This document shows positions 1 to 64,000 of a stretch of DNA of 64,000 nucleotides, piece by piece (position 1 is the stretch's first letter; each line of letters begins with the position of its first letter). The translations under genes were made by a program, and so were the position numbers. The notes beneath the pieces are model-generated. The model saw only the letters and a program-made list of their open reading frames with translations. It made no database searches and was not told the DNA's origin. Source of the DNA: Afipia sp. Root123D2 (lineage in GTDB: Bacteria; Pseudomonadota; Alphaproteobacteria; Rhizobiales; Xanthobacteraceae); assembly GCF_001425835.1 (NCBI RefSeq), contig NZ_LMDP01000002.1, positions 62,001-126,000 on the forward strand. The letters are read 5' to 3'.

Positions 1-30
1 CTTACCACTTACAAAGGTTTCGCTTTTCAC

Positions 31-714
31 ATGGCTAAAAAGGCTGAGATTGCCCTTCCCCCCGAGTCGCAGGCGGACACGGCACACCGACGACTCGAGG
101 AGATGATCGTTACGTTGCAACTGCCGCCCGGCAGCCATTGGTCCGAAGAAGGTCTGGCTGAGAAGATCGGTATTGGCCGCACGCCGGTTCGCGAGGCGGT
201 CAAGCGCCTGCAGGCGGATTACCTCGTCAGCATATTGCCGCGGCATGGGCTGATGATCACGGAGATCAAAACCCATGAACAATTGCTGGTGATCGAATTC
301 CGGCGTGAGCTTGAGGCGTTCATTTCGACCCGCGCCGCTCGCCGCATCATGTCTGCGGACCGCGAGCGTCTGCTCGCCATGGCCGACGAAATCGAGGCCG
401 CCGGCGAGCAAGGCAATCTGGAAAAATATCTTCGCGAAGTCTTCAAGGCGAACAATTTGATCGCGAAAGCAGCTGGAAACCCGTTTGCGGCACGATCGAT
501 CTCGCCGCTTCATGCGATGTCGCGGCGCTTCTACTACCGTTATGAGTCAGATTTGCAGAATCTCGGCGCGATGGGCCACCTTCACGCAGAACGCGCGCGG
601 GCCGTTGCGCGGCAGGATGAGAAGAAAGCCCTCTCGAATGTCCTTGCCCTGATGGACCAGATCGAAGCCTATACCCGAAGGATATTCGAAGTCAGCGTAG
701 GCTCGACCCCCTAA
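31..714 (+). CDS. GntR-family (FCD) transcriptional regulator
   Basis: Predicted cytoplasmic DNA-binding regulator of the FadR/FCD branch of GntR. A winged helix fills about residues 15-80, with the recognition segment IGRTPVREAVKRL at 48-60. The remainder (about 85-220) is helical, as expected for an FCD effector domain. The usual D-x3-F-H metal-ligand pair is not seen; the matching stretch reads LREVFKANN (134-142), so ligand binding may differ from the canonical metal-dependent mode. The gene converges on a minus-strand CoA-metabolism operon ending 55 bases away, which makes that operon a reasonable target. The reading frame is open to base 1 with no earlier ATG, GTG or TTG, and ATG 31 has only a distant AAAGG, so the true start could lie outside the window. 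Confidence 0.85.
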   Translation: MAKKAEIALPPESQADTAHRRLEEMIVTLQLPPGSHWSEEGLAEKIGIGRTPVREAVKRLQADYLVSILPRHGLMITEIKTHEQLLVIEFRRELEAFISTRAARRIMSADRERLLAMADEIEAAGEQGNLEKYLREVFKANNLIAKAAGNPFAARSISPLHAMSRRFYYRYESDLQNLGAMGHLHAERARAVARQDEKKALSNVLALMDQIEAYTRRIFEVSVGSTP

Positions 715-732
715 GCGGAGTCCGCAGGTTCA

Positions 733-757
733 GGCGGCATTCCAGCCGGCTGCCGCC
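733..757. terminator. Weak hairpin between convergent genes
   Basis: GGCGGCA (733-739) pairs with TGCCGCC (751-757) across an 11-base loop, between the convergent GntR gene and the CoA-transferase gene. There is no T-tract on either side, so it is at best a weak bidirectional terminator. Confidence 0.3.
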
Positions 758-769
758 ATCACCTGGCCT

Positions 770-2359
770 TCATCCAGCCTTGGCCTGTAGCGGCCGTTCG
801 ATAAAGAACTGCGCGTCCATCATTTTCAGATCGTCCGCCACCTTCCAGGGCGCAAACTCCATCTGATCGAGAACATCGCGGCGGACGTCAATTCCCGGCG
901 CGACTTCTGTCAAAATCAATCCTTCCGGAGCCACCTCGAAAACCGCACGTTCGGTAATCACCTGCGCGGTCTGCCCGCGCTTCACGCCGCCGATCACCGA
1001 ATACGTGATGTGCTCCACCTGCGTGGTGAACTTGCGCACCTTGCCTTCCTTCACAATCCGCAGCTTTCCGCCTTCAAAGCTCACTTCAAGCCCACCGGTG
1101 GTGAAGGTGCCAGTGAACACCAGCCGCGTCGCACTCTCCGCGATATCTATGAAGCCACCGGCACCGGGGTTAGCGACACCGAACTTGGAGACGTTGACCA
1201 CTCCGCGCTGATCGAACTGTGCGAAAGCAAGTGCCGCGAAGCGGCACAATCCGCCATCGATCACGTCGAACTGGCTGACCCCGTCGAGAATGGCGTCAGG
1301 GTTCAGGTTGGCCGAGAACTGCCAGCCCGACATGACGATGCCGCCGTACGAACCATGTTCAGTGGTGAACCAGTAATCTTTCAGGCCATCGCCTTCGAAG
1401 ATGCCCTGCTCCGCCATGACCAGAGGAACGTCGGCCGCGGCGCCGAAACCGAAGATCGAAAGCTCTCGCTTATGAACCTCCTTCGCAGCCCGAAGGGCCA
1501 CGACCTTGTCGGCCGTCAGCGGAATCGGCGGAAGCTGAGACAACGGCTTTCGCTTCCCGCCAAAAAAAGCAGCATCGAATGCGACGTCGGTCGTCATCAT
1601 CATGGCAGGATCGACCACCACTGCATCGACCAGCACACCCGGAATACGGACCTCTGACGCAGGCCGTGCGCCATACGGCACGGACCGACGCACCTGCGCA
1701 ATCACACGGCCGCCGTGCGCTTTCGCCGCCAGCGCCAGCGCGATGTTGGAAGACACCAGCGCTTCGTTCTCGAATGACAGATTTCCGAATTCGTCGGACG
1801 ATGAAGCGTAGATAAAGACGGTGTCCAGCTTCCACGACGGATAGAACAGATACGGCCGGCCTTCAAAATCGATCTTGCGGACGAGATCGTCGTGCGCCTT
1901 CTCGGTAAACCGGCCGCCGCCGTTTTCGGGATCAATGTAAGTGCCGAGCCCAATATGGGTCATATAACCGGGGCTGCGCCGCGCCACCTCGCGAAGCCAG
2001 TGCATGGTCGCTCCGATTGGCCACGAATAGGCTTCGATCTTGTTCTCACGGATCAGCCGCATCAGTTCCGGGCGCTTGCCGGTCACCGGATCCACCGGAT
2101 TGATATAGGATCCGCCGACGATACGCTTCATCAGGCCTTCTTGCGCGACGTGATCCATGCCCTTGATGCCCTGGGCATCGCCGGTCCCGACCGGAAAGTA
2201 GAACGTCAGATTCTTCGGACTCTGGCTGTGACGAAACCGGTCGCCCAGCGCCTTGAGCAGGGCGTCCGGCGTGACCCACCCGATCACACCAACGCAACCG
2301 ACTGTGGACCCGTCCTGTATTGAAGCGACCGCAGTCGCAGCATCGACGATCTTGCTCAC
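770..2359 (-). CDS. Acyl-CoA:carboxylate CoA transferase, fused family I (YdiF/Pct-like)
   Basis: Predicted cytosolic family I CoA transferase with the alpha and beta halves in one 529-residue chain, the length typical of propionate/acetate CoA transferases of the YdiF/Pct type. These enzymes move CoA between acyl-CoA and a free acid through a glutamyl-CoA thioester. The segment TTEHGSYGG (332-340) matches the catalytic-glutamate motif, placing the nucleophile at E334. The start is GTG at 2359, overlapping the TGA of the upstream crotonase gene (GTGA), so the two are translationally coupled. It is the last gene of the operon running from the FAD oxidoreductase. It probably loads or unloads CoA on an acid of that pathway; the actual substrate cannot be told from sequence. 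Confidence 0.88.
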   Translation of the reverse strand: MSKIVDAATAVASIQDGSTVGCVGVIGWVTPDALLKALGDRFRHSQSPKNLTFYFPVGTGDAQGIKGMDHVAQEGLMKRIVGGSYINPVDPVTGKRPELMRLIRENKIEAYSWPIGATMHWLREVARRSPGYMTHIGLGTYIDPENGGGRFTEKAHDDLVRKIDFEGRPYLFYPSWKLDTVFIYASSSDEFGNLSFENEALVSSNIALALAAKAHGGRVIAQVRRSVPYGARPASEVRIPGVLVDAVVVDPAMMMTTDVAFDAAFFGGKRKPLSQLPPIPLTADKVVALRAAKEVHKRELSIFGFGAAADVPLVMAEQGIFEGDGLKDYWFTTEHGSYGGIVMSGWQFSANLNPDAILDGVSQFDVIDGGLCRFAALAFAQFDQRGVVNVSKFGVANPGAGGFIDIAESATRLVFTGTFTTGGLEVSFEGGKLRIVKEGKVRKFTTQVEHITYSVIGGVKRGQTAQVITERAVFEVAPEGLILTEVAPGIDVRRDVLDQMEFAPWKVADDLKMMDAQFFIERPLQAKAG

Positions 2360-3099
2360 GATTTCACCGTAAAACGTTCGAAGGTTTGGCGAGAACTCGG
2401 CGTCTCGCAGTTCAATGCAAATTCCCGGGTTGCGACTTCGTCGAGACGCTCCGCATCGGCCATCACGAAGGGCTCGAAGAAGCGCTTGGTGGACGCGATC
2501 GCTTCTCGCGGGACCGCAGCCAAACCGTTGGCGACATCCACTGCGTGGCCGAGCGCCGCGCCCGGCTCGGTCACGTCATCGACCAACCCGATCCGCGCTG
2601 CCTCGACCGCATCGATCGGCGCCGCTCCCCATGTCAGTCGGCGCGCGCGCACCGGACCAACACGCATCAGCAATGCGGTCAATCCCCAGGGCGGCAGCCA
2701 GCCGTTCGGCGCCTCGGGCAAATGCCAGCGCGCATTCGACGCGCTCACCACGATGTCGCAGGACGCCGCCAAAATGAACCCGCCGCCGAGCGCATAGCCT
2801 TCGACCGCTGCGATCACAGGCTTGGCGCGATAACCGATGGCCCGCGCGAAAGCCGCCGTGTCCGATTCATGCTTGCACATTTCGGCGATCGACAGGCCCG
2901 CAAGCTCCTTCAGATCGCTGCCCGCGCAGAAGGCTGGCGGCGCGCCTGTCAGCACCACGGCACTGATGGCATCGTTGCGCTCGGCGTCCGCCAATGCTGC
3001 GCCGAGATCGTGCATCAACTGAGACCCCAGCGCGTTGCGGCGCTCGGGGCGGTTGATGGTGACGACAGCGACCGCGCCCTTGATGTCAGACTGGATCAT
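2356..3099 (-). CDS. Crotonase-superfamily protein (enoyl-CoA hydratase/isomerase-like)
   Basis: A 247-residue crotonase-fold protein, predicted to act on an acyl-CoA in the cytosol. The two oxyanion-hole segments are visible: CAGSDLKE around residue 58-65 and GYALGGG at 101-107. The second hydratase glutamate is kept in LPEAPNG (E129), but the position corresponding to the other catalytic glutamate (GGGCELA in classical hydratases) reads GGGFILA, with Ile at 109. Classical hydratases use both glutamates, so isomerase, decarboxylase or another crotonase activity is as likely as hydration. It sits between the FAD oxidoreductase (16 bases upstream) and the CoA transferase (overlapping), as the middle gene of a three-gene operon. 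Confidence 0.85.
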   Translation of the reverse strand: MIQSDIKGAVAVVTINRPERRNALGSQLMHDLGAALADAERNDAISAVVLTGAPPAFCAGSDLKELAGLSIAEMCKHESDTAAFARAIGYRAKPVIAAVEGYALGGGFILAASCDIVVSASNARWHLPEAPNGWLPPWGLTALLMRVGPVRARRLTWGAAPIDAVEAARIGLVDDVTEPGAALGHAVDVANGLAAVPREAIASTKRFFEPFVMADAERLDEVATREFALNCETPSSRQTFERFTVKS

Positions 3100-3114
3100 T
3101 GACGAGTGTCCTTA

Positions 3115-4440
3115 TCAGCCGATACGGGCGCCATCGGCGTTGACGGCGGCCCTGACGTCCCGGCCATCGATGTCGCGCGGCGCGATGTTGTTGCGAACGG
3201 CCATGACGGCGGCGTGGCCGATGGCATGGCCGTAGGCGAAGCATTGTGCCGTGACGCGCGCGGATGCGACTGCCTCATGCTCCGCTGACAGACAGCGACC
3301 GGCGACAAGAAGCCCTTCCCCGCGCTCGGGAACGAAGCAACCGTAAGGAACTTCGTAATAATCATTGAGGAGCCATTCGACCTTGGGCTTCTCACCGGCG
3401 TGCAACTCGATCGGCCACGGCGAAACCGCAATGCCATCGGCAAACTTGGTGCCTTGCACGACATCGGAATTCGTCAGCCGCTTGACGCCGGAAACCTGTC
3501 GGGTCTGCCGTACGCCGACCTGAACCCCGGTATCGTTGAGGAACGCATTCTCGCATCCCACCAGATTATCGTGGAAGAAACGGGCATATTCCCGCGCCTG
3601 AAGCCGTCCCTCGATTTCGGCGTCGGTGAAATCCTGGTGGAACAGCGTATTGAGTTCGCGCCCATCGGGCCCGATCACACGCGTGCAATTGCAGAGGAGT
3701 TCGTTCGGCCGCGTGGTCGCAAACAGCCAGATTTTCGCGCGCGGCAGCTTGTAGTCGCCGGCATTGTGCTTGGCGCGAATCATGGCGGAGATTTTTTCCG
3801 GCATAATGGTATCGGTGCCGTATTCAGCGGTGAAGCGCTCAACATCGACGCCCATCATCCGGAAGATCATGGTGGGGTTCTGAACCTTGCCGTCGTCGCC
3901 GACAAAATTCGGCAGACCGGCCATCGCGACGACATCAGCATCGCCGCTGGCGTCGATCACGATCTTGGCGCGCGCGTCGACCGGCCCCTGCTTGGTCCAG
4001 ATACCCAGCCCTTCGATCTTGTCGCCGTTCATGTGGACATCGTTGGCGACCGCGTGGAAAACGATACGGACACCGGCCTCGCGCAGCATGGCATCGGCGG
4101 CTTCGCGCCACACGAGCGGATCGTGAACACGCGCCCAGGTCTTGCCGTAGAGCACCGGATCGGCGAGCCCGCCCATCGCTTCCAGCCTGCGGCAGAACTC
4201 GTCGGCAAAGCCGAACACAACCTGCTTCGGTCCGGCGGCTGTGTTGTTCGTTGCCTCATAGAGACCGCAAACGGTGCCGGACAGCCCGGCCACCGCTCCG
4301 CCACCGCAAAATCCATAGCGTTCGACGAGCGTGACGCTCAATCCCTGACGGGCAGCGGCAATCGCAGCCGCGACGCCGGCAGCACCTCCGCCAACGACCA
4401 GCACATCGCTATCGATGCGAGTGGAACTGCGCGTATCCAA
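3115..4440 (-). CDS. FAD-dependent oxidoreductase
   Basis: A 441-residue flavoprotein of the group annotated as FAD-dependent oxidoreductase (PF12831-like). The N-terminal dinucleotide-binding motif VVGGGAAGVAAA (residues 15-26) is followed by an acidic ribose-binding residue in LVERYGFCGGG. A C-terminal FAD segment, LLVAGRCLSAEHEA, is also present. No signal peptide or membrane segment is seen. The start is inferred as TTG at 4440: the nucleotide-binding motif begins 14 residues later, no ATG lies between, and AGGGG precedes it at suitable spacing. It is first in an operon with the crotonase and CoA transferase, downstream of an operator-like region (4455-4485) and of the terminator that ends the carboxylase gene. 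The substrate is unknown. Confidence 0.85.
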   Translation of the reverse strand: MDTRSSTRIDSDVLVVGGGAAGVAAAIAAARQGLSVTLVERYGFCGGGAVAGLSGTVCGLYEATNNTAAGPKQVVFGFADEFCRRLEAMGGLADPVLYGKTWARVHDPLVWREAADAMLREAGVRIVFHAVANDVHMNGDKIEGLGIWTKQGPVDARAKIVIDASGDADVVAMAGLPNFVGDDGKVQNPTMIFRMMGVDVERFTAEYGTDTIMPEKISAMIRAKHNAGDYKLPRAKIWLFATTRPNELLCNCTRVIGPDGRELNTLFHQDFTDAEIEGRLQAREYARFFHDNLVGCENAFLNDTGVQVGVRQTRQVSGVKRLTNSDVVQGTKFADGIAVSPWPIELHAGEKPKVEWLLNDYYEVPYGCFVPERGEGLLVAGRCLSAEHEAVASARVTAQCFAYGHAIGHAAVMAVRNNIAPRDIDGRDVRAAVNADGARIG

Positions 4441-4454
4441 AGGTTGCCCCTATT

Positions 4455-4485
4455 AGTATTTCACTGGTGTACTACAAGTATTTCA
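4455..4485. promoter_or_regulatory. Operator-like region: direct repeats flanking a TGTA-N-TACA-like core
   Basis: The 9-mer AGTATTTCA occurs at 4455-4463 and again at 4477-4485, exactly 22 bases apart (two helical turns). Between them is TGTACTACA (4468-4476), a TGT-N3-ACA dyad resembling FCD-type GntR operators. It lies 15-45 bases upstream of the FAD oxidoreductase start. The GntR regulators at 31 or 15768 are candidate binders. No convincing -35/-10 pair was identified. Confidence 0.45.
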
Positions 4486-4600
4486 AATAATCCGGCATTG
4501 CAAGCACCCGACCTACGAAAAATCCGCAGACCTGGCTCCCGGACCGATGTGGAAGATTTAGTGCGCTGCGCCATCCGGCTGCGGTGCCGTGATCGACGGC

Positions 4601-4635
4601 AAACAAAAATGGTGGGCACGCTGTGCCCACCATTT
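4601..4635 (-). terminator. Intrinsic terminator of the carboxylase transcript
   Basis: AAATGGTGGGCAC (4607-4619) and GTGCCCACCATTT (4623-4635) form a perfect 13-bp stem with a 3-base loop. On the minus strand the hairpin runs into TTTTTGTTT. It begins 27 bases after the carboxylase stop codon and separates that gene from the FAD oxidoreductase operon. Confidence 0.9.
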
Positions 4636-4661
4636 GCTTCAACCGTTATCGATGTTCTGTT

Positions 4662-7982
<3,321 letters not shown>

Positions 7983-8073
7983 CGTTTCTTTCCGTTAAAA
8001 CGCACACGACAGCACGTGAATTCGGAAACGGCCGCACCAATGCTGCCATTTCCGACAAGACAGATGGACCGGA

Positions 8074-9786
8074 TCAGGATGCCGACACGTTCAGCTCCTG
8101 CTTCTTGACCTTGCCTGTCGCGGTCATCGGCAACGCTTCGATAATTCTGATCTCCGGCACCTTATAGACAGCCATCCGCTCCTTGCACCACGCCTGAATT
8201 TCCTCCGGCGTGGTCATGCCTCTTGCCTCGGGCTTGAGCTGGATGAAGGCGACCGGGACCTGTCCCTTGTCAGCATCCTCGCGCCCGACGACGCCGGAGC
8301 CCAAAACTGCGGGATGCTGACCAAGCAATGCCTCGATCTCGGGCGGGAATACACTCATGCCCTTGACCTTGAGCATTTCCTTGCGGCGGCCGAGAAAATG
8401 GAGAAAGCCATCGCTATCGATCAAACCGATATCGCCGGTTCGCAGCCAGCCATCGACCAGCGACTCAGCCGTCGCTTCGGGCTTGTTCCAGTAGCTTTTC
8501 AGAAGCGACGGCGTCCGCACACGGATCTCGCCCTCGCCGCCGATCGGAATCAAATCACCTGTCTCGAAATCCGTGATCTTGAATTCCGCGCCCGGCACCG
8601 GCAGTCCGACGAAAATCGGTTGCGACGTCAGGTCGAAATCGTTGTCCTGAAAACCGGTGGTGAAGGTGTTGGAGGTGTGGGTTTCGGTCATGCCCCACGA
8701 ACTTTCGGCGAGAATGGTGCCGGTCAGCTCCTTCCAGCGGCGCCGATATTCAGGATTGAGCTTCTTGACGAAGGACACCACGCGGATCTGCTTAAGCGAC
8801 GAGAGGTTGAATTCCTTGAACCGAGGATGGTCCATCAATTCCACAGCGCCATCGACCGGCATCGCTGTGATGGTCACCTTGTATTCGTCGATCGCCGCAA
8901 GCGCGCTCATCGGGTCCCAGCGCGCCAGCAACACCAGCGTGGCCCCGGCGAACAGCGGAAAGATCAGGCCGAAATTCTCGCCCGCGATCCAGAATTCCGG
9001 AAAGAACGACAAGAATACGCTCTTTGAATCGGTATTGAGCGCAATGCCGTAGTTCGCCGCCGCAGTGTAGACCATGTCGCCTTGGGTATGAACACAGCCC
9101 TTGGGCATGCCCGTGGTGCCGCCGGTGTAGTTGAGCGCGGCAATGTCATCGAGACCGGCGGGCGGCTGCGGCCCCACCTCTCCCATTGCAGCCAGCGCCG
9201 GCAACAGATCGGTTGCGCCGGGAATGGCAATGCGCGGTGACTTAACCGAGTCCGGGACCGGAATGGCGGGCTTGGCCGGAAGAACATCGGCGAAGCTGGT
9301 GACAATAATTTCCCGCAGCTTCGTTTCACCCTTCACCTGGCGGACCGTCTCGATCAACTGGTCGAGCGCGACGATCACCTCGGCATCGGTATCGTTCAGT
9401 TCGTAAGAAAGTTCGAACGCGCGCGACAGCGGGCTGACCGGAACGTGAATCGCACCGAGCTTCAGGATTCCGAAAAAGACGATATGAAATTGCGGACAAT
9501 TGGGAAGGAACACCGCAACCCGATCGCCCTTGCGTACACCCTTCTTCGACAGGAGCGCGGCAAAACGATCGCTCTGCCGGTCGAGATCGGCATAGCTCAG
9601 AACATGCCCATAGAAAATCACTGCCGGATGCTCGGGCTGCACTCTGGCCCACGCCCGCAAATACTCGCTCAGCGCGATCTCGCCGTGCGGATATTGCGGC
9701 GTGCGCGGCGTGCCCTTGGGCCATGCCTTGCTCCACAGCGCATGAAGCTGCTCCATGTAGTCTTTTTCGTTCAAGCGGGTCGCCAT
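8074..9786 (-). CDS. AMP-forming acyl-CoA synthetase/ligase
   Basis: A 570-residue member of the ANL (AMP-dependent synthetase/ligase) superfamily, predicted to activate a carboxylic acid to its CoA thioester with ATP. The phosphate-binding loop reads YTGGTTGMPKG (220-230). The A5 motif SSWGMTETHT, the hinge and A8 region LRTGDIGLID...KVKGMSVFPPEIE, and the C-terminal catalytic lysine motif TATGKVKKQEL are all present, so it appears catalytically intact. No signal peptide. A Shine-Dalgarno-like AAGGAAA precedes ATG 9786. It sits between the ABC permease genes and the carboxylase gene on the same strand, which links solute import to CoA activation and carboxylation. The acid substrate is unknown. 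Confidence 0.9.
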   Translation of the reverse strand: MATRLNEKDYMEQLHALWSKAWPKGTPRTPQYPHGEIALSEYLRAWARVQPEHPAVIFYGHVLSYADLDRQSDRFAALLSKKGVRKGDRVAVFLPNCPQFHIVFFGILKLGAIHVPVSPLSRAFELSYELNDTDAEVIVALDQLIETVRQVKGETKLREIIVTSFADVLPAKPAIPVPDSVKSPRIAIPGATDLLPALAAMGEVGPQPPAGLDDIAALNYTGGTTGMPKGCVHTQGDMVYTAAANYGIALNTDSKSVFLSFFPEFWIAGENFGLIFPLFAGATLVLLARWDPMSALAAIDEYKVTITAMPVDGAVELMDHPRFKEFNLSSLKQIRVVSFVKKLNPEYRRRWKELTGTILAESSWGMTETHTSNTFTTGFQDNDFDLTSQPIFVGLPVPGAEFKITDFETGDLIPIGGEGEIRVRTPSLLKSYWNKPEATAESLVDGWLRTGDIGLIDSDGFLHFLGRRKEMLKVKGMSVFPPEIEALLGQHPAVLGSGVVGREDADKGQVPVAFIQLKPEARGMTTPEEIQAWCKERMAVYKVPEIRIIEALPMTATGKVKKQELNVSAS

Positions 9787-9803
9787 GTCTTTTTCCTTGT
9801 TGC

Positions 9804-10679
9804 TTAGCGGCGTCTCATCGTCGGATCGAGCGCGACACGCAGCGATTCACCGAGCGTGTTGAACGCCAGCGCGGTGAACAAAATTGCCAGCCCCGGCGGA
9901 TACATCTGCTCGGGCGCTATCTCCATATTCTGATAGGCGCGCGCGAGCATCGCGCCCCAGCTCGCATTCGGCGGCTGGATGCCTAGGCCGAGGAAGCTCA
10001 GGCTTGCTTCGGCAAGAAGCGCTCCGGCCAACAGGAGGGTCACCTGCACGATGACCGGCTGAATGGTGTTCGGCAAAATATGACGCCACAAGATGCGGCC
10101 GGTCGAAACTCCGAAACATCGCGCGGCATCGACATAGAGTTCATGACGCACAACCAGCGTCCGCGCCCGCACCAGCCGCGCCAGTTGCGGAGCGAATACG
10201 ATGCCGACCGAAATCATGCCGTTGGTCAGGCCGATTCCGAGCGCGCCGGTCACGGCAATGGCGAGAACAATGGCGGGGAACGATAGAAAACTGTCGATGA
10301 CCCGGCTGATGGCCTCATCGACCCAGCCGCCCATGTAGCCGGCCAACAGGCCGACCGGAACACCAATCAGAATGGCGATGGCGACCGCAAGGAAGCTCGC
10401 GTAGAGAGAGGCCATCCCGCCATAGATCAGCCGGCTCAGGGTGTCGCGGCCAAGATCATCGGCGCCGAGCCAATGCGCTGCCGACATCGGCGCCAACGTC
10501 GCATCGAAATCCTGCCCGATCGGCGAATAGGGTGATATCCACGGCGCCAAAATCGAGATCACGATCAGCGCCGATAGGAACGAGAGGCTCAACGCGCCGC
10601 GCAGATCGGAGCGAAACCAGCGCCAGAACTTCGTCTGCCACCCTATTCTCCGGCCGTGAACAATCGTCGCATCTGTCAT
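9804..10679 (-). CDS. Peptide/nickel-type ABC transporter permease (DppC-like)
   Basis: Inner-membrane permease of the dipeptide/oligopeptide/nickel importer class, about 291 residues. An N-terminal membrane segment (SLSFLSALIVISILAPWISP) is followed by the OppC-type N-terminal region, then five or so transmembrane helices. The EAA-loop signature DAARCFGVSTGRILWRHILP, which contacts the ATPases, is clear. A start at 10727 is possible, but ATG 10679 is preferred: it lies one base after the dppB-like stop, is preceded by GAGGA, and avoids a 47-base overlap. With the DppB-like partner it forms the translocation channel of the importer encoded at 9804-15365. Confidence 0.92.
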   Translation of the reverse strand: MTDATIVHGRRIGWQTKFWRWFRSDLRGALSLSFLSALIVISILAPWISPYSPIGQDFDATLAPMSAAHWLGADDLGRDTLSRLIYGGMASLYASFLAVAIAILIGVPVGLLAGYMGGWVDEAISRVIDSFLSFPAIVLAIAVTGALGIGLTNGMISVGIVFAPQLARLVRARTLVVRHELYVDAARCFGVSTGRILWRHILPNTIQPVIVQVTLLLAGALLAEASLSFLGLGIQPPNASWGAMLARAYQNMEIAPEQMYPPGLAILFTALAFNTLGESLRVALDPTMRRR

Positions 10680-10680
10680 G

Positions 10681-11634
10681 TCACGCAATCCTCGGATCGA
10701 GCACGCTGTAGAGGACGTCGGTGACAAGGTTGAGCGTGACGACGATCAGCACCATCGAGAAAACGACTCCCTGTACGACAGGAAAATCGCGGTGGATCGC
10801 GCCGTTGACGATCAGGCTTCCCATACCGGGGATGGCGAACACCGCCTCGACCACCACAGTCGCGGCGAGCATCCGGTTAGCGAGAAGGCTGATCACGGTC
10901 AGCAGGTTGACACTGACGTTCTTCAATCCATGCCGCCACAGGATCGAAGACGGCGATAATCCTTTGGCATGAAGGGTGCGAACCTGCTGCGATGACAGGA
11001 TCTCCACCAGCGATGATCGCAACTGCCGGGCGACCTCGGCGATGCCGCCCGAGGCAAGCGCACATGCCGGCAGAATCGCGTGACTGAGCGCTCCCCAAGG
11101 ATCCTCCGTTAGCGGCACCGCTCCCGTGGCAGGCAACCAATTGAGGGTGAGGGAAAAGAACGCCACCATCAGCATTCCGAGCCAGAAATTCGGCACGGCG
11201 ACTCCGAGCGATGCAATCGCCATGACAAAGCCGTCGAGCCAGGATCCCGGCTTGCTCGCCGCGGCAATGCCCAGCGGAATGCCGATAACGAGCGCCATGA
11301 TCATGGCCAGCGCAACAATCAGCAATGTGTGAGGCAGGCAGCGAGCGATCGATGTAATAACCGGCTCGCTGGACACCAGCGATGCTGACAGATCGCCGTG
11401 AATAGCCTTCCACAGCCATGAGCCGTACTGAACCAGAAACGACCGGTCGAGACCGTAGATATGGCGGATTTCTGCAATACGCTCGTCCGATGCGTTGTCT
11501 CCAGCGAGCGTGACCGCGACATCGCCGGGGACCAGCTTGAGCAAGCCGAAGACGATGAAGGTCGCCAGCACGATCACCGGGATCGACTGAAACAGCCGGC
11601 GTGAAATCACTTTGCGCTTGGATGCCAGAGACAT
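10681..11634 (-). CDS. Peptide/nickel-type ABC transporter permease (DppB-like)
   Basis: Inner-membrane permease of about 317 residues, partner of the DppC-like protein. The N-terminal helix (LFQSIPVIVLATFIVFGLLKLVPGD) is typical of DppB/OppB, as is the early motif DEIRHIYGLD-like region (RIAEIRHIYGLDRSFLVQYG). The EAA loop is visible in VRTLHAKGLSPSSILWRHGL. An in-frame ATG at 11676 lies inside a strong hairpin and adds 14 non-homologous-looking residues, so ATG 11634 is taken as the start although its ribosome-binding site is weak. It directly follows the binding-protein gene on the minus strand, separated by the hairpin at 11667-11694. Confidence 0.9.
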   Translation of the reverse strand: MSLASKRKVISRRLFQSIPVIVLATFIVFGLLKLVPGDVAVTLAGDNASDERIAEIRHIYGLDRSFLVQYGSWLWKAIHGDLSASLVSSEPVITSIARCLPHTLLIVALAMIMALVIGIPLGIAAASKPGSWLDGFVMAIASLGVAVPNFWLGMLMVAFFSLTLNWLPATGAVPLTEDPWGALSHAILPACALASGGIAEVARQLRSSLVEILSSQQVRTLHAKGLSPSSILWRHGLKNVSVNLLTVISLLANRMLAATVVVEAVFAIPGMGSLIVNGAIHRDFPVVQGVVFSMVLIVVTLNLVTDVLYSVLDPRIA

Positions 11635-11666
11635 GGGGCGAACACCGTCGGGAGAAATTGCGAGAG

Positions 11667-11694
11667 CCGGCGCCATCGCGAACGATGGCGCCGG
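11667..11694 (-). other. Intercistronic hairpin after the ABC binding-protein gene
   Basis: CCGGCGCCATCG (667-678 of 11 kb) pairs perfectly with CGATGGCGCCGG (11683-11694) around a 4-base loop. It starts 8 bases after the binding-protein stop codon. In the transcribed minus strand no U-tract follows, so complete termination is unlikely. Such structures commonly protect the 3' end of a binding-protein message or reduce read-through into permease genes. The plus strand would show a T-run, but no plus-strand gene precedes it. Confidence 0.7.
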
Positions 11695-11702
11695 ATTTTT
11701 TC

Positions 11703-13259
11703 TTAGCCGAGAGAGATGTTTTCGTACTTCGGCTTGCCCAACAGGTTGGGCTTGTAGCCCTTCACCTTGGTCGCGAGCGCGTCGAGTTCGTACTGGAATG
11801 CGAGCGGGGCCGAGAGCGCATTTTCCATCACGAAACGCTGAATTTTTGCGAACACCGCTGCGCGCTCCTCGAGATCCTCGCTCTCCCGGCTCAGTTGAAT
11901 GAGCTTGACCAGTTCAGGATCGGCCTCGCGGCTGGCATTGTAGTAAGCGCCTTTGTCGAACCCGAGTGCATAGGTCATGCTGGGATCGGGGCGGCCCGTC
12001 CAGGCGGACAGCAAGACGTCGAACTTCTTCTCGGTCGCGAAGAACTGCGCGCTGATCTCGGCGATGGTTCCGCGCGTGAATTTGAGACGGATGCCTGCCT
12101 GATTGAGTTGGGCTTGCAGCACTTCGCTGCGGCGAACCGAATCCTGATCCGTATAGCCACCGATGGTCAGATCGAGACCATCCTTGAATCCTGCCTCCGC
12201 GAGGAGCTTACGCGCCTTGTCGGGATTATGCGGATAAAGCGTGGATACCGACTTGTCGTAAGCCCAGTGAGTGCTCGGCAAGGTCATCGTCGCCGGCTCA
12301 CCAAGACCATTCAGCGTCGCTTTCACGAACGCATTACGATCGATCGCGAAGTTGACCGCCTGTCGAACCTTGACGTTGTTGAGCGGCGCCCGTCCATAGT
12401 TGAAGTAAAGCTGGATGCAATACAGCGTTGGGCCGGTCACGGTCTGGAGATTCTTGGCGCGATCGATCACGGTCTTCAGGCGCGCTGGCAACGAAAACGC
12501 CATGTCGTTTTCACCAGCGACCACCGAACGCAATCCGGTAGCGAGTTCCGGAATGATCGAGAATTCGATGCCATCGAGGTACGGCCGGCCGGGCCGCCAG
12601 TAGGTCTCATTGCGCGTGAGGACAATGCTCTGATTGTCGGCCCAGCTCACGAACTTCCATGGCCCGGCACCGACGGGCTTGCGGTTGGTGTCGTTGCCGA
12701 GAGCCTTGATGTTGGTCGGCGAAACCATCATGCCGGCGCGATCGGACAAGATTGCGGGCAGAGCGGTATCAGGATTCTTGAGACGCAGTGTGACCTGCAG
12801 CGGCCCCGTGATCTCGACTGATTCCACACTGGTCAGATCGGCCTTGATGTTGGAACGCTGGTCCGTGCGGTTGCGGTCGAGGTTGAACTTCACTGCTTCG
12901 GCATCAAGCGGAGTGCCGTCGTGGAATTTGATGTCCTTTGAAATGTCGAGGACCATCGTTTTCGGATCAAGATAGGACCACTTCGCAAGGCCCGGCTTGG
13001 GCTTGAGTGTGGCGTAGTCCCATTCCACCAGCGTGTCATACATCGTCCAGAGGATGGTGTGGTCGGAACCAGCGCCGCCCGTCGTTGGATCGAGCGAGGA
13101 TGGATTGGCCGGAGCGGCAAGCCGCAGAACACCACCCTTTTTCGCGACCTCCTGCGCGAAGGCCGACATGCCCGTCGCGCTGGTGAGCGCCACGCCGCCA
13201 GCGAGCGCCAGCAGATCGCGCCGGCTCAAGGTCCCCGGCATCCGGATTGACTCCGCCAT
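11703..13259 (-). CDS. ABC transporter substrate-binding protein, SBP_bac_5 family (DppA-like), Tat-exported
   Basis: A 518-residue periplasmic solute receptor of the peptide/nickel-binding family (cluster C). The N-terminus carries a twin-arginine motif, LSRRDLLALAGG (about residues 11-22), followed by a hydrophobic stretch and a likely cleavage site after SAFA, so Tat export is predicted. The mature protein begins near KKGGVLRLAAPANPSSLDP, a family-typical start. Length and the segment DGTPLDAEAVKFNLDR match the family. It should deliver solute to the DppBC-like channel. This family binds far more than peptides (sugars, opines, aromatic and aliphatic acids), and the neighbouring acyl-CoA ligase argues for an organic acid or its conjugate. 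Confidence 0.92.
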   Translation of the reverse strand: MAESIRMPGTLSRRDLLALAGGVALTSATGMSAFAQEVAKKGGVLRLAAPANPSSLDPTTGGAGSDHTILWTMYDTLVEWDYATLKPKPGLAKWSYLDPKTMVLDISKDIKFHDGTPLDAEAVKFNLDRNRTDQRSNIKADLTSVESVEITGPLQVTLRLKNPDTALPAILSDRAGMMVSPTNIKALGNDTNRKPVGAGPWKFVSWADNQSIVLTRNETYWRPGRPYLDGIEFSIIPELATGLRSVVAGENDMAFSLPARLKTVIDRAKNLQTVTGPTLYCIQLYFNYGRAPLNNVKVRQAVNFAIDRNAFVKATLNGLGEPATMTLPSTHWAYDKSVSTLYPHNPDKARKLLAEAGFKDGLDLTIGGYTDQDSVRRSEVLQAQLNQAGIRLKFTRGTIAEISAQFFATEKKFDVLLSAWTGRPDPSMTYALGFDKGAYYNASREADPELVKLIQLSRESEDLEERAAVFAKIQRFVMENALSAPLAFQYELDALATKVKGYKPNLLGKPKYENISLG

Positions 13260-13260
13260 T

Positions 13261-14316
13261 CTATCCTCCCTGTTTCATGTGTAATGCGATCTCGAGATTG
13301 CTGTGTTGTGCGCGGTTCTCAGCGGCGAAATGACAGGCAACCCAGTGAGCGGGCTTCAATTCGCGCCAAGCGGGCATCTCGTCCTTGCAACGCTGCTGGA
13401 CGACCGGACACCGCGTCCTGAAGCGGCAGCCCGACGGGGGCGACACCGGGCTTGGAATTTCGCCTTCGAGAATAACCCGGCGGTTCGTCCGCATCGTCGA
13501 TGGCAACGAGATCGGCTCGGCAGACAGCAACGCCTGCGTATAAGGGTGCAGCGGCGCGTCAATCACGTCTTCGGCAGGGCCGAGTTCCATCAGCCTGCCG
13601 AGATAGGTCACCGCGATCCGGTCCGAGATGTGGGACACCACCGAGATGTCATGGGTGATGAAAACGTAAGTGAGGCCGAACTCGCGCTGAAGATCGGCGA
13701 ACAGGTTGAGCACATCGCCGCGGATCGAGACATCGAGTGCGGCGACGACCTCGTCACAGACAATGACTTTCGGCCGCAGCATCAGAACACGCGCGATGTT
13801 GACGCGCTGCTTCTGGCCGCCTGACAACTGATGTGGATACCGATCCGCCATTTCGGGCGACAGTCCGACGCGAGCAAGTGCGGCGAAGCCGTCCTGGCGG
13901 CGCGATGAGTCACTTCCCTTCCCGATCGTCTCGGCGGGCTCAATCACGCTGTCCAGAATTGTCATTCGCGGATTCAACGCCGCGTTCGGGTCCTGAAACA
14001 CAATCTGATAATCGCGCCGATGCTTGCGCAATTGCCCCTTAGGAAGAGTCGTCGGATCAACCCCATCCTGAAGGATTTGCCCTTCGGTCGGCTGGATCAG
14101 CGAGACCAGCGCGCGGCCCAGTGTGGTTTTTCCCGAGCCGGACTCTCCGATGATGCCAAGCGTCTCGCCGGCATGAACGTCGAAGTCGACACCGTCGATC
14201 GCCTTGACCGTATCGCGGCCATCTCTCGTCGGAAACAGGATGCGCAGATTACGCACGGTCAGAATCGGATCACGTCGATTGTCAGAGACCTGCGTCGATT
14301 CGAGCACCGATGCCAT
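13261..14316 (-). CDS. Peptide/nickel-type ABC transporter ATP-binding protein (DppF-like)
   Basis: Cytosolic ATPase of about 351 residues. Walker A is GESGSGKTT (57-65), the signature is LSGGQKQRVNIAR, and Walker B leads into CDEVVAALDVS, where most family members have DEPVSALDVS; the catalytic DE pair is kept. The C-terminal extension with CRFRTRCPVVQQRC is the cysteine-containing oligo_HPY tail characteristic of DppD/DppF-type ATPases. Its ATG overlaps the stop of the DppD-like gene (ATGA), and the binding-protein gene follows after one base. It pairs with the DppD-like subunit to power the importer. Confidence 0.93.
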   Translation of the reverse strand: MASVLESTQVSDNRRDPILTVRNLRILFPTRDGRDTVKAIDGVDFDVHAGETLGIIGESGSGKTTLGRALVSLIQPTEGQILQDGVDPTTLPKGQLRKHRRDYQIVFQDPNAALNPRMTILDSVIEPAETIGKGSDSSRRQDGFAALARVGLSPEMADRYPHQLSGGQKQRVNIARVLMLRPKVIVCDEVVAALDVSIRGDVLNLFADLQREFGLTYVFITHDISVVSHISDRIAVTYLGRLMELGPAEDVIDAPLHPYTQALLSAEPISLPSTMRTNRRVILEGEIPSPVSPPSGCRFRTRCPVVQQRCKDEMPAWRELKPAHWVACHFAAENRAQHSNLEIALHMKQGG

Positions 14317-15365
14317 CAGTTGACCGCTCCAGCCAGGGTGATCGTCTCAGCACGGCAACAACTCGCACGACGGGAGGGACCTATCTCGATCATCTCTTGT
14401 CGTTCCTTGCAGGACTCGATCGCATGGGGGCACCGCGGCCGGAAGCGGCAACCGGCCGGCATGGCTGTAGGCGAAGGGACACGCCCCGGAATCGACGGCA
14501 GAACGCTTCGACGCGCACTGAGGCTGGGAAGCGAGCGCAACAGGCCGGATGTGTATGGATGACGCGGCCGCAGCAAAACATCGTCAACCGGCGCATCTTC
14601 GACGACTTCACCCGCATACATGGTGATCATGCGGGTGCAGGTTTCGGCAACGACGCCGAGATCGTGGGTAATAAACAGCAGCGCCGTTCCGGTCCGCTCA
14701 CTCAAGGCGCGCAGAAGATCGGTGATTTGGGATTGGACCGTAACATCGAGCGCCGTTGTCGGCTCATCGGCGATCAGGAGCTTTGGCTCGCAGATCAACG
14801 CCATCGCGATCATCACGCGCTGACGCATACCGCCGGACAACTGATGCGGATATTCGTCGCACCGCCGCTCCGGCGCGGGAATGCCCACCTCGGCCAACGC
14901 AGCAATGGCGCGCTCGCGCCCTTCCGCGCGGCTGACGGGGAAATGTGCCCGATACGCCTCGCTGATCTGATCGCCAACGGTGAACACCGGATCCAGCGCG
15001 CTCATCGGCTCCTGGAAGATCATCGCGATATCGCGCCCGCGCACCGCTCGCATTTGCCGCGCCGACAGGGTCGCGAGATCACGGCCTTCAAACAGGATTT
15101 GACCGGACAGCCGCGCCGACTGCGGCGGGAGAAGGCGAAGCAGCGAAAGGCCGGTCACGGTTTTCCCGCACCCGCTCTCACCGACAATCCCCACTCGCTC
15201 GCCGGCCGCGACGGAAAAATCCACATCGCGAATGATCGACAACTCGCCGTCCGCAGTCGCGAACGAAAGTGACAGACCGCGAACATCCAAAAGAGGAGAC
15301 CGCAGATCCCCTCGCGGGTCACCGCCGCGCTCCGTTACGTGGTGTGCGTCGCTGACGGACGTCAT
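14316..15365 (-). CDS. Peptide/nickel-type ABC transporter ATP-binding protein (DppD-like)
   Basis: Cytosolic ATPase, about 349 residues with the start chosen here. Walker A GESGCGKT is at 63-70, the signature is LSGGMRQRVMIAM, and Walker B/DEPTTALDVT is intact. The C-terminal CRFRPRCPHAIESC tail belongs to the oligo_HPY region. The frame stays open upstream to 15686, but the extra 107 codons do not resemble the family; ATG 15365 is preceded by GAGG at good spacing. It is the first gene of the long minus-strand importer/ligase/carboxylase operon, divergent from the GntR gene at 15768. Confidence 0.9.
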   Translation of the reverse strand: MTSVSDAHHVTERGGDPRGDLRSPLLDVRGLSLSFATADGELSIIRDVDFSVAAGERVGIVGESGCGKTVTGLSLLRLLPPQSARLSGQILFEGRDLATLSARQMRAVRGRDIAMIFQEPMSALDPVFTVGDQISEAYRAHFPVSRAEGRERAIAALAEVGIPAPERRCDEYPHQLSGGMRQRVMIAMALICEPKLLIADEPTTALDVTVQSQITDLLRALSERTGTALLFITHDLGVVAETCTRMITMYAGEVVEDAPVDDVLLRPRHPYTSGLLRSLPSLSARRSVLPSIPGRVPSPTAMPAGCRFRPRCPHAIESCKERQEMIEIGPSRRASCCRAETITLAGAVN

Positions 15366-15694
15366 GCCCGGGCCGCCTCGAGGCTGATGCGGGACACAGG
15401 TCGGCACCTGCAAAACTGAGCCCGGCGCGTGATCCAGCCTGGATGTCGGCGTGCTGCGACAATGCCGCAACGCAACGTCGCAAAAGCGAAGCCCGTGAAG
15501 AATCTTCCTGAATGGGATGACCCCATCGGCGTACTCCTTCCCTGACCGCCCCCGATCTTTCGCCGGAGTTCCTGTCACGTTGTTGTTATTGCTCGAGAAC
15601 CCGGTCTCCGGGCCGCAAGCAATACAATTTCGGCCAGCCGCAGACCCATGTTGCCCTGCGACGTTGGCAGACCTAGGAAGCATCACTTTTTGTT

Positions 15695-15708
15695 AATTGT
15701 CAACAATT
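15695..15708. promoter_or_regulatory. Predicted GntR/FCD operator in the divergent importer-regulator spacer
   Basis: AATTGTCAACAATT is an inverted repeat (AATTGT and ACAATT, 2-base spacer) with the TTGT-N2-ACAA core common among FCD-type GntR operators. It lies 60 bases upstream of the GntR start at 15768, in the 402-base spacer (15366-15767) shared with the importer operon. It is therefore well placed for autoregulation, and for control of the operon if its promoter is close. The rest of the spacer holds no supported gene or convincing terminator. Confidence 0.6.
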
Positions 15709-15767
15709 GACCGTCAGGTTAAAAGTCTCCCGGGCCGAATGCTCGAATCGGTATAAGGAGCAATGAC

Positions 15768-16550
15768 ATGGCGGCGACCTTCCGGAAGTTGATGACCGAC
15801 GAGGACAGCGAGCTCGGTAGAAGCTTTGCTCCCCGAACGATTCCGGAGCAGGTCGCCGAAGAACTCGGCGCCGAAATCGTCGCCGGCCGCCGCAAGGCCG
15901 GAGAGCGTCTGGTTGAACTCGATCTCGCTCAGAGTTTCGGCGTCAGCCGCGGACCGGTCCGCGAAGCGATCCGTATCCTTGAGCGCCGGCGCCTGATCGA
16001 CCTGCTGCCACGACGCGGCGCTTATGTGCGACCGCTGTCGCTGAAGTCGATCGCCGACCTTTTCAACGTTCGCACCGCGCTTTCCATGCTTGCAGTCAAA
16101 ACGATGGCGACATCGCCGATCGAGAGCTACGTGGAAACGCTTGCACGCCGATGCGCCGAACTGGAAAAAATGGTCGAGGTCGACGACCCGATGGGCTTCG
16201 CCCGGATCACCACGCGTGCGGTGAAGACGATCGCCCGAGGGTCCGGAAACGAGCTCCTGGTCGAACTCCTGACCGACCTTGCCAACCACACGGTGTGGAC
16301 CACGATCTGGAAAGCGCCGCTTGATTATCGGACACGCGAGATTCGCCGGCTCAGCGCGGACCTGATGATCGGAACGCTCGACGCGATCCGGAAGCGCGAT
16401 CCGGAGTCTGCCGTCGCCAATCTCGGGCGCCTTCTCCATGACGATCGCGATCGCGCCGTGACGGCTATCTCCGATCTTCGTGGTGAATCACTCGATCTGC
16501 GCGCGTTGTCATTGACTGAGCACCACGAGGCGCCTGCGAAAGCGGTCTAA
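15768..16550 (+). CDS. GntR-family (FCD) transcriptional regulator
   Basis: A 260-residue DNA-binding regulator. The winged helix spans about residues 24-90, with FGVSRGPVREAIRILERR (57-74) as recognition segment; the C-terminal helical part (about 95-240) fits FCD. The metal-ligand motif is not textbook (DPMGFARITTRAVKTIA in place of D-x3-FH). ATG 15768 has an AAGGAG box 7 bases upstream. It is divergent from the DppD-led operon, and a palindrome at 15695-15708 lies just upstream, so it is the best candidate for the importer/ligase/carboxylase operon's regulator, possibly sensing the acid or its CoA ester. Confidence 0.88.
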   Translation: MAATFRKLMTDEDSELGRSFAPRTIPEQVAEELGAEIVAGRRKAGERLVELDLAQSFGVSRGPVREAIRILERRRLIDLLPRRGAYVRPLSLKSIADLFNVRTALSMLAVKTMATSPIESYVETLARRCAELEKMVEVDDPMGFARITTRAVKTIARGSGNELLVELLTDLANHTVWTTIWKAPLDYRTREIRRLSADLMIGTLDAIRKRDPESAVANLGRLLHDDRDRAVTAISDLRGESLDLRALSLTEHHEAPAKAV

Positions 16551-16618
16551 ACGCCAGACGATCGCGACAGGCGGCAGGTCAATCGCGGCCTGCAACAGCA
16601 CCGCAGCGGATCGCGTCG

Positions 16619-18178
16619 CTATTCCTGCTCGTCATAAACAACACGCAATTCGCGCTTGAGAACTTTACCCGCCGTGTTGCGCGGCAATGTTTCAGCGAAA
16701 ATCACCTTCTTTGGAATTTTGAACGGGGCCAGATGCTCGCGCGAATGAGCAATCAGGCCTGCCCCATCCGGTTGATGACCGGGCCGCAGCACGACGATGG
16801 CTGTCACCATCTCGATCCATTTCGGATCCGGTAGGCCGATCACGGCGACTTCGGAGACCGAGGGATGCTTGAATAAAACATCCTCGACCTCGCGGCCGGC
16901 AACCACGACACCGCCGCTCTTGATGATGTCCTTCATCCGATCCACGACGAAGAGATAGCCCTCCTCGTCGAAATAGCCGACATCTCCGGAGTGAAACCAG
17001 CCGCCATGGAATGCTTCCCTGGTTTCCTCGGGCTTGTCCCAATACTCCAGCAGCAGTTGCGGAGACCGGTGAACGATCTCGCCTTGCACGCCGGGTGGAA
17101 CGTCGTTCATGTCGGGATCGACGATCCGGGTCTCAACGCTGATAATCGGACGACCGGCCGAAGCCGGCCGCGCATCATGCTCCTCCGGCCGCAGCACCGT
17201 GGCGAGAGGCGCGATCTCGCTCTGGCCGTAACAATTGAACGGCCGAACTCCCGGCAACCGCTGGCGCAGTTCCTCCAAAACCGGGACCGGCATGATCGAC
17301 GCGCCATAGAACACGCTGCGCAGCGACGACAGATCACGTTTGGCGAAATCAGGATGACGAAGCAGGCTGACCCAGACTGTCGGCGGCGCGAAGAAGGACG
17401 TGATGCGATGTTCTTCGATCAGACGCAGGACCGTTTCCGGAGCCGGTGAGCCAATCAAATGGGTCGTCGCGCCGATCAGAAGCTGCGGCATCGAAAAGCA
17501 ATGCATCTGAGCGGAATGATAAAGCGGCAGCGCCGCGAGCGCGACATCGGCGCCGCTCATCTCGAGCTCGATGATGCAAGCGGCATACTCCGCCATGAAG
17601 GCCCGATGGGTCATCGCAGCGCCCTTCGGCGCGGCGGTTGTGCCGGACGTATAAAGAAATTGCGCCAGATCGGTATCGTCGGCGAGACATTCATCGAGCC
17701 GCGGAGCAGCACGGTTCGATGCAACCGCCAGCACGTCCAGTTCGCCAGGCTTCGCACCGGAAAACCCGCCGAAGAACACGACCGTGCCGTCGCCGCGGAT
17801 GTGATCCACGGTCGCCGACAGGTCAGCATCGTAAATCAGCGCGCGAGCGCCCGACTGGCCGACGATGTAGCGCAGTTCGCCCGCGGTCAGCGCATAATTA
17901 ATGGGAACATGGACGAAACCGGCGCGCACGCACCCCAGCCAGAGCAAGAGGTAAGCATCGGAATTGCGAGCATAGGCCGCGACCCGATCACCCTTCTTGA
18001 GACCGAGATCGATTAGGGCTTGGGCGACCCGCCCCGCGGCCTCGTCAAGATCGGTATAGGTCCAGCGCCGGTCAGCGAATGTGAGCGCGATGCGCGTCCT
18101 GAATTTCCTCGCGGCACGGCGAACTGCGTCGGCAATCGTATTGCGGCGTAACGGCGCCTCTGTCCCAACCCCTGGCAT
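16619..18178 (-). CDS. AMP-forming acyl-CoA synthetase
   Basis: A 519-residue ANL-superfamily ligase predicted to make an acyl-CoA. Motifs present are LYTSGTTAAPKG (phosphate loop), CYGQSEIAP (A5), FHSGDVGYFDEEGY and RMKDIIKSGG (A7/A8), and a C-terminal catalytic lysine in RNTAGKVLKRE. The start is placed at ATG 18178; 45 more in-frame codons upstream do not look like family sequence. It is not in an obvious operon: the plus-strand GntR gene converges on it from one side and the two-component genes diverge on the other. It is less than 17 kb of sequence away from the other ligase but clearly a different subfamily. The substrate is unknown. Confidence 0.88.
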   Translation of the reverse strand: MPGVGTEAPLRRNTIADAVRRAARKFRTRIALTFADRRWTYTDLDEAAGRVAQALIDLGLKKGDRVAAYARNSDAYLLLWLGCVRAGFVHVPINYALTAGELRYIVGQSGARALIYDADLSATVDHIRGDGTVVFFGGFSGAKPGELDVLAVASNRAAPRLDECLADDTDLAQFLYTSGTTAAPKGAAMTHRAFMAEYAACIIELEMSGADVALAALPLYHSAQMHCFSMPQLLIGATTHLIGSPAPETVLRLIEEHRITSFFAPPTVWVSLLRHPDFAKRDLSSLRSVFYGASIMPVPVLEELRQRLPGVRPFNCYGQSEIAPLATVLRPEEHDARPASAGRPIISVETRIVDPDMNDVPPGVQGEIVHRSPQLLLEYWDKPEETREAFHGGWFHSGDVGYFDEEGYLFVVDRMKDIIKSGGVVVAGREVEDVLFKHPSVSEVAVIGLPDPKWIEMVTAIVVLRPGHQPDGAGLIAHSREHLAPFKIPKKVIFAETLPRNTAGKVLKRELRVVYDEQE

Positions 18179-18357
18179 GTCCGTCCTCGTTTGCTTCCAA
18201 GATGGTCTTATTTTGATAACTGCCAGAATTGCGGTGCAGGCACAATTGACCGGAACAGGAAGATGCAGGCTTTCTGACGCGACCTTGTCGTTACGATTTG
18301 CCTGATGAAACAAGAATATTCACCGCGGCACCCAAGACCACCGCTGATGCGAGCGAA

Positions 18358-18369
18358 CGACCTAGGTCG
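18358..18369. other. 12-bp perfect palindrome in the 18179-18516 spacer
   Basis: CGACCTAGGTCG is a perfect dyad midway between the divergent ligase and response-regulator genes. It could be a regulator site for either promoter; no function is assigned. Nothing else in this 338-base spacer is supported. Confidence 0.3.
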
Positions 18370-18516
18370 GAACGGTGAAGAACTGTGGGAAGCCGCTCAC
18401 CATCCGGGTTCCACCGTGATACCATTAATCGGGTATTTTGCGGCTTCAGGATGAGGCGTAGGCGGGCACATGCAGTGGTAACAAAACGGGGCCGGGCTGA
18501 AGACGGAAGGCGGAAG

Positions 18517-19203
18517 ATGACGGCCGGACAATCAGCCGACGCAGGCCAACAGATCTTGCACATTTTACTTACAGAAGACGACGGTCCGGTGCGCGAGCGG
18601 CTCGCCGGCATCGTACAGGGCTGGCAAGGCGGCAAGCTCGTCGGGATATGTGCCACCCTCGCTCAAACCCTGACCGCGATCGAGACCCACCATATCGATC
18701 TCCTGATCACGGACCTCAACCTGCCCGACGGCAACGGCATCAATGCAATCCGCACCCTCCGCCGGAAACAGCCGGCCGCCGAAGCGATGGTCATCTCCGT
18801 TCTTGCCGATGAACGGACGGTCCTCGCCGCGATCGAAGCTGGCGCGTCAGGTTATCTTCTCAAGGATGCAGATTCGATCGATCTGATCGAGTCGATTACC
18901 GAATTGATGGCAGGGCAATCGCCGATTTCATCGCGTATTGCGCGCGTTTTGGTGCGACGTCTTGCCGAACGCTCCAAGCCCGGTAAGTCCATCGAACTGA
19001 AGAATGACATCTTGACCGCCCGCGAGATGGACATCCTGTGGGGTATCGCCAAGGGCTTCACCTATAGCGAGTTGGCAGAACGGCTTGGGATCTCGCGACA
19101 GACCGTTCCGGTCCACATCAGAAATATCTACCGCAAGCTGGAAGCTTCCAATCGATCCGAAGCTGTCTTTGAAGCCACGCGGCTAGGTCTGATCCGGCTG
19201 TAA
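18517..19203 (+). CDS. NarL/LuxR-family response regulator
   Basis: A 228-residue two-component response regulator. The receiver domain (about 13-130) has the acidic pocket EDD (20-22), phospho-acceptor D66 in LLITDLNLPDG, and the conserved lysine K116 in YLLKDAD. The LuxR-type HTH (about 165-225) reads LTAREMDILWGIAKG and LAERLGISRQTVPVHIRNIYRKL. ATG 18517 is chosen because GGAAGG sits 6 bases upstream and the receiver fold starts shortly after; 44 further upstream codons are open but unlike the family. The sensor kinase gene follows after two bases, so they form one operon. Targets are unknown. Confidence 0.92.
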   Translation: MTAGQSADAGQQILHILLTEDDGPVRERLAGIVQGWQGGKLVGICATLAQTLTAIETHHIDLLITDLNLPDGNGINAIRTLRRKQPAAEAMVISVLADERTVLAAIEAGASGYLLKDADSIDLIESITELMAGQSPISSRIARVLVRRLAERSKPGKSIELKNDILTAREMDILWGIAKGFTYSELAERLGISRQTVPVHIRNIYRKLEASNRSEAVFEATRLGLIRL

Positions 19204-19205
19204 CG

Positions 19206-21035
19206 ATGGCGAGTGACACCAAAGCCCTGCCCCGGCTTTCACGCCTTCTAATCCTGGGGTTCGTTGCTCTACTGCTGGCATGTGCGCCGCAATTCGTGGA
19301 ATTTCCCCATCCGGATGGCGCAATCGAATTCGTCAACGCACAATTCAGCATTGACGGTGGCAAGCCGGAAACAGTGACGCTGCCACACGCATGGTCGTCA
19401 AAGCACGCATACGGTCCGGCGAAGGCGCGCTATGTCCTGGACATCAAGTATCCATCCTCCTCATCCGAGCAGCAATTCTTGCTCATTCCCGCCGTTCGCC
19501 AGAATCTGACGGCAGAACTCGACGGCCAGTCTCTTGACGGAAACGATGCGCGATTCTGGGGGAATGCGTCATCCGGAACCACACATCTGTTGCGCTTGCC
19601 AATGGCGGCACCGGGCAGCACCGGGCGCCTTGTGCTCACACTTGAGCGCAATGACGGTGCGGTCCCAGGTTATCTTTCACGGGTATACGTCGTGGGAGAA
19701 AAGGCGGTTGCACAGAACCGCTGGCTGGGTGTGCTCAGCAATGGCGGCCTGCGCGCAATCATCCATGCGCTTCATATTCTGATCGTCATCGGCATTGCGA
19801 CCGTTTGGGCCACACGCAGACATGACCCGGTTTTCTGCTGGCTGCTCCTGATTTGCGGCTGTAGTCTGGTGCTCGGTTTTCCGAGCGTACCCATTTCGCC
19901 TCCCGCTTTGGCGTTTATCAGGCCCTATCTTGTCCTGACATTATCCACGTTCGGACTGATGGCTGTCGGCTTGGCGCTTGCGATCAACGGCGTGCCGAGA
20001 CCAGCCTGGCTCAAGGCAGCCGTTCCACTCCTGCCTCTCCTTCTGATCGGCAGCGTTGCAACCGGTGTACTGCCGCCTTTTACCGGCGCGATTATCAGCG
20101 TCCTGATCGTCATTGGAGGACACTTCACAGCCGCCGGACTTTTGGCGCGCGATGCGCTTCGTGCGGGAGAATGGGGACGCACGCTTCTGGCGCTGACCTT
20201 TTTCCTGATCGGCTGGTGGGGCCTGCGCGATGTCGGGATCGTTCTCGGCGTGGTCAAAGGCGGGTTTCTGCTCGGCACGTACCTGCGCTCGCCGATCATC
20301 GTTGCCATCATGGTCCTGCTCATGGGCCGGCTCGCCGCAAGCCTGAATGAGCTCGACAACAAAAACGAAACCTTACGACTGCGATTGAAAGAACAGGAAG
20401 CCGAGCTGTCGATTCTCAACGACAAGGAGAGAATTCGCACCGTGCAGGCTGCGCGCGAGGAAGAGCGGGAACGGCTGATGCTCGACCTTCATGATGGACT
20501 AAGCGGACATCTGGTTTCGATCATCGCCTTGGCGGAGCGCGATACCGGTGAACGTCAGGGGATCGAACGCGCGGCACGCGAAGCACTCAACGACCTGCGG
20601 CTCGTGATCAACGCACTCGATCTTGGAGAAGGAGATCTTCTGCTGGCGCTTGCTGGTTTCCGGGAGAGACTCGCCCCGCAAATGCGTCGGCTTGGCATCG
20701 ATCTCAGTTGGTCGATGGAGAATCTGCCCGAGGTCAGCGGAGTGACCCCCGGCAATGCACTTTCGATCCTGAGAATCCTTCAGGAAGCGATCACCAACGC
20801 GCTCAAACATGGTCCCGCGAGCCATATCAAGGTCAAGGGTTCAGCCGGAAACAATGGTACGGCCGTGATCAAGGTAAAGAATGACGGGAGCAAGATGGCA
20901 GCCTTCGGCAAGGGCAGCGGTCTTGGCAACATGCAGCGCCGCGCGCAACAATTGGGCGGCCATGTTTCCCTCGACGAGACCACCGAACACGCCATCCTGA
21001 CGCTTGTGCTGCCACCGCGCCTTGGCGAAACCTGA
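19206..21035 (+). CDS. Membrane sensor histidine kinase (HisKA_3 type)
   Basis: A 609-residue inner-membrane kinase partnered with the NarL-type regulator two bases upstream. After a hydrophobic N-terminus (residues 13-27) comes an extracytoplasmic beta-rich region (about 30-175). About seven or eight hydrophobic helices follow (about 180-375), recalling 7TM-DISM receptors. A coiled coil (380-420) leads into the dimerization/phosphoacceptor segment ERLMLDLHDGLSGHL with H429. The ATPase domain has an N-box ILQEAITNALKHG (N531) and G-box GKGSGLGNM (569-576). It appears complete and active. The signal is unknown; the nearest metabolic genes are the acyl-CoA ligase and the IclR locus. Confidence 0.9.
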   Translation: MASDTKALPRLSRLLILGFVALLLACAPQFVEFPHPDGAIEFVNAQFSIDGGKPETVTLPHAWSSKHAYGPAKARYVLDIKYPSSSSEQQFLLIPAVRQNLTAELDGQSLDGNDARFWGNASSGTTHLLRLPMAAPGSTGRLVLTLERNDGAVPGYLSRVYVVGEKAVAQNRWLGVLSNGGLRAIIHALHILIVIGIATVWATRRHDPVFCWLLLICGCSLVLGFPSVPISPPALAFIRPYLVLTLSTFGLMAVGLALAINGVPRPAWLKAAVPLLPLLLIGSVATGVLPPFTGAIISVLIVIGGHFTAAGLLARDALRAGEWGRTLLALTFFLIGWWGLRDVGIVLGVVKGGFLLGTYLRSPIIVAIMVLLMGRLAASLNELDNKNETLRLRLKEQEAELSILNDKERIRTVQAAREEERERLMLDLHDGLSGHLVSIIALAERDTGERQGIERAAREALNDLRLVINALDLGEGDLLLALAGFRERLAPQMRRLGIDLSWSMENLPEVSGVTPGNALSILRILQEAITNALKHGPASHIKVKGSAGNNGTAVIKVKNDGSKMAAFGKGSGLGNMQRRAQQLGGHVSLDETTEHAILTLVLPPRLGET

Positions 21036-21134
21036 GCCCGGCTGCCCGCGATCCTTCCACTGCCTCGGATGAAGGCCGGCACCGCCCCTGTGCGGCTAAA
21101 TCCGCCGTCCCAGCTATTCAGAAATCCGTCTATC

Positions 21135-21150
21135 GTTCACAATGTTGACC
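21135..21150. promoter_or_regulatory. IclR-regulon operator-like site 1 (upstream of iclR-type gene)
   Basis: GTTCA-CAATGT-TGACC matches the pattern GTTCA-N6-TGAAC at 9 of 10 defined positions. It lies 75 bases upstream of the IclR-family gene, a suitable place for autoregulation. The pattern was defined by the perfect palindrome at 22280-22295. Confidence 0.5.
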
Positions 21151-21225
21151 CATCCCACACTGCGTGCAATTCATATGCAGGCATCATGGGTCGAGTCTCC
21201 CTGATACGCGCAGGAACGATGGAAA

Positions 21226-22107
21226 ATGATGACTCCAGTGTCGGGCGGAACCAAAAGCAACCCCGAACTCGCAGCAGCAGCGCCACGCTCCGTCACACGC
21301 GTCGTGCAGATATTCGACGATCTGTGCTCGCGCCCGACAGGCGCGTCGCTGGCCACACTCAGTGAAAGCCTCGGCGTTCCGAAGAGCAGCCTTCTCAACC
21401 TGCTGCGCGGCCTTTTGGCGAGCAATCACCTGACCTTTGTGGATGGCCTTTACCAGCTCGGACCTGAAGCCTACGGAATGGCCAGCGCTATCATTGCTGC
21501 CCGGCGCTTCCTCAGTTTTGCGGACCTGGCGCGCCCGATCATGCGCCGGCTGGTCGACACAACCCAGGAAACAGCCGTGCTGGCCGTGATGTCCGGCGAC
21601 AAGAAATCGGCGATTTATGTCGAAAAGATAGAGAGCCCAACCGCCCTTCGTTTTACTGCAACGGTGGGTGACTCGCGTCCGCTGCTGTGGTCTGCGGTGG
21701 GGCGTGTCCTGCTGGCATTCCAGATCGACCATTGGCTGAACGAATACATGCGAACGGTCAAAATGGTGAAGCACACACCTGTTTCCGAAATCCGGCGGGC
21801 GCGTTTGCGGGAAATTCTGGAAGAAGTCCGGCGCACGCATGTGGCAGTCACCGCCGACCAAGGCACCATGAACGTTTCTGGCTTCGCCGCGCCGATCTTC
21901 GACAGTTCGGGCACGCTGGTCGCGGCCGTCGGACTTGCCGCCCCGACCGATCGCTCGAAAACCCGGGTCGCGGAATTCAGCGCCATTGCGCACGATGCCG
22001 GCCTGGAGATTTCCCGGCTGATGGGTTACCGGCCCTTCGTCGCGGACACGGGACCTCGCCGTCGGCAGCCCGCAAAAACCCGGCAGCCTGCTCCGCGCCA
22101 GGGCTAA
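21226..22107 (+). CDS. IclR-family transcriptional regulator
   Basis: A 293-residue regulator with an N-terminal winged helix (about 20-80; SLGVPKSSLLNLLRGL is the recognition region) and an IclR effector domain (about 95-265, with AVMSGDKKSAIYVEKIESP and the ligand-domain segment GFAAPIFDSSGTLVAAVGLA). The start is at the first of two tandem ATGs, after CAGGAACG. It is transcribed toward the six-gene catabolic operon that begins 331 bases downstream. Palindromes of one type lie upstream of its own start, of that operon and of the TRAP operon, so it is the probable local regulator of all three. Confidence 0.92.
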   Translation: MMTPVSGGTKSNPELAAAAPRSVTRVVQIFDDLCSRPTGASLATLSESLGVPKSSLLNLLRGLLASNHLTFVDGLYQLGPEAYGMASAIIAARRFLSFADLARPIMRRLVDTTQETAVLAVMSGDKKSAIYVEKIESPTALRFTATVGDSRPLLWSAVGRVLLAFQIDHWLNEYMRTVKMVKHTPVSEIRRARLREILEEVRRTHVAVTADQGTMNVSGFAAPIFDSSGTLVAAVGLAAPTDRSKTRVAEFSAIAHDAGLEISRLMGYRPFVADTGPRRRQPAKTRQPAPRQG

Positions 22108-22279
22108 CTCCGCAGACCGACGGCTCATTTTCCGCGAATCCTGCTTTGCAGCTTAGCCGGCGTCGATCATGCATGGAGTCGTGCGACGATGCGCCGCCGA
22201 CAATGTGCTTTTCCGTAATCCGGCAGGTACCGGCGCCCTTCCGGGCACGGCCAGCCATGCCCCACCGGCAATCCCCTAT

Positions 22280-22295
22280 GTTCATATATATGAAC
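22280..22295. promoter_or_regulatory. IclR-regulon operator-like site 2: perfect 16-bp palindrome
   Basis: GTTCATATATATGAAC is a perfect 16-bp palindrome, 143 bases upstream of the CoA transferase that opens the catabolic operon, within the 331-base spacer 22108-22438. Length and symmetry suit an IclR dimer site. Its AT-rich centre could overlap a promoter. No other gene or terminator is supported in this spacer. Confidence 0.6.
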
Positions 22296-22438
22296 TTATA
22301 CCATTTTTCTGAATTGCAGTACGCAAGGAAGGTAGCTAGGTTGCCGTCATCGCGGGCCGCATCGCAGCGCGCCGCCGTCTGCACAATGCACCAGTAACTG
22401 CTGCCGGTCAGTCATATCTCTCAGGGGCAATTTTCAGT

Positions 22439-23662
22439 ATGGGACCGCTGGACGGCATCAAGATCATCGACATGACCTCGGTCTTGATGGGGCCGTATGC
22501 AACGCAAATGCTCGGCGACTACGGTGCGAACGTCATCAAGGTTGAATCGCCGGATGGAGACATCACCCGCCAAATCGGCCCGACAAGACATCCGGGCATG
22601 GGTCCGATCTTTCTCAACGCCAACCGCAGCAAGCGCAGCATCGCGCTGGACCTCAAGGCACCTGCGGGACGCGACGCGTTGCTGAGGCTTGCGAGCACGG
22701 CCGATGTGCTGGTCTATAACGTGCGCCCGCAGGCCATGGCCCGGTTGAAACTCGACTACGACAGCGTCGCTGCGGTGAATCCGCGCATCGTCTACGCCGG
22801 CATGTTCGGCTTCGGCCAGCAAGGGCCTTATGCGGCCAAGCCCGCCTATGACGATCTGCTCCAAGGCGCCTCCGGACTGTCGCACCTGATCGCACGCGCC
22901 GGCGACGGGACACCACGCTACGTGCCGACCGCGCTCGCCGACCGCGTCGTCGGCCTGTCCGCAGTCGGCGCGATTCTGGCCAGCCTGCTGCATCGCCAGC
23001 GCACCGGCCAAGGTCAGCGCGTCGACATCCCGATGTTCGAGACGATGGTTGGCTTTGTGATGAGCGACCATCTCGGCGGCCTGACTTTCGAACCGCCACT
23101 GGACCAGGGCGGCTATTCCCGTCAGATGTCGCCGGATCGCCGCCCCTATCCCACCAGCGACGGCTACATCAGCGTCATCGTTTACAACGACAAGCAATGG
23201 AACAGCTTCTTCGATGTCAGTGGGCGCGACGACCTGCGAGCCGATCCGATGTTTGCGACATTCGCCGGACGGCTTGCCAATATCGACGCGGTCTATGCGG
23301 AGCTTGGACGCATCTTCGCGACGCGAACGACTGCGGAGTGGATGCGATTGCTCGACAAGGCAGACATCCCTTCGATGCCGGTCCATGACCTGCTGAGCAT
23401 CCTGGACGACCCCCATCTGGTCGAAACAGACTTCTTCCCCGTTGCCGAACATCCCAGTGAAGGAGCTATTCGCAGTATGCGTGTCGCAACCACCTGGTCG
23501 GACACGCCCGCAACGCCCTCGCGCCTCGCTCCAAGATTGGGCGAACAGAGTCGCGAAATTCTCCGCGAGGCCGGATTTGGGGATGAGGAAATCTCCCGGC
23601 TTTTCAACGAAGGCGTGATCCGGACGACTGGCCCGGATGACAGCAACAACAATCAGGATTGA
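22439..23662 (+). CDS. Family III CoA transferase (CaiB/BaiF)
   Basis: A 407-residue CaiB/BaiF-type enzyme, predicted to transfer CoA between acyl-CoA and a carboxylic acid in the cytosol. The N-terminal nucleotide-like CoA-binding region IIDMTSVLMGPYATQMLGDY is typical. The catalytic aspartate is predicted at D138 in KPAYDDLLQG. It opens the six-gene operon. A closely similar paralogue (28745-29989) ends the convergent TRAP operon; both share NRSKRS/NRNKRS and the TADV...HNVRP/YNVRP segments. In this setting it may activate a dicarboxylate such as itaconate, mesaconate or methylsuccinate using succinyl-CoA, but the acid is inferred only from the neighbouring genes. Confidence 0.88.
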   Translation: MGPLDGIKIIDMTSVLMGPYATQMLGDYGANVIKVESPDGDITRQIGPTRHPGMGPIFLNANRSKRSIALDLKAPAGRDALLRLASTADVLVYNVRPQAMARLKLDYDSVAAVNPRIVYAGMFGFGQQGPYAAKPAYDDLLQGASGLSHLIARAGDGTPRYVPTALADRVVGLSAVGAILASLLHRQRTGQGQRVDIPMFETMVGFVMSDHLGGLTFEPPLDQGGYSRQMSPDRRPYPTSDGYISVIVYNDKQWNSFFDVSGRDDLRADPMFATFAGRLANIDAVYAELGRIFATRTTAEWMRLLDKADIPSMPVHDLLSILDDPHLVETDFFPVAEHPSEGAIRSMRVATTWSDTPATPSRLAPRLGEQSREILREAGFGDEEISRLFNEGVIRTTGPDDSNNNQD

Positions 23663-23666
23663 ACCG

Positions 23667-24833
23667 ATGAACTTTGCACCGACGGAAAATCAGGAAGCCA
23701 TTCGCGAAGCGATTCAGAAGATTTGCGCCAATTTCGACGATGCCTACTGGCTGAACAAGGACCGCGAAGGCGGCTTTCCGCACGACTTTCACAAAGCGAT
23801 GGCGGATGCGGGATGGCTCGGCATCTGCATTCCAGAGGAATTCGGCGGCTCGGGGCTGGGCGTCACCGAAGCCGCCATCATGATGCGCACCATCGCCGAA
23901 TCCGGAGCCGGCATGTCGGGGGCCTCAGCAGTCCACATCAACGTGTTCGGGTTGAATCCGGTCGTGGTGTTCGGTACCGACGAGCAGCGCAAAAGGATGC
24001 TGCCGCCGATGATCGAGGGCCGGGAAAAGGCCTGCTTCGCGGTCACCGAGCCCAACACCGGTCTCAACACGACCCAACTCAAGACCCGGGCCGAAGCCAA
24101 AAACGACCGATACATCGTCAACGGCCAGAAAGTCTGGATTTCGACCGCGCAGGTCGCACACAAAATCCTCCTGCTGGCGCGCACCACGCCGCTGGAAGAG
24201 GTCAACAGTCCGACCCATGGCCTCAGCCTGTTCTACACCGATTTCGACCGCAAGCGCATCAAGGTGCATGAGATCGAAAAGATGGGTCGCAAGGTCGTCG
24301 ACTCCAACGAATTGTTCTTTGAGGATTTTGAAATCCCGATGGAGGATCGCATCGGCGAGGAAGGACGCGGCTTCGAATACATCCTGCACGGCATGAACCC
24401 CGAACGAGTGTTGATCGCCGCCGAAGCGGTCGGCCTCGGCAAGCTCGCACTGTCGCGCGCAGCCGACTATGCGAAGACACGCATCGTTTTCAATCGGCCA
24501 ATCGGCAAGAACCAGGCGATCCAGCATCCGCTGGCGAAGAACTGGATGGAGCTTGAAGCCGCCTGGCTGATGACGCTGTCCGCCGCGTGGCAATATGACA
24601 ACGGCCTGCCCTGCGGCGCGGCTGCCAACGCTGCGAAGTATCTCGCCGGCGAGGCGGGTTTTCAGGCTTGCGAGCAGGCGGTGATGACCCATGGCGGTTT
24701 TGGCTATGCCAAGGAGTTTCACGTCGAGCGCTATCTGCGTGAAGTGCTCATTCCGCGTATCGCGCCGATCAGTCCGCAATTGATCCTGAGCTTCATCGCC
24801 GAGCGCGTACTCGGCCTGCCGAAGTCCTACTAA
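23667..24833 (+). CDS. Acyl-CoA dehydrogenase
   Basis: A 388-residue FAD-dependent acyl-CoA dehydrogenase, expected to pass electrons to ETF. The N-terminal helical, middle beta (CFAVTEPNTGLNTTQLKTRA, 123-142) and C-terminal helical domains are all present. The catalytic base is probably E246 in GMNPERVLIAAE, the position used by isovaleryl-CoA dehydrogenase. The site used in short/medium-chain enzymes (YEG motif) instead reads IPRIAPISPQL. An upstream in-frame start at 23637 is possible, but ATG 23667 follows the previous stop by 4 bases with AGGA nearby. Within the operon it could oxidize methylsuccinyl-CoA or another branched acyl-CoA to the 2-enoyl-CoA used by the MaoC hydratase. Confidence 0.9.
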   Translation: MNFAPTENQEAIREAIQKICANFDDAYWLNKDREGGFPHDFHKAMADAGWLGICIPEEFGGSGLGVTEAAIMMRTIAESGAGMSGASAVHINVFGLNPVVVFGTDEQRKRMLPPMIEGREKACFAVTEPNTGLNTTQLKTRAEAKNDRYIVNGQKVWISTAQVAHKILLLARTTPLEEVNSPTHGLSLFYTDFDRKRIKVHEIEKMGRKVVDSNELFFEDFEIPMEDRIGEEGRGFEYILHGMNPERVLIAAEAVGLGKLALSRAADYAKTRIVFNRPIGKNQAIQHPLAKNWMELEAAWLMTLSAAWQYDNGLPCGAAANAAKYLAGEAGFQACEQAVMTHGGFGYAKEFHVERYLREVLIPRIAPISPQLILSFIAERVLGLPKSY

Positions 24834-24860
24834 GTTACGGCAGCGCAGGCAGGCATCGCC

Positions 24861-26123
24861 ATGGCCGACGTTATCCCGGTGGATGAACTCGATTTCGCCG
24901 GCCTGATCAAACCGGGCGATGTCGTCGTGTGCGGTCAGGCAACCGCCGAGCCACGCACGCTCACCGAAGCGATTGTGGCGCAGAAAGATCGGCTACCGTC
25001 CTTCACAATGATGGTGGGCCCGGTCTTTACCGACACGTTCGCGCCCGACCGGACCACCGGGATCGAGTTTCTAAGCTATGGCGTGATCGGAAATGCCCGG
25101 GTGCTGGCCAAGGCTCGCCGCCTCGACATCGTGCCCAGCAACTACAGTGCATTTTGCGCCGACTTTGCCGCAGGACGCCATCGAGCCGACGTCGTTCTGA
25201 TCCAGCTCTCGTCGCGGAATCCGGCCCGCGGACTGAGCACAAGCCTGTCAAACGACTATGTGCTGGATGCGGCGCGGCGGGCGCGCGTCGTCATCGCGGA
25301 AATCAATCCGGACGCGCCCTGGACCTTTGGCGCGGAGTGGCCGCAGGACATCCCCCTGCATGTCCGCGTCCAGGCGCGCCATCGTCCGGTCGAACTGGCA
25401 TCGCCCCCGGTCGATGACGTATCGCGCAAGATCGCAATGTACGCAGCCGGTCTGATTCCGGATGGTGCGACACTGCAGTTCGGCGTCGGCAAGGTTCCCG
25501 ACGCCATTCTCTCGAGCCTGTCGCATTTGCGCAATCTCGGGATTCATTCCGGCCTTATCAACGATGCCGTGGTTGACCTGATCGAGCGCGGCGTCGTGAC
25601 GAATGCCGCCAAGGGCATCGACGCGGGAATGACCGTTACCAATCAGTTGATCGGGACAAAACGTCTTTACGACTTCGCCCATGACAATGCAGCGGTGGAA
25701 GTTCGGCCGACATCCTACACTCATGCGGCCGGCGTGCTGGCGCGCATCAACAAACTGATTGCCCTCAACTCCGCGCTACAGGTTGGGCTCGACGGCAGCG
25801 TCAATTCCGAGACACTGAATGGTGTGGCCGTCGGCGCGATCGGCGGTCAGGTCGACTTTGTACGCGGTGCCAACGCATCACCCGGCGGCCGCGCAATCAT
25901 CGCGCTGCCGGCTGTTTCCAACGGACGCAGCCGCATCGTGCCGCATGTGGAAACGGTCACCACCGCGCGCGGTGACGTCGATGCTATCGTCACCGAATGG
26001 GGTGTCGCCGAACTGGCCGGGTGCAGCTTGCGCGAGCGCGCGCGACGGATGATCGGCATTGCCGCTCCGGAACATCGGGAGAACCTGAGCCGATCGGCCT
26101 TCATGCAGGAACGACAGCCATGA
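24861..26123 (+). CDS. Acetyl-CoA hydrolase/transferase-family protein (4-hydroxybutyrate/itaconate CoA transferase-like) lacking the usual catalytic Glu
   Basis: A 420-residue protein homologous along its length to 4-hydroxybutyrate CoA transferase, the family that also contains RipA/Ict of itaconate degradation. Conserved segments include [16 protein letters not shown] (205-220), GTKRLYDFA and [10 protein letters not shown]. In the characterized enzyme the catalytic glutamate lies in LGIHSEMISDG; here that stretch reads [11 protein letters not shown], giving Gly231 (codon GGC at 25551-25553). The protein may therefore work by another mechanism, act as a hydrolase or have lost transfer activity. 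Whether Ict-type homologues share this residue I cannot tell. It is the third gene of the operon, and its stop overlaps the racemase start (ATGA). Confidence 0.85.
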
Positions 26124-27325
26124 ACAGCAAAACCGATGCGGCCGAACACACCACACTCGGCGGCACGACCACACCGTCCGCTCAAGGACCGCTTCACGGA
26201 ATCCGCATTGTTGAGTTCGCCGGTGTCGGGCCGGCGCCGATGGCCGCCATGCTGCTGGCTGACCTCGGAGCCGACGTGATCCGCATCGACCGCCTCCAGC
26301 CCAGTGGTCTCGGCATCGACAAGCCGAAAAAATTCGACCTGCTGGCGCGCGGCCGGCAAGCCGTGGCCATCGATCTCAAGCACGCCGATGGCGTGGCCTG
26401 CGCGCTCGATCTCATCGCGTCGGCGGACGGGCTGATCGAGGGATTTCGTCCCGGGGTGATGGAACGGATCGGCCTCGGGCCTGACGAATGTTTCAAACGA
26501 AACCCCCGCCTGGTCTTTGGCCGCGTGACCGGCTGGGGCCAGCATGGGCCGCTGGCACCCGTGGCGGGGCACGATCTGAATTACATTGCCTTGACCGGCG
26601 CACTTCATGCCATCGGCCGCGCCGGCGAGCCGCCTGCTCCGCCGCTCAATCTGGTCGGGGACTACGGCGGCGGCGCGCTATATCTCGCCTTCGGCATGAT
26701 GTGCGCTCTGGTCGAGCGGCAGCGCTCCGGCCGCGGCCAGATCGTCGATGCTGCGATGATCGATGGCGCCGCGACGCTGATGACATCCCTTTTCGGCATG
26801 ATTGGCGCGGGAATCCACAATGCCCCGCGCGGCGCCAATCTGCTCGATTCCGGCGCACCTCATTACGAGGTCTACCGCTGCGCCGATGGCGAGTATGTCG
26901 CAATCGCCCCGATCGAGGAGAAATTCCGTACGGTCCTGCTCGAACGCATCGGGATCGATCCGGCCGAATTCCCCGACGTTGCCGATCGCGCCCACTGGCC
27001 TAAAGCAAAGGCGATCCTGGCGGAGACATTCGCACAGCGCTCACGGCAGGAATGGTGCGAACTGCTGGAAGGCAGCGATGCCTGTTTCGCGCCCGTCCTC
27101 TCGGCGCAGGAAGCTCCCGATCACCCGCACAACAAGGCGAGACGGACCTTCGTTGAGATCGACAGCGTGATGCAGCCGGCGCCCGGACCCCGCTTCAGCC
27201 GGACAAGCCCACCGCTGCCGCGCAGTTCACAGCAATGCCGCGGCGATACTGGTGACTTGCTCGCTGCTTGGGACATCGACAGCGGGCGCATCGCAACGCT
27301 GCGAAACGCCGGAATCATCCGATAA
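26120..27325 (+). CDS. Alpha-methylacyl-CoA racemase (CaiB/BaiF fold)
   Basis: A 401-residue CaiB/BaiF-fold protein that is a racemase rather than a CoA transferase. Residues H151 (AGHDLNY), D181 (LVGDYGG) and E266 (APIEEKF) reproduce the spacing 30 and 85 of the catalytic H126/D156/E241 set of mycobacterial alpha-methylacyl-CoA racemase. GWGQHGP and the DG-containing AAMIDGA segment also fit. Such enzymes epimerize the alpha carbon of 2-methylacyl-CoAs. In this operon, 2-methylsuccinyl-CoA is an attractive substrate, feeding the right enantiomer to the dehydrogenase. ATG 26120 overlaps the previous stop; a longer frame from 25997 lies inside the upstream gene and is rejected. Confidence 0.9.
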
Positions 27326-27362
27326 CCAGAAATATCCGACACTCAATAGAAGGGAGCTACAG

Positions 27363-27818
27363 ATGGCAGGTCTATACTTCGAGGAATTCATCGTCGGCCA
27401 TGAATTTCACCATGAGTTCAGCCGTACGGTCACCGAAATGGACAATACGATGTTCAGCCTGCTGACGCAGAACCCGCAGCCCCTGCACGTCGATGCGCAT
27501 TTCTCGGAGAACACTGAATTCGGACAGCGTCTGTTCAACAGCCTCTATACGCTGGGCATCATGATCGGCATGAGTGTCTACGACACCACGCTCGGCACCA
27601 CGGTCGGCAACCTCGGCATGACCGAGGTCAAATTCCCCAAGCCGGTGTTCCATGGGGATACACTGAAGGCGCACACCAAAATCATTTCCAAGCGTCTCAG
27701 CAAGTCGCGCCCCAATCAAGGTATTGTCGAATTCGAACACACCGCGACCAACCAGCGCGGCGAGGTCGTCGCCAGTTGCCGGCGCACCGGCCTGATGCAT
27801 TGCAAGCCGAAGGCCTGA
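27363..27818 (+). CDS. MaoC-family hot-dog dehydratase (itaconyl/mesaconyl-CoA hydratase-like)
   Basis: A 151-residue single hot-dog domain protein. The hydratase-2-type motif NPQPLHVDAHF (37-47) carries the expected histidine and aspartate. KFPKPVFHGDTLKAHTKI in the second half is characteristic of MaoC-like hydratases. An AGAAGGGAGC box precedes ATG 27363. Its place directly before a CitE-like lyase and after an Ict-family protein matches the itaconate genes ripB/ich, whose product hydrates itaconyl-CoA to citramalyl-CoA; mesaconyl-CoA hydration by a close relative is the alternative. It acts in the cytosol, probably as an oligomer. Confidence 0.88.
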   Translation: MAGLYFEEFIVGHEFHHEFSRTVTEMDNTMFSLLTQNPQPLHVDAHFSENTEFGQRLFNSLYTLGIMIGMSVYDTTLGTTVGNLGMTEVKFPKPVFHGDTLKAHTKIISKRLSKSRPNQGIVEFEHTATNQRGEVVASCRRTGLMHCKPKA

Positions 27819-27822
27819 ACCG

Positions 27823-28683
27823 ATGCGGTCATTCCTGTTCGTTCCGGGCGACAGCGCCCGCAAATTCGAGAGCGCGAAGAAAACCGCAGCGGATGCCCTG
27901 ATCCTCGATCTCGAGGATTCGGTGGCGCCCGATCAGAAGGCGACGGCGCGGACCATCACCCGTGGAATGCTCGATGCGCGGAAGGCCGGGCAGAAGCTCT
28001 ACGTTCGCGTCAATGCGCTCGATACTGGACTGACACTTGCGGACCTTGCCGCCGTGATGCCAGGTCGGCCCGACGGCATCGTCCTGCCGAAATGCGCCGG
28101 CCCTGCCGACGTCAATCACCTCGCGCTCTATCTCGACGCCTTTGAAGCGGCATCTGCGCTTGAGACGCAGTCGACCCGCATCGTCGTCGTCGCAACGGAG
28201 ACCGCACAAGCCGTGCTCAAGCTGCACAGCTACGAAGGTGCCAGTTCGCGGCTGTGGGGCATGATGTGGGGCGCCGAGGATCTCGCGGCCTCGCTCGGCG
28301 CGTCACGCAACAGCACCGACGGGCGCTACCACAGCCCGTTCCTGCTCGCGCGGGACCTGTGCTTGATCAGCGCGGCGGCAGCGGGCGTGGTGGCGATCGA
28401 CACCATCGCCACCGACATCGACAACCTCGCCGCGCTCAAGGACGAGACCGTCGCGGCCCGGCGTGACGGGTTTCTCGCCAAGGCCGTGATTCATCCCAAG
28501 CACGTCGATGTCGTCAACGCCGCGATGACACCAACCGACGAAGAGGTCGTTTGGGCACGGAACATCGTCAAGGCGTTCGACGACAATCCGAATTCCGGGG
28601 TCGTCAAGATCGACGGAAAGATGATCGACAAGCCGCATTTGCGCGCCGCGATAAAAATTCTGGGGTTGGTTGAACCGAAGTAG
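27823..28683 (+). CDS. CitE-like CoA-ester lyase (citramalyl/malyl-CoA lyase family)
   Basis: A 286-residue HpcH/HpaI aldolase-superfamily protein of the CitE branch, Mg2+-dependent. Visible family segments are FLFVPGDSARKFESA (5-19), ALILDLEDSVAPDQKATAR, GIVLPKCAGPADV and MMWGAEDLAASLGA, which hold the metal-binding acidic residues. Members cleave 3-hydroxyacyl-CoAs; in the ripC/ccl context the substrate is citramalyl-CoA, giving acetyl-CoA and pyruvate. It begins 4 bases after the MaoC gene and ends the operon, 61 bases from the convergent CoA transferase. The assignment to citramalyl-CoA is by context; beta-methylmalyl-CoA or malyl-CoA are alternatives. Confidence 0.88.
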   Translation: MRSFLFVPGDSARKFESAKKTAADALILDLEDSVAPDQKATARTITRGMLDARKAGQKLYVRVNALDTGLTLADLAAVMPGRPDGIVLPKCAGPADVNHLALYLDAFEAASALETQSTRIVVVATETAQAVLKLHSYEGASSRLWGMMWGAEDLAASLGASRNSTDGRYHSPFLLARDLCLISAAAAGVVAIDTIATDIDNLAALKDETVAARRDGFLAKAVIHPKHVDVVNAAMTPTDEEVVWARNIVKAFDDNPNSGVVKIDGKMIDKPHLRAAIKILGLVEPK

Positions 28684-28744
28684 CCGGACCACCGCACACC
28701 AAACGGATAGCGCTCCGGCACCCAAAGTGACGGACCGTCATCTG

Positions 28745-29989
28745 CTAGCCGGAATCGCGAACCATAGCGCCCTCTCCGGCCAGCGCTTCGATGTCACCGT
28801 CGCTGAAGCCCGCCTCGCGCAGGATTTCATCACCGTGCTCACCAAGCCGCGGCGGACAACTGCGGATCGACGACGGCGTGCGGCTCCAGCGCGCCGCCGG
28901 GCCCGCGACGCGAAGCTTGCCCTCGGTGGGATGGTCGATCTCCCGGAAAAATCCCACCTCGGACAGATGCGGATCGTCGATCAGGCTGTCGAGGTCATGC
29001 ATCGGCCCGCAAGGAATATCGGCTTCCTCGAACAGGCGCATCCACTCTGCTGTCGTGCGGGTCTCGATCAGGTCGGCGAGCCACTTGTAGACGTGGTCGT
29101 AATTTCGGGTGCGTGCCGACATGTCCTTGAAACGTGGATCGCGCTGCTCCGGATCGGTCTTGATGGCACTGAAGAAGGCGTCCCAATGCTTGTCCGTATA
29201 AATCAGTGCGCATATGTAACCGTCGCGCGTTCGATAGGGACGCCGATCGGGCGCGAGCAACCGGGAATATCCCGGCGGGCCGAGCGGCGGGTCATAGCTG
29301 CGTCCAGCCATGTGGTCACCGAGCACGAACTGCGCCATGGTTTCGAACATCGGGACTTCGATCGCCTGCCCCTCGCCGGTGCGGTCGCGATGCAGCAGCC
29401 CGGCGAGAATGGCGTGGGTCGCGTTCAACCCGACAATGCGATCGGCAATCGTGGCGGGTGAATAGCGTGGCTCGCCGGTGATCTTGCCGACCAGAGCCGG
29501 CAGCGCCGTCAGCCCCTGAATCAAGTCATCATAAGCCGGCCGCCCGGCGTAGGGCCCTTCCTCGCCAAACCCATGCAGGGCGACGTAAACGAGCCGTGGA
29601 TTGACCACGAGCAGATCGTCGGCGCTGAGCTTCAACCGCCGCATCGCGGCAGGCCGCACGTTATGGACGAAGACATCGGCGGTCTCACTCAACCGCAGCA
29701 ATGCCTCGCGGCCACGCGGTTTCTTCAGGTCCAGAACGATCGACCGCTTGTTTCGATTGCCCTGGAGATACATCGCTCCCATACGCGGACTGCGCATGGG
29801 AGCGGCATAGCGCATCACGTCGCCTTCAGGGCTTTCGACCTTGATGACGTCGGCCCCGTAATCTCCCAGGATCATGGTGGCGTAAGGCCCCATCATGACA
29901 CTGGTCAGATCGATCACCCTGACTCCCGCCAACGGGCCTTTCGCCCCAGTTGCAGCAGCCTGCGCCCCGGCCCTGCCACGCTGGTTCAC
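28745..29989 (-). CDS. Family III CoA transferase (CaiB/BaiF), paralogue of 22439-23662
   Basis: A 414-residue CaiB/BaiF enzyme with the predicted catalytic aspartate D154 in RPAYDDLIQG. It resembles the plus-strand CoA transferase at 22439 throughout the first 160 residues (VIDLTSVMMGPYATMILGDY; NRNKRSIVLDLKKP), so the two are recent-looking paralogues. It starts at GTG 29989, overlapping the TGA of the TRAP binding-protein gene (GTGA), and is the last gene of the TRAP operon. Co-transcription with an importer suggests that it adds CoA to the solute just imported. Divergence of the two copies could reflect two substrates or two CoA donors. Confidence 0.88.
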   Translation of the reverse strand: MNQRGRAGAQAAATGAKGPLAGVRVIDLTSVMMGPYATMILGDYGADVIKVESPEGDVMRYAAPMRSPRMGAMYLQGNRNKRSIVLDLKKPRGREALLRLSETADVFVHNVRPAAMRRLKLSADDLLVVNPRLVYVALHGFGEEGPYAGRPAYDDLIQGLTALPALVGKITGEPRYSPATIADRIVGLNATHAILAGLLHRDRTGEGQAIEVPMFETMAQFVLGDHMAGRSYDPPLGPPGYSRLLAPDRRPYRTRDGYICALIYTDKHWDAFFSAIKTDPEQRDPRFKDMSARTRNYDHVYKWLADLIETRTTAEWMRLFEEADIPCGPMHDLDSLIDDPHLSEVGFFREIDHPTEGKLRVAGPAARWSRTPSSIRSCPPRLGEHGDEILREAGFSDGDIEALAGEGAMVRDSG

Positions 29990-31026
29990 TTGGTCGCGGC
30001 CAGTGCCGCGGTAAACGCCTTCAGCACCTCGGTGCCCGGTTTACCGCGCTTGTCCGTATCCTTGGCCCAGGAATCCGCGACGCTGGCAAAGGCGGACGCA
30101 AACCCCTTGTTATCGGCATCGCTGAAATTGATGACCTTCATGCCCTGGCTTTGCACCTTCTCGCCGGCCACCCGCTCACCTTCCTCGAAGCGCTTGCAGC
30201 CTTCGCGGGTCGTTTGCTCACCGGCCTCGGCCAACGCCTTGCGGACGTTCTCGGGCAACGACTTCCACTTGGTCTCGCCTATTGAATAGGTAATCAGCGC
30301 GGTGCCGAAATTCATGCCGGATGTTCCGGACTTCAGCAATTTGCCGAGGTCATAGGAGAGCGTGCTCTGGTAAGACAGCACGACGCCGTCGAGCGTACCG
30401 CGTGTCATCGACTCATAAATCTCGGGCGCAGCCATGCGAACCGGCACGCCCTTGATGGAACGCATCATCAGATCCATCGCGCCGCCTGCCGTGCGAATCT
30501 TCAGGCCTTCGAGGTCGGCTGCTTTCGCAATCGGGCGCGGGTTCGACAGAAGAATCTGATAAGCCGGCAGAGCAATGGTCACCAGCGGACGGAGCCCGTT
30601 GGGCAGGAATTCCTTTGTCTCGAGGATTCCGCCATTGTGCGACAGCTTGTAAAAGGCGAGCGAGCCTTGGCATTGGGTCTGGAAAATTCCGGGAAGCTCC
30701 GAGACGGCCGTCAGCGGATACTTGTCCGACGAATAGGATGGAACGACATAGGCAATATCAGCGACGCCAGCGGTCGTGAGTTGCGCCATGTCCTTGGCCT
30801 TGCCGAGTTGTTCGGAGGGGAAATGCTGGAAGGTTACCTGGCCGTTCGTTGCCTTGGTCACCAGCTCCATGAAGGGCTTTCCGGCCAGTTCGTGAATGAC
30901 ATGGCCATGCGGCAAGCTATCCGCGAACCGTAGCGTGATCTTCTGCTGGGCCGTCGCGACGCTTGCGCTCGACAGCCATGCTGCAACCATCACGGCCGCG
31001 ACAGCAATTGAACTCTTATTGGTCAT
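29986..31026 (-). CDS. TRAP transporter substrate-binding protein (DctP family), copy 1
   Basis: A 346-residue periplasmic receptor with a Sec signal peptide ending near SVATAQ (about residue 26). The DctP fold is recognizable: FADSLPHGHVIHELA near the mature N-terminus and GLKIRTAGGAMD, which holds the conserved arginine that binds the substrate carboxylate. RGTLDGVVLSYQS is a family signature. It is paralogous to the DctP at 32979, and the two flank a single DctQ-DctM pair. It lies between dctM (46 bases upstream) and the CoA transferase (overlapping). A mono- or dicarboxylate ligand is expected; the catabolic genes nearby suggest a C5 dicarboxylate. Confidence 0.92.
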   Translation of the reverse strand: MTNKSSIAVAAVMVAAWLSSASVATAQQKITLRFADSLPHGHVIHELAGKPFMELVTKATNGQVTFQHFPSEQLGKAKDMAQLTTAGVADIAYVVPSYSSDKYPLTAVSELPGIFQTQCQGSLAFYKLSHNGGILETKEFLPNGLRPLVTIALPAYQILLSNPRPIAKAADLEGLKIRTAGGAMDLMMRSIKGVPVRMAAPEIYESMTRGTLDGVVLSYQSTLSYDLGKLLKSGTSGMNFGTALITYSIGETKWKSLPENVRKALAEAGEQTTREGCKRFEEGERVAGEKVQSQGMKVINFSDADNKGFASAFASVADSWAKDTDKRGKPGTEVLKAFTAALAATK

Positions 31027-31072
31027 AATGCAGTCTCTCCCATGTTCATGTTTATTGTTTCGCGAAGAGCGC

Positions 31073-32362
31073 TCAGTAGCCCATCTTCATCGGCAGCCAT
31101 AGAATGATCTGCGGCCACGCCACCAGAATGGCGATCGCGAATATGTGGGCGATGAAATGCGGCAGTGTGCCGTGGAAGACCTCCGCGACCGGGCGGCCTG
31201 AATAGCGGGCCACGACGTAGCAGTTCAGGCCGACTGGCGGCGTGATCATGCCGACTTCCGCTGTCACGATCTTGACCACGCCGAACCAGAGCGGATCGAA
31301 TCCGAGCGATTTGATCAGCGGCAGGACAATCGGAACGGTGAGGACCAGAATCGCAATCTGGTCCATGAACGACCCAAGCACGATATAGCCGCACAGAATC
31401 AGCGCCATGATCAGCCAGCGCGACACATCGAGGGCACCGACCCATGCAACGAGATCCTGCGTCACCTGGGCGAGCGTGAAGAAATACCCGAAGATGTAGG
31501 CTCCGAGCAGAATCATCGAAATCATGCAGGTGCCGTGAGCCGCGCGCACCAGCGCACGATACAAGCCCGCCCACGACATCTTGCGCATCCAGATCGTGAG
31601 ACAGAACGCACAAAACGCTCCGAGAGCCGACGCCTCGGTCGGCGTCGCGATGCCTGTATAAATAACCCCGGTGACCATGCCGAACAGCAGCAGCATCGGT
31701 CCGACAATGCGCAGCATCCGGAATTTCTCACGCATCGAAACCCGTGGCCCGCCAGGCGCCCGCGAGGGATCCTGCCAGGCCAGGAACCAGACCGTCAGCA
31801 TGATGGTCGCGGTGACGAGAAGGCCCGGGATCACACCGCCCACCAGCAGCGCACCGATATTCACTTCGGCAAGCAGACCATAGATCACCAGTGCAACCGA
31901 GGGCGGGATCAGCATGGCCAGCGTGCCGGAGATGGCAACGACGCCTGCGGCCATCCGTGGCTCATAACCTTGCTTGAGCATGGCAGGAAGACTGGTCGAG
32001 GACAGCGTCGCGGCGGATGCCGTCGAGGTGCCGCAGATCGCGCCGAAGCCGGCTCCCGCCAACGCGGTCGCCATGCCAAGACCGCCCGGGATTCGGCCAA
32101 CCCAGGCCGACGTCGCGCGGAACAGATCGTCGGCGATACCGCTCATCAACACCAGTTCCGCCATCAGCAGGAACATCGGGATGGTGATGAGCTCGTAAGA
32201 CGTCACTGCGGACAACGGCGCGGTCTGCAGGATGCCTGTAAGCACGGACATGCCGCCAAGCATATAGAGACCGAGCGAACCCGCCCCGGCCATGGCGAAC
32301 CCCACGGGCGTTCCGATCGCGAGCAGGCCGAACAGTACGGCAAGACAAAGAACAACGGTCAT
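31073..32362 (-). CDS. TRAP transporter large permease (DctM)
   Basis: The 12-helix inner-membrane subunit of a tripartite ATP-independent periplasmic transporter, about 429 residues, driving Na+- or H+-coupled solute import. The family start MTVVLCLAVLFGLLAIGTPVGFAMAG is obvious at ATG 32362, overlapping the dctQ stop (ATGA). The frame extends upstream to 32524 but those codons lie within dctQ. Typical segments include GLGMATALAGAGFGAICGTS and VGMITPPVGLNCYVV, the conserved loop near the C-terminus. It works with the DctQ subunit and probably with either of the two binding proteins of this operon. Confidence 0.93.
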   Translation of the reverse strand: MTVVLCLAVLFGLLAIGTPVGFAMAGAGSLGLYMLGGMSVLTGILQTAPLSAVTSYELITIPMFLLMAELVLMSGIADDLFRATSAWVGRIPGGLGMATALAGAGFGAICGTSTASAATLSSTSLPAMLKQGYEPRMAAGVVAISGTLAMLIPPSVALVIYGLLAEVNIGALLVGGVIPGLLVTATIMLTVWFLAWQDPSRAPGGPRVSMREKFRMLRIVGPMLLLFGMVTGVIYTGIATPTEASALGAFCAFCLTIWMRKMSWAGLYRALVRAAHGTCMISMILLGAYIFGYFFTLAQVTQDLVAWVGALDVSRWLIMALILCGYIVLGSFMDQIAILVLTVPIVLPLIKSLGFDPLWFGVVKIVTAEVGMITPPVGLNCYVVARYSGRPVAEVFHGTLPHFIAHIFAIAILVAWPQIILWLPMKMGY

Positions 32363-32913
32363 TCGAAGGTTTCCGCTTCGGAAGCGATATGGGATGTCGG
32401 CAACGGAATGATGTCCCTGCCCGTGAGCAACGAGAGGAGATGGCCGACAAGGTGCAGCGCCAGGCGGAACGTCAACAAGCCTGCGCCGAGAGGCACCAAT
32501 CCAATCGACGGCCACATTGGCCACGGGATTGCACCGGCCATGACATCAGCCGCCCTGTAACTGTCGAGAGTACGCTGCCAGCCGAACCAGGCGATCAGTG
32601 AAAAGACGACAATTCCGATGATGCAAGTCACCATTTCTGTCAGGCGAATGCCCACAGGCGACAGCTTCTGCTGAAGAATATCAACATTCACATGGGCATT
32701 CGAAGCATAGGCTTCGGACAGTATGAGGAAGAACACCCCCGCCATCAGATAAAGCGCGATGAGGTCATACGCCCAGGAGAACGGGCGGTTGAACACATAG
32801 CGCATCACCACATCGCTAAAGACGATGACCATGATGAGAAACATGAACATCGCGGCGATGAACGAGCCAATCTTTTCGATCGTCCCGAGCGCCTTTATGA
32901 TTCCGTTGATCAC
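32359..32913 (-). CDS. TRAP transporter small permease (DctQ)
   Basis: A 184-residue inner-membrane protein with four predicted helices, the usual form of DctQ. FLIMVIVFSDVVMRYVFNRPFSWAYDL is a family hallmark: a helix followed by the N-R-P motif and a W. The start is GTG 32913 with GGGGAGG 5 bases upstream. The Shine-Dalgarno region directly follows a 9-bp hairpin (32925-32945), which might influence its translation. It partners the DctM encoded immediately downstream. Confidence 0.92.
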   Translation of the reverse strand: MINGIIKALGTIEKIGSFIAAMFMFLIMVIVFSDVVMRYVFNRPFSWAYDLIALYLMAGVFFLILSEAYASNAHVNVDILQQKLSPVGIRLTEMVTCIIGIVVFSLIAWFGWQRTLDSYRAADVMAGAIPWPMWPSIGLVPLGAGLLTFRLALHLVGHLLSLLTGRDIIPLPTSHIASEAETFE

Positions 32914-32924
32914 GCTTCCTCCCC

Positions 32925-32945
32925 GGCCGCGCCTCTGGCGCGGCC
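32925..32945 (-). other. Intercistronic hairpin between TRAP binding protein and small permease
   Basis: GGCCGCGCC (32925-32933) and GGCGCGGCC (32937-32945) form a 9-bp stem with a 3-base loop, 33 bases after the binding-protein stop codon and immediately before the dctQ ribosome-binding site. No U-tract follows, so it more likely stabilizes the upstream message or tunes dctQ translation than ends transcription. Confidence 0.65.
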
Positions 32946-32978
32946 TGTCAGCGATACTGCTGTCACGTATTCGGAGAA

Positions 32979-34010
32979 TTACTTGGCCGGGATAGCGGCG
33001 ACCAGATCGTCATATTCCTTCAGCGCGTCGCTTCCCCGCTTGCCGCGTGCGTCCAGCCCCTGAGCCCAGGTCTTGGCAACACCCTTGAGAAGGTCATTGA
33101 ACTTGGCGCGCGCGTCGGGTTGCACGGCTTCAAACGTTACACCGTGCGCAGCGAGCTTTTTCTTGGTTTCCTCGTCCGTGTCCTGAACGTGCTTACAGGC
33201 GGACGGCACGATCTCCTCCGCCACGTCCACCATGGCCTTCTGAACCTCGGGCGACAATTTCTTCCAGGCAGCGTCACTAATCGAGTAGGACACGATAAAG
33301 CTGCCGAATCCGACGCCATCGGTCGCATACTTCACAAGCTTGTCGGCGCCATATGCAACGACGCTCTCGAGCGGAAAGAGCAACCCATCCAGCGTGCCGC
33401 GAGATAGCGATTCATAGGCATCCGGCGCGGCCATACGAACCGGCACTGCACTGAGAGCGCGCAACGTCAGATCCTGCGCACCGCCGGTCGAGCGCAGCTT
33501 CAGGCCGACCACGTCGGCAGCGGTATTGACCGGCGCCTTGATCGTAAAAATCCTGTACTGCGGCAAGGCCACAGCCAGCAGCAGCCGGATGTTGTTCTTC
33601 GCATAATCCTGCTCCGCGATGACACCGCTGCGAGCCGACTTCCAGTAAGCAAGGGTCCCCTGGCAAGAATGGGTGAAAGCACCCGGCAACATTGCCACTT
33701 CCGACACCGGCATCTTCTCAGCCGCGTATGCAGGGGCGACGTAGCCGATATCAGCCACACCGGTTTGCGTCAGCTTCAGCATGTCGGTAGCTTTGCCCAG
33801 TTGCTGAGCTGGGTAATGTTCGAATGTCACGGCATTGTTCGTGCGCTTTCGAACTTCTTCCATCCACGGCTCGAGAATCAACTTTACGAGGTAGTGCCCC
33901 TTCGGAAATGAATCGGCGACACGCAACCGCATCGGCTCAGCGGCATGCGCAACACTCGACGAAACAGCAAATATGGCGATCACCGCCATCATCCGACGTA
34001 TTGCCACCAC
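32979..34010 (-). CDS. TRAP transporter substrate-binding protein (DctP family), copy 2
   Basis: A 343-residue periplasmic receptor and first gene of the TRAP operon. The signal peptide ends near SSVAHAA (about residue 23). It aligns with DctP copy 1 over its whole length: DSFPKGHYLVK, HYPAQQLGKATDMLKLTQTG, GLKLRSTGGAQD (carboxylate-binding arginine) and SRGTLDGLLFPLES. The start is GTG 34010 with GAGG 6 bases upstream. An operator-like site of the IclR type lies 73-88 bases upstream. The two receptors probably bind related carboxylates and share the DctQM channel. Confidence 0.92.
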   Translation of the reverse strand: MVAIRRMMAVIAIFAVSSSVAHAAEPMRLRVADSFPKGHYLVKLILEPWMEEVRKRTNNAVTFEHYPAQQLGKATDMLKLTQTGVADIGYVAPAYAAEKMPVSEVAMLPGAFTHSCQGTLAYWKSARSGVIAEQDYAKNNIRLLLAVALPQYRIFTIKAPVNTAADVVGLKLRSTGGAQDLTLRALSAVPVRMAAPDAYESLSRGTLDGLLFPLESVVAYGADKLVKYATDGVGFGSFIVSYSISDAAWKKLSPEVQKAMVDVAEEIVPSACKHVQDTDEETKKKLAAHGVTFEAVQPDARAKFNDLLKGVAKTWAQGLDARGKRGSDALKEYDDLVAAIPAK

Positions 34011-34082
34011 CTTGATCCTCCCACGTTGTCTGCTTTTGCTTGCTGCAGTTCCGATCCGCTGTCGTACAGATTTACGGCAAGC

Positions 34083-34098
34083 GTTCAGATTTGTGAAT
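34083..34098. promoter_or_regulatory. IclR-regulon operator-like site 3 (upstream of TRAP operon)
   Basis: GTTCA-GATTTG-TGAAT matches GTTCA-N6-TGAAC at 9 of 10 defined positions. It is 73 bases upstream of the GTG of the first TRAP gene, close to the 75-base spacing of the site before the IclR gene. It lies in the 318-base spacer 34011-34328, where I see no gene; the part nearer 34328 is downstream of the RND gene and shows no clear terminator. Confidence 0.5.
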
Positions 34099-34328
34099 TA
34101 TTTGCATGGAACGAACGCGACCGTCAATGGGGCACGCTCGCATTGATATCGCGACTATATCCTGCTCGTTGGGATTAAAGTCCGCCCCTCACGAAGCGTT
34201 CCAGCTACAGCAAGAATGACGTGCGGCACCGGCATGTCGACACGAGATCAAAGGGGCGACGTGCGACATCGCGGGCTATATGGCGCGTGAGACCATGCGC
34301 GCAAACGCAACGCGATGGCCGATGATTT

Positions 34329-37300
34329 CTATTTGTCGACAACGACCGAACCCGGCACCAGTCTGCGCACCAGGATATAGAAAATCGGCGTGAAGATGAG
34401 GCCGAACAGCGTGACGCCGAGCATTCCGAAGAACACAGCGACGCCGACTGCTTGCCGCATCTCCGAGCCGGAACCCGACGAGATCACCAGCGGCAGCACG
34501 CCAAGGATAAAGGCGAAGGACGTCATCAGAATCGGCCGCAGGCGTAACCGGCACGCTTCGATCACCGCCTCGAGCTGACCGCGACCTTCGTGCTCGATAT
34601 CGCGGGCAAATTCGACAATCAGAATCGCATTCTTCGCAGCCAATCCAACCAGAACCACAAATCCGATTTGGGTGAGAATGTTGATGTCCTGCCCCATGAT
34701 GCGCACACCGATCGTCGCAGCGAGCAGGCACATCGGCACAATCAAGATCACCGCAAACGGTAGACTCCAGCTCCCGTATTGAGCAGCCAGCACGAGGTAC
34801 ACGAACAGCACACAGATCGGGAACACATAGAGTCCGGACTTGCCGCCGGTCACCTGCTGATACGAAAGATCGGTCCATTCGAAATTGAACCCGCTCGGCA
34901 GCGTCTCATCGGCGAGCTTTTTCATGATCGAGATTGCGGCCGCAGAGCTGGTCCCGGGCGTGGTGTCACCCTGCAGTTCCGCCGCCGGATAAAGGTTGTA
35001 GCGCGGGACGCGGTCCGGTCCTGCGGTGTCGCGGAAATTCACGACGCTGCCGAGCAGCACCATGTTGCCCGCGGTATTGCGGGTCTGCAGCCGTGCGAGA
35101 TCGACGGTCTGCTTGCGGAACGGCAGATCGGCCTGCGCCGTGACATGATAGGTACGGCCAAGAATGTTAAAATCGTTGACGTAGGATGATCCGAAATAAA
35201 CCTCGATCGCTTCGGTGACGTTCTGAACCGGTACATCGAGCATCTGGGCCTTCTGGCGATCAATCTCGACGAACACCTGCGGCGTATTCGCACTGAACGG
35301 CGAAAAGACCGAGGTTAGCCCGGGCGCCTTGCGCGCGGCTGCCACGAGTTCATCGGTCGCCGCTGCAAGTAACTCCGGACCCCTGCCCTGGTTGTCCAGG
35401 ATGCGCATGGCGAAACCACCGCCGGTTCCGATCCCCGGAACGGCCGGCGGTGGAATGACGATAACAACGGCACCTTCAATGCTAGCGAGCCGCTTGCGCA
35501 GTTCCGCCGTGATGTGGGCTGACGTATTGCCTGTCTTGGCTCGCTCCTCAGCGTCGTCGAACACGGGAAATAGCGCAGCGGCGTTGCTGGCGAGTGTTCT
35601 CGTCGCACCGTTGAAGCCTGCGAACGACGCGACACGGACAACGCCGGGCACATCAAGCGAAATGCGTTCAACCTCGCGAACGATTTCAGTGGTGCGCGCC
35701 AGCGAAGCCGCGCTCGGCAGTTGCACGGCGATGATGACGTAGCCGCGATCCTGCGCCGGAATGAACCCTTGCGGCGTGACATAGAGCAGCCAGCCAGCGG
35801 ATCCGATCAGCGCAACATATGCCAGCAGCATCACCACGGAGTGCTTGATCACGAAATCCGCGGCGCGGGCGTAGCCATGGGAGAGTTTATCGAACCCCCG
35901 GTTAAAGGCCCCAGTGAAAGCCCCCCATCCCCTGCTGATAAAATTCCAGCGCGCCGGCGGTCTCTTTTCATGGTGCGGCTCGAGGATCAGCGACGCCAGC
36001 GCGGGAGACAGGGTTAAAGAGCAGAAGCACGAGATTGCGGTCGCGACCGCGATGGTGATGGCGAATTGCTGGAAGAACTGTCCTGAAATGCCGCCAATAA
36101 AGGCCGTCGGAACAAACACCGCGCACAACACCAACGCAATCGAGACCAACGCGCCGCCCACCTCCTGCATCGTGAGAAGAGCCGCGTCACGGCGACCCTT
36201 GCCTTCGGCGAGATGCCGTTCGACGTTTTCAACCACCACAATGGCATCGTCGACCACGATACCCACTGCGAGCACCAGTCCGAACAGCGTCAGGTTATTG
36301 ATGGAGAATCCGAGCGCCGCCATGACGGCGAAGGTTCCGACCAGCGACACCGGTATAGCCAGAATGGGAATGATCGCCGGGCGCCAGCCCTGCAGGAACA
36401 CCAGCACAACGATCACAACAAGGACCATCGCTTCATAGATGGTCTTGATCAACTCGCTGACCGACTGCGCAATGAACTCGGTCGGATTGTAGCCGATGTT
36501 ATATTCAAGGCCTTTGGGAAAATTGGCCTTCAGCTGAACCATGGTATCCGATACCGCCTTTGCAGTACCGAGCGCGTTCGAGCCCGGCCGCTGCGATACC
36601 GCAAGGCCGATCGCCGGCTTCCTCAGCAGGAAGCTGTTGGTGGTATAGGCCAGCGCACCGAGTTCGATCCGCGAGACATCGCGCAGCCGCACAGTCCGTC
36701 CGTCAGCACCGGCCTTGATGATGATGTTCCCGAATTGAGCGGTATCTTTCAGACGACCGGTGAAGGTGAGATTGGGCGCGAACGCACGGTCGCTGATGGG
36801 CGGCTCCGCGACCTGACCTCCGGCAATCTGCAGATTTTGTGAACGCACCGCGGCAACCACTTCGCCGGCGGTCATGCCGAGCGCGGCAATCTTGTCAGGA
36901 TCGAGCCACAACCTCATCGAGTAATCGCGTGCGCCGAAGATGGTGATGTCGCCGACGCCATCGAGCCGCAGCAATTGGTCGCGCACCTGCCGCAGTGCGT
37001 AGTTGGAAATGTAAAGCTGATCGTAGGTGTCATCCGGCGACAGCAAGAACACGACCATCAGCAGATCGGGGCTGTTCTTGCGGGTGACGACCCCAACGCG
37101 CTGCACTTCTTCCGGCAGCCGCGGCTGAGCGATCGCGACGCGGTTCTGTACCAGCACCTGCGCCTTGTCCAGATCGGTGCCGAGCTTGAAGGTCACGGTG
37201 ATGTTCAGCTGGCCGCTCGAGGTGGCCTGGCTGTATATGTACAGCATGTCCTCGACGCCGTTGATCTCCTGTTCGATCGGCGTCGCGACCGTTTCGGATA

Positions 37301-37475
37301 CCGTTTGTGCCGAAGCACCGGGGTATTGCGTGGAAATAACGACGGTGGGCGGCGCGACCTGCGGATATTCTGCGACAGGCAGCGTGGTGTAGGCCAGCGC
37401 GCCAACGATCAACAGAACGATGGACAGCACCATCGCCAGAATAGGCCGGTTGACGGAAAGGTTGCCGAGGTTCAT
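34329..37475 (-). CDS. RND efflux transporter, HAE-1 family (AcrB/MexB-like)
   Basis: A 1048-residue inner-membrane proton antiporter that should export hydrophobic or amphiphilic compounds. The duplicated RND architecture is intact: twelve helices and two large periplasmic loops. The proton-relay aspartates are D409 and D410 in LAVGIVVDDAIVVVENVER, and the partner lysine is in VVLVGLAAKNAILIVEFA near residue 935. Length matches AcrB (1049). ATG 37475 overlaps the stop of the adaptor gene (ATGA). No TolC-type outer-membrane gene is in the window, so the pump must borrow one. Drug substrates cannot be predicted. Confidence 0.95.
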   Translation of the reverse strand: MNLGNLSVNRPILAMVLSIVLLIVGALAYTTLPVAEYPQVAPPTVVISTQYPGASAQTVSETVATPIEQEINGVEDMLYIYSQATSSGQLNITVTFKLGTDLDKAQVLVQNRVAIAQPRLPEEVQRVGVVTRKNSPDLLMVVFLLSPDDTYDQLYISNYALRQVRDQLLRLDGVGDITIFGARDYSMRLWLDPDKIAALGMTAGEVVAAVRSQNLQIAGGQVAEPPISDRAFAPNLTFTGRLKDTAQFGNIIIKAGADGRTVRLRDVSRIELGALAYTTNSFLLRKPAIGLAVSQRPGSNALGTAKAVSDTMVQLKANFPKGLEYNIGYNPTEFIAQSVSELIKTIYEAMVLVVIVVLVFLQGWRPAIIPILAIPVSLVGTFAVMAALGFSINNLTLFGLVLAVGIVVDDAIVVVENVERHLAEGKGRRDAALLTMQEVGGALVSIALVLCAVFVPTAFIGGISGQFFQQFAITIAVATAISCFCSLTLSPALASLILEPHHEKRPPARWNFISRGWGAFTGAFNRGFDKLSHGYARAADFVIKHSVVMLLAYVALIGSAGWLLYVTPQGFIPAQDRGYVIIAVQLPSAASLARTTEIVREVERISLDVPGVVRVASFAGFNGATRTLASNAAALFPVFDDAEERAKTGNTSAHITAELRKRLASIEGAVVIVIPPPAVPGIGTGGGFAMRILDNQGRGPELLAAATDELVAAARKAPGLTSVFSPFSANTPQVFVEIDRQKAQMLDVPVQNVTEAIEVYFGSSYVNDFNILGRTYHVTAQADLPFRKQTVDLARLQTRNTAGNMVLLGSVVNFRDTAGPDRVPRYNLYPAAELQGDTTPGTSSAAAISIMKKLADETLPSGFNFEWTDLSYQQVTGGKSGLYVFPICVLFVYLVLAAQYGSWSLPFAVILIVPMCLLAATIGVRIMGQDINILTQIGFVVLVGLAAKNAILIVEFARDIEHEGRGQLEAVIEACRLRLRPILMTSFAFILGVLPLVISSGSGSEMRQAVGVAVFFGMLGVTLFGLIFTPIFYILVRRLVPGSVVVDK

Positions 37476-38686
37476 CGCTTCGCGCCGCTGCTGCTCGAAG
37501 TTGCGGTGTGCGGCGTCACTTTTGCTCCGATACGCGCACGCTGCAGTCCCTCGACAATGACCCGATCGTCAGGCTTCAATCCCTCCCTGACCACTCGCAG
37601 GCCGTCATCCAGCGGGCCGAGGGTGACGGGGCGCGCCTCTACCGTGTCATCGCCCTTGACGACAAAAACGATCTTGCGCGACTGGTCGGTTGCAATGGCG
37701 GTGTCCGGCAGCAGCAATGCCTCATAAGGCGCGCTGCCGAGGACGCGGACACGGGCAAACTGCCCCGGCAATATCGACAGATCGTGATTGTCGACCAAGG
37801 CGCGGCCGCGTAACGTGCCTGTGCCGATGTCCAGCCGGTTGTCGAGGAAATCCATTGTCCCTTTGTGCGAGGGCTTGGTTTCACCGGCGAGCATCACTTG
37901 CACCGGATTTGGCGTATCGCGCGAGCTCGGCCGCTTGCCTTCGAACCACAGCCTGCTGTTCTTGAGATAAATCGATTCATCCATGTCGAAATAGATGTGG
38001 ATCGGATCCATCGAAACAATCGAGGTCAGCAGCGTTGCCCCGCTTTCGCTTCCCTGCACCAGGTTTCCCACCGTCACCAGATGACGACTGATGCGCCCGG
38101 CGATCGGAGCCCTGACTTTGGTGAATTCAACATCCAGTTCCGCGCGCCGCAGCGTTCCTTCGGCCTGCAGTACGGCCGCCTTGGCCGACTGAAGCTGCTG
38201 CCGTCGCTGATCGACAATGGCTTCAGCGACAGCTTGCGTCTGAATCAACGACTCGGCGCGCGCCAACTCCCGTTCAGCGAGATCGACCTTCGCCTTGGCA
38301 TCGGCGAGTTGTCCCTGAGCCTGCTCCGCAACAGCCTCGTACTGCCGCGGATCAATCACATAGAGAAGATCGCCGATCTGAACGACGGCGCCATCCTTGA
38401 ACTCGACGCTTTCAACGAATCCCGTCACGCGAGCGCGAATCTCGACCTGCTCGATGGCTTCGAAGCGGCCACTGAACTCATCCCAGTCAGTCACCACCCG
38501 CTTGATCGGCTGCGCAACAGTAACCGCTGGCGGCGCTGGCGCAGCGGCCTGCTCAGCTTTCTGATCGCAACCGGCGAGCAACACCACCGCGACTGTGCCC
38601 GCGAGAAACCGTCGCCGACAAAGCCGGCTGGTCACCGCATTCAGCCGGCAAGAATTTTTGTGAGAACGGGTCAAGACAATCTCCAC
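37472..38686 (-). CDS. RND efflux periplasmic adaptor (AcrA/MexA-like lipoprotein)
   Basis: A 404-residue membrane-fusion protein. After an arginine-rich N-terminus (CRRRFLAG) comes a signal sequence with lipobox VLLAGC, giving a lipidated cysteine at about residue 40. The barrel/lipoyl halves (RVTGFVESVEFKDGAVVQIGDLLYVID and LDVEFTKVRAPIAGRISRH) flank a long coiled-coil hairpin of alternating A, Q, E and R residues (about 125-175), as in AcrA. The start is GTG 38686 with AGGG upstream; a later GTG is possible. It bridges the RND pump encoded next to an outer-membrane channel. The azoreductase gene lies 172 bases upstream on the same strand. Confidence 0.93.
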   Translation of the reverse strand: MEIVLTRSHKNSCRLNAVTSRLCRRRFLAGTVAVVLLAGCDQKAEQAAAPAPPAVTVAQPIKRVVTDWDEFSGRFEAIEQVEIRARVTGFVESVEFKDGAVVQIGDLLYVIDPRQYEAVAEQAQGQLADAKAKVDLAERELARAESLIQTQAVAEAIVDQRRQQLQSAKAAVLQAEGTLRRAELDVEFTKVRAPIAGRISRHLVTVGNLVQGSESGATLLTSIVSMDPIHIYFDMDESIYLKNSRLWFEGKRPSSRDTPNPVQVMLAGETKPSHKGTMDFLDNRLDIGTGTLRGRALVDNHDLSILPGQFARVRVLGSAPYEALLLPDTAIATDQSRKIVFVVKGDDTVEARPVTLGPLDDGLRVVREGLKPDDRVIVEGLQRARIGAKVTPHTATSSSSGAKR

Positions 38687-38858
38687 AATCGTTCGCCCTA
38701 AAGCCGAAACCCTGCTTCGTCGATTGCACTCGAAATACGGTAAGGTGCCGAGCGCGCGCGTCGATTGAACCGCATTCCCTCGACCGGGGGAACCATTTTA
38801 TTGACCGGCCGGGAATTTCAGCGTCAGCATCGATCCCCCATCGCTCAGGATTGGCGAA

Positions 38859-39485
38859 TCAAACCAAAGATTTAATGGCTGCCGGTATGAAATACTCTTC
38901 CAGCACCCGGCCCGTCCTGGCTCTCGCCTCAGCGACGGCAGCCGGACCAAAGGCAACGCCCTGTACGGAGAAAAAAGTCAGATCATGCAGGCCGATGATA
39001 CCGAGAACGGATTTTAGATAAGGTGTCAGGAAATCAGGCTGACGTGTGCGCTCGCCGGAGTATCGCCCGCCGGACGATACCGCGAAAAAGATCGGGCGGT
39101 CGCGCAACAATCCTACTTTTCCTTGGGGGGTTATGTCGAAGGTTCGACGAACCCGAACGATGTGGTCTATCCACACCTTCAGCCCGGAAGGAATCGTGAA
39201 GTTGTGCACGGGAGTCGATATGACCACCAGATCCGAACTCTCTAACTCCCGGATGAGCTCTTCGGATTGAGCCATGGAACCGGCCTGAGAGATATCCCCG
39301 GACGACTGTTGCGATATAGCGTAGTCTTCGTCGACAGGCGCGATAGCGCCGTCACCCACAATTCTGCTTGTCAAGACGGCGGCAGGCTCGCGCTTGAGCA
39401 AAAATCCAATGATTTTCTGAGAGAGCCTGTAGCTCTCGGATGCTTCTCCACGAGGACTGCAACTCACATGCAGGATTTTTGTCAT
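38859..39485 (-). CDS. azoR: FMN-dependent NADH-azoreductase (AzoR-like)
   Basis: A 208-residue flavodoxin-fold quinone/azo reductase. ILHVSCSPRGEASES (4-18) is the FMN-phosphate loop, and SSGGRYSGER marks the second flavin contact, both as in AzoR. Such homodimers reduce quinones and azo dyes with two-electron NADH chemistry, mainly protecting against thiol or quinone stress. It diverges from the MocR regulator gene across a 306-base spacer (39486-39791) and is upstream of the RND pair on the same strand. MocR control and co-expression with the pump are plausible but unproven. Confidence 0.9.
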   Translation of the reverse strand: MTKILHVSCSPRGEASESYRLSQKIIGFLLKREPAAVLTSRIVGDGAIAPVDEDYAISQQSSGDISQAGSMAQSEELIRELESSDLVVISTPVHNFTIPSGLKVWIDHIVRVRRTFDITPQGKVGLLRDRPIFFAVSSGGRYSGERTRQPDFLTPYLKSVLGIIGLHDLTFFSVQGVAFGPAAVAEARARTGRVLEEYFIPAAIKSLV

Positions 39486-39725
39486 CTGCTCGTTTCCAAC
39501 TATTTCAAATCGTCACTGATACCTGAAGCGTGGACACCACGGCATTCATGACCTGTCACGTATACTCCTCATGGCCTACGCCAAGGTCCATGAATGGACA
39601 TTCCTACTGATCCATGATTGCCGCGCGCGAACTCGCGTTCGTCAGCCTCCGTAAACTGCAGGCGGATCGCGTTCTTCCCAGGACGTTCGTGATGACGCAA
39701 AGGCTGGATATGACGTTTTCATTGC

Positions 39726-39757
39726 TTGTACGACGGCCTGAGAGCACCATGGTACAA
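39726..39757. promoter_or_regulatory. Inverted repeat upstream of the MocR gene
   Basis: TTGTAC (39726-39731) and GTACAA (39752-39757) form an inverted repeat, centre-to-centre 26 bases, ending 34 bases before the MocR start in the azoR-mocR spacer. Widely spaced repeats of this kind suit MocR dimers. The second arm overlaps TACAAT, a -10-like hexamer, which would fit autorepression. Confidence 0.35.
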
Positions 39758-39791
39758 TCATTTCCAAGTCACATGCAGGGTTCGCTAGTCC

Positions 39792-41213
39792 ATGACGATT
39801 GCTCGAGTCAGCAAGATTTCGCCGCTGGATCCAACAGCAGCCGAGCCGTTTTATCGCCAGATTTACAGTAGGTTTCGAGGCGCTATCGCGAGCGGCGTGC
39901 TGAAGCCGGGTGACCGCATTCCATCGGCACGGGCGCTGACCAAGGAATTGGGGCTCGCAAGAGGGACGATCGAGGCAGCTTATTCCCTGTTGGCTGCCGA
40001 GGGGTACATTCAGGCACGCGGCCAGGCAGGCACCATCGTCAGGCCGGACCTCAAGCCGCAAACTCCCCTTCCGGCTCCCATTCCGCAATCCCGCAGCGGC
40101 ATCGATGCGGTCAGCTTTCGACCAGATACGATCTTGCCGTTTCAAATGGGCTTGCCTGCCCTGGATGTATTTCCCCGAAAGATTTGGGCCCGCCTGAGTG
40201 CGCGGTGCGCGCGCGCGATGCAGCCATCTGACATGGTGCATCCCTCGGTTCGCGGCCTACCCGAGCTGCGCGCACAAATCGCCGCATATCTTCAGGTATC
40301 GCGCGGGATCAGCTGCTCCCCATCTCAGATCTTCGTGACATCGGGATATCGTCACAGCATCGCATTGATCGCACAATCGCTGCTGAAGGCGGGAGATCGC
40401 GTATGGCTTGAAAATCCCGGGTATCCGCCGACGCGAGAAATCCTGGGCCATATGAATATCGCAACAGTCGCGGTGCCGGTGGATCAGGACGGCATGATTG
40501 TTTCCGACGGAATGAAGCTGGTCCCACGGGCACGCGCAGCTGTCATCACGCCTGCGCACCAGAGTCCGCTGTCCGTGTCTTTGTCCCTGCCCCGGCGCCT
40601 GGCGTTGCTGGATTGGGCTGCACGAAATAACGCATGGATCATTGAGGATGATTACGACGGCGAATACCGCTATGTCAGCCGTCCCCTGCCCGCGCTGAAG
40701 AGTCTGGATCGTGACGGGCGCGTACTCTATTCAGGCACGTTCAGCAAAGTGTTATTCCCGAGCCTGCGGCTGGCTTATCTGGTCGTGCCGGAAGCGCAGG
40801 CCGAACGGTTCGAGCAAATCACCGAAGCCCTCGCCAGTGGTAGCCCCGAACTGACGCAGGCGATTGTCACGGCCTTCATGACCGAAGGGCACTTCGCACG
40901 TCATATCCAGCGGATGCGAAAGCTTTATGCCGAGCGCCGGCGGGCGACTGAGGCAGGCCTCGAAAGCGTGCTGGGCAAACACATGCGAATTGATTCACAG
41001 CCGGGGGGCATGCACCTGATCTTGAGGCCGCCAGGGCGACGCTCGGACCGCCGGCTTGTCGCGCAGATGCGCGAAGCGGGTTTGTACGCAGAAGCATTGA
41101 CGGATTGGGCGACGGGCGACGATCGCGCCTCGGCCCTGCTCGTCGGTTTCACGAACATCGACTCTCAGCGTTCCGCCGAAACGCTCGGAAAGCGGATCCT
41201 GAAATTGATCTGA
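39792..41213 (+). CDS. MocR/PdxR-type transcriptional regulator (GntR HTH fused to aminotransferase fold)
   Basis: A 473-residue regulator. The N-terminal GntR winged helix (about 15-85) contains RIPSARALTKELGLARGTIEAAYSLL; a linker of about 30 residues leads to a fold-type I aminotransferase domain (about 115-470). The PLP-binding lysine is K319 in YSGTFSKVLFPSLRL, and EDDYDGEYRY (285-294) carries the pyridine-nitrogen aspartate, so PLP binding is expected. MocR proteins usually use PLP or its adducts as effector. It diverges from azoR, and the AhpD-like and SugE genes follow downstream, so any of these could be targets. Confidence 0.93.
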   Translation: MTIARVSKISPLDPTAAEPFYRQIYSRFRGAIASGVLKPGDRIPSARALTKELGLARGTIEAAYSLLAAEGYIQARGQAGTIVRPDLKPQTPLPAPIPQSRSGIDAVSFRPDTILPFQMGLPALDVFPRKIWARLSARCARAMQPSDMVHPSVRGLPELRAQIAAYLQVSRGISCSPSQIFVTSGYRHSIALIAQSLLKAGDRVWLENPGYPPTREILGHMNIATVAVPVDQDGMIVSDGMKLVPRARAAVITPAHQSPLSVSLSLPRRLALLDWAARNNAWIIEDDYDGEYRYVSRPLPALKSLDRDGRVLYSGTFSKVLFPSLRLAYLVVPEAQAERFEQITEALASGSPELTQAIVTAFMTEGHFARHIQRMRKLYAERRRATEAGLESVLGKHMRIDSQPGGMHLILRPPGRRSDRRLVAQMREAGLYAEALTDWATGDDRASALLVGFTNIDSQRSAETLGKRILKLI

Positions 41214-41363
41214 TTTTTGGCGGTCGTTGATTGCAGGCGCGCGCACTCTCTCCAGAGGGCATCCGAAAAATCATGGCCTAGTGCAGGACACGAGTTATGG
41301 ACCTTCTTGGATGGACCAAGATAAAGCATGATCGAATCCGTCAACCAGGAGTGAGGATTCATC

Positions 41364-41822
41364 ATGAGCAATCGCATCGACTACACCAAGGCTTCTCCCG
41401 AAGGTCACGAGGCTTTCGGAAGTGTCTACGTCTATCTTCAAAAAAGCGGCCTTCCCAACGAACTGGTCAATCTTGTTTACCTGCGGATTTCGCAAATCAA
41501 TGGCTGTGCCTATTGCATCGATATGCACTCCCGCGATCTTCTCAAACACGGCCTTGCCGTCGACAAGCTCGTCCTCGTGCCGGCGTGGCGCGAGGCAGGC
41601 AACGTATTCAGCACCCGCGAACGCGCCGCGCTCGCCTGGGCAGAAACCGTTACGCGCGTCGCCGAGACCGGTGTTCCCGATGCCGACTATGAGGCCGCCG
41701 CTGCCGAATTCAGCGATAAGGAACTCTCCGATCTGACATTTGCGATCGGTTTGATGAATGCCTTCAATCGGTTTGGCATTTCGTTCCGCTTAACCCCCGC
41801 AGCTGTCGCCAGAGCAGCTTGA
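41364..41822 (+). CDS. Carboxymuconolactone decarboxylase-family protein (AhpD-like)
   Basis: A 152-residue all-helical protein. The motif NGCAYCIDMHSRD has C48, C51 and H55 in the C-x2-C-x3-H arrangement of AhpD-like peroxidase/thiol-disulfide proteins. It is therefore more likely a redox-active alkylhydroperoxidase-type protein than a true gamma-carboxymuconolactone decarboxylase. ATG 41364 is preceded by GTGAGGATT. It lies 150 bases after the MocR gene and is followed by a strong hairpin (41831-41875). Proximity to the azoreductase suggests a role in electrophile or oxidative stress. Confidence 0.88.
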   Translation: MSNRIDYTKASPEGHEAFGSVYVYLQKSGLPNELVNLVYLRISQINGCAYCIDMHSRDLLKHGLAVDKLVLVPAWREAGNVFSTRERAALAWAETVTRVAETGVPDADYEAAAAEFSDKELSDLTFAIGLMNAFNRFGISFRLTPAAVARAA

Positions 41823-41830
41823 GTTTCCAT

Positions 41831-41875
41831 ACGCGAGTTCCTGGCGAATAGGCATTTCTATTCGCCAGCTCGCGT
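41831..41875 (+). terminator. Long hairpin downstream of the AhpD-like gene
   Basis: ACGCGAG (41831-41837) pairs with CTCGCGT (41869-41875), and CTGGCGAATA (41841-41850) with TATTCGCCAG (41859-41868), giving a 17-bp stem with a 3-base bulge and an 8-base loop, 9 bases after the stop codon. No T-run follows, so it may be a pause, stabilizer or leader element for the SugE gene rather than a standard terminator. Confidence 0.5.
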
Positions 41876-41980
41876 CTGGTCACATCAGGAAATCGCATCC
41901 GACGCGGTCCTCTCGCATCACAACACTTTCCCGACTTCGCGCGGCAGCACTGCCGGCGCATCAATGAACGGATTTGTCCC

Positions 41981-42301
41981 ATGGCATGGGCCCTGTTAAG
42001 CCTCGCCGGCTTTCTCGAAATCGCATTCGCATTCGGCATGAAATGGTCTGCCGGTTTCACGCAATGGATCCCCGGGCTGTTTACGGTCGTCACCGGCCTG
42101 TCGAGCGTCGTTCTGCTGTCGCACTCGCTTCGTACTCTTCCGCTGGGGACCGCCTACGCGGTCTGGACCGGCATCGGCGCGGCGGGCACCGCGATTTTGG
42201 GAATGGCGGTGCTGGGCGATTCCACCTCGCCGCTGAGGGTGCTCTGCATCGGCCTCATTCTGGCCGGCGTGATCGGACTGAAGCTGGTCTCGGAAAACTG
42301 A
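41981..42301 (+). CDS. sugE: SMR-family exporter, SugE/Gdx type
   Basis: A 106-residue four-helix small multidrug resistance protein. The essential membrane glutamate is E13 (AGFLEIAF). GTAYAVWTGIGAAG (56-69) is the signature of the SugE/Gdx branch, which exports guanidinium in exchange for protons, rather than the polyspecific EmrE branch. It works as an antiparallel dimer in the inner membrane. The start ATG 41981 has a poor ribosome-binding site. The 158 bases upstream hold a long hairpin, but I could not match it to a known guanidine riboswitch. It converges on the cystathionine gamma-synthase-like gene (8 bases apart). Confidence 0.93.
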   Translation: MAWALLSLAGFLEIAFAFGMKWSAGFTQWIPGLFTVVTGLSSVVLLSHSLRTLPLGTAYAVWTGIGAAGTAILGMAVLGDSTSPLRVLCIGLILAGVIGLKLVSEN

Positions 42302-42309
42302 ACGTATCT

Positions 42310-43479
42310 TCAAACGTTCTGCTTTCCCATCCCTGCAAAAGCGTCCTTCAGGTCGGCGATCAAATCGGCCTCAGCCTCCAGACCGACCGAAAGCCGTATC
42401 AGGCCGCTCGTTATGCCGGCGGCTCTGCGTGCTTCCTCCGACATGCCGGCGTGCGTCATCGTCGCGGGATGAGCCACCAGGCTTTCGATGCCGCCGAGCG
42501 ATTCCGCAAGCCTGAAAACCCGCAGCGCTTCAACGAAGCGACCGACCTCCTCACCGCCGCCTCGCAACTCGAAACTGAGCATCGCGCCGAAGCCGGATTG
42601 CTGGGCCTTGGCGACAGCATGGCCGGGATGCGCGGGCAAGCCCGGATAATGGCACGCGGCGACGCGCGGATGCCCGGCCAGAAATTCGGCGATCGCCTGC
42701 GCGCTCTGCTGCTGCCGCTCCATGCGCGGAAACAGCGTGCGAATACCGCGGAGCGTCAAATAGGAATCGAACGGCGCGCCGGAGGTGCCTACGATATTGG
42801 ACCAGGCCGCCAGCTTCTCGACATCGGCGGCATCGGCCGCGACCACTGCACCCCCGACTACGTCCGAGTGCCCGTTGAGATACTTCGTCGTCGAATGGAT
42901 CACGAAATCCGCGCCCAGCGCGAGCGGCCGCTGCAGCGCCGGCGACAGGAACGTGTTGTCAACCGCGACCTTGGCGCCCGCTGTCTTGGCCTGCGCGACA
43001 ATCGCCCGGATGTCGACGATGCGCATCAGAGGATTGCTTGGGGTCTCGACCAGCACGAGCCTGGGCTTGTCCTCGAACGCGGCGGCAAGCGCCGCCTTGT
43101 CGTTCTGATCGATGAACACGACCCTGAAGTGGCCACGGTCACGCCGGCTGAGCAACAGACGGTGGGTGCCGCCATAGCAATCATGAGGCGCAATCACGAG
43201 ATCATCACGCGACAACTGCGACAGCACGAGATCGACCGCCGCCATGCCCGAGGAGACCACCACCGCGCCCGCGCCGCCCTCGAGCTTGGCAAGAGTATCG
43301 GCGAGCAATGCGCGGGTTGGATTGCTGGTACGGGTGTACTCATGCGGGCCGCTGCGTTCGAAGCCCGGGAAGACGAAGGTACTCGACAGATACATCGGCG
43401 GGGTTACCGCCCCGAAATTCGTGTCTGCGGCGATGCCGTTCGCGGCCGCGATGGTTTCCAGCTTCGTGGGTTCGGACAT
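42310..43479 (-). CDS. Trans-sulfuration PLP enzyme, cystathionine gamma-synthase-like
   Basis: A 389-residue Cys/Met-metabolism PLP enzyme (fold type I). The PLP lysine is K199 in HSTTKYLNGHSD; EYTRTSNPTR (47-56) and SSGMAA (76-81) are the neighbouring-subunit phosphate and cofactor-binding segments. The sequence fits cystathionine gamma-synthase best, making cystathionine from an O-acylhomoserine and cysteine, but gamma-lyase or O-acylhomoserine sulfhydrylase activity cannot be excluded. The frame is open up to 43785, yet family homology starts at ATG 43479. The preceding terminator separates it from the cys operon, so it has its own promoter in 43480-43630. Confidence 0.88.
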   Translation of the reverse strand: MSEPTKLETIAAANGIAADTNFGAVTPPMYLSSTFVFPGFERSGPHEYTRTSNPTRALLADTLAKLEGGAGAVVVSSGMAAVDLVLSQLSRDDLVIAPHDCYGGTHRLLLSRRDRGHFRVVFIDQNDKAALAAAFEDKPRLVLVETPSNPLMRIVDIRAIVAQAKTAGAKVAVDNTFLSPALQRPLALGADFVIHSTTKYLNGHSDVVGGAVVAADAADVEKLAAWSNIVGTSGAPFDSYLTLRGIRTLFPRMERQQQSAQAIAEFLAGHPRVAACHYPGLPAHPGHAVAKAQQSGFGAMLSFELRGGGEEVGRFVEALRVFRLAESLGGIESLVAHPATMTHAGMSEEARRAAGITSGLIRLSVGLEAEADLIADLKDAFAGMGKQNV

Positions 43480-43630
43480 GACGTTCGGGACTTTCGTAAG
43501 GAAAATGCCAGGGCAGTACGGGTCTGCCGCCTTGGGATACAGCGCCGATCGACCCGCCGCATATTTAAAGGACTTCAACTGAAACACAAATCGGCCCTGA
43601 GGGCTGGCCGACGAGACCCTGACAGGCCCG

Positions 43631-43668
43631 GAACAACAAAAAGGCATGCCGGATTGGCCATGCCTTTT
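43631..43668 (-). terminator. Intrinsic terminator of the cysJ-cysI-sulfurtransferase operon
   Basis: AAAAGGCATG (43639-43648) and CATGCCTTTT (43659-43668) pair, extended by C49-C50/G56-G57 with one bulged base. On the minus strand the hairpin is followed by TTGTTGTT. It begins 44 bases after the sulfurtransferase stop codon. Confidence 0.88.
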
Positions 43669-43712
43669 CAGGATCGGACAGACGAATAAGCGGCGGCGAG
43701 CGCCGTACCGGC

Positions 43713-44579
43713 TTATTTGCCGAGCCAGATCGTTCCGCTCTTGTTGGTCACCGGCACGCCGACCGAATTGCCGTATTCGGTCCACGAGCCATCATAGTTG
43801 CGGACCTCATAGCCGAGGATGCGCTTCAGGGCGAACCAGGAATGGCTCGACCGTTCACCGATCCGGCAATAAGTCACGACCGGCTGCGAACCATCGACAC
43901 CCTTGGCGGCGTAGATCTTGCGGATTTCGTCGATCGGCTTGAAGGTGCCGTCGTCATTGACGATGGTCGCCCATGGCACGTTCTCGGCGCCCGGAATATG
44001 GCCGGCGCGGATCGAAAGCTCCTTCACACCTTCTGGCGCGAAGATCTTGCCGAGATATTCGTCGGGCGAGCGGATGTCGATCAGCTTGGCGGCAACGCGC
44101 CCTTCGGCAATCGCCAGCACATCGGTCAATCGCGCCCGCAGCTTTTCATTGCGTTCGGACAGTGTGATCGAAGACGCCGGGAACGACGGCACATCCGCCG
44201 TCACGGGAAGCGAGCGCGCCTCCCACAGCTTGCGGCCGCCGTCGAGTAGCTGGACGTTGGCGCCAAGGCCGTAAACATCGAGTACCCACGCGCCCCAAGC
44301 GGCGAACCAGTTGTTGTGGTCGCCATAGATGACGATGGTGGTGTCGGGTTCGACTCCGGCCTTGCGCAGCGTGGCCTGCAGCTTTTCGCGCGAGGCGATG
44401 TCGCGATTCACGGTGTCGACCAGATCGACGTGCCAATCGAGATTGAACGCACCCGGGATATGCGCCTTGGCGTAAACGCCGGGATCGACGCTGACCTCGA
44501 AAATCCGCACCTTGGGATTGTTGAGATTGTCCTTGACCCAGTCTGCGGTCACGAGCGGGTTTGCATTGGCATTCGACAT
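43713..44579 (-). CDS. Two-domain sulfurtransferase (thiosulfate sulfurtransferase, rhodanese family)
   Basis: A 288-residue protein of two rhodanese domains: an inactive N-terminal one (about 8-125) and a catalytic C-terminal one (about 155-285). The active-site cysteine is C238 in TYCRIGERSSHSW. The CRIGER loop matches actinobacterial CysA-type thiosulfate sulfurtransferases rather than the CGSGVTA loop of mercaptopyruvate sulfurtransferases. ATG 44579 is preferred over GTG 44591 because AAAGG is then 10 bases upstream. It is the third gene of the cysJ-cysI operon, linking thiosulfate or persulfide handling to sulfite reduction. Confidence 0.9.
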   Translation of the reverse strand: MSNANANPLVTADWVKDNLNNPKVRIFEVSVDPGVYAKAHIPGAFNLDWHVDLVDTVNRDIASREKLQATLRKAGVEPDTTIVIYGDHNNWFAAWGAWVLDVYGLGANVQLLDGGRKLWEARSLPVTADVPSFPASSITLSERNEKLRARLTDVLAIAEGRVAAKLIDIRSPDEYLGKIFAPEGVKELSIRAGHIPGAENVPWATIVNDDGTFKPIDEIRKIYAAKGVDGSQPVVTYCRIGERSSHSWFALKRILGYEVRNYDGSWTEYGNSVGVPVTNKSGTIWLGK

Positions 44580-44643
44580 AATACTAATCACCTTTCTGCT
44601 ACGAACTTCGAACCGTTTGGCGAGCGCGATGCGCCCTGCCCAA

Positions 44644-46374
44644 TCAATCGTTGAAAAACCGTCCCTCTTTCACCTCGGCGACATAACCGGCACGAATGGC
44701 GAAATCGCCGAACCGTTCGCCGGATTTGCGATCGCGGGCGTAGTGCCCAAGCGTCTTGTCGAGTGCTTCGAGAATCGCGCTCTCGCCGACGTTCTCGAGA
44801 TACATCTTGTTGAGGCGCTGGCCGTGAAAACCTCCACCGAGATAAAGGTTGTACTTGCCCGGGGCGCGCCCGGTCAGGCCGATCTCGGCGATATAGGGCC
44901 GCGCGCAGCCATTGGGGCATCCGGTCATGCGGATGGTGATCGGCTCATCCTTCAGGCCGTGCGTATTGAGGATGACTTCGATCTTGGTGATGAGATCAGG
45001 CAGATAACGTTCGCTCTCCGCCATCGCCAGACCGCAGGTCGGCAGCGCGACGCAAGCCATCGCGTTGAGACGCAGTCCGCTCCGGGTCTCGAACTCATCG
45101 AGGCCGTATTGCTTCATCAACGCTTCGATGGCAGGCCGGTCCTCGGGGACGATATCGGAAATAATGAGGTTCTGGTTCGGCGTGATGCGGAACGTCCCCT
45201 TGTGGACGCGCGCAATGGCGCGCAAACCATCCATCATTGGACGATCCGGCGTGTTGATGACGCGGCCATTCTGGATGAACAGCGTGCAATGCTCGCGTCC
45301 ATCCTCGCCCTTGATCCAGCCGAGCGGATCGCCGTTCGATGTGAACGTGTAGGGCTGTGCGGGGGCAAACGCAAAACCGAGCCGCCGCTCGATCTCCCCC
45401 TTGATCCAGTCGAGGCCCTTGTCGTCGATGGTGTACTTGAAACGGGCGTGCAAACGGTCGACCCGATCGCCGTAATCGCGCTGAACCGACATCACTGCGT
45501 CGATCGCCGGGAACAGTTGGTCGGCGTCGATATAGCCGATCACATTGGCAAGGCGCGGATAGGTCTTCGGCGCCTGATCGGTGCGGCCAAGGCCACCGCC
45601 GATCCCCACATTAAATCCCTTGAGCTTGCCGTCCTGCGCAATCGCGATCAGGCCAAGGTCCTGGCTGTAAACGTCGATGTCGTTGCTGGGCGGGATCGCG
45701 AAGCCGATTTTGAACTTCCGGGGCATGTATGTGCGCCCGTAAAACGGCTCTTCCGGACCATCAGTGTCCTGACGCTCCGCGCCATACCAGATCTCGCTGT
45801 AGGCGCCTGTCCTGTGGGCGGCGTGATCGCTTGCCTGCCTGGCGAGCGTATAGACCTCGGCGTGCAGCTTCGACAGATCGGGATTGACCGTGCACATCAC
45901 GCCGCGAGTGTCATCGCCGCAGGCTGCCTTGGTATCGAGCAGGACATCGCGCAGGCCCTGCAGAGCGGGTCGCAGGTTATGTTTCATGATGCGGTGAAGC
46001 TGGAAAGTCTGACGCGTCGTCAGCCGCAGCGTGTCGCCGCCATAGGCGCGCCCCAACTCATCGAGCTTCAGCCACTGGCTCGGGCTGCACACCCCGCCCG
46101 GCAGGCGCACACGCGCCATGAAAGAGAACGCAGCTTCGAGTTTCTGCCGCCGGCGTTCGTCGCGGATGTCGCGGTCGTCCTGCTGATAGATGCCGAAAAA
46201 CTTCATCAGCTTGCCGTCGCCGGCCGTCACCGCCGCGGTAACTTCGTCGGCCAGACTCTGCTTGATGGTGCCGCGCAGATAATCGCTGTTGGCTTTCAGC
46301 GTTTCGTCCGGTCCGAGCCTGTCAAGAGGTTGGGAAACGTCCCGGCTACGATCCGGCTGTGTCTTTACGTCCAT
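44644..46374 (-). CDS. cysI: Assimilatory sulfite reductase hemoprotein (CysI-type)
   Basis: A 576-residue siroheme/[4Fe-4S] enzyme catalysing six-electron reduction of sulfite to sulfide. The cluster ligands are clear: C-x5-C in ACVALPTCGLAMAESER and C-x3-C in MTGCPNGCARPYIAEIG. Length matches E. coli CysI (570). The N-terminal half has the RLTTRQTFQLH segment seen in sulfite reductases. It starts 10 bases after the flavoprotein gene, with GAGG 8 bases from ATG 46374. Electrons should come from the CysJ encoded upstream. Nitrite reductase is less likely given the flavoprotein partner and the sulfurtransferase neighbour. Confidence 0.94.
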   Translation of the reverse strand: MDVKTQPDRSRDVSQPLDRLGPDETLKANSDYLRGTIKQSLADEVTAAVTAGDGKLMKFFGIYQQDDRDIRDERRRQKLEAAFSFMARVRLPGGVCSPSQWLKLDELGRAYGGDTLRLTTRQTFQLHRIMKHNLRPALQGLRDVLLDTKAACGDDTRGVMCTVNPDLSKLHAEVYTLARQASDHAAHRTGAYSEIWYGAERQDTDGPEEPFYGRTYMPRKFKIGFAIPPSNDIDVYSQDLGLIAIAQDGKLKGFNVGIGGGLGRTDQAPKTYPRLANVIGYIDADQLFPAIDAVMSVQRDYGDRVDRLHARFKYTIDDKGLDWIKGEIERRLGFAFAPAQPYTFTSNGDPLGWIKGEDGREHCTLFIQNGRVINTPDRPMMDGLRAIARVHKGTFRITPNQNLIISDIVPEDRPAIEALMKQYGLDEFETRSGLRLNAMACVALPTCGLAMAESERYLPDLITKIEVILNTHGLKDEPITIRMTGCPNGCARPYIAEIGLTGRAPGKYNLYLGGGFHGQRLNKMYLENVGESAILEALDKTLGHYARDRKSGERFGDFAIRAGYVAEVKEGRFFND

Positions 46375-46384
46375 TCATTTGGCC

Positions 46385-48226
46385 TCAGTACACGTCGAGC
46401 CGATAGCGGCGATCGCGCTGCAACGCCGAGAGATAAGCGGCTGCCCCGTCGCGATCGAGCCTACCGTGTTCAACAACAATATCCGTGAGTGCGGCATGGA
46501 CATCGGGCGCCATATGCGTGCCGTCGCCGCAGACGTAGAGCAATGCGCCTTCCTCAAGCCATGCGTAAACATCGCGGCCCTGCCGGCGTAACCTGTCCTG
46601 CACGTAGGTCTTCGGCGCGGCATCGCGCGAGAAGGCGAGATCGAGCCGGCTCAGGACGCCGTTCTTCAGCAACTCCTGCCACTCGACCTGATAGAGAAAA
46701 TCGCTGCGGAAATTACGTTCGCCGAAGAACAGCCACGAACGGCCCGACGCGCCCCGCGCTTCCCGCTCCTGCATGAAGGCGCGGTACGGCGCAACGCCGG
46801 TGCCGGCGCCGATCATCAGGATCGGCACGTCGTCGGCCGGCAGATGAAAGTGATCGTTGGACTGGATGTAGACCGGCACCGTGGCGTCGTCCTCGGTCCG
46901 CGCCGCAAGATAACCGGACGCGACACCAGTGCGCTGCAGATCATGCAGCGCGTAACGCACCGTGCTGACCGTGAGGTGCGCCTCGTCCGGCGCCGCGGCA
47001 AGGCTCGATGCAATCGAATAGAGCCGCGGCTGCAGCGGCCGAAGGCCGGCGATGAACTGCGCAGCGTCGATGCCGGGCGCGGGAAAACGGCTGACGATAT
47101 CGAGAATATGATGATTGTGCTGGAAGGCCGTGCGCGCCTCCTTTTGATCGCCTTCGCGCAACGCCTGCAGTTCCGCGGCGCCGGTCACCTCGGCCCAATG
47201 GTCGAGAAAGCGAGGCGTGACCGCCGTGATCTCGAAGGTCCCGGCAAGCGCCTCGCCAAGACTTGTCGCGCCCTGCTTCACCGTCACCGGGGCATCGGTT
47301 GACAGCGACAGCCGCTCCAGCAGCGAGGCAACGAGCGCAGGATCGTTGCGCGGCACGACGCCGAGCGCGTCGCCGGGCTGATAGGTCAGTCCGGATTCGG
47401 CAAGGGACAGTTCGATATGGCGGGTTTCCTTGGTCGAACCGCGCCCGGTCAGCACGATATTGTCGATGACCTCAGCCTGAAACGGGGTCTTCTTGTCGAA
47501 TGTCGCAGGCGCCGACGTGCCGCTCCGCACCGGCGCTGCCGAAGCTGCGACGGACACCGTTGTTTGTGCCGCCGGCGCAAGGCTATCGACAACCGCTGCG
47601 ATCCAGGCGGCAGCGGCGTCTTCGTAATCGACGTCGCAATCGACGCGATCCGCAAGGCGCTGCGCGCCCAGTTCCTCGAGCCGCCGATCGATCCGCTTGC
47701 CCGCCTCGCAGTAACGCTCGTAAGTCGAATCGCCCAGCGCCAGAACCGCAAAGCGAAGTTGCGGCAGCTTGGGTGCCTTGCGGCTCTCAAGGAATTCAAA
47801 AAAGCCCACCGCTGTCTGCGGAGCATCGCCCTCGCCATGGGTGCTGGCGATGACGAGCAAATCCTGCTCGTCCTTGAGGCCACGCGTCTTGTAGTCAGCC
47901 ATGTCGGCGAGCCGCGCCTCGATGCCCTTCCCTTTGGCTGCTTCGGTAAGTGATTTGGCCAGCGCCCTGCTGTTTCCGGTCTCGCTGGCGAACAGCACCG
48001 TCAGGAGGCGCGTTGCGGGCGCAGCGGTCGGTTCACCTCCCGGAGGCGGCACAAGCGCAGTAGCGATATCCGAAGCGGCCGTTGCGGTACGTGCCTGATG
48101 GCTCAGACCGGTAAAATAGCCGCTGATCCAGATGGCCTGCTCGTGATTCAAGGATGTCGCGAGCCGATTGACCTGTTCCCACTGATCGGTCGTAAGCGTC
48201 GAGTTTGGAAATTCCAACTTGGTCAT
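46385..48226 (-). CDS. cysJ: Sulfite reductase [NADPH] flavoprotein subunit (CysJ-type)
   Basis: A 613-residue diflavin reductase passing NADPH electrons through FAD and FMN to CysI. After an N-terminal helical stretch comes a flavodoxin domain (LLTVLFASETGNSRALA near residue 70), then the connecting/FAD domain with PRLYSIASS, and the NADPH domain with MIGAGTGVAPYRAFMQERE and FFGERNFRSDFLYQ. The C-terminus ends in an aromatic residue (RRYRLDVY), as in CysJ. ATG 48226 is chosen over an upstream in-frame start at 48277; its ribosome site is weak (GGGG). It is the first gene of the cysJ-cysI-sulfurtransferase operon. Confidence 0.94.
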   Translation of the reverse strand: MTKLEFPNSTLTTDQWEQVNRLATSLNHEQAIWISGYFTGLSHQARTATAASDIATALVPPPGGEPTAAPATRLLTVLFASETGNSRALAKSLTEAAKGKGIEARLADMADYKTRGLKDEQDLLVIASTHGEGDAPQTAVGFFEFLESRKAPKLPQLRFAVLALGDSTYERYCEAGKRIDRRLEELGAQRLADRVDCDVDYEDAAAAWIAAVVDSLAPAAQTTVSVAASAAPVRSGTSAPATFDKKTPFQAEVIDNIVLTGRGSTKETRHIELSLAESGLTYQPGDALGVVPRNDPALVASLLERLSLSTDAPVTVKQGATSLGEALAGTFEITAVTPRFLDHWAEVTGAAELQALREGDQKEARTAFQHNHHILDIVSRFPAPGIDAAQFIAGLRPLQPRLYSIASSLAAAPDEAHLTVSTVRYALHDLQRTGVASGYLAARTEDDATVPVYIQSNDHFHLPADDVPILMIGAGTGVAPYRAFMQEREARGASGRSWLFFGERNFRSDFLYQVEWQELLKNGVLSRLDLAFSRDAAPKTYVQDRLRRQGRDVYAWLEEGALLYVCGDGTHMAPDVHAALTDIVVEHGRLDRDGAAAYLSALQRDRRYRLDVY

Positions 48227-48586
48227 CGCAAGCAAACCCCGGGAGCGAACTACCGGCCACTGCGATTGTCGCGTCACAGGTCGGATCGATTCACCAAAGC
48301 GACGAAATCTTGCGGACTACAGATTTTTCAAGATTTTCGATGCTGATAGGCTCGATTAAGGCCCGTTTCCCGAGGAATACAATGCGTTATCGAAAAAAAG
48401 AAAATTGCCCTTCGATCAGCGTCGGGAGCGACATGATTATTGCACTATCGCTCCCTGTTTTAGAATCTCCTCAATCGCCTCCACACGAATTCGCGCGATC
48501 TCAGAGAGTGCGGGCAGCGCGAGAGTCGTTTTCGACGCCCGGCGGCCGCACCCCCGACAGGTTTCCCGCGCAGTCTGTAGGCCCGC
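48227..48586. other. 360-base spacer before the cysJ operon
   Basis: No gene is supported here. It must hold the promoter of the cysJ operon and the 3' end of the MetE-like operon. It is AT-richer than its surroundings near 48300-48420 (runs such as GAAAAAAAGAAAA). I found no clear terminator hairpin with a T-tract and no recognisable riboswitch. Confidence 0.4.
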
Positions 48587-49630
48587 TTAGCTGATTTCCT
48601 TGCGGACGATGGCGGCTGCGTCGCTCATGGCCTTGAGTTTTCCGAACGCAATATGACGCGGCATGTACTTCATCCCGCAATCCGGCGCAGGCACCAGCCG
48701 CTCGGCCGCGACATACTTCAAGCCGTTTCGAATCCGGCCCGCCACGGTCTCGACCGACTCGATCTCCGGATTCCCGAGATCGAGAACACCGAGCATGATT
48801 GTCTTCGACGACAGGTCCTTGAGCACGCCAAGGTCCAGTTTGGGCTGCGCCGCCTCGATCGAGATCTGATTTGCAGTCGTATCCGCCAGCTCAGAAAGGA
48901 AGGAATATCCCGTCGGCTTGGTCGAACCCGGCACCACGGCCGCGTAGCCGAAACACAGGTGGACCACCGTCGGCACGGTAATTCCCTTGAGCGCGCGGTT
49001 GATCGCCTTCACAGCGTAGCGCTTGGCCACTTCCGGATTGTTGCGGACCCACGGCTCGTCGAGCTGAATAACGTCCGCGCCGGCTTTCTGCAGATCGAGG
49101 GCCTCTTCATTGACGGCCTCGGCGAAAGCCATCGCGAGCTCTTCCTCGTCGTTGTAGAACTCATTCTTGGCCTGCTGGCTCATGGTGAACGGTCCCGGCA
49201 AGGTGATCTTGGCTGCCCGGTCGGTATTGCGCCGAAGAAATTCCATGTCGCTCAGCTCGATCGGACGAGCCCGCCGTACCTTTCCGACAACGCGAGGCAC
49301 CGGCGTGGTCTTGTTGCCGGTTCGCGCCACGATCATCGCCGGGTTGTCCGCATCGATGCCCTCGAGCGCGGTTGCGAAGCGGTTGGAATAGCTCTCGCGA
49401 CGAATTTCACCATCCGTCACGATGTCGATGCCCGCGCGTTCCATATCGCGGATGGCGACGACGGTTGCATCGTTCTGGGCTTCCTCAAGACGATCCTCGG
49501 GAATGCGCCACATCTCGTGCATGCGGGTACGCGGCACCGACTTCGACAACAAGGCACGATCCACCAGCCATTCAGGCTGCGGATAGCTTCCAACGACGGT
49601 GGTCGGCAGGATGTGTTTTGGCAAACTCAC
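48587..49630 (-). CDS. MetE C-terminal-like zinc methyltransferase (cobalamin-independent methionine synthase family)
   Basis: A 347-residue single-domain protein of the UROD/MetE-like superfamily, less than half the length of full MetE. All four zinc-site positions of MetE can be assigned: H224 and C226 (VVHLCFGY), E259 (SIEAAQ) and C318 (PAPDCGMKYM). It should therefore activate a thiol for alkyl transfer. Such short homologues include archaeal-type methionine synthases, epoxyalkane:coenzyme M transferase and xenobiotic demethylation proteins. Start is GTG 49630 after AAGGAAG. It ends the GntR/ABC/NodB/FAH operon, so transfer of a methyl or alkyl group from the imported compound is an idea worth testing. 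Confidence 0.85.
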   Translation of the reverse strand: MSLPKHILPTTVVGSYPQPEWLVDRALLSKSVPRTRMHEMWRIPEDRLEEAQNDATVVAIRDMERAGIDIVTDGEIRRESYSNRFATALEGIDADNPAMIVARTGNKTTPVPRVVGKVRRARPIELSDMEFLRRNTDRAAKITLPGPFTMSQQAKNEFYNDEEELAMAFAEAVNEEALDLQKAGADVIQLDEPWVRNNPEVAKRYAVKAINRALKGITVPTVVHLCFGYAAVVPGSTKPTGYSFLSELADTTANQISIEAAQPKLDLGVLKDLSSKTIMLGVLDLGNPEIESVETVAGRIRNGLKYVAAERLVPAPDCGMKYMPRHIAFGKLKAMSDAAAIVRKEIS

Positions 49631-49663
49631 GATATTCTTCCTTATTCTTTGGCCGTCGACGGA

Positions 49664-50533
49664 TCAGGCAGCCTGTCCAGCCGAGCTTGCGGATTCGTCG
49701 ATCACCGGGTTGCGAAGAATGCCGATGCCCGAGACTTCAATTTCGACAACGTCTCCGCCCTTCATCCAGAGCGGCGGCGTGCGATAGGCACCGACGCCGC
49801 CGGTCGTTCCGGTCACGATCACATCGCCGGGGACAAGTTCGGAGAAAGTGGAGCAGTATGCGATCAGGGCCGGCACGTCGAACACGAGATCGGAGATCGG
49901 CGCGCGCTGCACTTCAACACCGTTGAGACGGGTCGCGATGGTCTGGGTGCTGATGTCCGGGATTTCATCGGTCGTCACCATCCACGGGCCGAACGCGCCG
50001 GTCGCGGCGAAATTCTTGCCCGGTGTGAACTGCGAGGTATGGCGCTGCCAGTCGCGAATGCTGCCGTCATTATAGCAGGCATAACCCGCGACATGCGAAA
50101 GGGCCGTCTCGCGCGAAATGCGCCGGCCGCTCTTGCCGATGACCACCGCCATTTCACCTTCATAATCGAAGCGCTCGGATTCCAGCGGCCGGATCATCGG
50201 CTGGCCGGCGCCGACCTGGCTGTTGGCGAAGCGCGTGAAGATCATCGGATGAGGTGGCGTCGGATGGCCGCTTTCCGCCAGATGCGTGGCGTAGTTCACG
50301 CCGATGCAGAATATCTTGTCGGGATCGGGAATGGTCGGCAGCAACTGAACGGCCGAGAGTGCGTAATCGGCTTTTTCGCCCTGCAGCTTCTTCAACTCTG
50401 CCATCGCGCCGCGTTCCAGCACAGCCCGCAAGGTCGGATAGCTGGACAACCTGCGACCGGCATCAATGATGCCGGAATCGGTGACGATGCCGTAGCTGGC
50501 GGTTGATCCCGCCTTGAAACTTGCAATTTTCAT
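49664..50533 (-). CDS. Fumarylacetoacetate hydrolase (FAH)-family protein
   Basis: A 289-residue protein whose C-terminal two thirds form the FAH fold. IFCIGVNYATHLAESG and FDYEGEMAVVIGK carry the metal-binding acidic residues, and VTGTTGGVGAYRTPP the conserved glycine loop (usually GTPxGVG). Family members hydrolyse or decarboxylate beta-diketo or 2-keto acids (acylpyruvases, 2-hydroxyhepta-2,4-dienedioate isomerase, ureidoglycolate lyase). Ureidoglycolate lyase-type activity is one option given the NodB-fold neighbour, but no residue proves it. ATG 50533 overlaps the stop of the NodB-fold gene (ATGA). Confidence 0.87.
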   Translation of the reverse strand: MKIASFKAGSTASYGIVTDSGIIDAGRRLSSYPTLRAVLERGAMAELKKLQGEKADYALSAVQLLPTIPDPDKIFCIGVNYATHLAESGHPTPPHPMIFTRFANSQVGAGQPMIRPLESERFDYEGEMAVVIGKSGRRISRETALSHVAGYACYNDGSIRDWQRHTSQFTPGKNFAATGAFGPWMVTTDEIPDISTQTIATRLNGVEVQRAPISDLVFDVPALIAYCSTFSELVPGDVIVTGTTGGVGAYRTPPLWMKGGDVVEIEVSGIGILRNPVIDESASSAGQAA

Positions 50534-51192
50534 AGGTTGCTCTCTTCGATGTTTGATACGTAAGAATCGACGGACTGCACGATCTCACCTGAGCGGATAG
50601 GCACGCAGGCTGGTGGAAACTCTTGATGAAACCGCGCCCCGGCCTCCATCGCGCGATCGAGAAAATGCGCGAGGTGCTTCATTGCACCGGTCGGCAGGTC
50701 GTGAAGAACCATCAGGGTCCACGGCTGCGACCCACACAGGGACAACGCGCGATCCACCCACCCTTCGGGATCGTCCCAATCATGCGGAATGGCATTCCAG
50801 AGCACACAGCTATAGCCGCCTGACACGAGGTAACGCACCACTTGCGCCTGCAACAATCCATCGCTCAGGTTTCCGCCGCCGCCGTATGGTCGAAACCAGC
50901 GCTGCGGATGCGACAAGGAACCGAGCGCCTGCTGTGTCCGGCCGACTTCACGTTCCGCAACATCGCTGCCGCGCATCCGTCCCAAAGGCACCGAATGCGT
51001 ATAGGTATGATTTCCGATCCAATGGCCCTCACCGTGCGCGCGATCGGCAAGGCGCTTCCGTTCGGGGTCTTGCAGCTTTTCTCCGATCACGAAGAACGTC
51101 GTCTTGAGGCCGCGCTGCGCAAGAACATCGAGCACTGCCGGTGTCACATCCGGCTCGGGGCCATTGTCGAACGACAAGGTGAGATCGAACAC
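50530..51192 (-). CDS. Polysaccharide deacetylase-like (NodB-fold) protein with altered metal motif
   Basis: A 220-residue NodB-homology protein without signal peptide, so cytosolic. Motif 1, normally TFDDGP, reads SFDNGP (7-12): D9, the general base, is kept, while the metal-binding second Asp is N10. Motif 2 is intact (HTYTH, H62 and H66). Further family elements include GGGGNLSDG. Cytosolic members include PuuE-type allantoinases and amidases rather than wall-active enzymes. The start is GTG 51192 with GAGGAG 8 bases upstream. It sits between the ABC permease and FAH genes, so it probably acts on the imported compound. Activity may be reduced or use another metal geometry. Confidence 0.8.
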   Translation of the reverse strand: MFDLTLSFDNGPEPDVTPAVLDVLAQRGLKTTFFVIGEKLQDPERKRLADRAHGEGHWIGNHTYTHSVPLGRMRGSDVAEREVGRTQQALGSLSHPQRWFRPYGGGGNLSDGLLQAQVVRYLVSGGYSCVLWNAIPHDWDDPEGWVDRALSLCGSQPWTLMVLHDLPTGAMKHLAHFLDRAMEAGARFHQEFPPACVPIRSGEIVQSVDSYVSNIEESNL

Positions 51193-51202
51193 CCGTTACT
51201 CC

Positions 51203-52003
51203 TCAGGCTGCGGTCGGTATTGCGCCGGCCTGCATCACACCGGCTGCCTGTTGTCCGGCGCGCGTGCCGGTCTGCCAGATCGAGGCCTTACGCTCGATCC
51301 ATCTTACAAACGCGTTGAAGACAACGGTCATCAGCAGCACCAGAAGCACGCCGGCAAAGACATGCGGGCTGTCGAGAATCGTGCGGTAGCGTGAAATCAG
51401 AAAGCCGATGCCGGCGGACGAAATCAGCATTTCGGAAACCACCACGCCGACAATAACGAGAGCCCCTCCGATACGCAGGCCCGACAGGACCGTCGGGATT
51501 GCCGCCGGAATGATGACGCGGATCAGCCGCTGGGGCAGCGTCGCGCCCATGCTGCGGGCGGCCAGCAGAAGCTGCGGATCGATGGTCTGGATTCCCGCCG
51601 CCGTGCCCAGCATTGTAGGCAGAAATCCGTAAATGGAGGCGAACGCGATCTTCGATTCCGAGCCGATGCCGAACCACACGTTGAAGACGGGATAAAGAAT
51701 GACGAGCGGAATGGCGTAGAGGCTCGAAACCATCGGCATCATCAGCACACGCAATCGCGGCAGGCTGCCGACAATCGCGCCGCACAGGATTCCGCCGCCG
51801 CACGCCAGCACCATCGACACCGCGACCTCGTACAACGTCACCATCAATGCGTGACCGTACTCCCCTGCATCATTCCAGCCCGCCGCCAGTGTCGAGGACA
51901 ACGAGGGCAGGAACAATTCCGGAATCAGGCCGAGACGCGGTAGCATCTCCCACAGCACGATCAGGGAAACGACAATCAGGTGTCTGAGCGTTCGCGCGGA
52001 CAT
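51203..52003 (-). CDS. ABC transporter permease (SsuC/TauC/NMT1-type)
   Basis: An inner-membrane permease of about 266 residues with six predicted helices, of the nitrate/sulfonate/taurine/pyrimidine-precursor importer class. The EAA-loop segment LAARSMGATLPQRLIRVIIPAA (about residues 150-171) is typical. ATG 52003 is preferred to TTG 52015: GAGG lies 6 bases before it and TTG would overlap the ATPase stop. It is one of two different permeases in this operon, the other at 52797, suggesting a heterodimeric channel, whereas SsuC-type systems usually use one permease gene. Confidence 0.9.
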   Translation of the reverse strand: MSARTLRHLIVVSLIVLWEMLPRLGLIPELFLPSLSSTLAAGWNDAGEYGHALMVTLYEVAVSMVLACGGGILCGAIVGSLPRLRVLMMPMVSSLYAIPLVILYPVFNVWFGIGSESKIAFASIYGFLPTMLGTAAGIQTIDPQLLLAARSMGATLPQRLIRVIIPAAIPTVLSGLRIGGALVIVGVVVSEMLISSAGIGFLISRYRTILDSPHVFAGVLLVLLMTVVFNAFVRWIERKASIWQTGTRAGQQAAGVMQAGAIPTAA

Positions 52004-52011
52004 CGATGGCC

Positions 52012-52833
52012 TCAAGCCGATTTGCGGATATGCCGCCAGATGCGGTCGCGCAGGGTGCCGAAGACGTCACCGCTCAGCATGTCATAGGTGCGGGGCCGCG
52101 GCAGCGTCACCTGCAGGCGATCGACGATCTGCCCCGGGCGCGCCGACATGACCAGCACTTCGTCAGCAAGATAGACCGCCTCGGTCAAACTATGGGTGAC
52201 GAACACCACGGTTTTGCCGGTCGCGCCCCAGATGCGCAGCAGTTCATCGCCCATCGTCATACGCGTCTGCTCGTCGAGTGCTGCGAACGGTTCATCCATC
52301 AGAAGCACGGGCGGGTCCTGAACAAGACCGCGCGCGATCGATACACGCTGCTTCATGCCGCCGGACAGTTCATGCGGATGCTGTTTGCCGAAGCCGTCCA
52401 ACCCGACCAGCTTGAGGGCATCCTGCGCCTTGGCGCGGCGTTCCGCCTTGGGCGTGCCGCGAAGGGTCAACGGAAACTCGACATTCTCCTCGGCGGTCAG
52501 CCACGGAAACAGGCTCGCTTCCTGGAACACGACGCCGACGCGGTCAGGATCTGGCTTGTCGATGGGCGCGCCATTGACCAGAACCGAACCGGACGTCTGC
52601 TGCCGCAGCCCGGCCATCATCATCAGGAGCGTCGACTTTCCGCAGCCGCTCGGTCCCACCAGAACGACGAAGCGTCCCGGCTTGATGTCGATCGAAATAT
52701 TCTCAAGCGCGACAACGTCCTGCTTGCTGCTCCTGAAGACCTGACCGACGTTCGAGACCTGAATCGACCCCGCGCGCGGTGGAGCTTTCAGCGGCGTTAT
52801 GTTCGCCAATGGCTGCATCGTGTTTCTACCCAT
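52012..52833 (-). CDS. ABC transporter ATP-binding protein (SsuB/TauB-type)
   Basis: A 273-residue cytosolic ATPase. Walker A is GPSGCGKSTLL, the signature is LSGGMKQRVSIARGL, and Walker B leads into LLMDEPFAALDEQTR, all canonical for the nitrate/sulfonate/taurine class; H-loop FVTHSLTEAV is also present. ATG 52833 overlaps the end of the upstream permease gene by 37 bases; a start at 52818 would reduce this. It energizes the channel formed by the permeases at 51203 and 52797. Confidence 0.92.
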   Translation of the reverse strand: MGRNTMQPLANITPLKAPPRAGSIQVSNVGQVFRSSKQDVVALENISIDIKPGRFVVLVGPSGCGKSTLLMMMAGLRQQTSGSVLVNGAPIDKPDPDRVGVVFQEASLFPWLTAEENVEFPLTLRGTPKAERRAKAQDALKLVGLDGFGKQHPHELSGGMKQRVSIARGLVQDPPVLLMDEPFAALDEQTRMTMGDELLRIWGATGKTVVFVTHSLTEAVYLADEVLVMSARPGQIVDRLQVTLPRPRTYDMLSGDVFGTLRDRIWRHIRKSA

Positions 52834-53552
52834 CTGACGAGTTCGTTGAATATGACGGCAATGACCGAGATCAGCACGACGCCGGCCAGCAGTTGTTTCA
52901 TCTGGAAATTTTCACCCCAGTTCGCGATCATGTGACCGATGCCCTCCCGCGAGGCATACATCTCCGCCAGCATCACGCCCGTCATATTGAAGATCATCGC
53001 GATGCGCAGCGCTTCGAGAAGCACCGGCAGCATGCTGGGAAGATAAACACGAAACGCTGTCTGCAGAGGCGTCGCTCCATAGGAGCGAGCGACCGTCAGG
53101 TGCTCGACCTTGACCGACTCGACGGCCGCCGTGGTCGACATGATGACGATGAAGATCGTCGAGACGAATCCGAAGCCGACCTTCTGCGAAAAGCCGACGC
53201 CAAGAACCAGAATGAACATCGGCAGGAAGATCGACTTCGGAATACTGAACGCGAAGAACAGCAGGGGCTTGAACACATCCGAGAAGTAACGATTCTCAGC
53301 GATCAGGATTCCGATGACGGCGCCGACCGGAACCGCCATGACGAAGGCCAGCAGCACCTCGGTTCCCGTCACCGCAAGACCATTCAGCACGCTCGCACGC
53401 TGCAGCAGGTCGGCAAGCGTCAGCAACGTGTCCGACGCCGAAGGGAGCAAACGCGGATTGACCGCCCCCGTGCGTGACAGCGCTTCCCACAATAGAAAGA
53501 AGGCTGCCACCACGGCGATGCGCGCGACCTTAAATCCGAGTGTTCCGGTCAC
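52797..53552 (-). CDS. ABC transporter permease (SsuC/TauC-type), second subunit
   Basis: A 251-residue inner-membrane permease with the EAA loop VARSYGATPLQTAFRVYLPSM. It differs clearly from the permease at 51203 outside the loop, so the two are not recent duplicates. The start is GTG 53552, 8 bases after the binding-protein stop. Together the two permeases and the ATPase make a full transporter for the NMT1/SsuA-like receptor encoded just upstream. Confidence 0.9.
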   Translation of the reverse strand: MTGTLGFKVARIAVVAAFFLLWEALSRTGAVNPRLLPSASDTLLTLADLLQRASVLNGLAVTGTEVLLAFVMAVPVGAVIGILIAENRYFSDVFKPLLFFAFSIPKSIFLPMFILVLGVGFSQKVGFGFVSTIFIVIMSTTAAVESVKVEHLTVARSYGATPLQTAFRVYLPSMLPVLLEALRIAMIFNMTGVMLAEMYASREGIGHMIANWGENFQMKQLLAGVVLISVIAVIFNELVRWVETRCSHWRT

Positions 53553-53560
53553 TGCGGATC

Positions 53561-54532
53561 TTAAGGCTTGGTCGGAACAGGCTTGAACTGGGTGGAGATG
53601 ACCTCCTCGACCGGGGCAATATCCTTCAGGCCCCCGAGCTTCGCCAGTTCAATCGATTTGCTCACCGCTTCCAGCACCTTGTCTCCGGACATGCCGCCAT
53701 CAGTGTCCAGCTTCATGATCGTATTGTCGTACTCAGCTGCCGCGATTTCCGGCGGCACTTCATACAAGTCCGCGATCAGCTTGACCGTGGTCTCACGATT
53801 GTTGCGCATGAATTGCAGCGCACCGTAGATCGCATTGACGGCCTTCTGAACGACCTCGGGCTTTTCCTTCGCGAACTTGTCGAGAACGACCCATCCGGAT
53901 GTCATGTTCGGCGGCACTGCCTTGGCGAAATCAAGGATCGTCTTCGCTTCACCGGACTTGCTGATCTGGAAACTCAATGGCGAATAGACCACCGCGGCAT
54001 CGATGTTCCCGGCCAGAAGGTTCGGCACGAGTCCGCCGCCACCGACAGGAACCCGGGAGAAATCGACCTTCTTGTTCTGGATGGTCCACAGCGCCAGCAC
54101 GTCCGAACCGGATCCGGCCGACGTGATGCCGACCTTCTTGCCCTTCAGATCCTCAACGGTGAGCGGCGAATTTGCTTTCACCATCAACTGCCAGCCGAAG
54201 CTGCCCATCGACGCATTGGCGACGACCTTCGACAGCACGCCCTTTTTCCGGCCAGCCGCGACCAGCGACGGAGGATCGAGGATGATATCGGCAGCACCGG
54301 CGGCCATCGCCTCGAAAGCCTCCGCGCCTCCACGGTAAATCGTCAACTCGGCCTTCAGGCCTTCCTTCTCGAACAGCTTCTGCCGCACGGCGGTTTCAGC
54401 GACGGTGGTCGGCCAATAGGTTTTCGTCGGCAAACCGACGCGAATCGTATCGGCCGCGAACGAGGCGGCGGGCTGAACCAAAAACGAAGCGGCGAACAAG
54501 GATGCCAGCAGATGGCGACGTGCAATCATCAT
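53561..54532 (-). CDS. ABC transporter substrate-binding protein (NMT1/SsuA-like)
   Basis: A 323-residue periplasmic receptor with a signal peptide (MMIARRHLLASLFAASFLVQPAAS-type, cleavage near ASFAA, about residue 27). The mature protein begins with DTIRVGLPTKTYWPTTVAE and contains the family segment LKGKKVGITSAGSGSD. The NMT1/SsuA family binds sulfonates, nitrate, thiamine-pyrimidine precursors, aromatic acids and others, so the ligand is open. A GGGGAGG box lies 6-8 bases before ATG 54532. It follows the GntR gene by 50 bases, probably in the same transcript. Confidence 0.92.
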   Translation of the reverse strand: MMIARRHLLASLFAASFLVQPAASFAADTIRVGLPTKTYWPTTVAETAVRQKLFEKEGLKAELTIYRGGAEAFEAMAAGAADIILDPPSLVAAGRKKGVLSKVVANASMGSFGWQLMVKANSPLTVEDLKGKKVGITSAGSGSDVLALWTIQNKKVDFSRVPVGGGGLVPNLLAGNIDAAVVYSPLSFQISKSGEAKTILDFAKAVPPNMTSGWVVLDKFAKEKPEVVQKAVNAIYGALQFMRNNRETTVKLIADLYEVPPEIAAAEYDNTIMKLDTDGGMSGDKVLEAVSKSIELAKLGGLKDIAPVEEVISTQFKPVPTKP

Positions 54533-54582
54533 TATTTTCCTCCCCTACTTTTACTTGAATATCGTGGGCCGGATACGCCCGG

Positions 54583-55308
54583 TCATTCGACGCGCTTTAT
54601 CTCCAGAATCGGCTCGTTGAGTTTTACGAAGCGCATCGTCGTCATGAAGTGATCGGCCAGTGCAGCAACCGCGGCATCCGCATCGCGCCGTAAAATAGCG
54701 TTCACGATCCGGCGATGCTCCGCTTCGACATTACGTGGCTTGTTGGCTTCGCGGCTGATCGAAAGCCGGCGATAGCGCTCGCTTTGCTCGTGCAGCACCT
54801 CGCGAAACCCGAGAAGCCAAAGTGAGCCGCACGCATTCACCAACGTCCGGTGAAAAATGCGATGCCGCACAATCCAGCCCTCGTTGTGCATATTGAGCCC
54901 ATCAACATCGAGGAATGGAATTGCACACAGCGCCTCGAACTCCCGCTCGACCGACGCCAGCCAGTTCGCGTCTCCGCGCTCGATGGAGCGGCGCAGCGCG
55001 AGACCTTCAATATCAATGCGCGTTTGCGTGACGTCTTCGAGGTCGGCCTGCGAAACGGGGCTGACACGAAAGCCGCGCTGATCGGATGCCTGAACCAGCC
55101 CGTCGGCCACCAGCCGCGACAGGGCCTCACGGACAGCCGCGAGACTGACGGAAAACTGCTTTGCGAGATTGGCGACGTTGAGCTTCTGGCCCGGCAACAG
55201 TTTGGTTGTCAGAATATCGGCGCGCAACCGCTCAAGTACCGCAGAGGTCAGGGTGCGCGGCCCAAGCCGTCCGTCATCGCCGGTAAAACTCACCCGTATT
55301 TCGCTCAT
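54583..55308 (-). CDS. GntR-family (FCD) transcriptional regulator of the adjacent importer operon
   Basis: A 241-residue regulator. The winged helix (about 18-85) contains FSVSLAAVREALSRLVADG; the FCD domain (about 95-230) keeps canonical histidines in VRHRIFHRTLVNACGS and EAEHRRIVNAILRRD, so a metal-dependent carboxylate or small-acid effector is likely. The frame extends to 55569 but ATG 55308 is where family homology begins; the ribosome site is weak. It heads the minus-strand operon of importer, NodB-fold, FAH and MetE-like genes, and a palindrome (55343-55357) lies just upstream, suggesting autoregulation. Confidence 0.9.
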   Translation of the reverse strand: MSEIRVSFTGDDGRLGPRTLTSAVLERLRADILTTKLLPGQKLNVANLAKQFSVSLAAVREALSRLVADGLVQASDQRGFRVSPVSQADLEDVTQTRIDIEGLALRRSIERGDANWLASVEREFEALCAIPFLDVDGLNMHNEGWIVRHRIFHRTLVNACGSLWLLGFREVLHEQSERYRRLSISREANKPRNVEAEHRRIVNAILRRDADAAVAALADHFMTTMRFVKLNEPILEIKRVE

Positions 55309-55342
55309 AAAGCCATTCGGCCACATCGATAAAGCGACTGTC

Positions 55343-55357
55343 AATCGAAAATCGATT
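55343..55357. promoter_or_regulatory. Palindrome upstream of the GntR-led operon
   Basis: AATCGA (55343-55348) and TCGATT (55352-55357) form a perfect dyad with a 3-base spacer, 35-49 bases upstream of the GntR start. It is a candidate autoregulatory operator. The rest of the spacer up to 55600 shows no supported gene. Confidence 0.45.
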
Positions 55358-55600
55358 ATCGGCGATACTGTCCAACGAGCTTTGATATGGACCGAATAAA
55401 TGAATGCAGTGCAGCATCGCCCACCGTTGCGGACGCGGCCTCGCAACCGTAGACGGTGGTTCTCTTCGCGACTTCGAAAAAGAGAGAGAATTAGCCGACG
55501 ACGCCTGCCCGCTGCCCGAATGACGAACCGCCCACCAGGTGAAGGCGAACAGGCACCGTCACCCCGCATTCACGAACAGCCCAATCGGGTCGGTAATTCG

Positions 55601-56581
55601 TTATTGAAAGCCGACGACGTGGTGCGGGACGTAGGGCGCTTCCAGCGTGACAATCTCGTCCGGCGTCAGTTTCAGCGACAGTGCGGCGGCCGCGTCCGTG
55701 AGATGATGGGGCTTCGATGCGCCGATAATCGGCGCGGTGATGCCGGGTTTCTGCGCCACCCACGCCAGCGCCACTTGTGCCTGTGAAACACCCCTCGCCT
55801 TGGCGATCGCGGCAACCTGATTTACAATCTGACGGTCGGCCTCCGCCGCCTGCACGTAAAGCGTCTTACCGAATTCATCGGTCTTTTGTCGCTCGCTGGC
55901 CTCGTCCCAGGCGCGGGTCAGGCGGCCGCGCGCAAGCGGACTCCAGGGCATCACCGCGATGTTCTGATCGGCACAAAGCGGCAGCATCTCCCGCTCCTCT
56001 TCGCGATTCAGAAGATTGACATGATCCTGCATGCTGACGAACTCGGTCCAGCCATTCATGCGGGACGTATAGAGCGCCTTGCTGAATTGCCATGCGTACA
56101 TGGACGACGCGCCGATGTAACGGGCCTTTCCGCTTTTGACGACATCGTGCAGCGCCTCCAGCGTTTCCTCGATCGGCGTGCCGTTATCCCAGCGATGGAT
56201 CTGGTAGAGATCGACATAGTCGGTGCCGAGCCGGCGCAGACTGTTGTCGATTTCGACAAAAATCGCCTTGCGCGACAGGCCGGCGCCATTCGGGCCGGGC
56301 CGCATCCGCATGAAAACCTTGGTGGCCAGTACGATCTCGTCCCGCTTGGCGAAATCCTTGATGGCGCGGCCAACGATCTCCTCTGACGTGCCGTCGGAGT
56401 AGGCATTGGCGGTATCGAGAAAATTGATGCCGAGTTCGAGCGCCTGCTTGATCAGCGGACGGCTCTGCTCCTCGTTAAGAGTCCAGCTATGATTGCCGCG
56501 ATCGGGAACGCCATAGGTCATGCATCCGAGACACAACCGCGAAACGTCGAGTCCGGTTTTTCCAAACTTCACGTATTCCAT
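55601..56581 (-). CDS. Aldo/keto reductase
   Basis: A 326-residue NADPH-dependent (beta/alpha)8 oxidoreductase. The catalytic tetrad can be read: D and Y in FLDTANAYSDG, K in IVLATKVF, H in DLYQIHRWD. The cofactor end QIVNQVAAIAKARGVSQAQVALAW and PIIGASKPHHL are family-typical. It most resembles the YakC/YajO/Tas-like group acting on small aldehydes and ketones. It is the last gene of a minus-strand series with aldehyde dehydrogenase (79-base gap holding a hairpin), suggesting a shared aldehyde-containing pathway. The substrate is unknown. Confidence 0.92.
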   Translation of the reverse strand: MEYVKFGKTGLDVSRLCLGCMTYGVPDRGNHSWTLNEEQSRPLIKQALELGINFLDTANAYSDGTSEEIVGRAIKDFAKRDEIVLATKVFMRMRPGPNGAGLSRKAIFVEIDNSLRRLGTDYVDLYQIHRWDNGTPIEETLEALHDVVKSGKARYIGASSMYAWQFSKALYTSRMNGWTEFVSMQDHVNLLNREEEREMLPLCADQNIAVMPWSPLARGRLTRAWDEASERQKTDEFGKTLYVQAAEADRQIVNQVAAIAKARGVSQAQVALAWVAQKPGITAPIIGASKPHHLTDAAAALSLKLTPDEIVTLEAPYVPHHVVGFQ

Positions 56582-56614
56582 TTTTCTCTGCCTTTAAAAT
56601 ACCTATCAAACGAT

Positions 56615-56639
56615 CCGGCCGGGCTTTTGGCCCGGCCGG
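56615..56639 (-). other. Intercistronic GC-rich hairpin
   Basis: CCGGCCGGGC (56615-56624) and GCCCGGCCGG (56630-56639) form a perfect 10-bp stem between the aldehyde dehydrogenase and aldo/keto reductase genes. On the transcribed strand only ATCGTTTG follows, so it may attenuate or stabilize rather than fully terminate. Confidence 0.6.
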
Positions 56640-56660
56640 TGAGAGTTTCCGCCAACCGGA

Positions 56661-58091
56661 TCAGGCTGCGTTGAAGCCTGCGATGGCCTTGACCTCGAGA
56701 TATTCCTCAAGGCCGAACTTGCCCCACTCGCGTCCGTTGCCGGATTGCTTGTAGCCGCCGAACGGCGCCGTGCGCTCATTGGGGACGCCATTGAGATTGA
56801 CGTTACCCGCGCGGATCTGGCGGCCGACCTTGCGCGCGCGTTCCACGGTGCCTGCCGACACGTAGCCCGCCAATCCGTACGGCGTGTCGTTGGCGATCTT
56901 GACCGCCTCGTCCTCGTCCTTGGCGCCCATGATGACCAGCACCGGCCCGAAGATTTCCTCGTTGGCGATGGTCATCTTGTCGGTAACATCGGCGAAGATC
57001 GTCGGGCGCACGTAAAAGCCTTTGTTGACGCCCTCCGGCAGGCCGGGACCACCTGCGACGAGTGTCGCGCCCTCGTCGATGCCTTTCTGGATCAGACCCT
57101 GAATCTTGTCCCACTGCGTGCGGTTGACCACCGGACCGATGTTGGTGCCTTCGGCGCGCGGATCGCCGGCCCTGGTCTTCTCGGCAACGCCCCTGGCAAT
57201 GGCGGCGACTTCCTTCATCTTCGACAGCGGCACGATCATCCGCGACGGCGCGTTACACGACTGGCCGGAGTTGTTGAACATGTGCGCAACGCCGCCCGCG
57301 ACCGCCTTGTTGAGATCGGCGTCCTCGAGGATGACGTTCGGCGATTTCCCGCCCAGTTCCTGGCTGACGCGCTTCACGGTCGGCGCGGCACGCTTGGCCA
57401 CGTCGATGCCGGCCCGCGTCGAGCCGGTGAAGGAAATCATGTCGATGCCCGGATGCTCGCTCATCGCGGCGCCGACCTCGGGGCCAAGGCCGTTGATCAG
57501 ATTGAACACGCCTTTTGGCACACCGGCTTCATGCAGGATTTCAGCGAAGATCAAGGCCGAACTCGGCGTGAACTCCGATGGCTTCAGGATCATGGTGCAT
57601 CCGGCGGCAAGCGCAGGCGCGACCTTGCAGGCGATCTGGTTGAGCGGCCAGTTCCACGGCGTGATCATGCCGATGACGCCGACCGGCTCACGAACGACCA
57701 TCGCGGATCCCAGAGGTTCTTCGAACTGGTAGTTCTTCAGCACCTCGAGCGTGGACATGATATGGCCGAGACCGGCGCCGGCCTGGAATTTCTCGGCGAA
57801 CGGCAGCGGCGCGCCCATCTCATCGGAGACTGCGGCGCCGATGTCTTTCATGCGTCCCTTATAGACCTCGATGACCTTCGTCAGCAGCGCCACGCGCTCC
57901 TCGCGGCTGGTCTGGGAGAATGTCACGAACGCCCGCTGGGCCGCGGCAACGGCCTTGTCGACGTCGGCTTTTGATCCCAACGCCACGTCGTACATCGGCT
58001 CTTCGGTGGCAGGATTGACGACCGGCGTCGTTTTCTTGGTGACAGGATCCACCCAGGCACCGTCGATATAGAACTGCAGTCGATTGACCAT
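56661..58091 (-). CDS. Aldehyde dehydrogenase family protein
   Basis: A 476-residue NAD(P)+-dependent aldehyde dehydrogenase. The general base E245 is in SQELGGKSPNV and the nucleophile C279 in NNSGQSCNAPSR; TPWNWPLNQ (about 144-152) and FTGSTRAG (221-228) form the cofactor site. All catalytic residues are present. ATG 58091 is chosen because GAAGGAA lies 6 bases upstream; a frame extending to 58184 lacks homology. It belongs to the general, broad-specificity ALDH group, so the aldehyde is not predictable. It is upstream of the aldo/keto reductase on the same strand. Confidence 0.92.
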   Translation of the reverse strand: MVNRLQFYIDGAWVDPVTKKTTPVVNPATEEPMYDVALGSKADVDKAVAAAQRAFVTFSQTSREERVALLTKVIEVYKGRMKDIGAAVSDEMGAPLPFAEKFQAGAGLGHIMSTLEVLKNYQFEEPLGSAMVVREPVGVIGMITPWNWPLNQIACKVAPALAAGCTMILKPSEFTPSSALIFAEILHEAGVPKGVFNLINGLGPEVGAAMSEHPGIDMISFTGSTRAGIDVAKRAAPTVKRVSQELGGKSPNVILEDADLNKAVAGGVAHMFNNSGQSCNAPSRMIVPLSKMKEVAAIARGVAEKTRAGDPRAEGTNIGPVVNRTQWDKIQGLIQKGIDEGATLVAGGPGLPEGVNKGFYVRPTIFADVTDKMTIANEEIFGPVLVIMGAKDEDEAVKIANDTPYGLAGYVSAGTVERARKVGRQIRAGNVNLNGVPNERTAPFGGYKQSGNGREWGKFGLEEYLEVKAIAGFNAA

Positions 58092-58349
58092 GGATCCGTT
58101 CCTTCTAGCTAGGTCTTTGAAAGATTGAGGCGCGACGCCGCGCAGTCGAAATTCTTCTGTTTCGCCAGGCGCCAGTCGCATCATCCCGGTAAGGAAGCCG
58201 ACAACATCAGCCTCTATGATGGCGTTGATATCAGCTTTGACGGGTCTGTTGTAGATGAATTGCCGAATGGCTGGGTCGAGAATCCCGGCGCGCCGGGCTC
58301 ACTCAGGCGTCAAAATAAGCTGATGTCGAAAATCGCGGATGAACCGCCT

Positions 58350-58643
58350 TCAAAGATCGTCGGTTGCGCAGACGAACTTCGGCTTCTCGCGCAGGCTGGG
58401 CCGGGCCTTCGACTGCATGAACAGAAAGGCCAAGGCGGTTTGCCGGCTTTTGAACATCCGCTCGAAATGCCGCAGATCGATCGCTCCGCAAACCGGCGTA
58501 AAGAATGTCTCCCATGCCTCGTCCGGCACAGAGTCCCCCGTCATCGATTTCTCGACCAGTCTCGTCCGGGCGATCAGCGCCGCCGAAGGCGGCCTGGCCC
58601 GCCTGAAGAAATTGCCATCCGGAAAATCATGGAAGCCGCACAT
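58350..58643 (-). CDS. Possible small protein of unknown function
   Basis: A 97-codon frame lies between the ThDP-enzyme and aldehyde dehydrogenase genes, in the same orientation. It begins with ATG 58643 and GAGG 7 bases upstream, 17 bases after the preceding stop. The composition is plausible for a protein (KSMTGDSVPDEAWETFFTP; RHFERMFKSRQTALAF), but I recognise no family, signal peptide or membrane segment. A longer plus-strand frame (58125-58739) overlaps it and reads like antisense (rich in R, P and Q). The rest of the 570-base spacer 58092-58660 has no supported feature. Confidence 0.35.
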   Translation of the reverse strand: MCGFHDFPDGNFFRRARPPSAALIARTRLVEKSMTGDSVPDEAWETFFTPVCGAIDLRHFERMFKSRQTALAFLFMQSKARPSLREKPKFVCATDDL

Positions 58644-58660
58644 CGTCGCCTCGTGCCGAT

Positions 58661-60346
58661 TCAGGAAGCCATCGAACGCGCCCGCAGCGTGGACAAGGTG
58701 GTCGTGGGCGAAATCGCCTCGGGATCAAGTTTGACATGAATGAGGGCCACTTTTCCTGACGCTCGCGAACGCTCGAAAGCCGACCCGAACTCCGCCGTCG
58801 CCGTCACGGTTTCGGCATGCGCGCCGTAGGCCCTGGCCAATGCAGCAAAGTCCGGATTCACCATCGACGTCCCGAATACACGCGCCGGATACTCGCGCTC
58901 CTGATGCATACGGATCGTACCATAGATTCCGTTGTCCACCACGATGATGATAACGGCTGCGTCGTGCTGAACGGCCGTGCCCAGTTCCTGACACGTCATC
59001 TGGAAGCAGCCATCGCCGGCGAACGCCACCACCGTCGACGTCTTGCGCACAAGCTTGGCCGCGATCGCGGCCGGCACGCTATACCCCATCGAGCCCGAGT
59101 TCGGAGCAAGCTGGCTGCCGTAACGGCCGAAGCGATAGTAACGATGCAACCATCCGGCATAATTACCCGCACCATTCGTCAGAATCGCATCCGGCGGCAA
59201 ATTCCCGCGAAGCCACGTCACGATTTCGCCCATCTGAACCTCGCCGGGATTTTCACCAGGCGTCTCGGTCCAGACCTCATCCTCCGCGTGCAACGCGTTG
59301 GTCCAGCCCTGGGCGGTGTGGGCCTTCTGCTGCCGCGCCAAACGGTGAAGGGCGGAGACAAAGGTTTCCGGCGTCGCTTGAACCGCGAGGACGGGCTGAT
59401 ACACCTTGCCAAGCTCGTCGGCATCCGGGTGGATGTGGACGAACGGCATTTGCGGCTGCGGAATATCGAACAGACCGTAGCTTTGGCTCGGCATCTCGCC
59501 GAGACGCCCGCCGATCAGGATCACGAGATCCGACTCGCGAATCCGTTGCAGCAGTTTTGGATTGGGGCCGATCCCGAGATGGCCGCCGTAGCATCGGTGA
59601 TGGGCCGGAAACAGCATCTGCCGGCGAAACGACGTGATGACCGGAAGATCCAGCGTTTCGGCAACGTCGATCAGATAGGAAACCGCCGATTCCGACCAGC
59701 GGCTTCCGCCAACCACGACAACAGGCCGCTCGGCTTTCTCGAGCATCCGGCCAAGGGTCGCCATGTCGGTCTCACCCGGATGCGGAGCGGCGGGCTCCGA
59801 CACAGGTGCATCGGCAACGGTCACTTCGGCGGTCAGCATGTTTTCCGGCAACGCCACGACGACCGGCCCCGGGCGTCCTTGCGTCGCGACACGAAACGCC
59901 CGCGCCACCAACTCAGGGATACGGGCCGCGTTATCGATCTCGATGACAAGCTTGGTCATCGAACCAAAGAACGCATGATAGTCGACTTCCTGAAAAGCCT
60001 CGCGATAGCGAAAATCAGAATCGATCTGGCCGACGAACAAGATCATCGGCGTTGAGTCCTGCTTGGCGACGTGGATCCCGGCCGACGCGTTGGTGGCGCC
60101 CGGCCCTCGTGTCACAAAGCAAATTCCCGGCTTGCCGGTCAGCTTTCCGACAGCTTCCGCCATCATCGCCGCGCCGCCCTCCTGACGGCAGGTCACGAAC
60201 TCGATCGAGCTATCGATCATTGCATCGAGCACCGCGAGATAGCTTTCTCCGGGAACGCCGAAGCTGATCTCGACGCCGTGATCCTTCAGCGCGTCGACGA
60301 GGATGCGCGCTCCACTGCGCACGCGTGATCTATCGGACATCTTCAT
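58661..60346 (-). CDS. Thiamine-diphosphate-dependent enzyme (acetolactate synthase-like)
   Basis: A 561-residue ThDP enzyme of the acetohydroxyacid synthase/oxalyl-CoA decarboxylase/glyoxylate carboligase superfamily. The cofactor-activating glutamate is E56 (TCRQEGGAAM); the ThDP/Mg site is GDGCFQMTCQELGTA with DNG in place of the usual terminal NN pair. The central domain (about 195-330) binds FAD or ADP in relatives. It is not a housekeeping IlvB, since no small-subunit gene adjoins. ATG codons at 60346 and 60340 are both possible; AGGTG lies before them. It follows the aminotransferase gene by 43 bases, so decarboxylation of a 2-keto acid made by transamination is a reasonable role. Confidence 0.9.
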   Translation of the reverse strand: MKMSDRSRVRSGARILVDALKDHGVEISFGVPGESYLAVLDAMIDSSIEFVTCRQEGGAAMMAEAVGKLTGKPGICFVTRGPGATNASAGIHVAKQDSTPMILFVGQIDSDFRYREAFQEVDYHAFFGSMTKLVIEIDNAARIPELVARAFRVATQGRPGPVVVALPENMLTAEVTVADAPVSEPAAPHPGETDMATLGRMLEKAERPVVVVGGSRWSESAVSYLIDVAETLDLPVITSFRRQMLFPAHHRCYGGHLGIGPNPKLLQRIRESDLVILIGGRLGEMPSQSYGLFDIPQPQMPFVHIHPDADELGKVYQPVLAVQATPETFVSALHRLARQQKAHTAQGWTNALHAEDEVWTETPGENPGEVQMGEIVTWLRGNLPPDAILTNGAGNYAGWLHRYYRFGRYGSQLAPNSGSMGYSVPAAIAAKLVRKTSTVVAFAGDGCFQMTCQELGTAVQHDAAVIIIVVDNGIYGTIRMHQEREYPARVFGTSMVNPDFAALARAYGAHAETVTATAEFGSAFERSRASGKVALIHVKLDPEAISPTTTLSTLRARSMAS

Positions 60347-60389
60347 TCGGCACCTGTCGCTGAGATTGGCAAAAAGCTCGCCATTATTT

Positions 60390-61619
60390 CTATTGCAGCA
60401 GCGCGCAGGCGCGCGCAATTCGTTTGCAGGCATCCTCGAGTACCGCCGCCGAGGTCGCGTAGGAGAGCCGGAAGTACGGCGCCAGCCCGAAGCAGGTTCC
60501 GGGCACGACCGCCACGCCGACGCTGTCCAGCAGATAACGGCAGACATCGATGTCGCTGGTCAGACGGTGACCCTGCGGCGTGGCACGCCCCAGCAAACCG
60601 GCACAATTCACATAGGCATAGAATGCGCCCTCCGGAGTCCGGCAAGCCAACCCATCGGTGGTAATCAAGGCCGCGACAACGAAATCCCGCCGCCGTTGAA
60701 ATTCGCGACAACGCTCGCGAACGATATCCAGCGGCCCCAACAGCGCGGCCGCAGCGGCGGCCTGGCTGACCGACGACGGACACGACGTGCTCTGGCTTTG
60801 AACGATCGCCATCGCTGCGATCAAGGCCTTGGGGCCGGCGCCATATCCCACGCGCCAGCCGGTCATGGCGTAGGCCTTGGATACGCCGTTGACGGTGAGG
60901 ATGCGGTTCGCAAGATGCGGAGCGACCTGACGCGGCGTGGCGAAGACCGCGTCGTCATAGAGAATGTGCTCGTAAATATCGTCGGCCATCAGCCAAACCT
61001 GGGGATGGCGCTTGAGAACCGCAGCAAGTTTATCGAGCGCCTCGGCATCATAGGCCGCCCCCGAGGGATTCGATGGCGAGTTCAGAAGAAGCCAGCGCGT
61101 GCGCGGCGTGATCGCCGCTGCGAGCGCTTCCGGCGTCAAACGAAAGCCGTCCTTCTCCGTCGTCTTGACGACGACGGTCTTGCCGCCGCAGATGGCAATG
61201 ACGTCGGCATAGGTCGTCCAGAACGGAGCGGCGACGATCACTTCATCACCATCCTGCAGCGTCGCCATGAACGCATTGAAGATGATCTGCTTGGCTCCTG
61301 CGCCAACCGTGATCTCGTCGAGCGCGAACTTCAGTCCGTTTTCGGCTTCGAACTTTTGCTGGACGGCCTGTTTCATCGCCCGGCTGCCGTCGAGCACAGT
61401 GTATTTGGTGTCGCCCCGCTCGATGGCGGATATCGCGGCAACCTTGATCGCGTCGGGCGTATCGAAATCCGGCTCTCCCGCGCCCAGCACCACCACGTCC
61501 TGTCCCTGGCTCTTCAGGGCGTTCGCATGATTGGTGATCCTGAGAATTTCGGAAACCTCGATGGCCGAAATCCGGGGCGCAGCACGAAACCCGGCGTCGA
61601 GGATGATCGATGCATTCAT
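60390..61619 (-). CDS. Class I/II pyridoxal-phosphate aminotransferase
   Basis: A 409-residue fold-type I aminotransferase of the aspartate aminotransferase subgroup I-beta/gamma common in rhizobia. Cofactor features visible are the aspartate/tyrosine in WLMADDIYEHI, the PLP lysine in NGVSKAYAMTGWRVGY, and the C-terminal substrate arginine in YFRLSYAT. ATG 61619 has AAGGATG 6 bases upstream; frames reaching 61865 overlap the next gene and are rejected. It lies 10 bases after the ALDH7-like gene and before the ThDP enzyme, so it probably transaminates an amino acid in this pathway rather than serving general aspartate metabolism. Confidence 0.92.
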   Translation of the reverse strand: MNASIILDAGFRAAPRISAIEVSEILRITNHANALKSQGQDVVVLGAGEPDFDTPDAIKVAAISAIERGDTKYTVLDGSRAMKQAVQQKFEAENGLKFALDEITVGAGAKQIIFNAFMATLQDGDEVIVAAPFWTTYADVIAICGGKTVVVKTTEKDGFRLTPEALAAAITPRTRWLLLNSPSNPSGAAYDAEALDKLAAVLKRHPQVWLMADDIYEHILYDDAVFATPRQVAPHLANRILTVNGVSKAYAMTGWRVGYGAGPKALIAAMAIVQSQSTSCPSSVSQAAAAAALLGPLDIVRERCREFQRRRDFVVAALITTDGLACRTPEGAFYAYVNCAGLLGRATPQGHRLTSDIDVCRYLLDSVGVAVVPGTCFGLAPYFRLSYATSAAVLEDACKRIARACALLQ

Positions 61620-61629
61620 CACCGCATCC

Positions 61630-63162
<1,533 letters not shown>

Positions 63163-63248
63163 TTTCGACTCCTGACATCGACAAACTCAGAACCGGCCGC
63201 GTGCCATGCACGCGAGCCACCATCAACGACCGCCAACACCCCGGTCCG

Positions 63249-64000
63249 TTACGTTCGCTCGAGAATGTGCATGCCCTTGTTGCGGTCGATCAGATACATA
63301 TGACCTTCGCGCGTCAGAAAAACGTCGTTGGTCTGCGGCCGATCGAAGCCCTGCGGCGTGTCCGGAACGAAGTAGGCCACTTCCTTCGGCGCGTGCGGGT
63401 TCTTGATATCGACCACGCGCAACCCGTGCGCGAACCATGCGACCGGAATCTCGGTGCTGTAGACCTGCTCGGCCGGCTGGTGACAGCCGGTGAACTCCGG
63501 CATGTTAATGTTCTCCAGCCCCTCGATCTGATACGTCGAAACCGGAGTCGGATGCTGCTCGTCGGTGATATCGACGATCCAGAGGAACGGCGGCGGCGAC
63601 GGCCGCCTCTTGCGGACGTCCTCGTCAGCGACGACGGCGAGCTTGCGGCCGGCGACCTCAAACGGAATCGGCAGCACCGTATGACAGGGGTGAGCATAGA
63701 CCGAGCAATAATCAAGGCGGGAAACGAGTTTCGGCTTGCTCATATCCTCGATGTCGACGATCGCCATGCCCGCGTGCCAATAGCCGATATAGAGCCGGTT
63801 ATCCCTGCGAAGGATTTGATGGCACCAGGTCATCCGGTTGCCTTCGTCGGGAGTTTCTCCTCCGTCCACCCACTGGCCCGGCATCCACCAGCGCCCGACT
63901 TCACGCGGCTTGGTCGGATTCTCGAGATCGAGAATCATCGCGATGTTGAGGTGATAGCCTTCCACTTCAGGCGTGATGTACGCGTAGCGGCCGTCGAAAT
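63249..64000 (-). CDS. LVIVD-repeat beta-propeller-like protein (partial, runs off the window)
   Basis: The C-terminal 249 residues of a protein whose start lies beyond base 64000; the frame is open to the edge (the outermost codons read FDGRYAYITPEVEGYH). It has several LVIVD-type blades: MAIVDIEDMSKPKLVSRLDY, LWIVDITDEQHPTPVSTYQI, LRVVDIKNPHAPKEVAYFVP and MYLIDRNKGMHIL. Histidines and cysteines (TWCHQILRR, CSVYAHPCHTV, GCHQPAEQV) are unusually frequent and may bind metal. Such proteins are often exported, but the N-terminus is not visible. It lies 86 bases upstream of the ALDH7-like gene on the same strand. Function unknown. Confidence 0.8.
   Translation of the reverse strand, partial: FDGRYAYITPEVEGYHLNIAMILDLENPTKPREVGRWWMPGQWVDGGETPDEGNRMTWCHQILRRDNRLYIGYWHAGMAIVDIEDMSKPKLVSRLDYCSVYAHPCHTVLPIPFEVAGRKLAVVADEDVRKRRPSPPPFLWIVDITDEQHPTPVSTYQIEGLENINMPEFTGCHQPAEQVYSTEIPVAWFAHGLRVVDIKNPHAPKEVAYFVPDTPQGFDRPQTNDVFLTREGHMYLIDRNKGMHILERT

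Follow-up and report, generated by a model that had tools for sequence, protein, structure and literature searches.

Three palindromes of one pattern lie in the spacers before an iclR gene, a catabolic operon and a TRAP transporter operon, raising the question of whether they are operators of the regulator that is encoded beside them. They were found in a window of 64,000 nucleotides (the whole stretch of DNA that was analysed), taken from contig 2 of a 4.8-Mb genome in 7 contigs. From the sequence comparisons described below, we think it quite probable that the three sites serve as operators of the adjacent, autoregulated IclR protein, coupling uptake to dicarboxylate degradation.

Gene layout and palindromes of the window

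The iclR gene and the six-gene catabolic operon behind it point in the same direction, and the TRAP operon, which starts at position 34010, is convergent with them (Table 1). The iclR product scores 23.3 bits against the Pfam model HTH_IclR (cut-off 22) and 107.5 bits against IclR_C (cut-off 24), identifying it as an IclR-family transcription factor. Genes for other regulators also occur within a few kb, namely, a LuxR-type response regulator with a kinase (18385-21035) and a GntR gene (15768-16550).

All three palindromes described in the first-pass annotation were recovered at the positions it had reported, matching GTTCA-N6-TGAAC at 9, 10 and 9 of the 10 arm positions at iclR, the catabolic operon and the TRAP operon, respectively. 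Its distance of 75 bases to the iclR start (ATG) was likewise correct, while the distance to the TRAP operon, given as 73 bases, is 72 when counted to the GTG of dctP. The specificity claimed for the ten-base motif did not hold. The window contains eight matches with up to one mismatch (shuffle mean, 1.42; eight reached in 0 of 100 shuffles), and the five besides these three (at 8806, 18799, 35666, 43102 and 57492) fall inside long open frames. Genome-wide (4.8 Mb), 218 places fit with up to one mismatch, compared with 44 for a control pattern, and at least 7 are perfect. Because such places are so numerous, a one-mismatch fit is weak evidence when taken alone.

Table 1. Features of the locus, with positions in the window
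Feature	Position	Strand	Remark
Third box ATTCA of the iclR element	21116..21120	+	19 bp from left half of palindrome
iclR-promoter palindrome GTTCACAATGTTGACC	21135..21150	+	9/10 match to GTTCA-N6-TGAAC; aligned site in L026, G033 and L028
Candidate -35 TTGACC, iclR	21145-21150	+	Coincides with right half of palindrome
iclR regulator gene	21226..22107	+	293 aa; HTH_IclR and IclR_C (Pfam, NCBIfam)
Catabolic-operon palindrome GTTCATATATATGAAC	22280..22295	.	10/10, fully palindromic
Third box TGAAT of the operon element (RTTCA on - strand)	22310..22314	+	Invariant in window, L026 and G033 within TTTCTGAATTGC
Candidate -35 TTGCAG, catabolic operon	22314..22319	+	Inferred from conservation in 3 loci; TTGCCG in L026
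Candidate -10 TAGGTT, catabolic operon	22337..22342	+	17-bp spacer; invariant in 3 loci
Six-gene catabolic operon	22439..28683	+	Open frames, NCBIfam, Pfam
First CaiB/BaiF CoA-transferase	22439-23662	+	Catabolic operon
Acyl-CoA dehydrogenase	23637-24833	+	Catabolic operon
Cat1-type CoA-transferase	24861-26123	+	Catabolic operon
Second CaiB/BaiF	about 25997-27325	+	Catabolic operon
MaoC (RipB/Ich-like)	27360-27818	+	Catabolic operon
CitE (RipC/Ccl-like)	27823-28683	+	Catabolic operon
CaiB/BaiF CoA-transferase	28745..29989	-	Last gene of TRAP operon (NCBIfam)
TRAP operon	29986..34010	-	NCBIfam, Pfam
Second DctP	29986-31026	-	TRAP operon
DctM	31073-32524	-	TRAP operon
DctQ	32359-32913	-	TRAP operon
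DctP1	32979-34010	-	TRAP operon
Candidate third box GTACA of the TRAP element	34064..34068	+	19 bp, downstream side; weak in window
TRAP-promoter palindrome GTTCAGATTTGTGAAT	34083..34098	.	9/10; reads ATTCACAAATCTGAAC on - strand
Alternative third box GTTCG of the TRAP element	34112-34116	-	18 bp, promoter side
Candidate -35 TTGACG, TRAP operon	34122..34127	-	TTGAC invariant in window, G033 and G072

Palindromes at orthologous loci

Orthologs of the regulator were defined as IclR proteins with at least 75% identity, which are present in 5 of 391 family genomes (the window's own, G000, as well as G196, G033, G072 and G226) among the best six candidates scored per genome, a search that may miss weaker homologues. 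The named contigs with close orthologs, L026, L027 and L028, derive from MAGs of Xanthobacteraceae and Rhodopseudomonas; judged by position and sequence, they appear to correspond to G196, G033 and G226, respectively. For the TRAP operon, the relatives compared were those with a DctP1 of at least 73% identity (G033 and G072); at E 1e-40, G196 and G226 contained no DctP1 match.

The palindrome before the catabolic operon is perfect in all three loci in which the start of the operon is present (window, L026 and G033), with a different spacer in each (TATATA, ACTATA and ATTATG), and 73 of the 189 ungapped columns of this alignment are invariant, among them those of the 10 arm positions and of the third box described below. 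Before the TRAP operon, the palindrome, which has 9 of 10 arm positions in the window, is perfect in both relatives (GTTCACATTTGTGAAC in G033 and GTTCAGATTTGTGAAC in G072), and invariant columns (49 of 141 ungapped) include 9 of the 10 arm positions. The comparison of orthologous loci that had been proposed as a check thus showed conservation of the sites. The iclR site keeps its left half in all four loci (GTTCA in three, GTTCG in one), and its right half is imperfect in all four (TTGACC in three, TTGCAT in one). On the L026 contig, the conserved gene set consists of the CoA-transferase, the dehydrogenase, MaoC and CitE. The layout of G072 differs in that the IclR ortholog is the last gene of a TRAP-CaiB operon, and the only perfect site within 40 kb precedes that operon, which ties the site to the regulator without the catabolic operon.

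A third half-site 19 bp outside the palindrome

The first-pass annotation overlooked a further half-site. Alignment of ten sites shows RTTCA 19 bp outside the palindrome, yielding the extended element RTTCA-N14-GTTCA-N6-TGAAC, in which the extra box repeats the near half in direct orientation, 14 bases away. In the window, this third box scores 5, 5 and 4 of 5 at the three intergenic sites and at most 2 of 5 at the five open-frame sites. A one-mismatch palindrome scan alone is therefore misleading, and it takes the box at 19 bp to tell the conserved sites apart from coding noise. At iclR, the box occupies the same place in the relatives (GTTCT in L026, GTTCA in G033 and GTTCA in L028). At the TRAP operon, both G033 and G072 have ATTCA on the promoter side, at 19 bp; the box of the window site is degenerate, and neither its side nor its spacing is clear-cut, with one candidate on either side of the palindrome.

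We noticed the box by eye before running a scan of 50 offsets on both sides of each site and in both box orientations, in which offset 19 ranked first in the trio of sites from G033 (15 of 15 bases) as well as in that from the window (14 of 15); none of 2,000 mononucleotide shuffles of the flanks reached the score of either trio. When the ten sites are considered over 35 bases, the inner half of what would be a second palindrome matches at only 1 or 2 of 5 positions in nine of them and at 4 of 5 in L028. This degradation suggests a tandem site that has lost one half rather than an alternating three-box layout.

With the box included, the window's own genome has 15 places with up to two mismatches to the extended element. 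A hand count from these 15 gave six in which palindrome and box each have at most one mismatch, and three of the six are the spacers studied here. The other three lie in a luciferase-like monooxygenase gene, in a putative cold-shock gene (the open frame reads as a cold-shock protein) and in an open frame without a Pfam match (L078). For the ten-base pattern alone, the test named in advance, many equally good matches inside unrelated genes, would have gone against the motif.

The exact 15-base element has 10 matches in 9 of the 391 family genomes. Five are at the IclR locus (two in G033 and one each in G000, G072 and G196), and the others occur once each in G041, G084, G164, G279 and G320 among the remaining 387 genomes, so that four of the five ortholog-bearing genomes carry the element versus 5 of 386 others. 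The fifth, G226 (L028), has no exact element, and its best place shows two mismatches. In G041 and G084, the exact match adjoins a different IclR gene, in G084 beside an aldehyde dehydrogenase gene. Since the element was defined from the loci studied here, its presence at them is partly circular, and the part of the result free of circularity is the absence of other exact matches in the ortholog-bearing genomes.

An instance that did not contribute to the definition of the motif is G631, which belongs to another family of the class. Its IclR homologue (39% identity) is encoded with a DctP-ACS operon on one side and a divergent DctQ-DctM-CaiB operon on the other, and both spacers flanking the gene contain a perfect GTTCA-N6-TGAAC, with no other place in 20 kb at up to one mismatch. 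The third box is weaker there, with one and two mismatches over the whole element, and five places genome-wide have up to two mismatches. Around the IclR of G507 (37%), the layout is like that of G631, and each spacer contains ATTCG-N6-CGAAC, with an additional CGAAC at 19 bp in one of them; the arms in G652 are GTTCC, so that some distant homologues carry RTTCG or GTTCC arms instead of GTTCA. GTTCA-N6-TGAAC with up to one mismatch was absent from 18 of 26 stretches around IclR homologues with 31-42% identity, each extending at most about 1.5 kb to either side of the match. Altogether, conservation at orthologous loci, the near-exclusive extended element and the sites of G631 support the idea that iclR, the catabolic operon and the TRAP operon form one regulon.

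The recognition helix of the window protein reads PKSSLLNL, with Ser30 and Asn33 in a numbering that follows what we take to be the TM0065 sequence. Both residues are among those linked to even-length motifs (PMC8222616), and the motif is of even length, as they would go with; G631 has Val at position 33. A clear residue-to-base rule that distinguishes GTTCA from RTTCG and GTTCC arms did not emerge from these recognition helices, which are similar. The three kinds of arm, occurring with similar helices, make a natural series for the study of how DNA preference changes among IclR proteins.

Regulator, promoter registers and substrate

DNA is bound by IclR proteins in dimeric or tetrameric form, and published predictions comprise tandem sites with a separation of 18-22 nt for 94 orthologous groups and sites of three boxes for 32 (PMC8222616). 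The locus resembles group 1 of that article, subgroup NGT-12-ACN (Suvorova and Gelfand 2021, PMC8222616), in the 16-bp even-length palindrome with GTYCR-N6-YGRAC arms, in a second recognition element whose 19-nt offset falls within the 18-22 nt of tandem sites, and in a regulator accompanied by one or two adjoining operons. It differs in that the inner A6/T11 of NGT-12-ACN is not kept (the operon site of the window has T6 and A11, and orthologous sites vary) and in that conservation of the second site is limited to its outer half. The published three-box sites, with alternating box directions that fit two consensus pairs, differ from the layout found here. Closer in arrangement are the operators of PcaU, PobR and HmgR, which are cited for an external direct repeat of a half-site beside the palindrome (PMC8222616), but their arms are of the GTTCG/GTCCG type instead of GTTCA, and the IclR protein scores only 81 bits against the PcaR/PcaU/PobR model TIGR02431 (cut-off 284.75). 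The NpdR operator of Rhodococcus opacus, GTTCMRYATMRTGAWS, has nearly the same arms and length, although NpdR controls trinitrophenol degradation, unlike the locus here (PMC8222616). The best NCBIfam match is BhcR (NF045644), at 110.7 bits and below the cut-off of 350; for BhcR of Paracoccus denitrificans, a dual activator and repressor role has been proposed (PMC11323563), as we do here, but for a different pathway.

In the literature searched on IclR regulators of itaconate/methylsuccinate clusters or of TRAP/CaiB operons, which included PMC8222616 apart from its supplementary tables, we found nothing on this regulon. The operator motif had been called previously unlabelled, which is accurate for the locus in that literature but not for the motif class and the 19-bp arrangement, both of which are published for the IclR family (PMC8222616). 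In kind, the regulon is ordinary.

The strong palindrome with one extra half-site two helical turns away would correspond to a tandem site minus its inner half, on which a pair of IclR dimers could be bound on one face of the DNA; we infer binding by the local IclR, its tetrameric state and an effector. IclR would in this way control its own gene, the operon for CoA-thioester degradation and the TRAP operon for uptake, and joint control of the latter two implies that uptake and degradation of one dicarboxylate would respond together.

Chance, i.e., a common ten-base pattern that landed in three spacers, would be in line with the 218 places genome-wide and with the location of five of the eight window matches inside open frames. 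However, the orthologous sites were kept though their spacers changed, the third box stands at a fixed 19 bp, the extended element is near-exclusive and the held-out G631 has perfect sites, and we rejected a chance origin, which these comparative data make barely credible. It is also highly unlikely that the sites belong to the LuxR-type response regulator and its kinase or to the GntR protein, although their genes lie close by in the window: at an E value of 1e-15, tblastn of 40 kb of G033, 40 kb of G072, the 5.3-kb L026 contig and 10.7 kb of L028 detected none of the three proteins at the relatives' loci, with IclR in each, and the arms of the motif fit the published IclR class. On these grounds, the two-component and GntR regulators were both rejected. 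At the iclR promoter, the TTGACC shared by three of the four loci would allow that only a -35 hexamer is conserved and that the site is its by-product, but two features upstream of the hexamer, the left half and, at 19 bp, the third box (ATTCA, GTTCA, GTTCA and GTTCT), are kept in all four. A purely -35 origin, which we consider improbable, was rejected for this reason; the right half may nevertheless be kept as a -35.

The sign of regulation, which is the weaker inference, depends on where the sites lie relative to the promoters. A scan for the strict sigma-70 consensus returned no promoter in the iclR/operon stretch or in the TRAP spacer, so the -35 and -10 placements in Table 1 rest on conservation. 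At the catabolic operon, the palindrome is centred at about -62, with 18 bp between it and the downstream candidate -35, which the whole element touches; such a position might be activator-like. At iclR, the position over the candidate -35 suggests autorepression, and the TRAP site, centred near +1, suggests repression of uptake. These three registers point to a dual regulator. The alternative, in which IclR only represses and a CoA-ester or a dicarboxylate relieves repression at each of the three promoters, has a fair amount in its favour, as at iclR and the TRAP operon the sites coincide in part with candidate core promoter elements and the IclR family includes repressors as well as activators and dual regulators (PMC8222616). 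Against it, the operon palindrome lies upstream of the candidate -35, and TTGCAG and TAGGTT are far from consensus, as expected of an activated promoter. The pure repressor is a possibility to be taken seriously, and from the positions of the sites we regard the dual regulator as somewhat likelier.

The substrate can be approached through the itaconate/methylsuccinate cluster PA0878-PA0886, with which the locus shares a CoA-transferase, an acyl-CoA dehydrogenase, an Ich-type hydratase and a Ccl-type lyase, and which has a dedicated dicarboxylate transporter where a TRAP importer is found here (PMC9875883, PMC12290011). The extra CaiB transferases set the present locus apart. In this branched dicarboxylate cluster of Pseudomonas, the dehydrogenase acts on methylsuccinyl-CoA (PMC12290011, PMC9875883). 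A term search of the available text of PMC12290011 found neither "IclR" nor "regulator," and in that of PMC9875883 "regulator" occurs once. The MaoC protein scores 137.8 bits against RipB_Ich (equivalog cut-off 340) and CitE 176.1 bits against RipC_Ccl (equivalog cut-off 375). With hydratase and lyase both below the cut-offs of the named families, naming methylsuccinate or a C5 dicarboxylate like it as the substrate is a guess by analogy.

Building on the dual regulator, we also put forward, tentatively and as the more doubtful part of our reading, that one element is used in three registers (before the -35, on it and on +1) and that the extra half-site changes sides between promoters and, among orthologs, perhaps also at the TRAP operon; one and the same IclR would thereby activate degradation, restrain its own gene and repress uptake. 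If true, the extra box would serve this IclR clade as a movable switch from activation to repression or back. The extended element provides a concrete candidate operator for an uncharacterised clade of IclR proteins and would link TRAP-mediated uptake and CoA-dependent dicarboxylate degradation in one regulon.

Gene content of the locus

The six-gene catabolic operon of the window has a four-gene core plus additional transferases, since the Cat1-type CoA-transferase and second CaiB are both absent from the operon on the 5.3-kb contig L026, which carries the ortholog locus, and the second CaiB is absent from that of G033, a family genome with an iclR ortholog. Directly 5' of the window iclR, Pfam identifies a LuxR-type response regulator and a histidine kinase, which were not found beside iclR in G033, G072 (another such genome), or L026. 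Of the two DctP proteins of the TRAP operon, DctP1 shares 41 to 45% identity with the second DctP of the window, G033, and G072, and the solved structure closest in sequence to DctP1 is 4p56.

Coordinates of the features discussed
Feature	Position	Context
Response regulator and histidine kinase	18385-21035	window
Cat1-type CoA-transferase and second CaiB	24861-27325	window
Second DctP	29986-31026	TRAP operon
DctP1	32979-34010	TRAP operon
Second IclR region, G072	L052 5359-10772	G072:C3:2140359-2145772
15-base element, exact match	L115 8402-8436	upstream of another IclR gene
15-base element, exact match	L116 8518-8552	upstream of another IclR gene

Other IclR systems

In G072, a second IclR (34% identity) adjoins the palindrome in front of the TRAP operon and is divergent to an ACAD-CitE-MaoC-acyl-CoA ligase operon, with a GTTCG-type tandem element in the spacer between them. 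This IclR and its divergent operon form a paralogous system neighboring the TRAP site.

The 15-base element (RTTCA-N14-GTTCA-N6-TGAAC) also precedes, as an exact match, another IclR gene in G041 and G084 (stretches L115 and L116); in G041 the outer palindrome is nearly complete too, and in G084 an aldehyde dehydrogenase is divergent to the IclR gene. The two regulators are 69% identical. We predict that G041 and G084 harbor a second IclR regulon, distinct from that of the window, with 19-bp tandem sites.
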